A DNA stretch of 64,000 bases from Branchiostoma floridae (taxonomy: Eukaryota; Chordata; Leptocardii; Amphioxiformes; Branchiostomatidae), in assembly GCF_000003815.2 (NCBI RefSeq), contig NC_049989.1, positions 20,397,127-20,461,126 of the forward strand, written 5' to 3'. Shown one piece after another: positions 1 through 64,000 of this stretch. Position 1 is the first letter of the stretch. Every line of letters starts with the position of its first letter. The notes under the pieces were generated by a model. That model was not told the origin of the DNA, did no database searches, and saw only the letters and a list, made by a program, of their open reading frames with translations. A program made the position numbers and the translations under genes.

Positions 1-410
1 CGAGCAGGCCGCCAGCGCCATATGTGGGTCACACAAACATCCCGCTGCATCTCGCGGCAAACCGAGTCAAAGGTCATTTGATACCATGAAGGTACCATTA
101 TAGCCGGAGGGGGAAATGCCACCCCATAATTTGCAACCGTGATGGAAAATGCTATCCCAAAAAATTCGCGAGAGACAATGTGTATTACGCAAGGATTGCA
201 CAACTTATCATACTGCAGCCATTTCACCAATGTTGTGTCGAATCCACGGAAGCTAGCTCGTAATGTTGTCTCGCAAACGGCACTTCCCCGCGCGCATACA
301 ACATGGTATTGCCTGGCGTTTTCAACCACAACTCGTAGCCAGCGCGTTTCAACCTCCTGACCAAAAACACGGGCCTAGTACTAGTATAAGCCGCTGAAAA
401 TCCCTGAATA
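1..410. repeat. Long inverted repeat, left arm (outer pair)
   Basis: This stretch is nearly identical to the reverse complement of 21587-21991. The only clear difference noticed is a short ctagta duplication near 380. Homology stops at the same point in both copies, just after ccctgaata. The match runs to base 1, so the arm may extend beyond the window. Open frames inside both arms encode the same short peptide on opposite strands, a by-product of the repeat and not a gene. Confidence 0.85.
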
Positions 411-1604
411 GATCAACAACCGTGATCGAAAATGCTACCCCAAAAGTTTCTTACGAGAATCCAATGAGGCTATAGCCTATAGCCTCTAGCCTATAGACTA
501 TAGACTATAGTATTCGGAAAGCCGAGTGCTGACAGCTAGCTTCCGTTACGCTCCTGTAATTGTGGAATACACCGTGTTGTATTTTGTTTATGTCACACCC
601 ACCTGAGAAAACCCATGTTTTGATACGAAATGTGCCATCAGAAATCAGGAGAAACGTAAGAAGTGGGCTCTAACCTCTAAGGATAACCAAGGACGTTATA
701 TGATGTAAGTAGTCCTTGGGATAACAATGTGGTTAAAATACACAGTGACTTGTTTTGTATTGAGTTTGCTGGAATAATAAAAGACGAAAGTTTGCCGCGT
801 ACATGTACTTTGAGTCCTTGCTTTGAGGCAGGAATAAAACTTTTCTGCCGGCTAAACTACTTCCCCCGCTTATGAAACTATCTAACCACCGCAAGATCTG
901 CTTGAACTTGAAGGACAAGGCATTTTTTTTGCCTTCTGTTAATCGGCACGCCTGTCTCCAGCGTACCCTCTTAAAGCACGGTTATGAAAGGTAACAACTG
1001 ACATTGCATTGAGCTGTCCTATTGAGAACAATTAAAGCGCTACTTCAAGTTCAACCAGACTGCATCTGCCCCAAGATTAGGCTGGAGCATGGATACCAAC
1101 AGGCTAAGCTGGGCCACCCGCTGAGCTCCCGCTACAAAATCCATTCCAGATCTCGCATGGGCTATTTTGCGTGCATTTTCTATCGTGGTTACGTGAACAA
1201 GACCTCCTCAAATATGAACAAGGAGAAAAATTTAGATGTATGGTCATATTCTGAACGTTATTCCAGCTGTTAGACTTATAAATCATCTTGATCCATTTTG
1301 GACAAATCTGCCTACGAATATTTTCAAAAGCTTACGGCTTAGTCAGTGATTCTGAACGCAACAAGAAGTCTTAGAAGAACGTGTCTATGAAACCCCTGCA
1401 TTTAGGCTGTAATTTGAGTCAGATGAATATTCAAGGTTGCGGAATTATGGCCTTTCCCGCAATATCTCAGCCACCATGGAATTTGTAAAAGCGGTTTTGA
1501 CTTTTGTCATGACGTGTCGTTTCACACAATGCGAAAATATCCACATTCAGTATAGAAATAAAGCGCGGTGTGCGTACAACATATTTGTTTGCTGTCTGCC
1601 GTGC
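411..1604. other. Non-coding stretch with short simple repeat
   Basis: No gene is visible. Positions about 470-512 hold a degenerate tandem array of a ctatagact-like unit. The remainder is unannotated sequence between the outer and inner inverted-repeat arms. Confidence 0.5.
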
Positions 1605-1990
1605 GTGTAAATGCCCCCCTCCCCCTCCCTCGTAAAAGCAAAGAAATGAAAACCTCACTTGGTCTGACGGCGATGATCTTGGGAAGTTTCACATAGTCAG
1701 AATTGTTTCATCAGCTGTCCACTACCGGCCGCTGTAGTAATTCTTCTGTACTCCATTATGGTATAAACAGAACGATTTCCTCGCCATTTTCCGGCAAGCG
1801 ACTTGCATGCATGCAGCTTCATCTCAGAGTCGTTTCCCGCCACTTTCGTCACATATGGGCATGCAGGCAAGTCCCCCGGGGGGTGGAGAAAAGACAACAC
1901 ACTAGTGACAAGACAGGAAGGCCGAAGAGATCCCTGAAGCCTTTCCATCTGTACCGGATAGTCTCCAAGCAGATGTAACAACAGGACTCG
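1605..1990. repeat. Inverted repeat, left arm (inner pair)
   Basis: This segment matches the reverse complement of 19592-19965 with scattered substitutions and small indels, clearly more diverged than the outer pair. Shared landmarks are the C-rich run near 1612-1632, the actaccggccgctgtag block near 1721 and the stretch ending in cagatgtaacaac near 1980. The order outer arm, inner arm, centre, inner arm, outer arm is preserved. Confidence 0.8.
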
Positions 1991-2354
1991 TTTTAAGGCG
2001 CTCAGGTAGACTGTCTACGCTGGCCGTTATAGGGAGAGTAATTTGCCGTGGGAGTTCTGGTACTAGATAGAGGGTTTGGTGGGCCGAGGGAACATTAGAA
2101 ACGGACTCTCCTGGCCTATTACCCCATTTATTTCCCAAATTCTACGATCTCTGCACCCCCGTAGGAAGGCCTGGTGGAGGCTACCAAGAAGGGTCTCAGT
2201 GCAGGGAGCGGTATTGTGCAGATCTTTATTCTCCATTTATAGATATCAAAGACACTCTTTCAACTGACCATTGCATAATCATTAAACAGATGCGTGTATA
2301 TTAAGCGCTCTCGGAAGGGATTCTGAAAAAAGCACACACCTTGTCATAGAAGGC

Positions 2355-2510
2355 CATCTGAGCGGTTTCACAATTCAAGCGAACGCCGGCCGAATTTCAA
2401 GGTCGGCTAGAGCTCGTCGAGTTTCAAAATTGCCTGAGCGCAGCGTGGACCATATTTTTCGCTGAAAATCTACCTCGTCACAAACTGGATGGGGTTCTGG
2501 CGAAGCCTGT
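2355..2510. repeat. Diverged repeat paired with an inverted copy at 8958-9095
   Basis: The sequence resembles the reverse complement of 8958-9095, sharing blocks such as cgctgaaaatct and actggatgggg. A second diverged pair, about 2855-2925 with the reverse complement of 7015-7075, lies inside it in the right order. Together they suggest an old inverted-repeat element spanning roughly 2.35-9.1 kb, later interrupted by a LINE fragment at 7461-8093. No coding sequence is recognisable inside. Confidence 0.45.
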
Positions 2511-3769
2511 CCAAAAGTAATGGTTATAACTCCAGCATGAGATGGTAGCATCTCTTTGAAACAATAGAACTTATGAAAACAAACCCCCTAATCTTTGACA
2601 TGGACGAAGTTAGGCTCGACGATCTGCAGATCTGATAAAAAGCCAACATTTGAATCAACTTCATGAGGGTGGTGGACGGCACACTAACAATGATAGACCA
2701 AAATGCGATAGACCAAAATGAAAAGCTAAAAAAAATTGTCGCCGAGGTGTCGCTGAATTTACTTGCAGCATCCAGGGACCGGACAACGTAGGCCGAGCTG
2801 TTAAAAATCGTCCGAAGCCCGCGTTATCGCCAGGACGTCGTTCGTTCTTCGGCTGAAGATGCCCACTGGGAGCTCGCCAACACGTCGGCTGAGGTCAATA
2901 ATTCATTTGTGACGGGACATATTTGAAAGACGACGGTAGTAGTTTTACGGAAATACGACATTCATAAACGTGAGACAACGCCCAACATGAGAATCATGAC
3001 AACCGTACACAAACGTCATTGTAGAATCTGGACAAGAAAAGGCAAAGTGAATAATTTGGAAAGAAAAAAGAGCGGCCTTTACTCATGATGGCTTTATTAA
3101 GTTGTCTCATTACTACCCTAAATCGAGCGGAAAACATTTTGATCATGACAGAAAAATAAAAGAGTTTGCCTTTTTGGTAATGATAACCTGGTGACTGTAG
3201 ATATGCCACTCACGAGTAGCAACAGTCTCTTTGAACATTTAAGTGACACAAGAAGTTTTTTGTATGAACCTGGCATTCATAATGTGTTTTCAACATTTTC
3301 GCAAATTCCATCAGAATCTATGTTCCTGAAAAAGAAAGGCCATTCACGGGCCGCGATGCGTCCGAATTGGATAGTGCTAAGCATGGCGACTGTCGCCTAC
3401 TCTGATATGATGTGTGTCAACGTGCATGATGTTTTATTCACACGTAATATCAAGTGTTTTCATTGAGTAGGGAATACGATATTAAGTTAATAATTAGGAT
3501 CGTGCGAACATTCCGAAGGGATAGCCAATATTTTCTTTTTCGTGACAAGCAGGTATTGAAAACAGGCATTGATGGATAATTTTAGAGTTAGGTTTCTAGC
3601 TTGACTTTATTACATGAACCTTAGTTACGTTTGGTCCAGGAAAATGTTGTGATTGCCATTACGGTCCTGAAGGAATTAGGCTTGGTCAGTAGAGATCTAA
3701 CAAACTCCGATATCATTGGAAATACATTACGATCCGTAGCAGTTCTGAAAATACAGTCAGTGTACGTCT

Positions 3770-3865
3770 TTTAAGGCCACAGCAAGTGAATTTATGGATG
3801 ATATTCCCTGCAAACTCCAAACTTAATGAGAGCGGGCGGAAATGATAGATGGCTAAAACACTCAA
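3770..3865 (+). mobile_element. MITE-like repeat, family 1
   Basis: It begins with aaggccac and continues with an atggatga block, then a block resembling ccaaaactgatgcgagcg. Related copies occur at 15290-15345, 25250-25400, 49270-49395 (minus) and 60565-60650. Five interspersed copies in one window mark a dispersed family. No coding capacity is visible. Confidence 0.5.
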
Positions 3866-4284
3866 GATGCCTACATTTTCAAAATAGACACCGTTAACGG
3901 CAAATGTAGTGACAAAACCTTGTATGACTATAGTATTAATCTCCAAGCAGATTCTACGGTGGCATAAGATAGTAGACATAACACACTTGCTTTTTCAAAA
4001 ACATTTTGAAATATGGATATATCTGTTCGTCTTATAATTTTTTTCCTTGGACACAAATTGATTTTGTGACGTATCCGTTACGAATAGACGCGCTCTTGCT
4101 ACATCATACTCAATCAAACAAATGACATTTTATGATGTCGTTCGTCAAACATTGTCACAGCATGCATTTCGTTGCAGTGGTCATATCTCCAATAACTCAC
4201 AAAGCTTGATAAAGACCAGAATTATCAATATGTAATCTAGACGTTCCTTCCTAATCTAAGTATCGACACAGGTAAGCTAAGACT

Positions 4285-4322
4285 CTATGAAACTTGTAAA
4301 ACTATGAAACTTGTAAAACTAA
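4285..4322. repeat. Short tandem duplication
   Basis: Two adjacent copies of a 17-bp unit (actatgaaacttgtaaa) are followed by an A-tract. No function is apparent. Confidence 0.5.
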
Positions 4323-4838
4323 AAAAAAAGATTACCATTGTGCGAAAAATATTATACCCAAAGCCGTGAAAGACGAGACACGTTTTATTTTCAGTTGTTT
4401 ATTTAACCAAGACGAAAGAACCAGGACCTACCCCAACACTCCCTCATTCACGGACGAACATAAAAAGCGAAGTGCATTTCTATCAAAATCGCAGAACCCA
4501 CAAAGTAGGAAAAGACGGGACTGTCCGAGGTCCACAAACTCCACCTGTCCATATAAATATCCAACACTGATATTTGAGTGGTCCCTTGTTGCAACAGATA
4601 CTAATGTGACATGCATGGTTCCCAAGTCTACGTAATCTCAGTAAGCTTTCGGGTATGAAGTTGCACATGAACTTTCTTCTATGACTGTTGAAATTTCTGT
4701 TCTTGATCACGAGTTATCGGTAAAGTAGGCGCTCGTCCAAATATTTGGTCGGCAGTCGGCTCGTCATCCTATCGCAAAGACTATATACAACTTTATCTCA
4801 CGCCATACTAGGTCAATACTTACATATTGTTTTTAAAC

Positions 4839-4940
4839 AGGGCTGTCTCCAGAACCCGTCCCTCCGTCCCTGGACGGAAATTTACTCGTCGGGACGAAAA
4901 AAAATTCACCCACTCCGTCCTAAAAAAATCTTAATTTCGT
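4839..4940. repeat. Dispersed repeat end with cagggctgtctcca terminus
   Basis: The terminus cagggctgtctcca followed by ccgtccctccgtccc-like sequence recurs inverted at about 12240-12287 and direct at about 26163. These look like ends of one transposon family. I cannot tell whether 4839 and 12287 are the two ends of one element, because other inverted pairs interleave with them. Confidence 0.4.
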
Positions 4941-5723
4941 GACATGAAAATGCAGGCAGGGCTGCGGTGTTGTCTTACCTTACCACTGTTTTATTTTGCA
5001 ATGCCGATCGGAATCATCCGGCCCTTTTACGATTTAAAATCAACATTAACGGGAAACTGCAATTCATTATGAACCTGACACGGCAGTTAAGAAATTATCT
5101 TTTTTTTCTCGGCCGCCGTGTGTGTGTCGGACCGCGAAGGCCTCAGTAAACCGTCACACTGGTGATTTTCATAGTTCCATAGTTCTACAACCATCGACAG
5201 AGGAGGTTTTCCCCGCGGTGCAAACTGTAAACAGACCATATTCTCACCGTCGACGTTTACGATGTGACAAAGCCAGGGCCGATTCTTGCGAAATGTATCT
5301 TCAAAAGCACGCTTGGATTTGGGACCGAGTTCGCAGCGCCGTGTTCGTAAAGTTTCTTCGTGATTGACATGGTGTTACCGCTTTGTCCGCGCCGCTGCTG
5401 GCTGTGATTGGTGGAAAGTTGATTGGATTTGTAGAATTATGACGCACGCCCTGTCGCGGACGCTACTTCAAAAGGCTGCCGCCAATGCTGCTACCATGGT
5501 AACAACACGTCTAGCCGCATTTTCCAACTCGCTGCTATTACAGCTTACATACATAATTTTCGGCGGTATGTAACGCTGTTTTCACTGGGAAATGTCGGAA
5601 ATCGAACTTGTATATTTTTTTTTTGCCTAAAATAATACGGAAGTAGCCCGCCGAAAAATGTAAGAAGGAGACGATTTTCACTGTCAGCCCGCTCTTTTTG
5701 AGGGTTGACTGCCGATCCTAGCC

Positions 5724-5783
5724 GCAGAGACGACTGTTGGCCTATTTTAGTATAAGCGATAATAGGCCAACAGTCGTCTCTGC
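5724..5783. other. Perfect 23-bp stem hairpin
   Basis: Arms 5724-5746 and 5761-5783 are exact reverse complements, separated by a 14-base loop. It could be a tiny foldback MITE or a small structured RNA. Nothing recognisable flanks it. Confidence 0.7.
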
Positions 5784-7460
5784 TTCTATGCCGATCCCAT
5801 CGACATGCCCACGCGTAGGTTGCCCCTTACGGAAAGTCCAGCCATGAACTTTTTTTTTGTTCTGCGTAGTTCGGGTTGAGTTTTAGAGTTCGGATTGACA
5901 TTTATTTTATATCAGAAAATAACTATCGGGAGACTGTCTTCTTATCATAGTGAACATGATCGCTGTTGGCAATTTTTCTCCGATCTTTTGCAAATCTGTA
6001 CCCTTTGAACGTTACTGTACGATGAGCAGTAAGGTGTTAATTTTATCGAGAAATGCACATTTCTTGATCATTTTTTTGATAGTTAAAGAAACAGCAACAC
6101 AACACCGGCAAAATGAAGAGTTATTATGCAAAATATAGTGTAGCAACTGATCATACGTAAAATAACGACGAACAAGTATCATGGTAAATTTCAGAGTGTA
6201 AACGTAACACTGCTTAACAAACAAAATATTTCGTCAGCGAAATGCCCGACCAAGTGGTGGGGCAGTCGGAACAAAGCTTATTGTTTCGAGATCGTGGGGT
6301 GTCGGAGGTCCTAATTTGTGGAATGAAATTTTGCCTCTGAAAATACGTGAAATAGCGTTTTAGAGGGTTTGAATTTCAAAATTTTCCCGGGGGAGCATGC
6401 CCCCGGACCCCCCTAGTTTGGCGATCACCCCTTCCCAGCAATATTAGGGACAGATACAGAATTTCATTTTTTTACGGCCAAAGTTTGCGTCATGATTTAA
6501 AAGGATAGTGTACGCGTAATAAAATACAATACACCAAAGTTTGCAACGTTCACAAAAGCTTTTAACAGTGGTTGTTAGGTTGATAGGATAACAAGCGTTC
6601 TAGATTGTCAAAACAACCTCTACACAATTGTCAACATTTTCACTTTCCTGTAACACATACCGGTTTGATGGAAATGTGGACTTGCATGCTATAGTGTATT
6701 GTTGGTCAACAGGTAGAAACCTTACACGTATTAAGTTGCGTTGAAGATTCAATTGCAAATGTTAACTTCAGTTTAAGAGAAGAAGAGTTCAAGTTAAAGC
6801 TATAGTGAATGCCAATAAAATCGTTCCGACTCCGAGAACGCAGCGCAGCTCAACTGCAAAACCTGAATGCTGATCACACGGTCTAGGTACCAGTCCAAAG
6901 ACTGTGAACCTGGCGGTAGTTGGCATTTATATTTCAACACCGTGCACAGGCACTAGGAGGTCTTCAGTTTGATAGTTGTTTTTGCGTCATAATAATTCCC
7001 GTCACCTATAATCAAGAAGTGAGGTCGGCCGACGTGTCGGCAAGCTCCAGATGGGCATTTTCGGCTTAAGTACAACCCGCATCCTTGTGATTACTTAAAG
7101 GGTTTTGAGCGATTTTATCGGCCTGTTCATTGAGATGGAAACTTCTATGTAATGTCAGATGTGCGCCAAAAGGGCAGGAAAGGCAGTAAAGGTGCACTCC
7201 CGTCACGCATGCATCGCTGCGGGGTTCGTCAACGCAGACGTAACCCAACGGAACCTAGAGGTGACGCGAGCGAACCTAGAGGTGACACAAGCCAACCCTA
7301 AAGTGACACAAGCAAGCGATACTTTTTTTTTAAGTTAAAGAATAACACCAGTGGCAAGATGCCCAACAGTGACCCAAGAGTGACACAACAGTGACGCCAA
7401 CATGCCTTCAACAGTATCAAGGTTATATTTTGCTCCAAGTATCAAAAGTAAAGGCGCGAA

Positions 7461-8093
7461 GTGTGCGACGTCATGGTGTTTATCAAGTCTAAACCAATTG
7501 TTCACAAGTATGTATCCTTCCCTTCCAGACCCTCTAGATATCTCAGATCTCACATGCTTACCCCCATTAGAGTAAGGACATCAGCCTTCAGCTCTTCTTA
7601 CATACCTAGGCTGGTCACCATCTGGAATCAGCTGAGTCCTGTCCTCCGTAATATTGGGGTTCAAGCCACTGAAAAGTCTAACATCTTGACATTCAAGCGA
7701 TCGCTTGTGAGAGCCACGTTTGTGAGATTTGACACCCAGTTCAATATCGATGTCCCCTGCTCTTGGTCCACATCTTGTGGGTGTGCCTCTTAAGCTTGCA
7801 CTGCTTTAAGGCTTCATTAGTATTATAATTAGCTTTCTACTCTGTATATAATGATATTTGATAATTTTGTATATAATCAATTCTGTGCATAATTGTCACC
7901 GAATTGTATATTCATGTCTACTGACTTTTGATGTCTAATGTTTATTGTTTGATTTGGCTTCGTATTGTTTTCTATTATTATTTCAGGTTTGGGAGGACAA
8001 CTTGTAATGGTGTTGATACACCTGTTTTGTCCTCCCTTCCACTTGTTTTTGCATGTGGTAAATTCAAATAAAGAAATAAAGAAATAAACATCT
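7461..8093 (+). mobile_element. LINE (CR1/L2-like) 3' end, truncated
   Basis: A 110-codon open frame at 7461-7793 reads like the C-terminus of a non-LTR reverse transcriptase ORF2: a basic segment, an RS.MLTPIRVRT block, then SSYIPRLVTIWNQLSP and FKRSL. This corresponds to the usual pattern R-x-R-T..F..S-F..R-x-I-x-x-W-N-x-L-P..F-K. About 300 bp of untranslated sequence follow, ending in an A-rich tail of aaataaag units at about 8070-8092. The 5' part, including the catalytic domain, is missing, so this is a dead 5'-truncated insertion. Confidence 0.7.
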
Positions 8094-8957
8094 TTATAAC
8101 TGAAAAGCTATTTTTGATGCATTTTGGATATCATTTTACAGCAGTTTTTGATTCAGTTACAACAGTGCGACTTCCACAAAACTTAACTTGTATCCGTATT
8201 TAGACTAACTAAAATATTTTCTGTTTTATTTGATGGGAGGTAGGCCAGAATTTTATGCTTGTATGTCTATACTATATATATTTATATTGGATAATCACGT
8301 TTAGTTTTGAGTTTACGTTACAAGCAATGTAAACATCGCTGATAGCCTGCTGTCAGAACCCCAAACTTGCAGGCATTTGGACCCATAACTTTGGCATACG
8401 CCGTGTTTTTCCCTTTTTTTTACAAGTATGATATACTTAGACATTAATGACAATGACAATGAAGTTTATTGCATGTCCTGCTTATATCTACGTTTTACAT
8501 GCTTCTTCCCTCTTCGTAAACGAATTTACAGAGTTCTTCTCTTACATCTAAGTTAGTTGTTGACATTAGATATATAAACAGGCCTTCCTTTGCTAGATGT
8601 GCATATGTCTGTTTTACAGAACAAGGTGCTCTTCGTTTTCTATATATCTATAGCTCTTATCACAAAACATACATAATCTATCCATAGGAGGGTACGGGTG
8701 TATCTACCCGCTTCAATCTGTAGAGGGTGATCACTGATTCTTAGTTTGGTCATGGCTCGACGATAGCTAAGATTTGTTAGATCGAGGTATTTTTTCTTTC
8801 ATACGTAAGCTTGAATGTTTTGTAGGTCCTTAACTTATTTCCTTGGTTTTGCTTCGTGCCAGGAGAGTTAATTTCTGACTCAGAGTTAAAATTTTGAAGG
8901 AAGGTGTCTTTCGGTCTTTGTTTTAATAGTATGGCAAGCCATCCGCCGACAGTGAAA

Positions 8958-9240
8958 ATGCTCCGACCCCAGTCCATCCAATTCGTGGCAGGGCAGATTT
9001 TCAGTGAAAAATACGGTCGACGCTCGGGCGATTTTGCAATACGGCGAGCTTCGCCCAGCCGATCTAGATGTGCCGGCGGTTGCTTGACTTGTGACGCATG
9101 CGATCGCCCGATCCTCGTTTAATGCGACAGGGACGGTTTTGAGGTAAAAATACGCAACTCTCTGTTGATCTAAAAAACGGCCGATCTTCAGCGACCGAAA
9201 ATGACGGCCGAAGCTCGTCTAGATTGTGACAGGGGTATAA
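8958..9240. repeat. Inverted partner of the repeat at 2355-2510
   Basis: Read on the minus strand this resembles 2355-2510. A further related block lies at about 9180-9235 (gctcgtctagattgtgac). It is taken as the right arm of a decayed inverted-repeat element. Confidence 0.4.
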
Positions 9241-10485
9241 CAGGTAATAGCTTCGGTCGAACTAGCCTCCACACGGGGATCGTAGAATTCGGGGAAAAAA
9301 TTGGTAAACTGGGGAGAGTCTGTCGACGCTTGACGCTTAGGTTCATGTTTACCTTCTGGCTGCGCGCCCGGGCAACTCGTAGCAGAACTCCCCTAGCAAA
9401 TTAACAGCCAGCGTAGTCAGTCTGGTAGAGACTACGAGTGAACACTGGATGTATCTATGTCACCGTGTTTGTGGTACAGATAAAACGCTATTGGTCAGCA
9501 ACAGAACAACTATACAGCCAATATCGACGTAAACGGCCGTCGTCATGTCGATTATAAGAAGACCGCGCCAGACGAAGTTTTCCGCAAGAGATTTTCGAGG
9601 GTTCAGACGATGAAAAAGAGAAAAATAGGGTAGCAAGACTTATATCAGAATAAGGCACACCAGCTCAAAGACCTTGTCATTGACGCAACAAAACTAAAAA
9701 TGTGCTGGAAGATTTGTTGAATTAGACATCGATTCGCAACATTTCCATCTGCTTTCAATGGTTGAATTTCCATGTCCTGGAGCAATGTTGAGTTAGCATA
9801 AGTTTGAAAGTAGAAATGTTGCGAATTGACAATGAATCCGACAAATCCCCCAGTGCATGATTACTTACGTTATCCGAATAGTAACAACCGTGAGCTATTG
9901 TGTATCATTTTAGAATATATACTGCCAACTTATTTTGCAATTGCGGTGCCACTGGGTAAGTCAACCTCCGTAGCGCAAGCGTTCATTGGGATAGATCCCA
10001 TCCACGACTTGCGGTTTGCTGTTGCTTTAGGTTAGAGTGATATTGCCCTGCCACATTTAATTGCTGACACAGTATCGTTTTACCTGTACCATGAACACAA
10101 AGTCATAGATGCAACTCTTTTCTACCTTTTGCTGACTTGGCAGCAATGGGACGACGACTCATGAAGTGCAATTTTTAGGTCATATGTAGGAAGCGTGTCA
10201 TTGACGAAAGACAGCGGATGTTGTCTAAAACGTCAAATCATATCCAATTGCTTGAGTGACTGATATTTGGCGTATGTTGGGAGAGAATCAAATCTTTCTT
10301 ACATTGCCACGACTAGCTTGCTACTGGGTGTTAGGCGCCTTTGTGAATTTGTCACCGAACCTGAGTGTGGTCAACTTGAGATCGATTCAGTTCAGTCTTA
10401 AGAAAATGTGTACCGTTGTGTCAAATTTCGTTCAGCTTCTTTTACACAAAGTTGGACTTGAATGATGTTGCTTAACAGATCTTCT
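9241..10485. other. No gene seen
   Basis: Only short, unsupported open frames occur. No repeat family, RNA gene or splice-supported exon was recognised. Confidence 0.4.
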
Positions 10486-10489
10486 TTGC

Positions 10490-11765
10490 TACATATACTC
10501 GATAACGGCAGGTCTCGATGAAGGATTCCCAGTAGACATACACATTACCTTGACTTTGCGGAGGCCTTTAAACTTCCTCATAGAGGGGTACTACTGAAGA
10601 TGATAAACCGTCGAATAGATGGGGAAGTTGATTGAATCGTGGTATATCGAAATCAAAAGGTAGTGGTGAACGGAGTAGCTTCATGCGAGAAAGAAGTATC
10701 CAGCGAAGTGCCACGAGGGCCAGTACTGGGACCGGTTGGTGAAACTACAGTGTAGAAAAATCTGGGAGTCCACTTTAACAACTTACTGAAACCCGTTCAC
10801 CATTTGGCTTATGGGGTAAAAAGAAAGGAAAGTGATCTCGATCCAGTTTTAGCTCACTGAAGAGCTAGTCTTCCACTGGTCGTGACAGAGAGGACAGACG
10901 CTATGTACAGTATTTACAGGTTCTGTGTACCGGGGAAATTCCCCTAGCTCTTTTCGACAAGCACAATGAACAGTGGAGCAAGGCTTAACGTCCTGTCCTG
11001 AGGACTGTAACCCTTTCTGGTAGCGTGCATGTCGGGTGAGCGACACAGCCGGAATCGAACTCACGGCCTCTAGTTCCAGAGGCAGGGCCGCTAACCACTG
11101 GACTACGCAGGCTACCCTGAAAAGAAGGGGTGAAAAGAAGCAAAGAATTCTTGGAATAATCAAGAGGAACATCATACCAGTAAACATCTCGTTTGTCCCC
11201 ACCTTGAATACAGTGTAGAGGCATGGGCGCCTTGGCACCAGAAAGACATAAACATGATCGAAGCAGTACAAAGCTGAGTAATCAAAATGATCCCAGAGTT
11301 AAAGAGGCTACCGTACAACCAGAGGCTTAAGAAAATGAAACTAACATCTCTTGCAGTAAGAAGATATAGGGGTGACGTGCTTGATGTGTACAAAATTGTT
11401 GAGGGATTTGAGGGCATCAACAAGTACATTTTCGTTTGCCCCTCTTAATACACCCTACAACACCAGAGGTCAAACGCAGTCCACCTTAGTACATAAGCCC
11501 GGAAATTCAAAAGATGTCGTTTTGCATTGAGGGTATTGAAGGTGTGGAACGAATTTCCTGCTGATGTTGTGAGACAGTGTACCGTCAAAAGGTTCAAGAA
11601 CAGGATTGACAGAAACATCGAATCCGTACTTGACGGAGGAGCGAGTGGGCTAGCCGCCTTCCAACTCCTGACCGCGGGGGTATTACAACCTCTAGCTACG
11701 GTTCACGTAAATTCAGGTGAATTGATGGCATTACGTTCCGACTCGCTCTCGCACGTATGCTAGCT
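10490..11765 (+). mobile_element. LINE reverse-transcriptase remnant, interrupted
   Basis: At 10540-10740 one frame reads YLDFAEAFKLPHRGVLLKM, then an in-frame stop, then KVVVNGVASCEKEVSSEVPR followed by GPVLGP. These are the LDF-x-KAFD and SGVPQGSVLGP landmarks of a non-LTR reverse transcriptase, with the catalytic motif decayed. About 11115-11700 continues with RILGIIKRNI and LKVWNEFPADVV...FKNRID, the C-terminal end of the same polyprotein. Stops and shifts break it repeatedly, and a SINE lies in the middle. It is inactive. Confidence 0.7.
11000..11115 (-). mobile_element. tRNA-derived SINE fragment
   Basis: On the minus strand the sequence shows an A-box-like tagtccagtggttag, an anticodon-stem-like hairpin and a B-box-like gagttcgattcc in tRNA spacing. 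There is no clean acceptor stem or conserved anticodon loop. It sits inside LINE remains, so a tRNA-derived SINE is more likely than a real tRNA gene. Confidence 0.6.
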
Positions 11766-13379
11766 TGAATGTTTCACGTTCTCTAAGACGGCCATGAGCC
11801 ATTGAAGTCATAGCCAATAGAAATGTACGGTACCTGTCGCGTACAATTTTGCCTAGACTGTATTTCTACAGAACTTCCTCCACATTTTCCGTTAAGGTAT
11901 GTAATAAAATCTCCTGGGGACACATCCGTACATTCGACAAGTATCGAAAATGCAGACTTTGGCCGCACAAAATTGTTTTTTTTTTACACCCATGTTAGTG
12001 TTGTTTGCAGCGCTTCTTGTGCCAATGTTGGTATTCTTCCTTAGTTGCGTGCCGATCCTTATTAGGTCTTAAGTTAACTGTACTATATAATTCTGTCCAT
12101 AGTACAGTCCGTCCCACGCATTGTTTTGGAGCCTATGAGTCTGACATTTCATACTCTTGGCAACGTATTTTCATCTGTTTCATGTCATGCAATTCAGATT
12201 TTAGGACTGAACGGGTGACATTTCTTTCCGTCTCGAACCAAATTTCCGTCACGGGACGGAGGGACGGGTCGTGGAGACAGCCGTATCAGTACGACGCGAA
12301 CGGTACTTGGACTGTAAGGTTTGGTCCGTTTACAATTGAATGGACCCCTACGTTTTTCGGTAATAGTGTTTTTGTTTTGTGCTCGACCTGTGGCTCTCCC
12401 CGAATACGGGTCCTCGAGCTCAGTACACTAACCAATGCTCCATTAATATAACCGTGTTAAGCGTCTTTTGTTGGTCTGTGGGCAGGTGGTCACTTTTGGT
12501 GGGGTTTATGTGCTTGCGGGAATGGAACCGGGAATGGTTATCAGAGGGAACACCACTCAATTTTCATACGTAGATGTCACTTGTACAAGTTTGATTGTGC
12601 AGTACAAAAACTGAGACAAGACAAACGCTGACACAACGCACGTAGCCACGTTGTCTATGGCATAGCCAGTACTGACACCGGAGTGATGCAACATTTACAA
12701 AAAATCCAAATCTGCATTTTCTGTTATTGCCGACAATCGAATGTACGGATGTGAAAGTCATTAATTTTTCATGTAGATACTTGAACAGAAATTAATATTT
12801 GGAGGTAGTTTTGCACAATATGTACGACAGGTGGTTCCTCGGTTCTATAACTGCAGGTACCGTAGATTTCAATTCACGCCTTGACTTCGAGGGGTGATGG
12901 ACGTCTAAGTTAACGAGAAATATTCAAGCTTACACAATCCACAATTGCTGTCAGTCCTTTACAATACGCTTTGATTGACGCTAGACGTTTTTAATAAATA
13001 CTAAGCATCTTGAGTACGTTTTTAATATTTTCGAATCCCGTAATTACTGGTCAACGCGCACTAAGCAGCTTACCTTTTCAACACTTAATATAAGCGTGAA
13101 GCGATTTCCACTCCAACAACTTTCTTCCTCCTCCATCTCAAAACTTTGGCAGTATCATGTAGGTCATTGACGGGCCACAGTAAGCACAGTACCTAGTTTA
13201 ACATTATATTGTAAACTTAAATCGCGTATCTCTGGAATAACGTGACAATTCGTATTACAGAACTTATAATAGTTTTGAAATATCTTGTTATAAGTGCTGA
13301 CCAATAGCATTACCATAGTAGAGTCTTGTGTTCCATCACGGCATCCGGATGAGTTCTGTTGCCCAACATTGAAGTTGCT
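11766..13379. other. No gene seen; repeat end at 12240-12287
   Basis: No supported coding sequence. Positions 12240-12287 carry the inverted copy of the repeat terminus also seen at 4839. The longer open frame at 12005-12451 has no recognisable domain and overlaps that repeat. Confidence 0.4.
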
Positions 13380-14115
13380 TAATGTTTTTTTCTTCTAATT
13401 TTATAAAATGCAAAAGTGGCATAAATTAACAAACAAAACAACATCAAACAAACAATGATTACAAAGAAATACCACGGATCCTGGCTGAAATCAAACAAGT
13501 GATACGGAATAATCAATCATACTAAACAAGAAAAGGAATATAAAGGAATGATATTGATCACAATATGAACTATAGCCAAGCAAATCACCGTAACATATAA
13601 TACAAATCATAGTAACAGGAACAATTTTAGAATGATAACTCAATTATACACGAAGAGCTTGAAGGAGTGTCTCCCACGTTTTAAAATGATAATACAGTTC
13701 ATTCTTGTTGCTATGATATGGTCTAAATGTTCATATGTTTTAAGTACAGAAAAAAAATCGTCTTATACAGAGGTGTTGCGCTTTACTAATAGATTTGGGC
13801 AAGAAGGATTATCATATTTGAAATGGCGAGAATTGGTGATTCTCTACAAATCACCAGGACTCCAGGAAGAATAGTGACATATCAGTCACTAATGGAGATC
13901 TGTATATCCAAACGAAACCAAACCTTCTCTAAATAAAATCCCCAAGTACTACATAAATCACATCAAAATCGAACCTCTTATGAAAAAAAATCATCACGCC
14001 ATTGTTTTATTTTTGTCCAGAAATTATCAATTCTTGGACAGTCCCAGAATAGATGTGTTATTGTTTCATCTTCAATGTCGCAGTGAACACACAATGAATT
14101 GCTGGCAATTTTCTA
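13380..14115 (-). mobile_element. L1-like LINE remnant with zinc-binding RT tail
   Basis: On the minus strand, about 13985-14110 reads SLCVHCDIEDETITHLFWDC then PRIDNFW. That matches the C-x2-C...E-T-x2-H-L-F-W-x-C-P-x-I...F-W pattern of the zf-RVT domain at the end of L1/Tx1-type ORF2 proteins. Downstream sequence to about 13380 is A/T rich with stops and fits decayed C-terminal and 3' sequence. No polymerase motifs are visible. Confidence 0.6.
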
Positions 14116-14578
14116 TATATACAACATTTTCCTTGCTTAATGTTGTTACCATACGCTACCTCAAGGTCCCACGATACTAGTCAATGCTTACAACTTGTAC
14201 ATGAAAGATATTGATTTTTCTGTGGGCATAGACAAAACAACATGGTAGTCGAGGAAGATGTCCTTTTCAGGCAATTACCAGTGTCCCAAGAACCATTTGT
14301 CATCTCATCATATTGTACAAACGGAAAAGGAACTTGTGTGACGGACACGTGGTCCGGCGGTACATTCCCAACCAAAGTTTGCGTAATGATTTCAATCGCA
14401 CAAAACCGTCCAATAATGCAGAGAATATCTTATTAAAAATCAGTCACAAATGATGCTACATCTTTTCAGTACGTGCTGGGGACAACAGTCTTATTAACAT
14501 GGAGAAACGGTCCTTAACCAATGCTCAACATTTCAGTTGCATGGTTGTGAATGAATGGTTGTATTGCGTAGTACACTT

Positions 14579-14735
14579 AGCCTGGGTACCATCCGGATGG
14601 TAGTTCGCTTCTGCTAAACACAGAGAAGCGATCGTATATAGTGTACAATGAATGTCAGAGCTCGAAGCGACTGTTTAAACTTTATAGTATATGATGAACG
14701 CCGGAGCGAACTACTTTCCGGATGGCACCCAGGCT
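14579..14735. mobile_element. MITE with agcctgggtaccatc termini
   Basis: The ends agcctgggtaccatccgga and tccggatggcacccaggct are inverted repeats. The same termini bound an element at 56937-57050, and a right half occurs at about 46950-47045. Short length, no ORF and palindromic ends fit a non-autonomous DNA transposon. Confidence 0.7.
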
Positions 14736-15400
14736 ATAGTACACTGGCATTGACGGGCAATACCGAATTACGACTGAATGGGATATAACTTAGTATTAGA
14801 TGCTGCCGTAATGACAACATATTAAGTCACGTTTACATTTGTCTTACAATTTTGCAACTGTACGATATTTTTTTATGATAGCCATCGTACGATTAAGAAA
14901 ACCGGCTGCAATCAGTAGATAAATACTCCTTCGTTAATCGGAAAATTGCTGTCAAAGCGGGCTACCATATTGTTTGCAAGACACAATGCCTATTTGGTGT
15001 TTTCCCCTATTAGAACATGATAGCAACGTTCTAAGTAACGTTTTTGCTGCCATTATTAGTACCTTCAGGTCGTGCTGATGGAGATGTTGCTAAGTGACAC
15101 GCTAAAAACACCTTTCAGAAATACTTGAAACGGACCGTGAGTGATAAAACGCCATAATTCATTTAATTATCAGTCATTTAGTCGTTGAGTAAATTACAAC
15201 AATCAGGCCGGTTGACGAAGGTGGATGAACTTGGCCAGTCGGCGTCATACTACGTCTAACGCTGTTTTATACCTGTTGCCAACTTTGAGTAAGGCCACAC
15301 TGATTTGATTTTATGGATGACTTCTGCGCGCACATTACTTTTCACCCGTTCTAAAAAAACTCATCCGATGCAGTCCACGCAAGTTCAGAACTTGCCTACT
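14736..15400. other. No gene seen; one family-1 MITE fragment
   Basis: Positions 15290-15345 resemble the family-1 MITE (see 3770). The rest is unassigned A/T-rich sequence. Confidence 0.35.
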
Positions 15401-15402
15401 TA

Positions 15403-16505
15403 CCAAGCGGAGGTTTGACTCCCACTATTTTTTAAAATGTTTTGTAACGTTTGTTGGGCTTTTTTTATCAGGCTTTCTATGTTGTACCGTTTCCTATATG
15501 ACTCGCGGCCAACCTTTGCTTGGAGAGTAGAACCTGCTGACTCATATTGCCACAAAATGCCAGCATGTGTCGGTTTGTGTAAAACTCGATATGGTCAAAG
15601 TACCCTTATGAGTATTCTCACCACAGGCGTATATCTTCCACAGTCCTCAGAACCACTCTCTGATCTTTCCTGTCGATATATCAAACATCTATCACTTCAT
15701 CTGAGCCTGATAAGATGAACAAGATAACCTACATGTGCCTCCTACAAATGAAGACTTGTTTCTTGTGATCCCCTGCGTTCTGTGTTTCAATTCGTAATAT
15801 CAGATTTTTAGAACTTGATCTAACAGCATTTTTATCTTTTGCTGGATTTTTCTTTTTTCGCCCACACGCATTAATTTTGGGGTCTCCAGAACATAAAGAG
15901 CGCGGTCACATACGTCATGCGATTGTCGTACAGTCGCTAACTTGGGGAATATTTGGTGACAGCCATACATGTTTCCTCAAACTTCAGCTGGCTTGATACA
16001 AAAATGCCGTCGTAGATCCTTGTCGGCGGTTGGTTCTGTCACAGCCTGCTTGAATATCTTATGTTGTCGAAATCGTACGCGTACGATGATCATACGACGT
16101 ACGTGACCGCGACTAACCTAAGCTTAGGTCCCAATTCCCAACCCGGGGCCCGATCGGGTAGCTTTCGGAAACGAAAAATATGATATAAAAGACAAAAGAC
16201 AAAGAACGTAGAAAGATTAGTCACGAGCCTGATTTACGTATATTAATAAACACTTTTTTCGCAAACATCCCGTTAGCAATGGCATGATTCGTCAGGGAAA
16301 AGACATTTTCCGACATTTGTCGCAGTTCTATCCGCTAAGCTGCTATTTTTGCGTAACAAACCCACAACTAAGCGTACGAATATTTGAATACTGACAACAA
16401 ATACAATATCATACTGGCTGCTGGACATGAAAATAGTACAAAACAGAAAGCCCGACAAAACACCGAAAAACACAGTCCGAGCAAAACCTCTGCTTGGAGG
16501 GTATG
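15403..16505. mobile_element. Inverted-repeat DNA element, about 1.1 kb
   Basis: The left end (accaagcggaggttt...gggctttttttatcaggctttctat) and right end (cagaaagcccgacaaaac...aaacctctgcttggagggt) are inverted repeats. The same terminal sequences form a compact element at about 20890-21048. No transposase frame remains in the interior. Confidence 0.55.
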
Positions 16506-17329
16506 CTAGATAAGTATTTGCCGGTTTATCATCTAACAGTATAACGTAACACTACCGTGAACATTCTCATCTTTGAAAATATCAAATAAGCTCGCACCAC
16601 AAAAAAATGGCAAAGGGTTGTCGACCATAGTAATGACGAGTTCTTATATCGTTAGGCGAGTATTTTGAAGAACTTAAGGTCTCATTGATGTATTACTCCG
16701 CGAGTGGACATCCTAAAAGAGATCCGAGCCAAAAATGAACGGCTGCACGGACGCATGTTTTTAGCGGTGAGAAATTCCCTTTTAGCCAGCGGAACTGATC
16801 TCAAAAGTTAGATTGGTGAAAGCTTATTTGTAACTGAAGAAATTAGCAGGTAAAGTTTTGCAGCCGCGCGCTAGGTCGGAGGTACACAGTCGTGGGTTCT
16901 GAGTGGTGCGGTTGTACAATAGCAGCGAAAAAGTGCCTTTTGTGGGGATTGACTAATCGTAGTTTGTAATTGCTATAAAAAAAGTTCCTACGTATAGTTT
17001 ACATTGGCAATTTTTTCCCACGATATAGGGTAAATGTGCTCGCCATAGAGTGAAAAATCTGCTGAAATTTCACGCAGCTTCATTATGAACGCGCCCATTT
17101 AAACCACGAATTATAACATAGAAGTCTATGGAAAGAAGAAACTCATCAATGAGACCTTAAAGAATGGACATAAACTATTTGTTTGCAATCGTCGAATGTC
17201 TTGTTACAACAATGACCATGCAGCTTGTTTCTTTTTTTAACATCATTACTTTAGTGTACTTTGTCGGTGCGGAAGATCTTATTTGTATGAAATCATAATC
17301 GTCGTATTTTACATACGTCCTAACTAGTA

Positions 17330-19487
17330 ACTATTGGCGGTACCGGTACAGAAAATTCAGGTCCAGGTACGGCCCAGGTCCAGACAAGCCTGAAAACTTA
17401 TGAATAGGCGATATTCAAAACAATGGTCCATTTCGCGGAGTATGCGACGTCCACCGGCGCTTTAAAATCCTACCTTCATGTAAGCAACACGTACTTGCCT
17501 CTGTGTTAGGACCAAGTTTTTGGTTTGACTGACTTGGCAAAGATGACTATCAACTCTCCTTTGCTCCAGTCTTGTTAGGGACTTGACGATATTTAGGGGG
17601 GGGGGGGGCTGGTGCAAAATGGGTCTGGTAAAAAAAAATTCTATGGCCCTCTCCTCGCCCCAAAGAATTTTTCAATGGCCCTGCCCCCGAAATTTTTCCT
17701 TACTTTTCCCATTACACACACTGTGTATCATCAAATAAAATAACGTTAGCAATTATACTAGCAGGAGTGCTGTTTGAACGGGCCCACGATCGGGGTGTCA
17801 AGACCCGCGCGTCAACAAATTACGCACGTTGGAGTCCTGCTGCCTAGTGCTGGGGCATATCTCTCCCAAAGTTTTACAACAGCCGACTTTTCAGTTTGAT
17901 GACATGTATACAAACATGTAGCACTTAATAACATCTTGTTATACTCGCACTGCAGCGGTTATAAGACTTACCTTGTCTGATATCACTTCTCCGATCTACG
18001 TGAAAAAAGTCTTACTGGGAACGTTACGCAAGATCTCGAAACTGAGCGTTTGAACTTTCCGCCAGACCGACGGCTAGCTGTTAAAGGCCGTCCTGGGATC
18101 GGAGGGCCGAAGGCCCAACCGGTCTAGGAGGGCCGGGGAATGCTCCCCGGGCAATTTTAATGACATTTTTGACCCTCTAAAACGCAATTTCCCGCATTCT
18201 GTGAGGAAAAAAATTGTTAAGTAAACGTGGATTTTATGCGTCCATATCAACGCAGAGAAAAGCGGGTGGGGGAGGGACGGTTTCATGTACGATATTTACA
18301 CAAATGAAAATAAATTAATTTTGTAGTTGGACGAGACTTGAGTACATTTTAGCGATATCGTTACTAAAACCTCTTCAAGACTGCTTTGATCATTCCAAAA
18401 CGGGAGTTATTTCGGCCAACCAACAAACTTGCCGAAAAATTTTCGCGCCATCAAGATTACGTCACATGCAGCTCTGAGAGCCCGCTGTCACGAAAGTAAA
18501 CATCGTAATGTCCTTTATGATATCCCGTTGCCGTCCGTGAACCATTCCGTTTACAAAAAGACGATGCACGCAGGATCGATATTGATGCCAATTTTAGTTT
18601 CTATAGTCTTCGTAAACTTGTGCGAACATGGTATCACACGAGAGGCGGCTGCAGCAAAATTCCTATGGGGAGGGCGAACTATATTGACGTAATCCTTGGG
18701 GGGTCCGGGGGCATGCTCCCACGGGAAAATTTTGAAATCTTGACTATCAGAAACGATCTTTCCTAAATTTTGATGGGCAAAATTTGCTGGCAGACTAAGC
18801 TAAGTTTCATAGCCTTTCTAGTAGAACTTCACATGGTTTTAGCTTATTATTGAGGGCGACGACGTCCCCAACGTATTTTCACGATTTCTAGTTCCCAAGG
18901 CACGAGCCGTCGCAAAGTAGGTCTGGAGAAATGTTGAAATTTGGACCCCCTGAAACACGATTTTCGGCATTTTGAGGGATAAACTTTGCTGGTAGACTGT
19001 GCTAAATGTAATGACATTTCTGTCTGATTCTTGATTCCCTTGATGGCAACGAGCGCTGGAGCGTCCTGGGCGCCGGAGGCGCAAGCCATCGCAAGGGACG
19101 TCCAGAGAAAAATCGAAATCTTGACCATCTGAAACTTCATTTCCTGCATTTCACACATTTTGCTTGCATTTGTTAAGGCCCCTAAAGCAATTTTTTTCAA
19201 TAGCCCTCCCCCCGGCTCAAAAATTTTTCGATGGCCCTCCCCCCAGGCCAAAAAAAATTTCAATGGCCCAATCCCCCCGATAAATATCGTCAAGTTCCCT
19301 TATTATCTTGGACCTGTAACTAATGTAAGCCTCAAGACACGCGAACGCCTGCCCGGGTAAAATCTGTTAATTTTCTAATCGGTCCAAAACGTGATCCTCT
19401 CAGTAAATGTTTACATGTCCGTTTTTTAGACAGGTCCAACAAGTAAAAACGGTTTTGTACTGAAGTCTGTACTGGTACCCACCCCTA
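17330..19487. mobile_element. hAT-like MITE split by a nested insertion
   Basis: The left part (ggcggtaccggtacag..., 17330-17577) and right part (...ggtacccacccct, 19300-19487) line up with the two halves of the uninterrupted element at 46418-46850, including gtccaggt and ctgttaattttctaatcggtcc blocks. They are separated only by the element at 17578-19299. It is non-coding. Confidence 0.65.
17578..19299. mobile_element. Harbinger-like non-autonomous element (nested)
   Basis: It starts gggacttgacgatattta and ends taaatatcgtcaagttccc, an exact inverted repeat, and is flanked by tta on both sides (17575-17577 and 19300-19302). A 3-bp TTA duplication is characteristic of PIF/Harbinger transposons. 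Inside are G-rich and C-rich runs, repeated atggccctccccc blocks and internal near-tandem copies around 18700-19150. No transposase frame is seen. Confidence 0.65.
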
Positions 19488-19591
19488 TTCCTGATCATGA
19501 CTGCAACATTAAAGATAAAGAGTGGCGTTCAGTGCGTTTCCCATGTGCTTTTTTCAACATAGAACCCCTCCTGACCTGTTCGCTTAAATGA

Positions 19592-19965
19592 GTCCCGTTG
19601 TTACATCTGCTTGGAGATTATCCGGTACAGATGGAAAGGCTACAGGGATCTCTTCGGCCTTCCTGTCTTGTCACTGGTGTTGCATTTTCTCCACCCCCCG
19701 GGGACATGCCTGCCCATATGTGATGAAAGTGGCGGGAAACGACTCTGAGATGAAGCTGCATGCAAGTCGCTGGCCGGAATGACGAGGAAATCGTTCTGTT
19801 TATACCATAATGGAGTACAGAAGAATTACTACAGCGGCCGGTAGTGGACAGCTGATGAAACAATTCTGACTATGTGAAACTTCCCAAGATCATCTGCCGT
19901 CAGACCAAGTGAGGTTTTCATTTCTTTGCTTTTAACGAGGGAGGGGGAGGGGGGCATTTCCATCT
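19592..19965. repeat. Inverted repeat, right arm (inner pair)
   Basis: Reverse-complement partner of 1605-1990. It carries a few small deletions relative to the left arm, for example in the catgcatgcag region. Confidence 0.8.
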
Positions 19966-20889
19966 TGTACAGTAAGAAACTTGCTATATTTCTATCCTGG
20001 GTGTGGTCATTATGCTTACACCGAGTGATACGATATATCATCACATATAACAAGAGTTAGTTCTATATATTGTAGGATCTTGTAGTATTCATAAATTCCT
20101 CTGTAGTTAGTGGCAGGCTAGTACACGTACGTGTATGGCGGGAACACATGTCATCCTTGATATTCATCTGGTTGAAATTATAAGGGTTCGATCGGCATTG
20201 CTGAAATACATAGAAGTTCTGCTTGTTGCTATTAAGAACACCGACAGGCTAATTTTGTACACAATCTTGAAAGATTTCGTCGGCAACTATAATTTGAACC
20301 ATGGCAAATGGATCAAAGTTGTATGATACCCCAAGAACATATTTCTGTGCCCTGATGATGATGATGTGCCCTGCTTATAAACTTATCCCTTCACATGTAT
20401 ATGATTACGCAGAACACACTCCTATAATAAAGCCGGCTTCACTCCAAATTTTTTACTATCTTATGCTACCATAGGATCTGCCTGGAGATTTAGTGGATAA
20501 TGGGACAGGGGTATAAGTATTTCTATCCAGTCAGCGGCTCGGCTACGGCTTGTTTTCGATGTCTTTTTTTAAGTCTATATATCACTCTTCTCTTTTTTTG
20601 TCAGTCTGATAGACAAGGTTGATGTGCCTCACTTGTCTACATTCGGACGATTCTATTGAGGACCCTGTCTACCGAAACTACCTCGTTAATTTTGTAGTCT
20701 TCCCAAGTGACGTTATATAACTCCTAGGCTTTTGGTCTTCCTGACTGGTCAGTGCGTGATTGTTGTACTCAGAACTAACACAGAACCAAATAATAACACG
20801 TCTAGTTTGACAGCAATAATTCAATCCCAGATTTAGGCAAAGAAACAAAATTGAAATGTTTGTACATACTTACGTACGATAAGTTCCTT

Positions 20890-21048
20890 TACAAGGTTTT
20901 TTTAGTCGTTTTTATCGGGCTTTCTATTTTGTCTTTTTTTTTGCTGTGTTAGGTTGGACACAGAAAAAAAATAGAAAGCCCGATAAAAACGACTTAAAAA
21001 CGTTGAAAAAAAAACAGCCGGAGTCTAACCTCTGCTTGGGGGGTAGCT
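20890..21048. mobile_element. Foldback MITE with long hairpin
   Basis: Arms around 20899-20931 and 20966-20998 (tagtcgtttttatcgggctt / aagcccgataaaaacgact) form a stem of more than 30 bp. The 3' flank aacctctgcttggggggtag matches the right end of the element at 15403-16505. Confidence 0.65.
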
Positions 21049-21586
21049 AGCGCTCACAGGCCCGTTCTTCGAAAGGAAAAAAAAAAACAACAACAACTGC
21101 GGTCCGTAGTCTGGCGACACGGCCGCGTGGCGCAAACAGTTCCTTATTATTATTAATCGACTATTTTTCCCTAATGAAAGTAGGTGAACTGTTGTTAATT
21201 GTAATTTGACAAAGATTAGACTGGTTCAATCGCGCTTCTTTGGTCCGTCCGGAAAGCGGAGTTTGCGTTACACAGACTAGACAAAGATTAAGTCGTACCA
21301 CTTCTTCTCTTATGAATGTACATTTCAGCATGTACTAGTACTAGTTCAAGAAGTTCTAGAGCTAGAGAACAAGAAGAACTAGAACAAGAAGAAGTACTGC
21401 TGGTTCATATCCACAACACGAGAGATCGGCAAACAGGTCTCCGAGGCGTTCCTGTCAAAATTGATTTATGGTCCTTTATGCCGCCAGTCCGACACATGAA
21501 CAAGGACGCCGCGTGGGAATGTAGCGAACTTGTTGCACGGAGTTCTCACGCTGCATGAAGGGTACTCGAACTCACACTTTGACCTA

Positions 21587-21991
21587 GTATTCAGGGATTT
21601 TCAGCGGCTTATACTAGGCCCGTGTTTTTGGTCAGGAGGTTGAAACGCGCTGGCTACGAGTTGTGGTTGAAAACGCCAGGCAATACCATGTTGTATGCGC
21701 GCGGGGAAGTGCCGTTTGCGAGACAACATTACGAGCTAGCTTCCGTGGATTCGACACAACATTGGTGAAATGGCTGCAGTATGATAAGTTGTGCAATCCT
21801 TGCGTAATACACATTGTCTCTCGCGAATTTTTTGGGATAGCATTTTCCATCACGGTTGCAAATTATGGGGTGGCATTTCCCCCTCCGGCTATAATGGTAC
21901 CTTCATGGTATCAAATGACCTTTGACTCGGTTTGCCGCGAGATGCAGCGGGATGTTTGTGTGACCCACATATGGCGCTGGCGGCCTGCTCG
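21587..21991. repeat. Long inverted repeat, right arm (outer pair)
   Basis: Reverse-complement partner of 1-410. It extends at least to the ctcg at 21988-21991; beyond that the left partner lies outside the window. The flank 22000-22240 contains further short palindromes (gtttatagtatataaac at about 22170). Confidence 0.85.
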
Positions 21992-23640
21992 AGTCGTTGG
22001 CGCGCGAGTCGCGTAGCTGGCGGCGGCTTGCAGAGCTGGTTTCGTGTTTCACGGCTACGCAAAGAGTCTGTAGTTTACATAGATAAACTACTCGATCTTT
22101 GCATGGTATCGCGCAGCGTACAGGCTTGTCGATCTCCGCCTCGATCGTGTTGCACGGCCATGCTCGGATCCGTTTATAGTATATAAACTCGGAGGAGTTT
22201 ATAGTTTACAATAAACTCCGTGATCCACGCATGTTTACCACGCACAGGCAAATCATCGCTAAGCTTGTTTAAACAACAACAATCTTTATGAACGCAAGCA
22301 AGTACAGCGACCTCTGTAAATAATAGGCACATTATTATACTCACAAGAACCGTAGCTACTCCTTTTAGACTTTCGTGGTAGAGACCGCCCGCCCCTCGCT
22401 AATTACAAAACACAGCAGGAAGCCACGGTCAATTGGAGACGGCACGTGCCTATATCTGGCAAAGTTTTCTACTGTTGACAGGACGATCCTGTCACTAGCC
22501 AAAACCTTTTGGTAAGTACTCCAGCCTCCCCCATTCCCAAACTTTGAAACTTTGAATGTAGGTCATCAACCCCTGGGGGACACTGATCCTCTCACAAGCC
22601 ATGTGAAAAACTTTACAAAACACCAATATGATGCAATCTTGGCTAGCATTAGAAATTCTTGCTCAGCCAAAAAGAGGTAGGTCTACACTGTACACATGTA
22701 TAAATGTATGAATGATTAGTCCTGGCACTCCTGCCCATACCTGCTGCCCTTGTGAGGCCAAGGAGTTTCCCTCTCCTTGGTGAGGCTGACTGTTTCCCCA
22801 ATTTCACAGTGCATTTGTCAGGACCTACTTAGGCATGGTCAGAACCTACTTAGGCAGATGTCAAACCCACATGTACTCCCTGTGAGGCTCAGAGTGTTTT
22901 CCCAATTACATGGTACATTTGGGTGGACCTACTCAGATACAGATGGCTAGAAGGCCTGGGATGGCTGACAGCTATGGGCGGGGTAACTTGGTCACGGATA
23001 ATATGCTATAGTTCCAAGCAGGAGCCAACATAGTTTCAGTGAGCTTTACATGGGAACTAGCTTCTCATGTAGTTCCAACCTGAGATCAAGGTTCGCTTGG
23101 GTAACCTTTAAGTTAGTGTCACTGTAAAGTAACTGAAAATCTGGTCAATATCTGAGCTAGTTTCTTGGTCATTTTACTTAGTTTGACAGCTATATCTGTT
23201 TACAATTAGTGGACACAGATGGGATAGTAACATGCTCTTACTAGTCTTAGCCTCGTAGCGTAATACCATGCCATTGTTTCTGGCAGCAGACACTGGCCTG
23301 ACTCCTCATGGCTTCTACAAAATATAATTAGTTTATATTCCTGGCAGAGTACAGCAGGGAGTATCTAGTCTGGTTTGTGGTTATGGCTGGACAGGACTTA
23401 TTTACTTACTTACTTAAAACATACAAAGACACCATTATATATCAGAGGATAAACCATGTCAGCTTGAACTTTGTTACTTCGTGACCGATCTTTGGAAGTT
23501 TGATCTGCATTGCAAGTGCTGCCACACTTTCCAATTGGGATCTAATCCTAACCAGGCCAAGTTAGCCATAGTTAGAAAATATTGCAGGCACATTTAATGT
23601 GCATAGGCTATACCAATTTATGACTACATTTTGAACCTCC
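21992..23640. other. No gene seen; breakpoint of gene A
   Basis: There is no exon-like sequence. About 22740-22935 holds two loosely similar ~120-bp blocks. About 23440-23480 (cagaggataaaccatgtcagcttgaac) is homologous to intron sequence just upstream of the NACHT exons of genes B (33735) and C (42105). Below about 23,400 the homology stops and no NACHT exon follows. Confidence 0.5.
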
Positions 23641-24539
23641 TCTCACCTTCCTCTCCACAAGGAGTTGGTTTCTTCTTCTTCTGTCTCCTTCTCTTCCCCT
23701 TTCTTCTCAGCTGGCTGGTAGAGGGTTGGAGTGTACCTGTCTCAGAGGAAAGATTCAAGTACAGTATTGGTGTCAATAAAATCATAATATCAAGAGGTTT
23801 TACACCAGTAAGAAGTCCATTAACTAACTTGCAACATTTTGTCCAAACAATTCCAGTTCATAAATGTGGCCCTTTTTACTCTGATGGAGAGCAACCTCTA
23901 ATGACAGAGTACTTTTTGTTGTCCGATCTGATGAGTTCGCATCTGTATCTCTTTGTTCCCTTTGCCACCTTCGTATGTTGTTTCGCATGTCCTCTGCACG
24001 TAGTTGCACTATGAAAGTATGATACTTGTGGTTAGTAGCAAGAAAACCTTAAAATCCCATTGTTTAATGCAAACTTAAGGAATTTTTGTAAAATATGCTT
24101 TTCAGAAGCCCATTGCCATGGCAACACAAAAAATGATAACCTTATACTATTTTTTGTAAATTGTTGCCAACACCATTTTAGGAAAAGCGACCAAGTTTGG
24201 TTGTTCTAGCACACGTTGTTTGGCAGTTATACAAGCAATGTTATACTTCTAGTTTTTACATCTACCATTTCTTATGTAAACGCATAATTTTTCCGTCGTG
24301 CTGCAATATAGTGCAAATGAAAAGAGAAACTACTCCGTTAGGAATTTGCACCCGTTGTTTTCTGACCAGCATGTTTGGTTTTTGATGTACTAAAAGCAGA
24401 GACTGTCAAATATAAATGTTTTAAAATGTATTTTAAAACGTTGTGTGGCGTCTTATTTCCTCTCAAGAACATCAACTTTGTACCATAGATCAACTAATAA
24501 GGCCAATGTCTGGGTCATAGTGGCGGGGAAAATCTGTAC

Positions 24540-24630
24540 CGATTCGCCGAACAAATAGTGAATTGTGTGCAAAAATCCCAGCGAAATACGGACAGCAAAA
24601 ATCCCAGCGAAATACGGACAGGAAAACCCA
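24540..24630. repeat. Short tandem duplication in gene A intron
   Basis: A unit of about 26 bp (aaaaatcccagcgaaatacg plus ga-rich end) occurs twice in a row. It is intronic and probably neutral. Confidence 0.5.
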
Positions 24631-25249
24631 AACTTTCAATATTTAGGGGGTCGCTGGTTAGCAAAGCCTCAATTTTGAAATTTTGTCAATGGGAGGTGTC
24701 AATTTTTTTTTCAAATTGCTAAAAATAGAATCTGAGAAGCATTTATTATAAAATTGGTTGTGGCCTAAAGCAATAAGAAATGAAAATGATATTGTAGTTT
24801 TTAGGAAGATATCAATGTAATACATACTAATTGTACGCTTCTTACCAGGGAAGTCCTTCCTTAGACCTTCAACAGACTATGCTATCTTAATGTACTTCTA
24901 TGAAAGGAATACTTTAAAATCAGACAAAATCAACACAGAGAATACGGTAATGACACTTCTTGCCTTCAACTTTTTCCCTTAGCCCATCCAGACCACTCTG
25001 CAGGTTTGCCTCAGACAGAGCCTCCATCAGGACCTCTATGATGGCTCTCTCTCCGTTACGCTTCAGCCATTCCTCCAACAGGTCCATACAGCGAGACTTG
25101 TCATCTCGGTTTCTCCCTTCAATGTTGTCGATGTCGGGTTGTTCCAACCCAAGATGGAAGGCCAGGTCCTTCCAGTCTGAACTCACCTTTTCCTTGATGT
25201 AATAGAAGAACTTACGGACACCTGTAATGTAACATTAATTCATCATTTG

Positions 25250-25560
25250 TAAGGCCATGTTGATTTGATTATATGGATGACATCCTCCGGAAACTCCAAA
25301 ACTGATGCGAGCGAGCGAATAAAAAAAAAGTTTGGCAAAAAAAAAAAGTTGCCTTCAGTATGAAATCAAAGTGGCCAGGAAGGTTGAACATAGGACTAAA
25401 CACATATGGTATACCAACAGTTAGGTGTAGGGACCAGTACATCATACGGGTACAAAACATTTGTTTTCTTCTTGGACCAATCCGGAAAAAAACAGACCTG
25501 AAAAACAACAACAGAGGAACAGGTTTCGCCAATTACAAAATGGACACACTATGTCGGCAG
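25250..25560 (+). mobile_element. MITE-like repeat, family 1
   Basis: The block aaggccatgttgatttgatt, then atggatgacatcctccg and aaaactgatgcgagcgagcg, followed by aaagtttggcaaaaa, recurs at 60565 and inverted at 49270-49395. It lies in the intron between exons 2 and 3 of gene A. Confidence 0.55.
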
Positions 25561-25614
25561 CCATTTGGGGTCTAACCGGGGGGCCAAGAAGACAACAATA
25601 GCGAAGTCAAGTAG

Positions 25615-25800
25615 AATTTATAGTCAATTGCACCAAGTTTTTACAGTCAAAGGTACAGAGACAGTTAGCCTTTAATTTATTACATGGAGATGGGCACAAG
25701 ATCAGTAACACGGCAGGCGGATTCGAACCCGCAACCTCTCGGTCACGGGGCGAACACGGTCCCACTACGCTAGGCGGTCCCACGTCCCACTTATCCCCTT
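25615..25800 (-). mobile_element. tRNA-derived SINE
   Basis: On the minus strand a tRNA-like head has an A-box (tagcgtagtggga), an anticodon-arm-like hairpin and a B-box (ggttcgaatcc, 25719-25729). A non-tRNA body follows to about 25615. The tRNA-like part lacks a paired acceptor stem, so it is a SINE in a gene A intron. Confidence 0.6.
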
Positions 25801-25944
25801 CAACAACACAGAAGTGCGCTCTTCCACTTACAATGCCACTTACAAAGTGTATAAGAAACAGCATATCTCACCTGCAGTTTCCCCTGTGTGACCAGCCGCA
25901 CCTTGTCCCTCAGCCATGATGACACACAGATATCAGGTATGTGG

Positions 25945-26165
25945 TATAACAGCACCTGAAACAGACAGGACTGAGGTGTGTGTCAGGAATGTGGTAACAC
26001 CACCTGAAACAGACAGGTGTGTGTCAGGTATATGTTAACACCACCTGAAACAGACAGGTGTGTGTCAGGTATACGTATGTGGTAACACCACCTGAAACGG
26101 TTACTAGTAGGTATGTGTCAGCTATATGACAACAGCCAAAACAGGCAAATGTATGTCAGTTACAG
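25945..26165 (-). repeat. Minisatellite of repeated splice acceptors (gene A)
   Basis: Units of about 45-55 bp on the minus strand read cacacctgtctgtttcag then gtggtgttaccacatacc. Each contains a polypyrimidine tract and AG, a full 3' splice acceptor. The copy nearest the gene (TCTGTTTCAG|GTGCTG, exon start 25955) is the natural acceptor of exon 2. Three to four further copies, increasingly decayed, lie upstream. Confidence 0.65.
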
Positions 26166-26611
26166 GGCTGTCTCCAGGAATTATCTCTCCATTCTTAGTT
26201 CATAATATTTGGATATATTTTGATTTTTGTTAGGACGGACAAAAATTCCACCCAATCCCCGCCAAACAATCTCAACTTCATGACATTGATTTAAAGTGCT
26301 GAAAATGTATTCTCATAACCTTAAAATGACTGAGTTTTAGAAATGAAAATTACTCTCTGCCCAAGAGCTATCTACCACTCAAACATCACAACTAATACTA
26401 TAGCATGTCAGTAGTACCACAACAAGACGTAGGAGGCTAACAATATAATCATTTAATAAATCAAATCAATCAGGTCTCGAAAAAACGTAATCCACATGTC
26501 AAACATCAATTCAATTTACAATTCTTCCAGGCCTTTTCTAGTCATGCTGCCCATTCACAAACATAAATTCTTAGTTATGGGACTAAAGGGTTCAATGGTC
26601 CTTTCACACAC

Positions 26612-26672
26612 AGACAGAGAGAGAGAGAGAGACACACACACACACACAAAGACACACAAGACAAACACACAT
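26612..26672. repeat. (GA)n/(CA)n microsatellite
   Basis: Simple runs of gagaga and cacaca with interruptions, inside the first intron of gene A. Confidence 0.8.
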
Positions 26673-27127
26673 GACATAGGCTAGGCTAGCCTGATTAAAT
26701 CTCGCTTATAGCAGCCCGCCAAACATCGCGGGGAGGGGCCAGTTAGAGCCCTGGACAGCGGAGTTTGTGTTACACAGACTAAGGCTAGGCAAACGCTAAA
26801 AGTCGTCTATTAAAGCCCCCAACGCAACGAGTGTGACGGGACAATAAAAATGGCCGGGCATGACTATGAGGGAACAAAACAACAGATATGAACATGTGAT
26901 GATAAGGTAAATTGTATTTTCCCAATGAATATTCTTCCTCATTTTACTGTGACCAGGTAATTGCTGTGAACTTTGCACGTATTTACCCAGGGGTGAACTG
27001 GACCGTTAGAAATATATTATGATCTAAACGGCAGTTTTGTTTTATATTTCGCGATATTGCCGACAAATCACACATGTCTGCTGGGTCTTGAAACCCTGAA
27101 CAGTCGACAGACGGGATCTGTACTTAC

Positions 27128-27520
27128 TTCCTTCGTGGTTGTCCCCAGTAAACTTCCAGCAAACTTTTGGATTCGAGTTGCGCGCCTTTTTTACTTCCGC
27201 CTAATCACCGCCATCTTGGACTTTGGAAGAGTTTATTTATGTGACTGTAGGGGGTTATCCGATAAATATAGTCATAAAAGAAAACGTATCAAGTGAGGCA
27301 AGAACTATCTAAGTCCATTCTTTTATTTGTAGTATATATTTTTTTCACACTAAATTTACAACATACCAAACTGTGCGCTTGGCAATGATTGAAATAATTT
27401 CAGATTATTTTTACTCTTGCGAGGTTGAGAAAATGGACCCTTCCGTGAAAACAACCACTCCTGGTGGGCAAGTTTTTGGCGGCGCCTCAGAGGCGGAGCC
27501 TATATTGTGTTGAATTCAAG
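27128..27520 (-). promoter_or_regulatory. Gene A promoter and untranslated first exon
   Basis: The sequence is homologous to 36151-36520 and 53380-53760. All share a block read on the minus strand as tccaagatggcgg (resembling the YY1-type AAnATGGCGGC element common at TATA-less start sites), the exon body and the donor (G)AA|GTAAGTACAGATCCC. Farther upstream they share ttggcgg, aggcggagcc and atggaccctt blocks. The exact start site cannot be read from sequence. Confidence 0.6.
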
Positions 27521-28278
27521 ATATGTTAATGAATTCATTGATTCGTTTAACGATTAGTTTCTGGTAACATCTCACGAAAATGTTGCTTGCACAGAAACTA
27601 CTGTAGTATTGGATTCAAGTTGATATTCATATGATAAGTTGATAATGTTGTTATAAAATTCCACCTAATCGGCGCCATCTTGGACTTTGGAACTGCTTTG
27701 ATATGTAACAATAGGGTGTTATCGTACATAGCTTTAAAAGAAAGCAATTCCCTAGATTATTTGTGGGTAACACCACATGATCATGGTGTCTGCACAAAAG
27801 GACTACTGTGTAGTAATGGACTCAATGTGAAAATATTCCCCGTGCAGTTAACACCTCTGTGTGTGTCGTAAAAGGCTCAACAGTGGGAGGAGACTTTATA
27901 GCTATGTATACAGCCCAACTGTGACAATTAATCTGGATATAAAATCAACAAATTCATCACAATAGATTTTAGGAATGATGAGAACTTGTGTATATTCCAT
28001 AGAGTAATATTTGGAAGCATCTTGAGAAGCTCTGTACATTTTAAACTTTCATTCAGTGACTCCTGTGAGCAAAAGTGCCTTTTGGAGCAGCCATTCATAA
28101 TGTTTAAGCTTGTTTCTTGGTTTCCTTCATGCAATGAAGTTTAAACATTTACAACAAAAGGGACCATTTCAGTTTGTTTTCCTGTTTAAAACCATTTTAC
28201 AATGAACATTATATATTTTCGTATGACTTTTTTGTTACATGTTTAAGAATAATTAACATTCATCCCTCTCAACATCAG
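27521..28278. other. Duplicated flank between gene B and gene A
   Basis: No gene. Blocks such as the one near 28040 (cattttaaactttcattcag) and near 28165 (gaccatttcagtttg) recur in the same order near 36770 and 36905, the matching flank between genes C and B. Confidence 0.6.
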
Positions 28279-28876
28279 GGGAATGGGTTTTCTGCGCGTG
28301 AAGAATTTGCGCGTGCGCATGAAAAATCTGCGCGTGAAAAAACAAAGTTCCTGAAATATGTCAGAAAATGTGCAGCAAGGAATTCTAAGGCATAAAAATG
28401 TGAACCTATGATATAATTTCCCATCTGTTACCTAAATTTTTGGTTTGAAAAAAAACTGATTTTTAGATCCCTTGGGAATAGGTTAATTTGCATATTTTGA
28501 AAATTTCAAAATCAAGTAAATTGGACAGAAATACATGGAAAGATTACACATATGATGTTTTATATTGTATAATATAACAATCTGAGGCTTTTCTAAATTC
28601 TAGAAGCTAAATTTCATCTTTCTTGAAGCAGATTGTTTCACGCGCAAATTTCAAACTTTTTGGCGCGTAAAAACTTAACATTGAAAAATCACTTGAAAAG
28701 CACTCAGATTGAGATTTTGTACTCTAGAATGCAGCAATATGATACTTGATTCCATTTTGCGCCATCTTGTTTGAGCTTTTAAGTATAAAACTGCAAAAAC
28801 TTTTTGAATCCCTTGGGAATCAGCTAATTTGCATATTTTCACGCGCAACTTTTTCACGCGCACAAAACCCCATCCT
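28279..28876. mobile_element. MITE with gcgcgtgaaaa termini and an empty paralogous site
   Basis: The left end (gggttttctgcgcgtgaa) and right end (ttcacgcgcacaaaaccc) are inverted repeats. The element is flanked by aacatcag (28271-28278) and accatcag (28877-28884), an 8-bp target duplication with one difference, as for hAT elements. The paralogous flank at about 37000-37010 reads ctctcatcatcagataca without the element. Internal direct repeats (cccttgggaat...taatttgcatatttt) occur at about 28470 and 28808. Confidence 0.75.
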
Positions 28877-28884
28877 ACCATCAG

Positions 28885-29460
28885 ATACAACACAGAAATC
28901 TGGGCATCTCTTGGCACCATTTATTCAACACATCACAGATTATTTCAGATTGGAACAAAATATCTGACAACAGAAATAAAGTGGGTTCTCTCTGTGATAA
29001 TTCCCCGTGACAAACACTTATCATTATCTACTACTAGTACTAGAATAAGTAAAGGTTTGTACAATTTTGGGCCTGTCATAATCATATACGCAGCACTAAA
29101 CAAGCTGATTACCACCAAACTGCATGTATGTAGCTGATCATTCCGATTAACAAGAATAAACATGTTGGAGATATCTAATAAAAAAATAATATTAAAAAAT
29201 ACATTATGTCCACTTGTTTCCTTCAAGAAGTTACAAAATTCTGTAAAGATACAATCAAATGGGAATGTTCTCAAGTGAATCTAGGTTCATTCATTGAATT
29301 ACAACTTATAGAGTCTTTCTTTTGACTAAAATTCTTCCTCAAATAAAATGTCATTTACATTCCACTTCTAAGGGCATCTGACCTAATTCTTTGACCATCT
29401 TTGATCAATGACCTCTAAACTTTGCCTGACCTCCCTATACTTCTCCCTGAAGTGGTTTTC
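28885..29460. other. Duplicated flank, no gene
   Basis: The sequence is homologous to about 37010-37680 (shared tgggttctctctgtgata, aacatgtt-gagat and aaattcttcctcaaataaaatgtcat blocks). No open frame is supported. Confidence 0.55.
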
Positions 29461-29820
29461 TAACTGCAAGGTTTCTGGTAGAACTGCCCGGCTGTCAGCA
29501 GGTCGATGTCCAGTTTCTCCCTGTCCACGTAGGCCGTCCCCCACACCTTACACCTGCTGGTGCACTTACACAGGGGGTCCAGACTGGAGGGCACCTGTCG
29601 GGACAGCCACACCTGTAACAAACACACCTGTTAGTACACCTGTGGTCCCCACACTTTACACCTGCTGGTGTACTTACACAGGGGGTCCAGACTGGAGGGC
29701 ACCTGTCGGGACAGCCACACCTGTAACAAACACACCTGTTAGTACACCTGTGGTCCCCAGACTTTACACCTGCTGGTGCACTTACACAGGGGGTCCAGAC
29801 TGGAGGGCACCTGTCTGTAG
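29405..29820 (-). repeat. Three-unit 108-bp minisatellite plus decayed C-terminal exon (gene B side)
   Basis: Unit landmarks gtccagactggagggcacc fall at 29577, 29685 and 29793, an exact 108-bp spacing. On the minus strand each unit carries a splice acceptor (tttgttacag) and a consensus donor (ctgt|gtaagt). The last unit runs into coding-like sequence reading AYVDREKLDIDLLTAGQFYQ, then a frame break and a remnant of LQLENHFREKYR. A better-kept copy is at 37590-37830. The encoded module is not one I recognise. Confidence 0.7.
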
Positions 29821-30455
29821 CTGGAGAAATACAGTAGTGGAAATTTTCAGTGAAGAAGCTTATTTCTATCACATATAATCATTCTTTGGTGCTAAAGAAA
29901 ATGTTGGACTCATGCTTTAGAAATAATAAAAGAACTTTATGTTGTATTAATCTTCTCATAAATGGAAACAAAAGCACTTCTATTTCAATGTTCCCCATAT
30001 GTTGGCAACACTCTTTCCCGATCTTGACAAATACAGAATGCTGACCTCAGCTGAGACAATGCGCAGAACAGGTCGGCATGTTGGCAACTCAGTCCAGCAG
30101 CAGCAGACAGCTGGCTGTGGTGTCCGCTCCCTCAGGAACTAGATCCTTACAGTAACTGTGTATGAGAAAAAAGGAAACCTAGGCACATGTACAGCAAATG
30201 TTAATTCACACATAACTAAAAATTCTGGTATTATCAAAATTCTGGTATTACTAAATACTTTGAGTCCCTATATACATGTAAGAACCCTGAAGTACAGTAT
30301 GCCTTTAGGATAACGAATTTGTAACACTTAGAATTTTATCAAACATCACTGGACATTAGAGTCCCTTTAGGCTACCCTCAATTACATTACAGTATGCCTA
30401 TCACTGGCAGTTGCTTGTGACCAAGCATTAGAATAGGATAACCAGAATAGCTCAC

Positions 30456-33408
30456 TGCAGACTCGTCAGTGTTGTGTGTTCCTCAGCAGCCTGCACCACA
30501 GCCTGGAACCCTGCAGGCTCCATGGAGATGTACCCCAAATACAGCTGCTTCAAGGCCAGGAGTTTTGGCAGAGCCTCGGCCAGAGCCATGGCAGCGGTGT
30601 CAGGCAGGTGTGTAGGTGTGTCCGGGCAACGACACATGTCCAGAAAGGTCAATGCTGGCAGTGCACTGAGGAGCTGTGCGACCCTCCCCAGTCCAGCTCC
30701 TGTTACCCTCCTATTGAGCCCGATATGCAGCTCCCGTAGTGTGGTATTACAGTGAGAGGCTATGGCCAGACTCTTGTCACCAGGTGGGTTTAGTTCCGTG
30801 TCCAAACTGCTGGGCTGGCAGAGTGTTTGCACCAGTAAGATAATCCCTGTGTCCCCTATGTTATTGCATCTCACATCCAACACCTGTAATTGCACCAGGT
30901 AAGGCAGAGCTTTGATCAGGGATGATATTCCACTGTCACTGATACCGGTCCCAGTGAGATCCAACACCTTCATGACTGTGAGGTGGTGGAGGATAGCAGC
31001 CAGGCATTCAAGCCCGAAGTCTCCTATGGCATTATAACTAATGTCCAGTTTGATCAGCTTGGTTAGCTGACGCAGTGCAGGGACCAGTGTGCGCATGCCT
31101 GTGGGGCTGATACCGATGCTACACAGGCACAACACCTGCATGGCTGTGAAGATGGGGAGGATGGTGGTGAGAGATTTTCGCCCAGTGTCACCGATCTCAT
31201 TATAACTTATATCCAGTTCTTTCAGCTCCACTAGGTGGCGCATGTAGGGAGCCAGGGACGTCATACCCACAGCTGTCATGTTGACTCCCCAAAGACGGAG
31301 TACTGTCAGGTGTGGAACATTGGACAGCCCAACCTGCAGGACTTCCATCCCAGCATCACGAAGGTCATCATTCGCAGTAAGATCCAGCTCCTCTAACAGT
31401 GACATGTGGCTGAACCCCTGCACAAGTGGCTGGAGCGATGATGGTGTTAGGTCTGTTTGTGCCAGACCCAATACCTTCAAACCAGGAACATTCTTCAGAA
31501 CTGAAACCAGCCTGGTTGTCTTATCAGGTGAGTTAAACTCATTGCACAGATAGTACTTTCAAATTGATAGTTTCAGATCTAATTCAAGTCCAGGAAGTTG
31601 AGTTGTAAAACACTGCTGTAGGTACTGAATTGTGTCTCTGTTGCCATTGCTTCTGGTATAAGCCTTAAGTATGAGCCTGTCTGGCATCTTTGCTGAATGA
31701 AGATTTTGTATGTAATACTTCAGAGCTGTGGCTTCTCTACTGTTAATGGAGCTGTCCAGGATGACAATAGGCAGGGCCTGACTGATGCCCTGAAGCACTT
31801 CCGGTTCTCTTCTCTCACTAAGGATGGTCAGGCACAAGGATGCAAACTTTCTGTAGGATGGGCAGGAATTTTCCATGTCTTGATCCATGGGAACATTTGA
31901 ACATTGAAAATGATCTGGTCGTATGTGTGTGAACTCTGTGCTGCTGAGCTTGCTCAGTTCCTCCATCACAGCTTGTGCTGCACGTGAGTCGCAGCCACAT
32001 GTGAACTGAAGCAGGTTACTGAGTTCCAGTGCCTTGGCTATGGAGGTGAGCTGCAACAGCTCTACAATGTCTTGGTTCACCAGAGCATGAGCAACATATC
32101 GTCCAGCCAGGAACTCTTGCATGGTCTTGTGTGGAAAATGCAACTGTTTCCTAGGATTTACTTTAGAGGAAGATAACCCAAGGGAGACCACACCCAGCTT
32201 TAGAAATGATTCCCAATTCAACTTTTTCTTCTCTACTTCTTTAAAATCAAGCAGGGTCTCATTCCTCAGCAGTGCCTCTAGCGCAAGCTTGCCGAACTGC
32301 AGTAGTGACTCAGCAACCTCTGTAGGCAATTCTTCTATTGACATGTCCACTCCTTCCCGCTTACAGAATCTTCTACTAGTAACCAGACATGTCAGCAGGT
32401 TGTCGTACAGCCCCGTCATTGTTCCTGTAGACACCTTCTTTTGGTCCTCTTCCCACAACACACAGAGGAACATCAGGAACATTGGGATCTGGATTAGATT
32501 ATTTAGAAGATTCTCCTCATCATCATCCTCCAGGACCTCCTCCTCTTCCTGACTGCCAAAAGATGATTCATAACTATGTCCATAATTGTCATCGTAGTCA
32601 TCATCATCATCATCATCACTAGTGAAGTACTGCTTGATGAAATCCTCTGCCAGCTTAGGATTTTTGGTGCTTGAGAAATATTTCCTCACATATTTTACTA
32701 TATGTTCAGGTGAGAAGCCAATGACATGTATGCAACAGTCTGGCCGGGTGTGCTGCTGCACTCCTGCTGTGGGTCGGGAGGTGATCACAATTGTGCTGTT
32801 GGGGTAAAACTTGCCTGACAGCAGTTTGGGAATGGCCTGCCCAGCTGCACTGGCCTCAGGTCGCAGCTCATCATACCCATCTAGGAGGAAGAGCACACGA
32901 CACTCGTTCTTCTGTAGAATTTTTCTGATGGATTGTACATCAATACCTTCAGCTGTTTCAGGAACACACTGGTCCCACACCATCTCCTCTATGGTCTCCC
33001 CCTCTTTCACCTCCCGAAGTCGGATCAACAAGACCAAGTCATGTTGTTTGCCCAGCTCTGTTTTCTTTGAGATGGCATCTAGGGCTTCTTTGGACAGAAA
33101 TGTTGTCTTTCCCCCTCCGGCTTCACCTTCAATCAGAATGCACCTTGGTGCTGTGCTCAGTCCTGTGACATCTGGGTTGAACAAGTCATCTAATGACTTC
33201 AGTTCTTTCCTTTGCTCTTCTTGCACTGATGGGGACCAGGGATGTTCTTTAGGCCTGTGCCTTTTGAGCTGTTTTTCACTTGTTGGTACCAACTCTAACT
33301 GGGTGAAGACATCACTGAGGGTAAGCGTGAAGTTGTCATTCCAGATCAGAGGCTTAAAGTGAGACAAATTCAACTCATAGTACTTCTTCACAGACTTGCT
33401 TAACACAT
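30456..33408 (-). other. NACHT-LRR exon of gene B
   Basis: This single 2953-bp exon carries the whole sensor body. The upstream acceptor is cttctatttcag|A at 33408; the downstream donor is CTGCA|GTGAGC at 30456. It is strongly similar along its length to the gene C exon 42009-39357. It differs by an acidic insert (about 32620-32500, DDDDDDDYDDNYG then EEEEVLEDDDEE), by a longer segment before Walker A (KRHRPKEHPWSP) and by the in-frame TGA at 31559-31561. Confidence 0.85.
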
Positions 33409-33419
33409 CTGAAATAGAA

Positions 33420-33949
33420 GAGTGTCAAAGGACACTGTTGTAAGATTTTAATGTCCAAGGTAGTGAGGACATAACTCAGGCAAAGTGCAAAGACATCACA
33501 TACTGTAGATGCAGTTAATTTTGTGGGGATTTAATTTTGCAGTAGCGGGAAAAAGGATTTTTCGAGGTGGTTTTAATTTCACTGTAGCCTGTGCACTGTA
33601 GTCTCTTACTGCCATTGAAAAATGTTTGCAGTGGTTTTAAGTTCGCGGTGAAGCGGCCACCGCGAAAACCGCGAACATTAAACAACTGCGGAGTTTGTGC
33701 ATTTACAGTATACATTTTATATATTATATAGACAGAGGATAAACTTTGTCAGCTTGAACTCTGATACTTGCAGTAGTTTTTGCCATCCTTTTCAGTAAAT
33801 GTTATTCTGCCCAATTTTCTGCTACGGCACATAAACCATTCATTGAAAGTTTAACAGTAATTGTTACAGGATCTTCAAACTTATATGAGATGTCCCATAG
33901 CTATAATTTCTAATATGAATTTAATATCATAGTTCTGTCAGAATCATAC
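33420..33949. other. Gene B intron
   Basis: No exon. About 33730-33775 is homologous to intron positions 42105 and 23440 of the sister genes. About 33505-33715 holds an unassigned repeat-like block with ccgcgaaaaccgcgaac. Confidence 0.4.
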
Positions 33950-34184
33950 CTGTCAGTGAAGAAGACTCAGTTCCTGTAGCTCCAACTGGAAGAGAACAGA
34001 GGAAGGACTCATGTTATGTTTTTCAGAACATTAGTAAGCAATATTTTACAACAGGTTCAGTGATTTAAATTGACTTTCTAACTTTTACGGGGGAATTAAA
34101 CAGAGCAGAAGATCTAGATTCTATCAAAAGTTTTTAACCCTCTTTTACAGCATTTTGATACTTCATTATTCTTCTGCCAGGAAT

Positions 34185-34353
34185 TAAGGGCTCGGTAGTC
34201 TGATCGATTGTTTATGGCGTTTAGTATTAATCTTAATCTGCTGTCTTTATTGTATTTTTATGTCGGGGCGAGGGCCAGTAAAGGTGTCACCACCTGTTCC
34301 CCCGCCCCTTCCACTTGTGTGGTGAATTTTAATAAACAAATAAACAAAAAGAC
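34185..34353 (+). mobile_element. LINE 3' end in gene B intron
   Basis: An untranslated tail with ttgtatttttatgtcgggg, a block ccttccacttgtgtggtgaa and a terminal aataaacaaataaaca tail closely resembles the 3' end at 7980-8093. It is a 5'-truncated non-LTR insertion in the sense opposite to the gene. Confidence 0.6.
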
Positions 34354-35884
34354 TACCGGTATTCTTTAATCCTGCAAGCCTTCAAAAATATAACATAAAA
34401 TAACTCATCACTCACTCTCTCCCTGCCTCCGCATGCTCCGGGAAGGAGCATAAAATATGAAAGAATAAAAAGGTACATCGTGTCATCTTAGTGACTTTTA
34501 AGTACTGTATAAGAACTGTATAGAACTATATACCATATACGTCATCTCTCACCTCCCACTGATGATGCTTCCTCTAGATCTCTAGAAGGAGCTGGTTTCT
34601 TCTTCACAGGAGACTCTTCTCCATCCTCTCGCCTCCTCTTCTGCTGGCTGGTACAGGGTTGGGATGAAGCTGTGTCAGAGAGATGTGTAATTTATTCATT
34701 TTACATAATGTGAGACTTATTTTTGTGTTATTATTGTGAAACAGGTAAGGCTGGCTGTGCCAACGAGAACAAAAGAACAATATTAAGCAAATTATCTAAT
34801 TTTGGAAAATAACAATTAACATACCGCCAATACTGATTTTCACATCAACATCAACATCTTTCTAGTAACTCCATAGATTAGGCCCTAAGTCTTCTTACAA
34901 GTTACATGAATGTTTTATTTCCATCTTTGTGTGTTTTGGGCAATACTTACTTAATAAGTTTTCATTGTTTTGTCACTGTCAATGTCCTATACATAGGTAT
35001 GTTTATAAAATGTATCACTCTAGATACCCTCTACTACAACTACAAGTACTTACTAGTAGTCATGTAATCACAATGGTGTATCAGATATACAGCAGTAATG
35101 TTTTTCTATAGTATGAATGATGCATAAAACAAGAATTTCTACCTTCCTCACTTGTTTCTTTGGCAGGGACGATGGGTTGACTGCTACAAGATGCTGCAGA
35201 CACTGAATTTCAAAAAAAAAGTATGATTGCATTAATCTAATGATAAAGACAGCATGTCCAAGCTTTCAATGTCATCATCACAATGTACTGTCCATATTTT
35301 CATGTCTAAAATACTATATAGCTAGTAACTAATGTGGCTGGGTTATGTGCCAAAAACATTTAAGACACATATCATAAACTGGACTGCCAACTCGACCAAC
35401 ATCATGGTAAGGACATGTGCTTCCAGAAGTTAATTAAGATATTTATTTACATTACTCCATTACCATATAGCATGACAGCATTATGCCTACAGTAAGTGCT
35501 TTCACTACAGCATGATTCATACCGGGTGCCTGTAAGTCCTACATTATGACTGTTGCAGAATTTTACCATACCTTTCTTTTCATCCTCAGCAATCTTCTCT
35601 GCCTTGTGAGCATAATGATTCCATAATCACGTCTGCTGATTTTTCTTAACAGGTCCACCAGAAGGGTGAGATCTCCCGGCTTTAACTTCTGTTCTTTCTC
35701 CAGTTGGATACAGATTTCGTGAGCATTGGCGTGTTGGACAATTCCCGCTGGTAAGATGTTTGCACCACTGACGTAGTTACGGAGATCTGTTAGTTCTCGA
35801 TCTACAAGGTTCTGGGATATCTCCAGGTACAGATCCTGGCGAGGATTGGTCACCATTTCAAGAACTTTGGAGTCAACATCAACT

Positions 35885-35995
35885 AGCCAGGTGTGTGTCA
35901 GGTATGTGGTAACAGCACCTGAAACAGACAGATGTGTGTCAGGTATGTGATAACAGGACCTCAAACAGACAGGTGTGTGTCAGGTATGAGGTGCA
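35885..35995 (-). repeat. Splice-acceptor minisatellite (gene B)
   Basis: Two to three units on the minus strand read acacacctgtctgtttcag then gtgctgttaccacatacc, the same family as 25945-26165. The copy reading ctgtctgtttcag|GTGCTG near 35920 could be an alternative acceptor upstream of the tag at 35884. A short upstream ATG at about 35877 lies out of frame with the DED start. Confidence 0.6.
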
Positions 35996-36150
35996 ATACA
36001 TATGCACAAACACAGGGTAAACTGGACCGTTAGAATCTAACGGAAGTTTGTATTATTTTTCATCACGATATTGACGACAAATCAGTACATTTACATATAT
36101 CTGCTGGATCTTGAAACCCTGAACAGTCAACCGATGGGATCTGTACTTAC

Positions 36151-36520
36151 TTTCTTCGTGGTTGTCCCCAGAAAACTTCCAGCAAACTTTTGGATTCGAG
36201 TTGCGCGCCTTTTTTACTTCCGCCTAAACACCGCCATCTTGGACTTTGGAAGAGTTTATTTAGGTGACTGTAACGTTTATAGGGGGTTATCGTATAAATC
36301 TAGTCATAAAAGAAAACGTATGAAGTGAGGCAAGAACTATATATGTCTATTTTTTTTACTTGTAGTATATATTTTGTCACACTAAATTTACAACATACCA
36401 AACTGTGCGCTTGGCAATGATTGAAATAATTTCAGATTTCTTACTCTTGCGAGGTTGAGAACATGGACCCTTCCGTGGTGGGCAAATTTTTGGCGGCGCC
36501 TTAGAGGCGGAGCCTATGGT
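36151..36520 (-). promoter_or_regulatory. Gene B promoter and untranslated first exon
   Basis: Homologous over its whole length to 27128-27520, including tccaagatggcgg on the minus strand, the shared exon body and the donor GAAA|GTAAGTACAG at 36151-36142. The next exon is the DED exon at 35882, only about 270 bp away. Confidence 0.6.
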
Positions 36521-37585
36521 GCTTGCATAAAAAAAGTTACTATTGGATTCAAGTTGATAATGTGAAAAAAGACATCAATGAATTCCCTAGACAATTCTTT
36601 TTTGCAATGTCTCATGATCATGGTGTTTTTACAAAAAGGACTAATGTTACTTTGTTGAGTATTGGACTCATTGTGAAAATGTTCTAAGAACTTGTGTGCA
36701 TTCCATAGATGCGTAATATTGTAATTCAGCAGCACCTCAAGGGCCTTTACTATCCTTGCCTGTACTGTGTACATTTTAAACTTTCATTCAGTGATTCTTA
36801 TGAATAAAGTGCCTTTTTGAGTGGTCACAGCCAACTTTCATAATTTCTCAAGCTTATTTCTTGGTTTCTTTCATGCAAGGACTTTAAAATATTTACAACA
36901 AAAAGGACCATTTCAGTTTGTTTTCCTGTTTAAAACCCTTTTACAAAATTATATATTTTCATAATTTTTTTGTTAAGAATAATTAACATTCTTCCCTCTC
37001 ATCATCAGATACAACACTGGAAAAACAGGACATTTCTTGGCATGATTTATTCAACACATCACAAATTACAGATTGGCACAACATTTTACAATGGAAATAA
37101 AATGGGTTCTCTCTGTGATAGTCCTCACAAATGTCTACTAGAATAGGTACAATTTTGGTCCAGACATAATCATATACACAGCAATACATCAAACAAATAA
37201 GCATATACCCGGCAGTACATAAAACAAGCTGATTACCAAACTATGTATCATTCCAATCAACTAGAATAAACATGTTCGAGATACTTGTATAAGTATGTAA
37301 TAAAAAAGAAAATACATTGCGTTCACTACTTTCCTTGAAATTACAACAGTGTGTAAAGATAACGTTACATGTACTGATCAAATTGGAGTGTTAACAAGTG
37401 AATCTAGCTAGGTTAATTGACTTACAACTTCAAAAGTCATTTTTTTTACTAAAATTCTTCCTCAAATAAAATGTCATATACAACACATAGCACAAAAGAT
37501 CAATACCAAAAAGAAACAGTATTGAAAATCATTTGACCCAAGCTTGAACTCTCCAAATGTGTGATGCTTCAATAGAAAGTTCCTT
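36521..37585. other. Duplicated flank between gene C and gene B
   Basis: No gene. Colinear with 27521-29400 but without the MITE at 28279-28876; the uninterrupted site is at about 37003-37012. Confidence 0.6.
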
Positions 37586-37589
37586 CATT

Positions 37590-38600
37590 CCCCACAGTTC
37601 AACAAAAGGTTACTTCTTAGGACCTCTGACCTAATACCACTGTAATTGACCCCTGATCTTTGACCTGTCACCTGCCTATACTTCTCCCTGAAGTGGTTTT
37701 CTAACTGCAGGAGTTTCTGGTAGGCTGCTCGTAGAACTGCTCGGCTGTCGGCAGGTCGATGTCCAGTTTCTCCCTGTCCACGTAGGCCGTCCCCCAAACC
37801 TTACACCTGCTGGTATACTTACACAGGGGGTCCAGACTGGAGGGCACCTGTGGTCCAAATATCTCACACCTGCAGGTGTACCTAGATAGTCCTGATTGGA
37901 GGGCAACTGTAGGGACAGCCACACCTGTAACAAACACACCTGTTAGCACACCTGTGGTCCCCCACACCTTACACCTTCTGGTGTACTTACACAGGGGGTC
38001 CAGACTGGAGGGCACCTGTCGGGACAGCCACACCTGTAACAAACACACCTGTTAGCACACCTGTGGTCCCCACACCTTACACCTGCTGGTATACTTGCAC
38101 AGGGGGTACAGACTGGAGGGCACCTGTCGGGACAGCCACACCTGTAACAAACACACCTGTTAGCACACCTGTGGTCCCCACACCTTACACCTGCTGGTGT
38201 ACTTGCATAGGGGGCACAGACTGGGGGGCACCTGTCGGGACAGCCACACCTGTTAGCACACCTGTGGTCCCCACACCTTACACCTGCTGGTGTACTTACA
38301 CAGGGGGTCCAGACTGGAGGGCACCTGTCGGGACAGCCACACCTGTAACAAACACACCTGTTAGCACACCTGTGGTCCCCACACCTTACACCTGCTGGTG
38401 TACTTACACAGGGGGGTCCAGACTGGAAGGCACCTGTCGGGACAGCCACACCTGTAACAAACACACCTGTTAGCATAACTATGGTCTGCACACCTTACAC
38501 CTGCTGGTGTACTTACACAGGGGGTCCAGACTGGAGGGCACCTGTCGGGACAGCCACACCTGTAACACACACACCTGTTAGCACACCTGTTAGCACACCT
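37590..38600 (-). repeat. Eight-unit ~108-bp minisatellite plus C-terminal exon remnant (gene C side)
   Basis: Unit landmarks (g/tccagactggagg variants) fall at 37830, 37888, 37999, 38106, 38214, 38307, 38416 and 38524. Periods are mostly 107-111 bp, with one 58-bp and one 93-bp unit. On the minus strand most units hold tttgttacag|GTGTGGCTGTCCC and CCCCTGT|GTAAGT, an acceptor and donor 43 nt apart. The innermost unit reads directly into VWGTAYVDREKLDIDLPTAE and QFYEQ; one base short, the frame then continues YQKLLQLENHFREKYRQV. This looks like an exon whose 5' edge was amplified in tandem. Confidence 0.75.
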
Positions 38601-38750
38601 GCTGGTGTGAATTTGTTATTGTCAGTGAAATTGGGCAGGTAAATCAATAACAACAATGATTACGAAGTTAAACAATAGAGGGCATGAATAAAGTACAGAA
38701 TGCTAACCTCAGCTGAGACAATGTACAGATCAGGCAGGCATGTTGGGAAC

Positions 38751-41700
38751 TCAGAAGTAAATCATCATCATCTGCTTCTGTATCTTCATGAAGTTCAGGC
38801 AGCTGGCTGTGGTGTCTGCTCCCTCAGGAAATAGTTCCTCAGTGTAGCTGTGTATGGATAAAGAAATAACTTAGTTACATTAAATCTCACTTTAACAGCA
38901 GGATCTACAAAATAATCCATTTGGTGCCAAATAGGTTAATGCACACTTGAGGTTGGAACATACATGTACCTTTTGGATGTTTGTTGTGGACCAGAGTTAT
39001 GCACCTCTTCAGTATAAACAAGTAACAGGGTACTACTACCAAGGACATTACTACTACATTGTAGAACAGGCTGGTGTATATAGGTACACCTATCAATAGT
39101 GCAAATATAGACTTTACCAGTAGTACCAAGCATATAGTTTGCTGAAAAATTGTTGAAATAACATGCAAGCCAGTCAGGAAATACATGCCACTAACTGTTG
39201 ACTTAAACACTAAGTAACAGTACTTCCAGGTTAGCAAACCCTTCTGTATTCTGTTTGTTATCTCAGTGTCCATTTGGCTAATCTCAGTGTCCATTTGGCG
39301 AATTTTTCCACCAACCTAAGTAGAGTGTAGTAGAGGCTAGTGCAAATGTAACTCACCCCAGGTTCTCCAGTGTTGGGTGTTCCTCAGCAGCCTGCACCAC
39401 AGCCTGGAACCCTGCAGGCTCCATGGAGATGTACTCCAGGTCCAGCCACTCCAGGGCAGGGAGTTTGGGGAGAACCTCGGCCAGGGCCATGGCAGCGGTG
39501 TCAGACAGGTGTGCAGGTGTGTACCTGCAACCAGACATGTCCAGCCTGGTCAGTGCCGGCAGTGCGCTGATGAGCTGTGTGACCCTCCCCAGTCCGGCTG
39601 CTGTTACTCCACTATTGAACCCAATGTCCAGCTTCTGTAGTGTGGTGTTATAGTGAGGGGCTGTGGCCAGACTCTTGTCACCAGGTGGGTTTTGTTCCAT
39701 GTCCAAACTGCTGGGCTGGCAGAGTGTTTGCACCAGTGAGACAATCCCTGAGTCTCCTATGTTATTGTACCACACATCCAACACCTGTAATTGCACCAGG
39801 TGAGGCAGAGCTTTGATCAAGGATGATATTCCCGTGTCACTGATACCTGTTCTATTGAGAACCAACACCTTCATGGCTGTAAGGTGGTGGAGGTTGGCAG
39901 CCAGACATTGCAGCCCACGGTCTGATATGAAATTTCCATGAATGTTCAGGTATCTCAGTCCAACTAAGTGTCGCATGATGGGAGACAGATATGATATGCC
40001 CACATCTGTCATGTTTAAGTTCATAAGACGGAGTATAGCCAGGTGTGGGACACAGGACAGCCCAGCCTGCAGGACTTCCATCCCAGCATCACTAAGGTTT
40101 GGGTTCAAAGAAAGATCAAGCATCTCTAACAGAGACATGTGGCTGAACCCCTGCACAAGTGGCAGGAGTGATGATGGTGTTAGGTCTGTGTGTATCAATT
40201 TCAGTACCCTCAGACCAGGGACATTCTTCAGAACTGAAACCAGTCTGGCTGTGACATCAGGTGAGTCATACTGTCCTGATGGTGAGTCCACCTGTCCTGA
40301 TATCAAATTCAAGTCCAATCTAAGTTCAGGTAGTGAAGTTGCAAAACACTGCTGTAGGTACTGAACAGTGTCTCTGCTGTCAGAGACTCCCTGAATGTCA
40401 ACTATAAGCCTGTCTGGCAGGTTTGCTGAATGAAGGTTTTGTATGTAATACTTCAGAGCTGTGGCTTCTCTACTGTTAATGGAGCTTTTCAGTATGACAA
40501 TTGGCAGGGCTTGGCTGATACCCTGAAGCACTTCTGGTTCTTGTCTCTCACAAAGAATGTTCAGGCACAGGTTTGCAAACTCTTCATAGGCTTTGCAAGA
40601 CTTTTGCGTGTCTTCAAAATGCTCTGGTTGCACATATGCAAACTCTCTGCTACTGAGAATACTCAATTCCTCCATCACAGCTTGTGCTGCCCGTGAGTCA
40701 CAGCCACACGTGAACTGAAGCAGGTTACTGAGTTCAAACACCTTGCTTATGGAGGTGAGCTGCAGTAGCTCTACAATGTCTTGGTTCAACAGAGCATGAG
40801 CAACATATCGTCCGGCCAGGAACTCTTGCATGGTCTTGTGGGAAAAGTTCAGCTGTTTCCTAGGATGCAATTTGGAGGAAGAAACTTCCAAAGAGACCAC
40901 ACCCAGCTTTAACAGCAACTCCCAATTCACATTTTCTCTTTGTACTTCTGTAATATCAAGCAGGATCTCATTCCTCAGCAGTGCCTCTAGCGCAAGCTTG
41001 CCGAACTGCAGCAATGGCTTAGCAACCAGGTCTGTAGGCAGCCCTTTTGTTGGCATGTCCACTCCTTCCCGCTTACAGTGCTTTCTAACCAGACATGTCA
41101 GCAGGTTGTTGTACAGCCCCGTCATTGTTCCAGTAGACACCATCTCTTGGTCCTCCTCCCACAACACACAGACCAACATCAGGAAAATTGGGGTCTGGAA
41201 TAGGTTACTAATATCTAAGAGATCCTGATTTTTAAAAAGTACTTTAACATCAATTGCCAAAGGCCTATGATTTCTTATGACTGTGAAATATTGCCTGATG
41301 AAGTCCTCTGCCATGTCAGCATTTCTTATGAAATATTTCTTGACATATTTCACCATATATTCAGGAGAGAAGCCCCTGATGTGCACATGGCAGTCTGGCC
41401 GGGTGTACTGCTGCATTCCTGCTGAGGGTCGAGAGGTGATCACAATCGTGCTGTTGGGGTACAATTTGCCAGACAGCAGTTTGGGAATGGCCTGCCCAGC
41501 TGCCCTGGCCTCAGGTTGCAGCTCATCATACCCATCTAGGAGGAAGAGCACACGGGACTTGTTCATCTGTAGGATTGTTCTGGTGGATTGTACATCAATA
41601 CCTTCAGTTGTTTCAGGTACACACTGGTCCCACACCATCTCCTCAATGGTCTCCCCTTCTCTCACCTCCCGAAGTCGGATCAACAGAACAATGTCGTATT

Positions 41701-44700
41701 GTCTGCCCAGCTCTGTTTTCTGTGATACGGCATCTAGGGCTTCTTTGGACAGAAATGTTGTCTTCCCCCCTCCGGCTTCACCCTCAATCAGAATGCACCT
41801 TGGTGCTGTGGACAGTCCTGTGACATCTGGGTTGAACAAGTCATCTAATGACTTCAGTTCTTTCCTTTGTTTTCCAGCCATTGTTTGTATCAACTCTAGC
41901 TGGGTGAAGATATCACTGAGGTTAAGTGTGAAGTTGTCGTTCCATATCAGAGGCTTGAGGTAACCCAGTTTTAACTCAAAGTACTTCTTCACAGACGTCT
42001 GGAACACAGCTAGAATAGAAAGGACACTGTGTAAGATTTTAAACTCAAACTTAGCAAAACTCACTCAAACACAAGCAAAGTGAAAGGACATATTTCATTA
42101 CATATCAGAGGATAAACCTTATCAGCTTGAAACTTTTTAAGAGGAGTAAAAGGGCACTCTAGAAGCTAGTGTTATTTTCTGATAGAGAATACTTTTGGGG
42201 ATACAAATTTGCCTGACTTTTGGCTAAATTACCTCATCTGTCTGATAATCCTTTTGCAGAATCCAAGTACCCCCATACAGTCCCACTTTTAGTGTACTGT
42301 GCCGTTTATGATTTTGACTGCATAGCCGACTTCCGTCACATGCACTTTCCCGAATGTAAAATGGCATTGCCAAAACTGCTTGTGTGACCGACGTCGGGAA
42401 CAATTTCTCGCTAATGGTAGGGTTGCTAAGCTAATGAAAGCAGCCAAGTGACTATCAGATATGTAGGAAGGTACTGATACCTCTTCCTCTTGTCAGAGTC
42501 ATGTCCTCCCCCACCAGTGCACAATGCATTGTAAGGATCCTAAGGGGAATTCAAGAACTTGATGTTCGCCCTGCGCTTAGGTTTTAACTTAGAGTCAGTG
42601 AAATACCCCGTTAAAGAGGCCATCTGCATTAGAGACTATCAGCCATCCCTTGGCTTAACTGAGACGGGCGCCAATACCAACTGCTGGGCACCTTTGACCT
42701 CTTGATGATGCCATTCATGTGACTTTGGGTCATTTTATTGGGAGAAGGGTCAGAGAAGGGATGGAAAGCTTGTTGATATTGTGTATGGAAATAACACGCT
42801 TGTTTATTACCATGATAACAATAACAATAGAAAGGGACAGTTTAACCTTAAGAGATGTAGCGTACTGTTTTGTTTTGGACCTACCAAGAGAGGGGGTGCT
42901 CCCAGATGGTGCCTCCAGCTTCTGTTTGACTTCATCAACAGAAAGCTTGATTTTTTTACTTTGGTTCTTTACGTCACTGATTTCTTCATCAAGCCGTTTG
43001 TTGTCAGTCTTGACCTCTTCAATTTGTTTATCGTGTTTAGCCACTACCTCTTCCAGTTGACCCACGGCACCTCTCACGTCTGTGATGTCCCCTTCTGCCT
43101 TCCCTAGTCTGTCCTGGATTTGCTGTACTGTGGTGGACAGCTCCAAGGCCTGGTCTTTTAGGGCGCGGTGCAAGCCAGTGTTGTTGTTTACAATGCCCAA
43201 CAGGACCTCCACTGTCTTCAGCATCTGCATTGAATACAGGCAGAAATGTTTTTGAATCCCTACTCTGTACATAATCCCTACTTTGTACATAAACTAGAGC
43301 TCTACAAAAATGTATATGCATTGTATAATGTAATATTACTTTCTGAGAAGCACAGCAAGGACTACAAGTTTATACCTAGTACCACATATTAAATCTGCAG
43401 TCATGAAGTTTGCCAACCCCAAAGAGATTGACAAACATGCTTGGTCAGTCTGTGTTGCCATTTGTTTTCATCTGACTCAGAGATCCAGAAACATTACTGT
43501 CAAGCAACATTCCGTAAGTCACTCAGTTTGCCATTTTCATCTTAAGTTGCAGTTTTTTGCATTTCTCATAAGATAACATACCTCTTTCTTTGGAAGTGCG
43601 GTGTGCTCGAGAGTGTCCAGCCGGGCCCCATGATCCTCCAGCTCTTCCCTGTACAGCTGGAGCTGCTTCTTGTGCTCACTCATGACATGCTTGAACACAC
43701 GCACCTCAGCATCCATGCAGGCTTTGTTAGCCCCAAGGTGGAACTCCTCTTTCTTGAGCTAGCAGAAAAACACAAATACAGTGAACTCCAGTTCATTGGA
43801 TTTCGGCTTCTTGGATAATTCGGGTAATTGCATAGAATTACGAAATCCAAAACCATTTGACATTCATTCTATTGTATAAGACTTTGCAGAATTGAATAAC
43901 CAACCGTCTCAAACTTCGGGTTTATGGATAGGATTACGTTGACTTATGCTGAATAAGAATGGGAAAATATACGCTAAAACTTACAAAATGATGCCAAAAT
44001 TACTCAACAACTGTATGTATGAAGGCATAAAATCATTAAAAGGACCGTTAGAAAGGTAAATTCCACCGAACATATTGCCGATACCGCTGTGGTAGCGTGC
44101 AAACATTTGTTTAGGCGCCATTTTGTTAAGTTGCCGCAAGGCATGATCGGTGAACGTCGTGGGAACGTTGATACGCTTTTGAGTTCATATTTCACCTTCA
44201 GACAACTTCTAAACTTGGTTTACCCTCCAAAAATGTCCACTGTCTCAGTATTGAGTTGATGTCGGCTGCACTACGTAGATTTTAACACAGCGCACACGCA
44301 ACAGGGGTCAATGAACTGTGAAGTCGCAATCTGCTGTATTGAATGGCGGGATATCTCAACCCACGCTGCAACGCCATTTTAAATATTTTTTGAATTTTTT
44401 CCGTCTTCCGCCGCAAAAGACCGCATCGAGTTTGAAATTTCAGCGTAATTTGTGGACACAACTTGTAAAGAAGAAGGTGAAGAGCTTATCTCTCCAATAC
44501 CTACCGTCATTTTGCTCAAAATTGCGAAATCAACATAATTTTTTCCGGCATGTATACAAGCGGAGTTGTGTTTGTCTTTGTTGTGGTTCATTTAGTTACC
44601 CCCTCGGCAGTGCGAGTCAAGCGTATTTTTCTACATGTTCATTTAGCCACCGACTTAAAAAACCTTTAGTAGATTAATTATCGCATGTAACTTGAATGTA

Positions 44701-47700
44701 TAATATCGGAACATATAATTATGTGAAGCTTGGAACTGGAATCTGTTCGATCTTTTGCTGGACACATTTCATTATTTAGTGATGTTATAGATTCAAACAG
44801 TTGATGTTCCATTCGTGCATGTAAAAAAGAAAAACAGTACTGTAGGTTAACTACTGCGGTATCGTGATTTAGAATACTGCTCTTGATGAACAAATGGCTG
44901 ATTAAAAATTTTTGTAAATGAAGTAAATCCGTATCGTGTGTGTGGGGTTTGTGTCTTTGTACAGTGTAGTAATCCTATATTCGCCCCCCCCCCCCCTCCC
45001 TTCGGGGCGTTAGTGGCCCAACTTCGGACTGTTGGATACTTCGGACTACTGGATAAAATGCGCTGACAAATGAGCTATCCAAATAAGCGTATTCTACTGT
45101 ACAACCAAACCAGACCAATTTTTTTAAATGCAAGAATTTTACAGTGTGGCTTTTGTGGTGAGCATCTCAAATTCACACACACTGCAAATAACATGTCACT
45201 GTATAACAGAAATATTGTAGCCACATATTAAGAAACACTCCTTACAAAATCACCATAAAATTTAAAAATTGAATTTACGGTATTGAACATAAGGTCAGAT
45301 CAAGTATCTGTATTCTGTATACTAGTGCATAGACGGTATAACACTCTTCAGTGTAACACACCAAATTCGCAGGCACGCAGTGTGGCAGCCACTGGTTATA
45401 CATTGTGCTATGCTGAATAACCTGTCATAACTACGATCCAAGACACTAGAATTATCATTTATTTAGATCTCCCAGACAGTTTTAGTCCCACCTTTGTAAT
45501 CTCCTTTGCTGCCTTCTGTGCAGCTGGATCTGAGGCCAATTTTGGATCACACATCAGACTCCGCAGTTTTTCCATGTGATTATTAAACGTGTCACGGTCA
45601 AACGTCAGGTCCAAGGAATGCATGGCTTGGTTGCGGATTTCTATAACCTTGAAAAATACAAAGAAGACATTTCTGGTCAGAAGAGTGGTTAGATATGCAC
45701 TCTACCATCAAATAGGGATTCTACAGAAGCTAACAATCAGATAAATGACAATATACACGTACTGTTACAGTAAATGTCTTGGAGTTTGCGTTAGTTTCAT
45801 TTTGAGGTAAGGAGAAAATGTACTGTTTGTGGTGGATTTAAGCTTGCGATAATGCTTGTGAAAGCCAAAGTACATTAAAGAATAAAAAAAATTAACTATA
45901 TCAAAGAAAATATAGAACACCGTTGTTGTTGTTTTTTTAGAATTTCCAACACAGGCCACTCAACAAGCGCTTGAGGAGACCTAATCAAGTATCAACTAGA
46001 AAGTTTAAAAATAGCAACAATTCACACCAAGGAAATGACCTACCCTTTGTGCACTTTTAACATTTACATATTTGTGGCAAAAGGTGCAGTGTACAAGGAA
46101 GTTCAGGAGTGCCGAGGGATCCGACATCTCAGGTCCTGTATTCTCAGCTGCCTGACTCTTAGGCATCTTCAGCATGAACACCTGGAGATTTGGAGGAAAA
46201 AAAATGGACACAAAATGGTAATTGGAAGGAATCATTTGCAAGCAAATACACACATTCAATTTGATGTTTACCTCCACATGGACATTTGGTGCTAACGTCA
46301 GTTGATGAGCGAATAAAGGCATGGGTTCTAGAGTGCCTGTTTGATGACAACAGCAAGCGGACAGAGGGCATTTCGGGTGTTGGAACACAATTCCTTAATT
46401 CGCTCATGTGTAGGAACTAGGGGTGGGTACTGGTACAGCAAATTCAGGTCCGGTTCAGGTCCAGAGGATCAGGTCCAGGTCCGGACCTGAACCTGGACCT
46501 GATGCAGAATGACTCCATACCGATGGTCCATTATTTTCACTACAAAGAAATCTGTTTGGTGGAGTATTAGACTTACACTGGTGTTTGAAAATCCTACAAT
46601 GCTCTAAACTGCACCTGTACGATTGGCTGTAAAACCTGGTAGAAATTATTATCAACTCTACTCTACTTCACTCGTTATTTTCTTCCACCTGCAAGCACCA
46701 AAATGTGTGAATGCCTGATGAAATAATCTGTTAATTTTCTAATCGGTCCAACATCTGGTCCACCTAATTTTTTCAGGTCCAGTTTTTCTGGACCGGTCCA
46801 ATAACAAAAACCGGTTTTGTACCGGTACACTGTACTGATACCCAGCCCTAGTATGAACCAATTGGCAACCTCGTCCAAAGATTCGATACACGATTCTGGA
46901 CGTTAACGTGGTCAAGGTTCCCAGACAGAACAGCAGAGAAGCAACTAACATATAATAGTAGTACTATGATAAATGTCAGAGCGAGAAGGGACTGTATGTA
47001 TAATTAATGGAAGAGCTAACTACTTTCTGGATGGTACTCAGGCTACTTAATTTTATCACCTACGTAGGCAGGAAAAACCAACACAGGACAAAAGAAATTG
47101 GAAACAAGCAGGGCAACTAATGTAATGTCAATTATCCAGTAGGCCATCCAATGATTTTCATAACTTGATAGAATGGCAGACACTAAAGATTAGTTGTGAT
47201 TTCCCTAACTATAGCAACAGTACTCAAAGTGCATTACTCCCAAGTATGTCTGTCTATAAAGAAATACAGGGATCAAAAACTAGGAGTTGAAAGCATCCTT
47301 CTTTTATTCAATTTATCTAGAGACAAATTGATTATTCATTACACAAAATGATATATATACCTTTGCCACTTCCCATGGTTCCTTGCTCCACTTGCTGGGA
47401 GTGCAGTTGGTCCAGCCGATCCGGTCTGCATCACCAGTGTAGTGCTTTTTCAACTCTTGTCGCCATGCACAGTGCTGAGACAATAAATATAATTCATACT
47501 GTAACATCCATTGGCATAATACCGGTCGGTTTACTGCAATTTCTCAAGCAATGCTAATTTGGCAAATGATCAACGCATCATTTTCTCCAGTTACATGTTG
47601 CTGTTACAGCTTACCTTTGCCACTTCTTCTGTGTAAATTATTTTGTCTCTCTGGTCCTGCTAAAAACATAATATCGTAATTGGAACACACCGCGGAACTG

Positions 47701-50700
47701 CACGGAGAACAGGCGCGTGGTTGGAAGGGGGTGCACTATACCGGCCGAACGAAACACGGCACAATTAACTGCCGCTATGTACCTTTATACATCCTCTGTT
47801 GTTCCTTTCTTTCCTGTTAGTAGTTGCACAAAACAAAAATCTGCATGAGCATACAAAAAGTCATGAGAAAATGGGCGTATACTGACAAGAATTTTCATTT
47901 AATTTTGGTCCGTCACAACCGCTATGACGTAAAACTTTACTGCTGGCCGTAGCATTAAAAATGGCGGGAAAATGGCGGCGTACGTTCAATTTGACCCATT
48001 CAGCCGTAGATCCGGGCGATAATGCAGCGGTTCTTCACACTTTTACACGAGTTGTTGGTCACCAAAAGAAATTCAAGATTGCTGTTGAATCATGCTCGTC
48101 TTGTGCCGTGAGCACATGTGATTATTATCTACAAATCTGGCGATGAACGTGACAGTGTGTTTGTCCCACGACGAGCTCGCCTGCCCCGAAAATGATCTGA
48201 AAACTTTTGGCCTTGTTGTCTTCGAATGCATTGTTATCGATGCTTTGTAAATTATGTATTGGACACCTAGATGTCTGAAGTGTGCATACCTCAGAAATAA
48301 CTATTGTTGCATGTGTAGATCTCTTTAAGTTCCACTATTTTTAATCGACCGGTATAAGGCTTATGACCGGTATTATGCCAATGCATGTTAATGACATATA
48401 TCAGCAATTTGGGTTCCTGTGTTGAAGTTGCATTAGATAGTTACTTTAATGCTGGCTTTTGTGCCTTCTAATCAGGTTGTTAAAATACTTTTTCCTTTTG
48501 AAATAACTGCCTCTAATGTGTGGATTTTTTCGGTGATCTTTCCTGGCTTTTTAGCACTTATCAAACCATTTTTAGGGTTCCTTTTTAATCCTCATCTTTT
48601 TCTTGCCTCTCATTTACTATGACATTTTGCATGCCTGCATTTAAGCATTTTGAAGTTGGCACACAGTTTTATTTTGTCTTTGCTTTTGACAGCCATTTTC
48701 ATCTTAAGATATAATTTTTCTCTTGGAAATTGTAGAACTATTAATAGCGCCCTTGTTAATTTATCGCTAGAGTCTGGACCCAAGAAAAATGAATGATCTA
48801 GAGGGTTCAGAGAAATCACCCAAAAATTCTGTCATGGACATTGATGTTGTGAAACAATGAGCTGTATTTATTAGGTTGTCATCTGTCATTCAAGTTAGCG
48901 AGGATTCTTACGTTTAATCAATGACAAGGACAAATTTTTGGGGGTTGTTCTGAAAGCCAAAATCGTTTGCCACATGCAGGCACATGTGGGCACATATCGT
49001 TACATCTACGTTCTTAATCTTATTGAGTCCATGTTTGTGATTTATTTCCAGATCACAAACTGTCAGGGAAGGGGAAGACCACCTTTTGGGCAACGTGACC
49101 AAAAATACTACAGATCAGCTACAAAATGAGCAACTACATGCCATAAAATGATAAATTTCTAAAATGGACAATATATCATCGATTCCAACATCAAAGAAGA
49201 TAATATTATGGAAAACCAAAACTTAAGCTATTGTTTGGTATACCACACTCTGAATGTTAACTTAAAGTCATTTGTTCAACCTTCCTGACTACATAGATTC
49301 ATAATGAAGGCAACTTTTTTGGCCAAACTTTTTTCTTTCACACCCTCACACCAGTTTGGGGTCCCCAGCCAATGTCATACATAATCAAATCAATATTCTT
49401 ATAGATGATGATGAGTCAGGAAATGTGGGTCAATAAAACAAAATGCTGAGAGGTACACTCTACCCAACCGGTGCAATGGCCTAGTGGGTAGAGTGTTTGC
49501 CTTGCATTCGGTAGGTCGTGAGTTCAAACCCCGGCCGAGTCATACCAAAGACTTTAAAAATGGTACATACTTCTTTCTCTGCTTAGCACTCAGCATTCGG
49601 GAAAGAGTATGGAAGTTGAACACACACCACTACCAGTGGACTAGCCCCCTGCTGTAGTGATTGCGTTGTGTGGCCCAAGGGCTACTGAAACGGAGATGGG
49701 CGCCGCCCTATGCGCCATCAGGCGCGGGAAGGAACTTTGACTTTGACTTTGACACTCTACCCAGTCACATCACACAATTGAACCCACATGCATTCAAAGG
49801 GAAAATCTGGTCTTGGACAAAACTCATAGACATAAAACCTTGTCCATTATCTCATGGTGGTAACCTTTAGATAGACTTCTGTAAAATGCATTACCTCTGA
49901 CCTCCACAAAACTCAAGATATGATAACTTAGGCCATCTATGTATATGTATGATATAATATGATAATGATGTTATTGATTTATACTAATTGATTGATTGAC
50001 TTTATATGTGTAATGCAAATGTTTAATGATTTATGCTAATTGACTGATCGACATTATATGTGTAATTTACTGTAATGTATTTTATTGGATTGTATGTAGC
50101 TATAGAGGACTTCAGGAAGAATAGTTTGATGTATTTAACTTGAAATGGAGATTCCTAATAACACAAACAAACAAACAAACAAACAAACAAAATATTGATG
50201 ATAAATTAATCATTACTAGTTAGCATATGTAGTAATTTCAGGGCAATCAGGGCAGATAAGAGACGTATCCAATTTGCATGACTATATGAGATTGTTACTT
50301 GCCTCGCATTCTTCGCGTTTTGGGTTGCTTTTGTGGTTACAAGTGCACTTTCCTATACTGTTTCCAAGCTCAGCTTTGAGGAGCTCTGCATGTAGGTCCT
50401 TCGCTGCTTGCAGTGTGACATAGCTCAGTCCATGCCGGATGGCCAGCAGGGCTAACCCCACCCGCAGCCAGTTCTTGTACTCCGGGTTATTAAATCGGTC
50501 AGTCCAGCTCATTCTGTCCTCCTGTGGGCCAGGGTCAATATTCCGTTACTTTTGCAGTTAGTTGTCCGTACAGCTGTTAAGCCAGGTCAACTATCTGTAA
50601 CATACCAATAATGGCAGTGGTTCTAAAAAATAGAAATTGGAAAACAAAAAAATCATCCTGCACTCTGAAACTGCAAAGCATTGGACAAATAAGCCCCCTC

Positions 50701-53388
50701 ACAAATCAAAGATCTCTGATCTCTGTTACTAGTGTTAGTGTGGGCCTGGGCGGGTAAGGTGAAAGAGCGGTACCGGTATAGCGGTACCCGTATATGTATA
50801 CCAGTACACCCCCTTGTGCGGCCCCACTAATCCTTCGTGCACCAGGAAGTCGCGCCGCCTGGCGTAATACTCAGGAATACCACATTTACACACAAACACC
50901 CGCATACTGTATCAATAAAGGATCGCAGAAACGCTCTTGCATTTTAGGCTATTGAGAAGCCTTATTTTATCAGTTTTTAGGGCCATATCTACGATAATCG
51001 TAGCAGTCACTTAACTTCTCTTCAGCAGTTTGACGTAACAATATTTCGGGTGAAAGCTTCAAAGACAACTAAAAACTTATCAACAACAAACTTTGCTCAG
51101 CTCAACAGTACTTATAAGTATTGTCCGGGTTGCCATTCGAAGTTGAAGCGCTTATTTATAGCGCTAGTATCTTCGCTGTGCTGTTAGCCGCCGCCGTGCG
51201 ACTTTTGTTGACGGTCGTGATATCCCTGCGTCGCCGCCTCACCGTCTGACTATGAGACGATAACGTTATTCCCACGGACATGTTTCAAGAAAAATACCCT
51301 GCAAAAACCGCTGTTCCGCGTCAGATTCTATTCTTTAAAACATGTGGGACTCAGTCAGTGTGTCTAATAAATATTTTGTAGAAGCACCGCTGCGGGAAAG
51401 AAAGTCCAAGGAATGTAATATTACGTAGCATGAAGTTCACTGTCATCTGGGACACGGCACATGACTGTTTGAAACTCTAATCAACAGCCGCGTTTGATTG
51501 ATAGCCGCTGTACTTTGATGAAGTCGGTGCCACACTGCCGACACTGCCCTGGCCGTTTGTGGGCGGGGCCTCATGGCGAGGCTTGCCCGCAAAAGTAACG
51601 CCCGGGTTTTACATACAAACTTACGATGGTTTGTTATGTCATTGTATCTTACATTGCCGAACCAAAAAGCTTCAAATTTAGAACAGGAATTTTGGGAACA
51701 CGACCCGCTCTTGTTCCAGAATTATGAAAGAATTCATTCTATTTCCCGGGCTGAAATAAAAAAAAAGAAAATTACACAACTACTAGTAACAGCCTATGTT
51801 GGTCAACCCCGCTCCCCAAATAAGGACATTCCCCGGAAACTGGCTGTTCCGGAGAGGGATCCCACCCCATTGATCACTCGCGGCAAGGCCCAATCGCTAC
51901 TCTTTTTGCATTTTTTGGCACGAACGCAGGGCGGCACACACAAAATTTAGAACAGGGAATTTGGGAACGCGACCCGTTCTTGCTCTAATGTGTCAGAAAG
52001 AATAGATTCTATTTTCCGCACTGAAAAAGGAATGACGCAACTGCCAGTAAGAGCCCGTGTTGATCATGAACCACGCTCCCCAAATAAGGAGATTCTCAAG
52101 AATTCTTATACATATTGACTGTTCCGGGGAGGGACCTCACCCCGCTAAGTCACGTGCGGCAAGGCCCTCTCGCTACTCTGTTTACATCGCGCGAACGCAA
52201 GGGCGGTCCTGGGTGGGATGGGCTGCGAGACAGCGGTACGGTGCGGCGGTGTGCTATAAAACACCTCCCTTCGAGCTGATAACTTCCTGAAACCAAGGAG
52301 GTTATATCACCTCCTTGCTGAAACAGTGAAGGCGCGTGCCTTTGTATTTTTACTACGATATTTTTTAAATTTTTTTTCCACATTTTTTGCCGCTACGGTG
52401 TATGAAAAAACAGCGTAGCGGGCTTTTTACAGCGTCGTTTTTTCAGTCCACAGCGTATCGGCCCGCTCTCCTGTCATATTCGCCGTGTCCGCTGTAGCGT
52501 TACGGCGGCTTGTTAGACTGCGAGGACGCCGTCTATGAAACGCTAGAATGTGTGCTAGTACTCTACAAGCATCGAATAAATGAGGGACGTAAGTTACAAG
52601 TGATGTTTCTGCGATCCTTCATTGATACAGTATGCGGGTGTTTGTGTGTAAATGTGGCATTCATGAGTATTACGCCAGGCGGCGTACTTCCTGGTGCACG
52701 AAGGATTAGTGGGGCCGCACAAGGGGTTGTACTGGTATACATATACGGGTTGCAGGGCTAGACCTTTGTAATAGCCATAGGCTAGTTGGGCAGCCCTGGC
52801 TGTGTGTTCGGTGCAGCCAAACCAATAAATAAATAAATAAATAAATAAACATATACGGGTACCGCTCTTTCACCTTACCTGGGCCTGGGCTTATCATCCA
52901 AAATGGCTAGCAGTGACGATCAACTGAAGAACAGCCAAACTAGACCCAAACGCTCCTGATCTTTATTTTAGTGATGCCTGTCTTACCTGTACCCGATCTA
53001 CTCTACTTTGGGAATCTAACCAGAAGCCAAAGGACTCACCATTTGCATCACTATTGCATTCATTGCATCACCATGATGCAACACTGTGTTGGGTTCGATA
53101 TTCGAGATCAGGAATTCCTCAGTATTTATACAATAGTTCATCAGTAAGCTGAGGGGGGCAATATGCTACAAAAAGTGAGAATAGGAACAGTCTCGCCGGT
53201 TGCTGTGTGCAGAACTGAGAACAGAACAGCGCCGGGCCATCTTGGCCTGGCCTGGCCTGGCCTGGTAGTCTCAGCGGTCCTGCTTTCTGATCTATTTCTC
53301 GACACAATATCGCCACAAATCACACATATCTAGTGAATCCTGAAGCCCTGAATAGTCGACAGACGGGATCTGTACTTACTTTGTCCAT
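38751..53388 (-). CDS. Gene C: CXorf38-like/coiled-coil/NACHT/LRR receptor, intact
   Basis: Exons: 53388-53380 (MDK), 50521-50303, 47656-47615, 47474-47361, 46181-46044, 45647-45492, 43758-43582, 43224-42885, 42009-39357, 38847-38751. All phases agree; the product is 1314 aa, or 1308 aa from the Met at 50512. Residues 1-220 (short form) resemble vertebrate CXorf38: NPEYKNWLRVGLALL, HCAWRQELKKHY, GWTNCTPSKWSKEPWEVAK, then IRNQAMHS, an RNxxxH motif as in HEPN domains. Cys/His at 56, 58, 60, 69, 86 and 108 could bind metal. Residues 221-392 are heptad-rich coiled coil. Walker A (GEAGGGKT) is at 469-476, Walker B (LFLLDGYDE) at about 547-555, and RI-type LRRs at about 1000-1270. A cytosolic sensor is inferred. 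Exon 50521-50303 leaves by a GC donor (GAG|GCAAGT). The last exon has an alternative frame. Confidence 0.8.
39357..42009 (-). other. NACHT-LRR exon of gene C
   Basis: A 2653-bp exon entered in phase 1 (tttctattctag|CTGTGTTCC) and left in phase 2 (CTGGG|GTGAGT). It contains the intact STAND ATPase core and about eight leucine-rich repeats of 27-29 residues with the pattern LxxLxLxxNxxxDxG. It is uninterrupted where gene B has TGA and acidic insertions. Confidence 0.9.
42885..43758 (-). other. Coiled-coil exons of gene C
   Basis: Two exons (43758-43582 and 43224-42885) encode about 172 residues rich in Glu, Lys, Leu and Gln with heptad spacing, such as LQLYREELEDHGARLDTLEH and VGQLEEVVAKHDKQIEEVK. 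They join the CXorf38-like module to NACHT and probably mediate oligomerisation. Confidence 0.75.
43760..45490. other. Gene C intron 6, no features
   Basis: No exon signal. A poly-C run lies at about 44984-44999. Short open frames near 44318 and 44379 lack any recognisable domain. Confidence 0.4.
46418..46850. mobile_element. hAT-like MITE in gene C intron
   Basis: It begins taggggtgggtac and ends tacccagccccta-like (inverted, imperfect). It is flanked by gtaggaac (46410-46417) and gtatgaac (46851-46858), an 8-bp target duplication with one change, typical of hAT. It contains repeated caggtccgg blocks and matches the split element at 17330-19487. Confidence 0.7.
46945..47045. mobile_element. 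Right half of agcctgggtaccatc-family MITE
   Basis: The block atgtcagagcgagaaggg...gaactactttctggatggta ending tactcaggct parallels 14640-14735. The left half is absent. Confidence 0.5.
47508..48390. mobile_element. Inverted-repeat-bounded insertion in gene C intron
   Basis: The ends tccattggcataataccggtc (47509) and gaccggtattatgccaatgca (48367) are inverted repeats. The enclosed ~880 bp include a 61-codon frame at 47961-48146 that resembles nothing known. This fits a non-autonomous DNA element. Confidence 0.45.
49270..49395 (-). mobile_element. MITE-like repeat, family 1, inverted copy
   Basis: On the minus strand the sequence reads tttggccaaaaaagttgcct after a caaactggtgtgag block, paralleling 25290-25360. 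Confidence 0.5.
49466..49760 (+). mobile_element. tRNA-derived SINE
   Basis: The tRNA-like head has an A-box (tggcctagtgggtagagtg) and a B-box (gtcgtgagttcaaacccc). The body includes ctgctgtagtgattgcg and tgggcgccgccctatgcgcc, ending in repeated gactttgactttgac. It lies in intron 2 of gene C, antisense to the gene. It is a SINE, not a functional tRNA: the head is not closed by an acceptor stem. Confidence 0.7.
49950..50192 (+). mobile_element. Non-LTR 3' end with (acaa)n tail
   Basis: A/T-rich tail sequence ending with aacttgaaatggagattcc and then a run of acaaacaaac units at 50163-50190. Two internal ~60-bp repeats (attgattgactttatatgtg / actgatcgacattatatgtg) are visible. It is a truncated retroposon 3' end. 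Confidence 0.5.
51676..52205. repeat. Two tandem ~265-bp units inside the transposon
   Basis: The unit starting aatttagaacaggaattttg at 51676 recurs at 51944 (aatttagaacagggaatttg), with shared cgctccccaaataagga and gcggcaaggccc blocks. The open frame at 51573-51950 lies across it and is not taken as a gene. Confidence 0.6.
52751..52848 (+). mobile_element. Short retroposon nested in the transposon's right arm
   Basis: A ~98-bp insert ending in repeated aaat units is flanked by a perfect 12-bp duplication acatatacgggt (52739-52750 and 52849-52860). It interrupts the right terminal repeat, whose sequence resumes exactly after the second copy. Confidence 0.75.
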
Positions 53389-53760
53389 GTTTGTCCTCAG
53401 AAAACTTCTATCAACTGTTGTTAGAGCCGACGTTTCCCGTGGACTTCATTTTACTACCGTTTTCCGCCATCTTGGACTCGGGATAGTACATTAAACAATA
53501 GGGGTTTCTAACGAATGTGTGCATAGTAGCTAGAAAATAAACGGAAAGCTTTATTAATAAAGCGATTAAAATAAATTTAATGATTTGATTTGCATATTTT
53601 GTTATCAAGATATTGAAATGTGCAGGGAGGTAAGAATAAAATTATTATAAAAAAAGAGGCCCCGAGGTGCTGGAGAAAAATGGACCATTCCGGATAGGAA
53701 CCCAACCCAAACAAGAGCCATCAGTTTTTGGCGACGCTTCAAGTGCGGAGCCTAAGGTGA
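53380..53760 (-). promoter_or_regulatory. Gene C promoter and first exon
   Basis: Homologous to the gene A and B first exons: tccaagatggcgg on the minus strand near 53470, the exon body, and the donor ACAAA|GTAAGTACAG at 53380-53371. The farther-upstream blocks (tttttggcg, gcggagcc) are also shared. Unlike A and B it contains AACATGGACAAA (ATG at 53388), in phase with the next exon. An upstream ATG in the aagatggcgg block opens a 19-codon frame that ends within the exon. Confidence 0.6.
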
Positions 53761-55530
53761 ACATTGCGGTAGAATACGAACAGTGGTAGATTACGTAAAT
53801 CTATACTTTAATAGCATTAAATAAACAATTCAAACTATTCTATGGAGGCATGGGGTCGCTAAATCTAGTTATGGAAACTTTATCTCCAGTCTAGATTATA
53901 TATATTGATAGTGATCAGAAAATGGTGTATAATGTCATGAACATTTGAATGCACACTAAAGTGTGCAATACAGGTAATGGTATTTTTTCTTGCATTTCAT
54001 TGTATTTTTCTTGTATCTCACTCCATACTTCATAGACGTATCTTAAATATTTTGTATTTGGGAACATAAATCGACGAATCCTTCGAATTCTATTAGTTGA
54101 TTTATTGGTTATCATTTGTTATCATTAACTGTTTGGACAAATGTGCAATAGTAATCAAACGATAAACACTGTCCAATCAGGCACACATTAGCATTCAAAC
54201 TCAAGTTTTTGTTACTTTAAGTAAACGTTGATCCACTAATACTATTTGAATTTTTGTTACTAGGATGGTATGATGTCTTAACGACCTGTTATGGTTCTTG
54301 GGTTCTTTGTGTTTTTAGTTATTCACGATTCTAATTACGTATGACCGTTTTATTTTAGTTAACCATTGATTTTATTTTTTGCAATGTTTTACTTTATTGA
54401 GTTTATTGAGATACCCTTTTGTTCAGATTGAGCTAATCTACCAGGGTTCATACAGCTAATCGTCCAGGGTTTATACTATTTTGAAACTGTTTTTCATTCT
54501 ATGTCGAGGTTCTCCAACTCCCCCACGCCCCAGGAGACAATGAAAAAAAAACATTAGGTGATGTGTTTATCCTGGTTAAATAGATAAATAAATTGAAACT
54601 GACACGGAAGTTTCGGTACAAAACAATTATCTTATTCAACTTTGCATGCATAAGCTTCTTATTCTTCGAACAAAGAAATTATGACCAGATAAGAATCAAA
54701 GACACAACTTTTGAAGCATTCATGTTTTATTTTTATGTACAAGTGGTATTATGATTGTTATAAGCATGATCAATAAACATCTATCGATATATGATTTAAC
54801 ACCGTTGTAATATAAAGCCCTGAGAAATATTTCACGTATTAGACCAAATGTCCAGTCTATTTTATCACAACCATTGAATTGAGTTTGAGTTAATTCAGAT
54901 CCACAATTAGCTCAACAATAAACATGTGCATTGTAGCTACTCTCCATGTGGTCCTTATCGACTCACAGTTCTTCTGTATCTGTATATGTATCTGTATCTA
55001 TATAGCCGGTATAACCGCCCTTCGGCGTAACACACCATGGCCATACTTGACACTCAGACAAAACTACATGACACAACATAACTTATACACAAAAAAGTTG
55101 TATCGGTTTTAGAAGGGAGTGTAAGGTGATACTGTAAGTAGCACTGTCAGTCTCTAGAATTGAAATACGTCTATCCGGCCAGGAGACGAGCACGTTGGTT
55201 AGGACAGTGCAATAGGTATAAAGGACTCTTTTTCATATCGACATCCGCAGCTGCAATGATAGTGTTGGAATTGCTAGTCTCAAATTGGGAAAGTACGATT
55301 TTCAATATCCAAACCCTTCAATTGACAATTTGTTATACCATCTTGGACTACCCAAAGCATTTCCTACCATTTTCTGTGATTTTCTTGTTATTGTAACAAC
55401 AGTTAAAGTCTCTGACAGATTTAATTTTTGTTCTTCAGAGGTAATGTTTATACTTAGTCTAGTATGTTGCTGGAGTGCATCAATTCTGCGTCATGTACTT
55501 TAAATTTCCTTTGTTGATCAATAAAGTTTA
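53761..55530. other. Intergenic, no gene seen
   Basis: A/T-rich with short unsupported frames. About 54970-55000 has a small tatctgta-type simple repeat. Confidence 0.4.
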
Positions 55531-55825
55531 GGGCACAACCCGCCGTACTTACCAAAACGTTGGCAATCTTTTTGGAATCCGTAAGTGGTAAGTACTGCCT
55601 CCGTACAAACTCGTAGGGAGCCCGATGTCTTCCCCCGCAGACACGCCGTATTACGTTAGGTGCAGGCAAAACTTTGTGTGCCATCGGGCTGCGGATTCGC
55701 CCCCGTACGTGCCAGTACGGGCGACGCGCCTGCCCCGTACAGCCTGAACGAATTCAGAAATACGTGGCGGACGTGGCCTTCCTCCAAAACGTACAGATAA
55801 ATTGCACGTACGGCGGGTTGTGCCC
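55531..55825. mobile_element. MITE with gggcacaacccgccgtac termini
   Basis: It starts gggcacaacccgccgtac and ends gtacggcgggttgtgccc, a perfect inverted repeat, flanked by ttta on each side. The TTA-containing duplication suggests a Harbinger-type element. It lies just 3' of the TRIM gene. Confidence 0.75.
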
Positions 55826-55920
55826 TTTAGCTTATGAGAAATCTAAACCTATATCCATTAGTGCAAGGTCTTTTGCCGATCTCTCTCTCACTCATGGAAG
55901 AGTAATCTACTATCTTATAT

Positions 55921-57491
55921 TTAACTCCCTTTGCAGACATATGTTGGCAGCGCGAGCCCGGTGTACACGGTGACTTCTCCCTTCCCCACGTCGAAGGCGG
56001 GTCGGACCGGGTCCTCGAACTTGGCGTGGAACGTGTAGATGTGTTCCTTCTTCATGGGGTTGTAGAAGGACAGCGTGCCGCCTGTGTAGTTCAGCAACAC
56101 GCCAACCCTAGGGAGGCGGTAAGTTAGAGTTAATGAATGAAGAAATTTATTGCGTATTGCCGCACTGGACTTAGTACAGGTCACAACAAGAGTTCGGAGA
56201 CCCCATAACTCCAATAGATATCTTCTTTTTTTTTGCAAAATTGTATTTTACAATGATCAAAAACGAACGAATACGGATGTGTAATTCAGCAGCACACCAA
56301 CTGCCCTGTGGAAATGGCATATGAGAAGTATGCATATAGTATACGAGAGGTGATCAATACGTTCTGTGCCTCACCGAGACAAATGGCACAAAGCTCAAAT
56401 TTGGGGACATAATCATAGAGTATAAAAACTTATCAATATCCACCAAAGTCGGGACCTCATATACCTGAGAGGCAAGCATCGTTGAAAGGAGAGTGATTGT
56501 GCCATCTCTTCTTCTACATATAACCTCCGTGGTATGAGTGCTCGACAAGGTTTGAGGGGTAAGGTTTACTTAGTTTTAATTAATCTTGAAAGGGCAACTT
56601 CTCAGAAAGCCACCAGTACCTTAGCTTCCTCTACATTTACCTGTTCTGTGTGAGCGCCAATGAGAGCTGTATCGCTATCTCTGTATGTATGAAGCACATA
56701 TTAAATTACTACTAGAAGTTACTGCTTGTAGTTCTGTACCTGTTCTGCACGGGCGGCAGTGAGAGCTGTATCACCACCCCCGCGTGCAGCGCCGAGTACT
56801 CGTGCAGGTACCGGTCCACGCACCACGACGTCTCGTTCTCGCCCAGCGCCTGGTCTCGCGGGAACTTGTCGGACGCCACGCCCACGCGGTAGAAGATGCT
56901 TCGAGAGACGTCCACCTGTAGAAGGTTAAGATAGTTAGCCTGAGTACCATCCTCCGTAGTGACCTTTGGCTCAATACTTCTGCTTGCTAATATGTGGTTA
57001 GCAAGCGAAAGTATGAGCCAAAGTCAACCAGTGAGGATGGTACTCAGGCTAAAAAAATAGCCTAATTTTGACAACACTAAACTTTATCCAACCGACACCA
57101 ACGAAAGTTGAAACTTGCCCAAATTTTCGGCTAACGGGATGGACCCCATTCACTGCAGCTTTCGGGACGTGACGTAGGTACCACGTGACCGAAGCAACGG
57201 GTCATAAGTGCCAGGTAATCTATGTCAACCCCGTCTTTTCTTCGGTGTTGGACGGTGTGCTCGAATGTACACACAGCCTCCTTCACTCAAGAAACTGGAT
57301 ATGATTTTAGAAACTGTCAGACTTTTCAGTTAGCATCTACCACCTTTCGGTATAGTGTCACTGATCATTGTATCTGTGGATTTACCTGGATGCCTAATCG
57401 TCATCGAGGTTGTCTGAGTCTTTCTTACAAGAGGTTTTATACAATTGTTTCTCATTGAATTTCACTCTAGCGCAAAACACAAACACTCACA

Positions 57492-57528
<37 letters not shown>

Positions 57529-57532
57529 CCAA

Positions 57533-57563
<31 letters not shown>

Positions 57564-57728
57564 CACACACATACTGACACACAAACACAAAAACTCTCAC
57601 CTCCCAGTAGCGAATGCCGCTGGAGAAGCTGACATCTCCCACCGCGATGCTGTGCTTGCTGAAGCGTGTCGATGGTGCGACGGGTCGGCAGGCTGTCGGG
57701 GTCGCATACACACACGCACGGACGCACA

Positions 57729-57776
<48 letters not shown>

Positions 57777-60700
57777 CACACACACTTACTTCCCAGTAGT
57801 GGATGCCGCTGGAGAAGCTGACGTCCCCCACCGCGATGCTGTGCTTGCTGAAGCGGTTCGGCGTGTCGGCACACACATACGCACGCACACGCACGCACGC
57901 ACGCACACCCACCCCCCCCCCCCACACACACACACACACACACGCACACACACACACACTTACTTCCCAGTAGTGAATACCGCTAGAGAAGCTGACATCT
58001 CCCACCGCGATGCTGTGCTTGCTGAAGCGGTGGGGTGTATCGAAGGTGCGACGGGTCGGCAGGCTGTCCGGGTCGTAGCTCATCGTGCAGTTGTTGTTGG
58101 AGATGCGGATGTACTTGTGTGCCGTCTTCGGGTCCAGCTCGAACTGCAGCCCCACGCCTTTAAAAAAACGGGAGAGAGTGGGTGAGAAAATTAGTGAGTG
58201 AGGATTTTTTCTACCTAAACCACCACCCGCATAACAAGATCCGAAAGTCACTTCACGGAAGGCCAGAAGGCCACTCCAGGGCGAGGGTTTACATCTCTTC
58301 TCCCTAAGTTAGAAACATCATGATTGAGACCAGATCAATTGCTCATTAATAATAAGCTAATGAGCGGGTGGGTGGGTGAATGTATGATTGAGTGTACATG
58401 AGTGAGTGTATGCGTTAGAGAGTGTATGGGTGAGGGAAAGATGGTGAACGAAGCAGTAAGGAAGAAAGAGGACCAGAGTCACACAAATGAAAGCGGCGCG
58501 TCGGATTCGACTTTGGTCGAACAAATGAATGATTAAATGAATGAATGTATGGAATAGATTAAGACCGAATTGTACAACGTCACCCGTTGAGCCAGCACCA
58601 TAGAGGTTTGTTACCTTTTCGACTCTTTCTCTTGAAGAATCCCGGCAGCCTCTGCGCTAAAGACTGACGCTGGTTCTCTTCCTCTACAACTTCGGGTTCT
58701 GGACTACCTGCGGAGGTACAACATTTTTGTGAAGAAACTTCATTATACTAATACTTATACAATGTATTTGTATAACGAAATAAGCAAGCAATAGCTAACA
58801 TTCAATAGGTACACCATTGTTCAAACGTGTTAAATGGACCAAAGGCTCGCGAACTATATAGTATTGGAGTTTTTTCTCTGCGAAACAGGCAAGGTTCTAG
58901 ACTACTAGTATACCGATTTATAATAACTTAGGTGACCTTACCTCTCTGGAAGTCTAGTCTGATGAGTGTGTCTATGTACTGTGAGACGTCAAAGTCCAGC
59001 GGTGTCAGATGCTCGCTGGTGACGGGGTACAGGGATAAATGGTCCATAGCCTGGCCTTTCACCCTGGTGATACAGACAGAAAGGTAACGGTAAATGCACA
59101 GTACAGAAACTAATCCGTGGCCTGGCCTTTCACTAACAAAACAAAGAAAAGTGCGTATACCATGTCAACAAGTCACCTTATACAATATATAACTGGTCCA
59201 GTAAGTTGCCCTGTGTTCACCAATGATGATGACAAATCGGTCATCGTCAGTCATTTCCCTTCTCCAAACATTTCTGTACCTTTCTTTCCTCTCTCGTAAG
59301 ATATTTGACTTTGACTTTCCTCCCTCTACACTATTATTTCCTGCCTCGAACGGTATTTCCTCTCTTTATACTTTCTTCTCTCTGCACTCGTTCACCTTTT
59401 CTCTCGAAAGGCATTTCCTCTCCAAAACATGTGAAAATAACTTACCGGTCCTTAAGTGTCTTGGCAGTCTGGAATGACAGAAGAGAGAGAACCAATATCA
59501 TCGTGTGTTATACTTATGATGCAGGCATTTTCAACACGGGATCAAAGACAACAATTTTCAGAAAATTTGTAATATTGCAACCGATGCGATAGGATTGAAA
59601 CAGTCAGCTAAAGCACGTCTTGTTCAAGAAATGTCTTACAAATGTGAGGGATTGAAGAAACTACCTGAAGACATTTCGCCGGGGCACCCTTTTCCAGGAG
59701 TTCCTGAGCTGTGTCTAAAACCTCCTTGACCTTGTCCAGCTCCTGAGTACAGCTGGTCATCTGTTGGTCCAGACTTTCCCGCCTCTCGTCTTCTTCTCGC
59801 GAGATTTCGTCCAGCAGGGCGTTCTTCCGCTGCTGGATGACGGAGATGAGCGCATCGCAACCCTCCGTCACCATGTGCTTCCGCTGCGATGCGTTTGTCT
59901 GTAATCAACACGACGACACCTTTTTGCTTACACAGATTTATAATGTTCGATTCCACACAATGATTGTACAACGGTATAGTTTGCTTTCAGTATAGCAGAT
60001 TGTTTCACACGTTTACCATGTAGTTTCCTATAACTCAAAATGGCTCCGCCTCAGCGGTGTTGCCAAAATATCACCATTCGAATCGTGCACAATACCCACG
60101 GAGCTCCGAGAGTAGCGATTCGAATCGAACATATGAAAAAGTCCTTCTCAAAAGAAACCTTTTATCTCAGTTTGACTGTTCAAGATGTTGAATTCTGTGT
60201 TTGTTGTTTCCCTTAAGACTTTTATTTGCTGCAGTTCACCAACATTCTACTGCCATGACAGAAATAGTACATTTAAAACGTCAACTGGAGTCTACGATCG
60301 ACTGCGGTACCGGTAACACGGAAAGATCGAGAGTCTGAAACTAATACAGCATCAAGAAAAATGTAAATTGCACGCCTAAAGAAACGAAACGTGAAACGAC
60401 ACTTGTCGAAAGACAAGATAACAATCAACATGCGTGTTACGACCCTAGAGGTGTCATAATTATACCCTGGATATTATAGCTCCGAGACAGGTGCTCCCAA
60501 ATGCAACACACCTGCACTATCTCTTCCAAAGAACGTACCGTATAAGGTTGTGTTCGCATGTATTAGTATAAGGCCACTCTGATTTTGATTATATGGATGA
60601 CATCTTCTCGGATACCCAAAACTGATGCGAATAAAGAAGCTTATATACGTTGGTTTAAGATACGCAAACAAATAAAAACAGTATTCAGGGATATGACGAA

Positions 60701-61793
60701 CGGTTGTTTCAAATTGCAAAATTCTCAAAATATTGCCGTTTGAAACCTCCCTTCCGTCGGATTTGATATCCCTAAATACCCTGTATCGGATATAGCCGGG
60801 GTAGCCCGCGGATATCCGGATAAAGGTGAACTAGGCTAGCGTTGCGTGTACTCACCTCTACTCTTTCACTGATGGTCCGTAACTTCTCCATAAAGTTTTC
60901 CACACTCTCGGTTTTTGTTCTTAAGATCTCGATGTTTCTTGTGAACGCGTCCTTAAAGAAAGCAGGCCGAGAGTAAATATTGAATCAGCTGACAGTTAAG
61001 GGTGATGAGTGCCTAATCTCCAACAAGCGTCCAGATTTGTACGGTATTGTGAAATTAGCTACGGTATTGTGAAATTGGAGCCCTCAAACACAAAACCTTC
61101 TTGACCAGCTAAGAAATACGAAGTATATCCCACAAACACCAAGTTCACCTTAATTTCTAAGCAGATGTTGGAAACCGGAAATCTTGAAGATCGTGCAACT
61201 TGCCCTCCCAGAAGAAAAGGCGTCTTAAAACACTAGTCAAGGGCTGCGTCACAATATGAGTCAGCAAGACTGGATAGGTTAGAGTTCTAAAGTCCGCTTC
61301 GGGTTTCTTAAGTTGACGTTACCTTTCTTCTGGACCAAGCGTCTTCTAGTTGTAAGAGGGTGTGGTTCTTGTGGTCGTACGCCATGCACTTGTAGCAAAC
61401 AGGCCGCTCGCAGGGGTCGCAAAACATCTTCAGCTCCAGGGCCTCGTCAGCGTGGTCCTGGCAGGTGGGCACCTCGGGGCCCCTCGCGTGTGCCCCCGAG
61501 GACTGCGCCGCCAGCCTCCCCTGCTTGCACCGCTCCACCATCTGCTGTAGCACCAGGTTTCTCTGGAGAGAGTCCACGGATCGAACGACCACATCGTATC
61601 GACATTCCGGGCAGGGGAACATATGTACGCCGTAGGCCGTACCCCCACGGGATTCTATCAACCCCCTCACACACTCCCTACACAGGTTGTGACAGCAGGG
61701 CAGAAACAGCGGCTCCGAGAAGACATCCAGACACACCGGGCAGCGCAGCTCCTCCGGAAAATCCACCCCGTCAGGGCCCGACGCGGCCGCCAT
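55921..61793 (-). CDS. TRIM-type E3 ubiquitin ligase (RING, B-box, coiled coil, COS-like, SPRY)
   Basis: Exons: 61793-61323, 60951-60856, 59898-59665, 59468-59446, 59063-58942, 58707-58615, 58157-57964, 56915-56740, 56107-55921. Phases close to 531 aa. The start at 61793 has a strong context (AACATGG). RING ligands are C18, C21, C33, H35, C38, C41, C61 and C64; B-box ligands C111, H114, C125, C128, C133, C136, H141 and H144. Residues about 158-275 are coiled coil. The exon at 59063 encodes LTPLDFDVSQYIDTL, resembling the COS box of microtubule-linked class I TRIMs (MID, TRIM9/36/46). No FN3 domain follows; a basic linker (FFKRKSRK) leads to B30.2/SPRY (SSGIHYWEVDVSRSIFYRVG, VGVLLNYTGGTLSFYN). 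The RING implies ubiquitin transfer; the SPRY would select the target. Orthology is uncertain. Confidence 0.85.
56937..57050. mobile_element. MITE in TRIM intron
   Basis: A near-palindrome: agcctgagtaccatcct...aggatggtactcaggct with a second internal palindrome around tgcttgctaat/gttagcaagc. It belongs to the same family as 14579-14735. Confidence 0.75.
57480..57960 (-). repeat. (CA)n tracts with two partial copies of a SPRY exon
   Basis: Long CA/CG-rich simple repeats are interrupted at about 57784-57873 and 57600-57705 by near-copies of the 3' half of exon 57964-58157. Each copy keeps its donor (GGGAA|GTAAGT at about 57788, GGGAG|GTGAGA at about 57600) but lacks a clear acceptor. Copy 3 extends farther 5' yet has lost bases that break its frame (TRRTIDT then a shift). 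Confidence 0.75.
60565..60650 (+). mobile_element. MITE-like repeat, family 1
   Basis: aaggccactctgattttgat, then atggatgacatcttctcgg and caaaactgatgcgaataaag: the closest relative of the copy at 25250. It is in a TRIM intron. Confidence 0.55.
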
Positions 61794-61859
61794 GTTAGCC
61801 GACGAGTGGTAGTGCCTCCGCCCCCACTCATTCGGGCAGGCCTTTAACACAGTACACAC

Positions 61860-62540
61860 ACGGAGAGAGGTCAGGGCATGGAAAATAAAACGCTCCTTTA
61901 ACCAAATGTTGAACCAACACTATTGACACAATGCCGATTAAGGCACGCCTTCAAGACAAAAGCTCGGAGCAACAACAAAGAACTCACCTGCGATCTGACA
62001 CCTGTGGCCCGAGCTAGGCGCAGGTCGGGAGCAGAAAATACGCGCTCCATCTTTGAGACTCTCCCTTCTTACGACTGACTCCGGACGACGATAAGAAAAA
62101 GAAATTGTCCCCAAAGCTGTAATTTCCATACCTTTGTGTCGTGTTCATTTTGCATGTCGCACATTCTTTACTCCTCACTAACAAAACATTCCGCGACAAG
62201 TGCTTTCCATTCAAGCGACGGGTTTACGGTATGATAATGAAACGGTCCGCAAAATAGCTGTTATTTGAAACAATTTAAAGACTCTTATTGAGCATTTAGT
62301 CCGCGCTTCAAAGGATGTCCTGCATGACAGCTGACTAATTGTTCGGTAGTTTAGTAAGACCAATAAAAGGAAGACGGTTTTAATTTGGGGTGTCATTTAT
62401 TCTCCAGACAACTCTTGTGATAAAACCATGCGGTCCCGGACGAACTAAAACGTCTTATTAAGAAGGTGAAGAAAAAAAAACTCGTCGATAATTCCTTATT
62501 GAGTCTCTCGGGGCCTTACGGATCTGACTTAACTTGCGAT
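61860..62540. other. Upstream flank of the TRIM gene
   Basis: The TRIM promoter or an untranslated first exon should lie here or further out. No TATA box or shared element was recognised. No other gene is seen. Confidence 0.35.
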
Positions 62541-62603
62541 CATTCTCCTAAGCAGTGTCTCCAACGGCACTAGGAAACGCTGGAGACACTGCGTAGGAGA
62601 ATG
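62541..62603. other. Pre-miRNA-sized hairpin
   Basis: Arms 62541-62563 (cattctcctaagcagtgtct plus cca) and 62581-62603 pair with one mismatch around a 17-nt loop. The size fits a microRNA precursor or a foldback MITE; no family is recognised. Confidence 0.55.
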
Positions 62604-63007
62604 ACTTGAGATGGGAACACAAGATTTACATTTTATGCGATCTTTAACCTGTCATTTTTATTTCTTAAAGCTACTAAGTATCTTCGAGGACGAGGTTGCC
62701 TTTGTGCCATCTAAAGTGTGGCCAAGGAAGAAATATATCTTCACTATGAATGGCGCATCGTGATTCCAGCAAAGGAAGTAACAAGCTGTGAGTTATTTGA
62801 TAATGATAGTTATTGTCGCCTGGGTTGATTTTTAGCTTGCAAACTAACAGACGGTGTTTACGGTGTTGATTGACCCACTTGTGCATTTCTAAGATTCCAG
62901 ATTGCCAAGAAGATATAAGGTGCCTCGGAACTGTTCTGTCCGAAATACACTTTAAAGAGTACGGAATGTTGCAAAACAGAACAAAAACACCGGGTATTAG
63001 CAAGGTC

Positions 63008-63370
63008 GTTTTTTTATTTCATTTATTTCATCTTTAAACAGATGGGTAGCCCCTACAACAGTGCATAGTTGATTTCCAAGAACCCATCAAACATACATGT
63101 TAAATAATAAATACAGGACAAAAACGTGGTAACAATCAGTCAAACTTTGAACACCCAGGGACAACATACAGTACAGAAAACATAAAACCGGTGCGTCAAA
63201 ACATAATCAGTGTCCATACTGTCCATATGTCCATATGTCGAAAACGTTCCAAGGTCAAAATCAATATGTCAAGAGATGGGGTGGAGGTCAGAGGTCAAAT
63301 CATATATCAAACCTTTAATAGATCTGCTTGTGGTAGGAGATTTGAAACAACGTTTTGATAGATACTGAAA
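63008..63370 (-). repeat. Probable non-LTR retroposon 3' end
   Basis: On the minus strand the sequence ends gggctacccatctg then a tail of aaatgaaataaa units. Such a tail fits a retroposon insertion. No coding remnant is recognised. Confidence 0.35.
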
Positions 63371-63380
63371 ATCCGCTTTA

Positions 63381-63579
63381 GGCTTAGGTCACATTTCCGA
63401 ACCGGTGCCCGGCCGGGATGTTTAAAAAAAAATTTAAAAAATGAAAATCTATACCTAGAAATATACACAAATCATGCCCATAATCTTATTTTGCCATTTT
63501 GTGTATTTTGATGTCTTTTATACCATTCTTTTCACTCTCAAAAGCTGCCCCGGTTTGGAAATGTGACCTATTAAAGCCT
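63381..63579. mobile_element. MITE with aggtcacatttcc termini
   Basis: The left end ggcttaggtcacatttccga and right end ggaaatgtgacctattaaag are inverted repeats about 185 bp apart, flanked by similar ctttaggc/aaagcc sequence. It has no ORF. Confidence 0.65.
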
Positions 63580-64000
63580 TAGTTGAACAATACAAACTTT
63601 GGTTTAAAAAACATACCCCTTTGGCAAAACGTTTCAAATATGCATCTTCCAAAATGTTCAGATTAGTATACAATTCAACTTCTTATGTTGTTAACTTTTG
63701 GACGGAACAATATACCATGAAAGACATGGAAGATCATGGAACGAGGTACCAGACGAATGGTCGAATGCTCAGACGACGAATCAGCAGCTCTCGAATCGGA
63801 GGTTGACGCACCGGCGGCTATTTTCACTAAGCCTCATGTGCTGATGGCGGCAGTTTGAAACTTCCGGAGATTTTGGTCGATAGATTTGCGTTCTCTGGTC
63901 TTTTGTCTAATTTATAGACGAATATAGCGAAGTGAAATGACCTCTAAACCTCACTGGTTCATGCAGGAGGTAAGTTGGTGTATTTTAAGGACTGCATATT
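63580..64000. other. No gene seen at window end
   Basis: A 61-codon frame at 63621-63806 has no recognisable domain or splice context. Nothing else is supported. Confidence 0.35.

Follow-up and report, generated by a model that had tools for sequence, protein, structure and literature searches.

The minus strand of the window, by which we mean the whole 64,000-nt stretch of Branchiostoma floridae DNA analysed, carries a gene (50512-38751) whose 8 coding exons, spliced as a model from genomic sequence, encode a protein of 1294 amino acids. Its domain order is a CXorf38-family domain with an RNxxxH motif, a coiled coil, NACHT and leucine-rich repeats (LRRs). We consider the product a putative cytosolic NLR-type immune receptor whose N-terminal effector would be a CXorf38-family HEPN domain with intact RNxxxH, an RNase activated by NACHT oligomerisation, and we give this reading a probability of roughly 55%. 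Such a fusion was reported from the lancelet lineage as early as 2013, and a function as RNase in defence was proposed in the same year; the window gene is a well-documented example. Our searches found three CXorf38 loci in the genome, all of which keep RNxxxH: the window gene, paralog A, another NACHT-LRR fusion at a distance of 0.65 Mb, and paralog B on contig C12, in which CXorf38 domain and coil are followed by dsRNA-binding domains (dsRBDs).

Structure of the fused gene

All coding exons lie on the minus strand. Coding exon 1 (50303-50512, residues 1-70) starts the CXorf38 domain, running from ATG to GAG before the GC donor GCAAGT. Coding exon 2 (47361-47474, residues 71-108), in phase 0 between AG and GT and aligned with the paralogs, supplies the second half of the pair C69-x2-C72 as well as WTNC..KW...PWEVAK. 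Coding exon 3 (46044-46181, residues 109-154) contains C140-x2-C143, and coding exon 4 (45492-45647, residues 155-206) contains RNQAMH (R159-H164, 45618-45635), the candidate HEPN active-site motif. The coiled coil begins in coding exon 5 (43582-43758, residues 207-265), which is 177 nt long in all three paralogs, and continues in coding exon 6 (42885-43224), which ends in phase 1. A single long exon, coding exon 7 (39357-42009), encodes NACHT, a helical region and the LRRs, and coding exon 8 (38751-38847) adds the C-terminal tail and the stop. Tail pieces resembling exon 8 are also present after sister NLRs. The splice sites are GT-AG in six of seven introns; intron 1 is GC-AG, whereas paralogs A and B have a GT donor at the equivalent junction.

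The earlier note had assigned five exons to the CXorf38-like domain. We count four, the additional 42-nt exon (47656-47615, minus strand) being almost certainly spurious. We rejected it because it lies within a transposon-like element of intron 1 (47502-48390; 26-nt terminal inverted repeats, 96% complementary), would break the C69-x2-C72 pair that three paralogs conserve, has no counterpart at the equivalent place in two paralogs, and cuts the Pfam domain score (136.7 bits when included vs 142.7 when omitted). Two further copies of the element were found, at other places and orientations.

In a profile search, exon 7 matched NACHT (PF05729) with an E value of 8.4e-24, and LRR_6 was matched at 1.8e-11; NACHT and C-terminal LRRs, the combination by which an NLR is recognised, thus stand in one predicted protein. 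The proposed fusion of a CXorf38 module to this NACHT-LRR body is supported by the open frame and consistent splice phases of the model, and paralog A repeats the layout.

The CXorf38-family domain and its RNxxxH motif

Residues 1-206 matched PF15112 (DUF4559, CXorf38 family) at E 2.4e-41 and 142.7 bits, far above the cut-off of 27, so the resemblance to CXorf38 noticed before was borne out. Human CXorf38 presumably belongs to the same Pfam family. The domain had been placed at residues 1-220; PF15112 does match there, but the match extends further, reaching residue 352 of the corrected protein within the coiled coil. The only RNxxxH of the protein stands at residues 159-164 (45635-45618), where it had been pointed out, and fits the HEPN motif Rx4-6H, usually RNxxxH. 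Because composition predicts only 0.027 occurrences for a stretch of 206 amino acids, and because R159, N160 and H164 are invariant in the alignment of all three paralogs, we rejected a chance string. Also invariant in 3/3 paralogs are C56, C58, C69, C72, C94, C140 and C143, cysteines that may belong to a Zn-ribbon insert.

Membership of the HEPN superfamily, which the note had also suggested, is taken mainly from the literature and hardly from the profile test made here: an assignment is published, but our own profile evidence was at noise level. In its accessible part, PMC3710099 assigns CXorf38 to HEPN, lists the motif as active in Table 1 and gives the CXorf38 HEPN an inserted Zn ribbon. 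HEPN_Swt1 matched paralog A at E 0.0055 and 17.4 bits, under the family cut-off of 27.5, and no HEPN profile matched either paralog B or the window protein. An equally weak match (E 0.0072, 14.3 bits; taken as chance) joined the window protein to the unrelated Csf1 (CRISPR type IV, PADLOC), and therefore the paralog A match cannot be relied on. When the cysteine insert was deleted, the score of paralog A rose from 17.4 to 19.2 bits, and the window protein and paralog B were still without a HEPN match. A control with the N-terminal part of paralog A reversed scored 18.3 bits and the motif half alone 18.7, so that the first helix contributes almost nothing to the score. PF18738 (DZIP3/hRUL138-like HEPN) was absent from the complete lists of families (E up to 10) matched by the CXorf38 domains of all three loci, and a PDB search with the three-paralog profile returned 0 solved structures at E up to 10. 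For this domain NCBIfam (best E 0.078) and PHROGs (best E 0.07) gave nothing useful; among 96 and 127 pattern matches sought as bacterial or viral relatives, tblastn confirmed none.

Selection, the N-terminal slot and alternative readings

The window gene is under purifying selection. Relative to paralog A, dN/dS was 0.39 for the domain, 0.42 for the coil and 0.46 for residues 379-700, and relative to paralog B it was 0.15 for the domain. Compared with paralog A, the LRRs of the window gene had a dN (0.138) close to dS (0.152), in line with a recognition part that changes fast. The dS values of this pair fell from 0.475 in the domain to 0.293 in NACHT and 0.152 in the LRRs, which could reflect gene conversion of the LRR end, although the intervals for domain and NACHT overlap and we do not claim it. 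After all 40 of 40 candidates had been scored, the exon 6 coil had three genomic matches.

We looked for the domain filling the N-terminal slot in 30 members of the NACHT family. Death was present in 18 (with one more ambiguous), DED in three and CXorf38 in two; for the remaining six no slot domain was found. The NACHT exon starts in phase 1 in all six members that were read, and therefore N-terminal modules are exchangeable. The idea that the CXorf38 domain is the effector end of an NLR is strengthened, because Death or DED fills the equivalent slot of sister genes. Death and DED are homotypic adaptor domains, which recruit partners and are not enzymes. As the slot usually holds such adaptors, the CXorf38 domain may recruit instead of cut. 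The reading frame of one sister NLR within the window is broken by an in-frame stop (31559-31561).

Two alternatives concern the gene itself. The CXorf38-like exons might be a separate gene adjoining an unrelated NACHT-LRR gene, with the fusion an artefact of modelling, and domain plus coil do occur beside dsRBDs in place of NACHT; we give this hardly any credence, since the frame is open from exon 6 to exon 7 with a phase-1 donor and a phase-1 acceptor, and since paralog A, with 68% identity in the domain, has matching exon layout and phases through the NACHT exon. It is also very improbable that the window gene is a decaying or non-functional copy. Its NLR cluster has broken members, namely the sister gene with the stop noted above and paralog A, which terminates early at a TGA, but the 1294 codons of the window gene contain no internal stop or frameshift, and the three dN/dS ratios against paralog A speak against decay.

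Two others concern what the domain does. It could be a homotypic adaptor, so that NACHT oligomerisation would pair HEPN and coil with paralog B, which would supply RNA binding and cleavage. The Death and DED recruiters of sister genes and the equivalent domain and coil before the dsRBDs of contig C12 both fit, but the NLR-fused copies keep an RNxxxH that an adaptor would not need, and the coil is merely 45-46% identical to that of paralog B; we consider this reading unlikely. Unlikely as well is an RNA-sensing NLR in which a non-catalytic HEPN binds RNA without cutting: an intact motif conserved in 3/3 paralogs argues against it, even though some motif-less HEPN domains probably bind RNA (accessible part of PMC3710099) and fusions to dsRBDs likewise occur in the family (same part of PMC3710099, and paralog B here).

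Proposed mechanism and related systems

In the preferred reading of an effector nuclease, the NACHT ATPase would oligomerise once the LRRs had detected a ligand or damage, and the coiled coil would draw the HEPN domains together. The HEPN pair would build a composite endoRNase site and cut viral or host RNA, with an RNase L-like shutdown as the result; the RNase or death output suggested before for the window protein is likewise a prediction. The proposed logic would resemble RNase L in its sensor-driven pairing of HEPN-type nuclease domains. Unlike the window protein, RNase L senses 2-5A via ankyrin repeats. PMC3710099 (accessible part) counts the KEN domain of RNase L among the HEPN superfamily. 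Conceivable, though speculative, is that the HEPN-coil module took over the recruiting slot from Death or DED and that the NLR works with the CXorf38-dsRBD protein as a two-part system, in which the activated NLR recruits or heterodimerises with its partner for dsRNA-directed RNA cleavage. If so, HEPN would be adaptor and enzyme at once.

Anantharaman et al. 2013 (PMC3710099, accessible part) described CXorf38-family HEPN-NACHT fusions in cephalochordates and cnidarians, which have in common with the window gene the domain family, the NACHT partner, the proposed RNase and defence role and, for cephalochordates, the lineage group. To the accessible part of that account our analysis adds a gene-level model, a paralog count and the comparison with Death and DED sister genes. 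In bivalves and cnidarians, HEPN-NACHT proteins of the DZIP3/hRUL138-like type likewise have HEPN N-terminal to NACHT and Death in that place in other members, and Rx4H is the commonest motif of the oyster HEPN (PMC9646362 and PMC8260672, accessible parts); their HEPN belongs to another family, PF18738. Death-NACHT and DED-NACHT combinations are published for amphioxus NLRs (PMC2575513, accessible part). These share the chassis, since Death or DED is present in close relatives of the window NACHT-LRR, but have an adaptor domain where the window gene has a candidate nuclease.

To our knowledge, human CXorf38 has no NACHT-LRR part. It is a member of the window domain's family, named in the accessible part of PMC3710099. 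A 2025 paper on it is titled as a first characterization, and its main text does not mention HEPN, nuclease or domain; the literature surveyed establishes no biochemical role for the human protein. The amphioxus genes form a natural series in one genome, in which related sensor bodies have Death, DED or CXorf38 and in which the CXorf38-coil unit precedes either NACHT-LRR or dsRBDs, and the predicted RNase output would be testable by comparing sister receptors.

Gene structure and the intron 1 element

The spliced model of the window gene joins eight coding exons on the minus strand (50512-38751) into a protein of 1294 amino acids. Six of the seven introns have GT-AG borders; intron 1 has a GC donor (GAG/GCAAGT) in place of the GT used by paralogs A and B. 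The domain encoded by exons 1-4 (residues 1-206) matched PF15112 (DUF4559) in Pfam (E 2.4e-41), its score of 142.7 bits being well over the cut-off of 27. This confirms the CXorf38-family homology that the earlier note had proposed from three signatures, all of them found in the spliced protein. When exons 5 and 6 were added, the match reached residue 352, so the coiled-coil part of the CXorf38 family is also present. Exon 7 encodes NACHT (E 8.4e-24) together with a region of leucine-rich repeats (LRR_6, E 1.8e-11), and the eight-exon model supports the claimed fusion of a CXorf38-like domain to NACHT-LRR. The RNxxxH motif occupies residues 159-164; composition predicts 0.027 occurrences per 206 residues.

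The domain had previously been read as five exons. It stands as exons 1-4 of the corrected model, and the claimed exon 2 (47656-47615, 42 nt) is best discarded, as it has no counterpart at this junction in paralogs A and B and lies inside an element of about 0.9 kb (47502-48390), whose terminal inverted repeats of 26 nt are 96% complementary. In both paralogs exon 1 and the exon after it are joined in phase 0 with nothing between them, yielding C-x-x-C; the window gene without the 42-nt piece forms C69-x2-C72 in the same way, and its domain-only Pfam score is 142.7 bits, vs 136.7 with the piece. Two more copies of the element were found in the fetched paralog A region, one 5' of the start codon on the same strand as the gene (83%) and one in a later intron on the opposite strand (88%). 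In the alignments, the acceptor AG bordering the supposed exon is altered in one copy and the supposed exon carries a one-base deletion in the other. The element may supply an occasional alternative exon. The last 12 bases of the rejected exon (47615-47626) and of the true exon 2 (47361-47372) are both GAAGTGGCAAAG, and GTA comes next in each case; this common 12-base ending is a coincidence, which lends the false exon plausibility.

CXorf38 loci in the genome

In the genome (513,431,437 bases in 431 contigs), the profile search (8 matches) and the protein search (15 matches) each led to three CXorf38 loci, one of them the window gene. Paralog A (C11:21095414-21106573), on the contig of the window gene, encodes CXorf38-coil-NACHT-LRR and stops at an early TGA. 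Within the fetched region (C11:21086001-21126000), this TGA lies just ahead of the point that corresponds to the final splice junction of the window gene, and a similar tail piece was found downstream of it. In paralog B, on C12, the CXorf38 domain and coil are likely fused to dsRNA-binding domains, which lie in open frames further along the same strand; the three such frames tested matched dsrm at E 1e-8, 1.2e-8 and 2.9e-18. At all three loci, seven cysteines and the R, N and H of the motif are invariant, and the final exon of the coil has a phase 1 end. With all 40 candidates scored, that exon matched the genome only at these three loci, so the domain and the coil occur jointly, as a single module.

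Comparison of the window gene with paralog A gave dN/dS of 0.39 for the domain, 0.42 for the coil, 0.46 for residues 379-700 (covering NACHT) and 0.59 for residues 700-1290; in the LRR stretch dN (0.138) is close to dS (0.152). Against paralog B the domain gave 0.15, with dS (1.56) near saturation. In this comparison of two genes, which falls short of a formal test, the domain is the better conserved part and the repeats are the faster-changing one, a pattern that a receptor whose output is fixed would be expected to show.

The N-terminal slot of the NACHT family

The NACHT part of the window gene has at least 81 matching pieces in the genome (76 of 112 candidates scored). We surveyed the slot, the N-terminal position before NACHT, in 30 family members of at least 60% identity, the window gene and paralog A included, on the same strand and up to 11 kb upstream. 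Of these, 19 had a Death domain there, three had DED and two had CXorf38; in the other six nothing was found. The Death exon lies within 3.3 kb in 18 of the 19 (two of the 18 are weaker matches, one spanning 52 of 86 residues and one with 39% identity), and the remaining one, at 6.8 kb and already assigned to a neighbour, is ambiguous. Three exons were checked in Pfam: two matched Death (E 6.5e-16 and 3.4e-16), and the third matched DED at E 1.7e-7, its 31.8 bits being below the family cut-off of 35.9. The six members in which nothing was found may have other domains, farther exons, exons overlooked by the Death search (150 of 291 candidates scored) or none. In this NACHT family, the CXorf38 module occupies the place where sister receptors hold a death-fold adaptor. 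All six NACHT exons read have a phase 1 acceptor, and N-terminal swaps are possible because the intron phase is shared.

A sister NLR adjoins the window gene on the minus strand (30455-35979; DED exon 35566-35979, NACHT exon 31562-33424). It has an in-frame stop at 31559-31561, ahead of its LRR part (30455-31558), and is possibly a pseudogene. A 108-bp minisatellite with one common unit lies just 3' of each of these two NLR genes (29539-29815 and 37897-38590) and was probably duplicated along with them. Another Death exon on the minus strand (24968-25222; C11:20422094-20422348) is 91% identical to that of another member of this NLR family; its nearest downstream NACHT exon, among the matches listed, is about 30 kb off. 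TRIM-like exons are found at 57490-61919 on the minus strand, with RING and B-box at 61311-61919 and a PRY match (57490-58308) slightly below cut-off; the frame of the latter has repeats of an SPRY-like start and stretches rich in CA/GT.

HEPN assignment and predicted function

The RNxxxH motif had also been likened to that of HEPN ribonuclease-like domains. The profile check upheld CXorf38 (PF15112) and lent HEPN hardly any support: HEPN profiles matched neither the window protein nor paralog B, with or without the cysteine insert, and paralog A matched HEPN_Swt1 at E 0.0055 and 17.4 bits, under the cut-off of 27.5 (residues 117-184, motif included). Deleting the insert gave paralog A 19.2 bits, and reversing its N-terminal part as a control lowered this only to 18.3. 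Since the window protein matched an unrelated family, Csf1, equally weakly (E 0.0072), profile matches of this strength are at noise level, and a sequence search of solved structures found none. The basis for the HEPN assignment is therefore the work of Anantharaman et al. 2013 (PMC3710099), who count CXorf38 as an active member of the Swt1-like group and describe a Zn ribbon inserted in its HEPN domain. The weak match of paralog A to the same Swt1 family agrees with this grouping and proves little.

The CXorf38-NACHT architecture and the functional idea are already in print: the 2013 study reported NACHT fusions of CXorf38 in cephalochordates and proposed an RNase role for them. Among the matches listed in the openly licensed literature, CXorf38 and NACHT come together only in PMC3710099, and DUF4559 and NACHT co-occur in one clam genome paper. 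The DZIP3/hRUL138-like HEPN-NACHT proteins described as abundant in pearl oyster (PMC9646362) and several cnidarians (PMC8260672) belong to a different HEPN family from CXorf38. Amphioxus Death-NACHT and DED-NACHT proteins were reported in 2008 (PMC2575513). The exon-level model, the intron 1 element and the slot comparison did not turn up in the passages found in openly licensed papers and may already have been published.

The main rival to an RNA-cleaving output is that the CXorf38 domain of the window NLR acts as an adaptor, as the Death and DED of sister receptors and the dsRBD-linked paralog B would suggest; the intact RNxxxH motif argues against a pure adaptor. The parts of the receptor, their order, their conservation and the slot are read directly from the genes. 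Most likely, the LRRs would bind a ligand, the ligand-bound receptor would oligomerise through NACHT, the coil would help HEPN domains to pair and the paired domains would cleave RNA; the fold, pairing and catalysis are predicted, as are the trigger and the target, which may be viral or host RNA.
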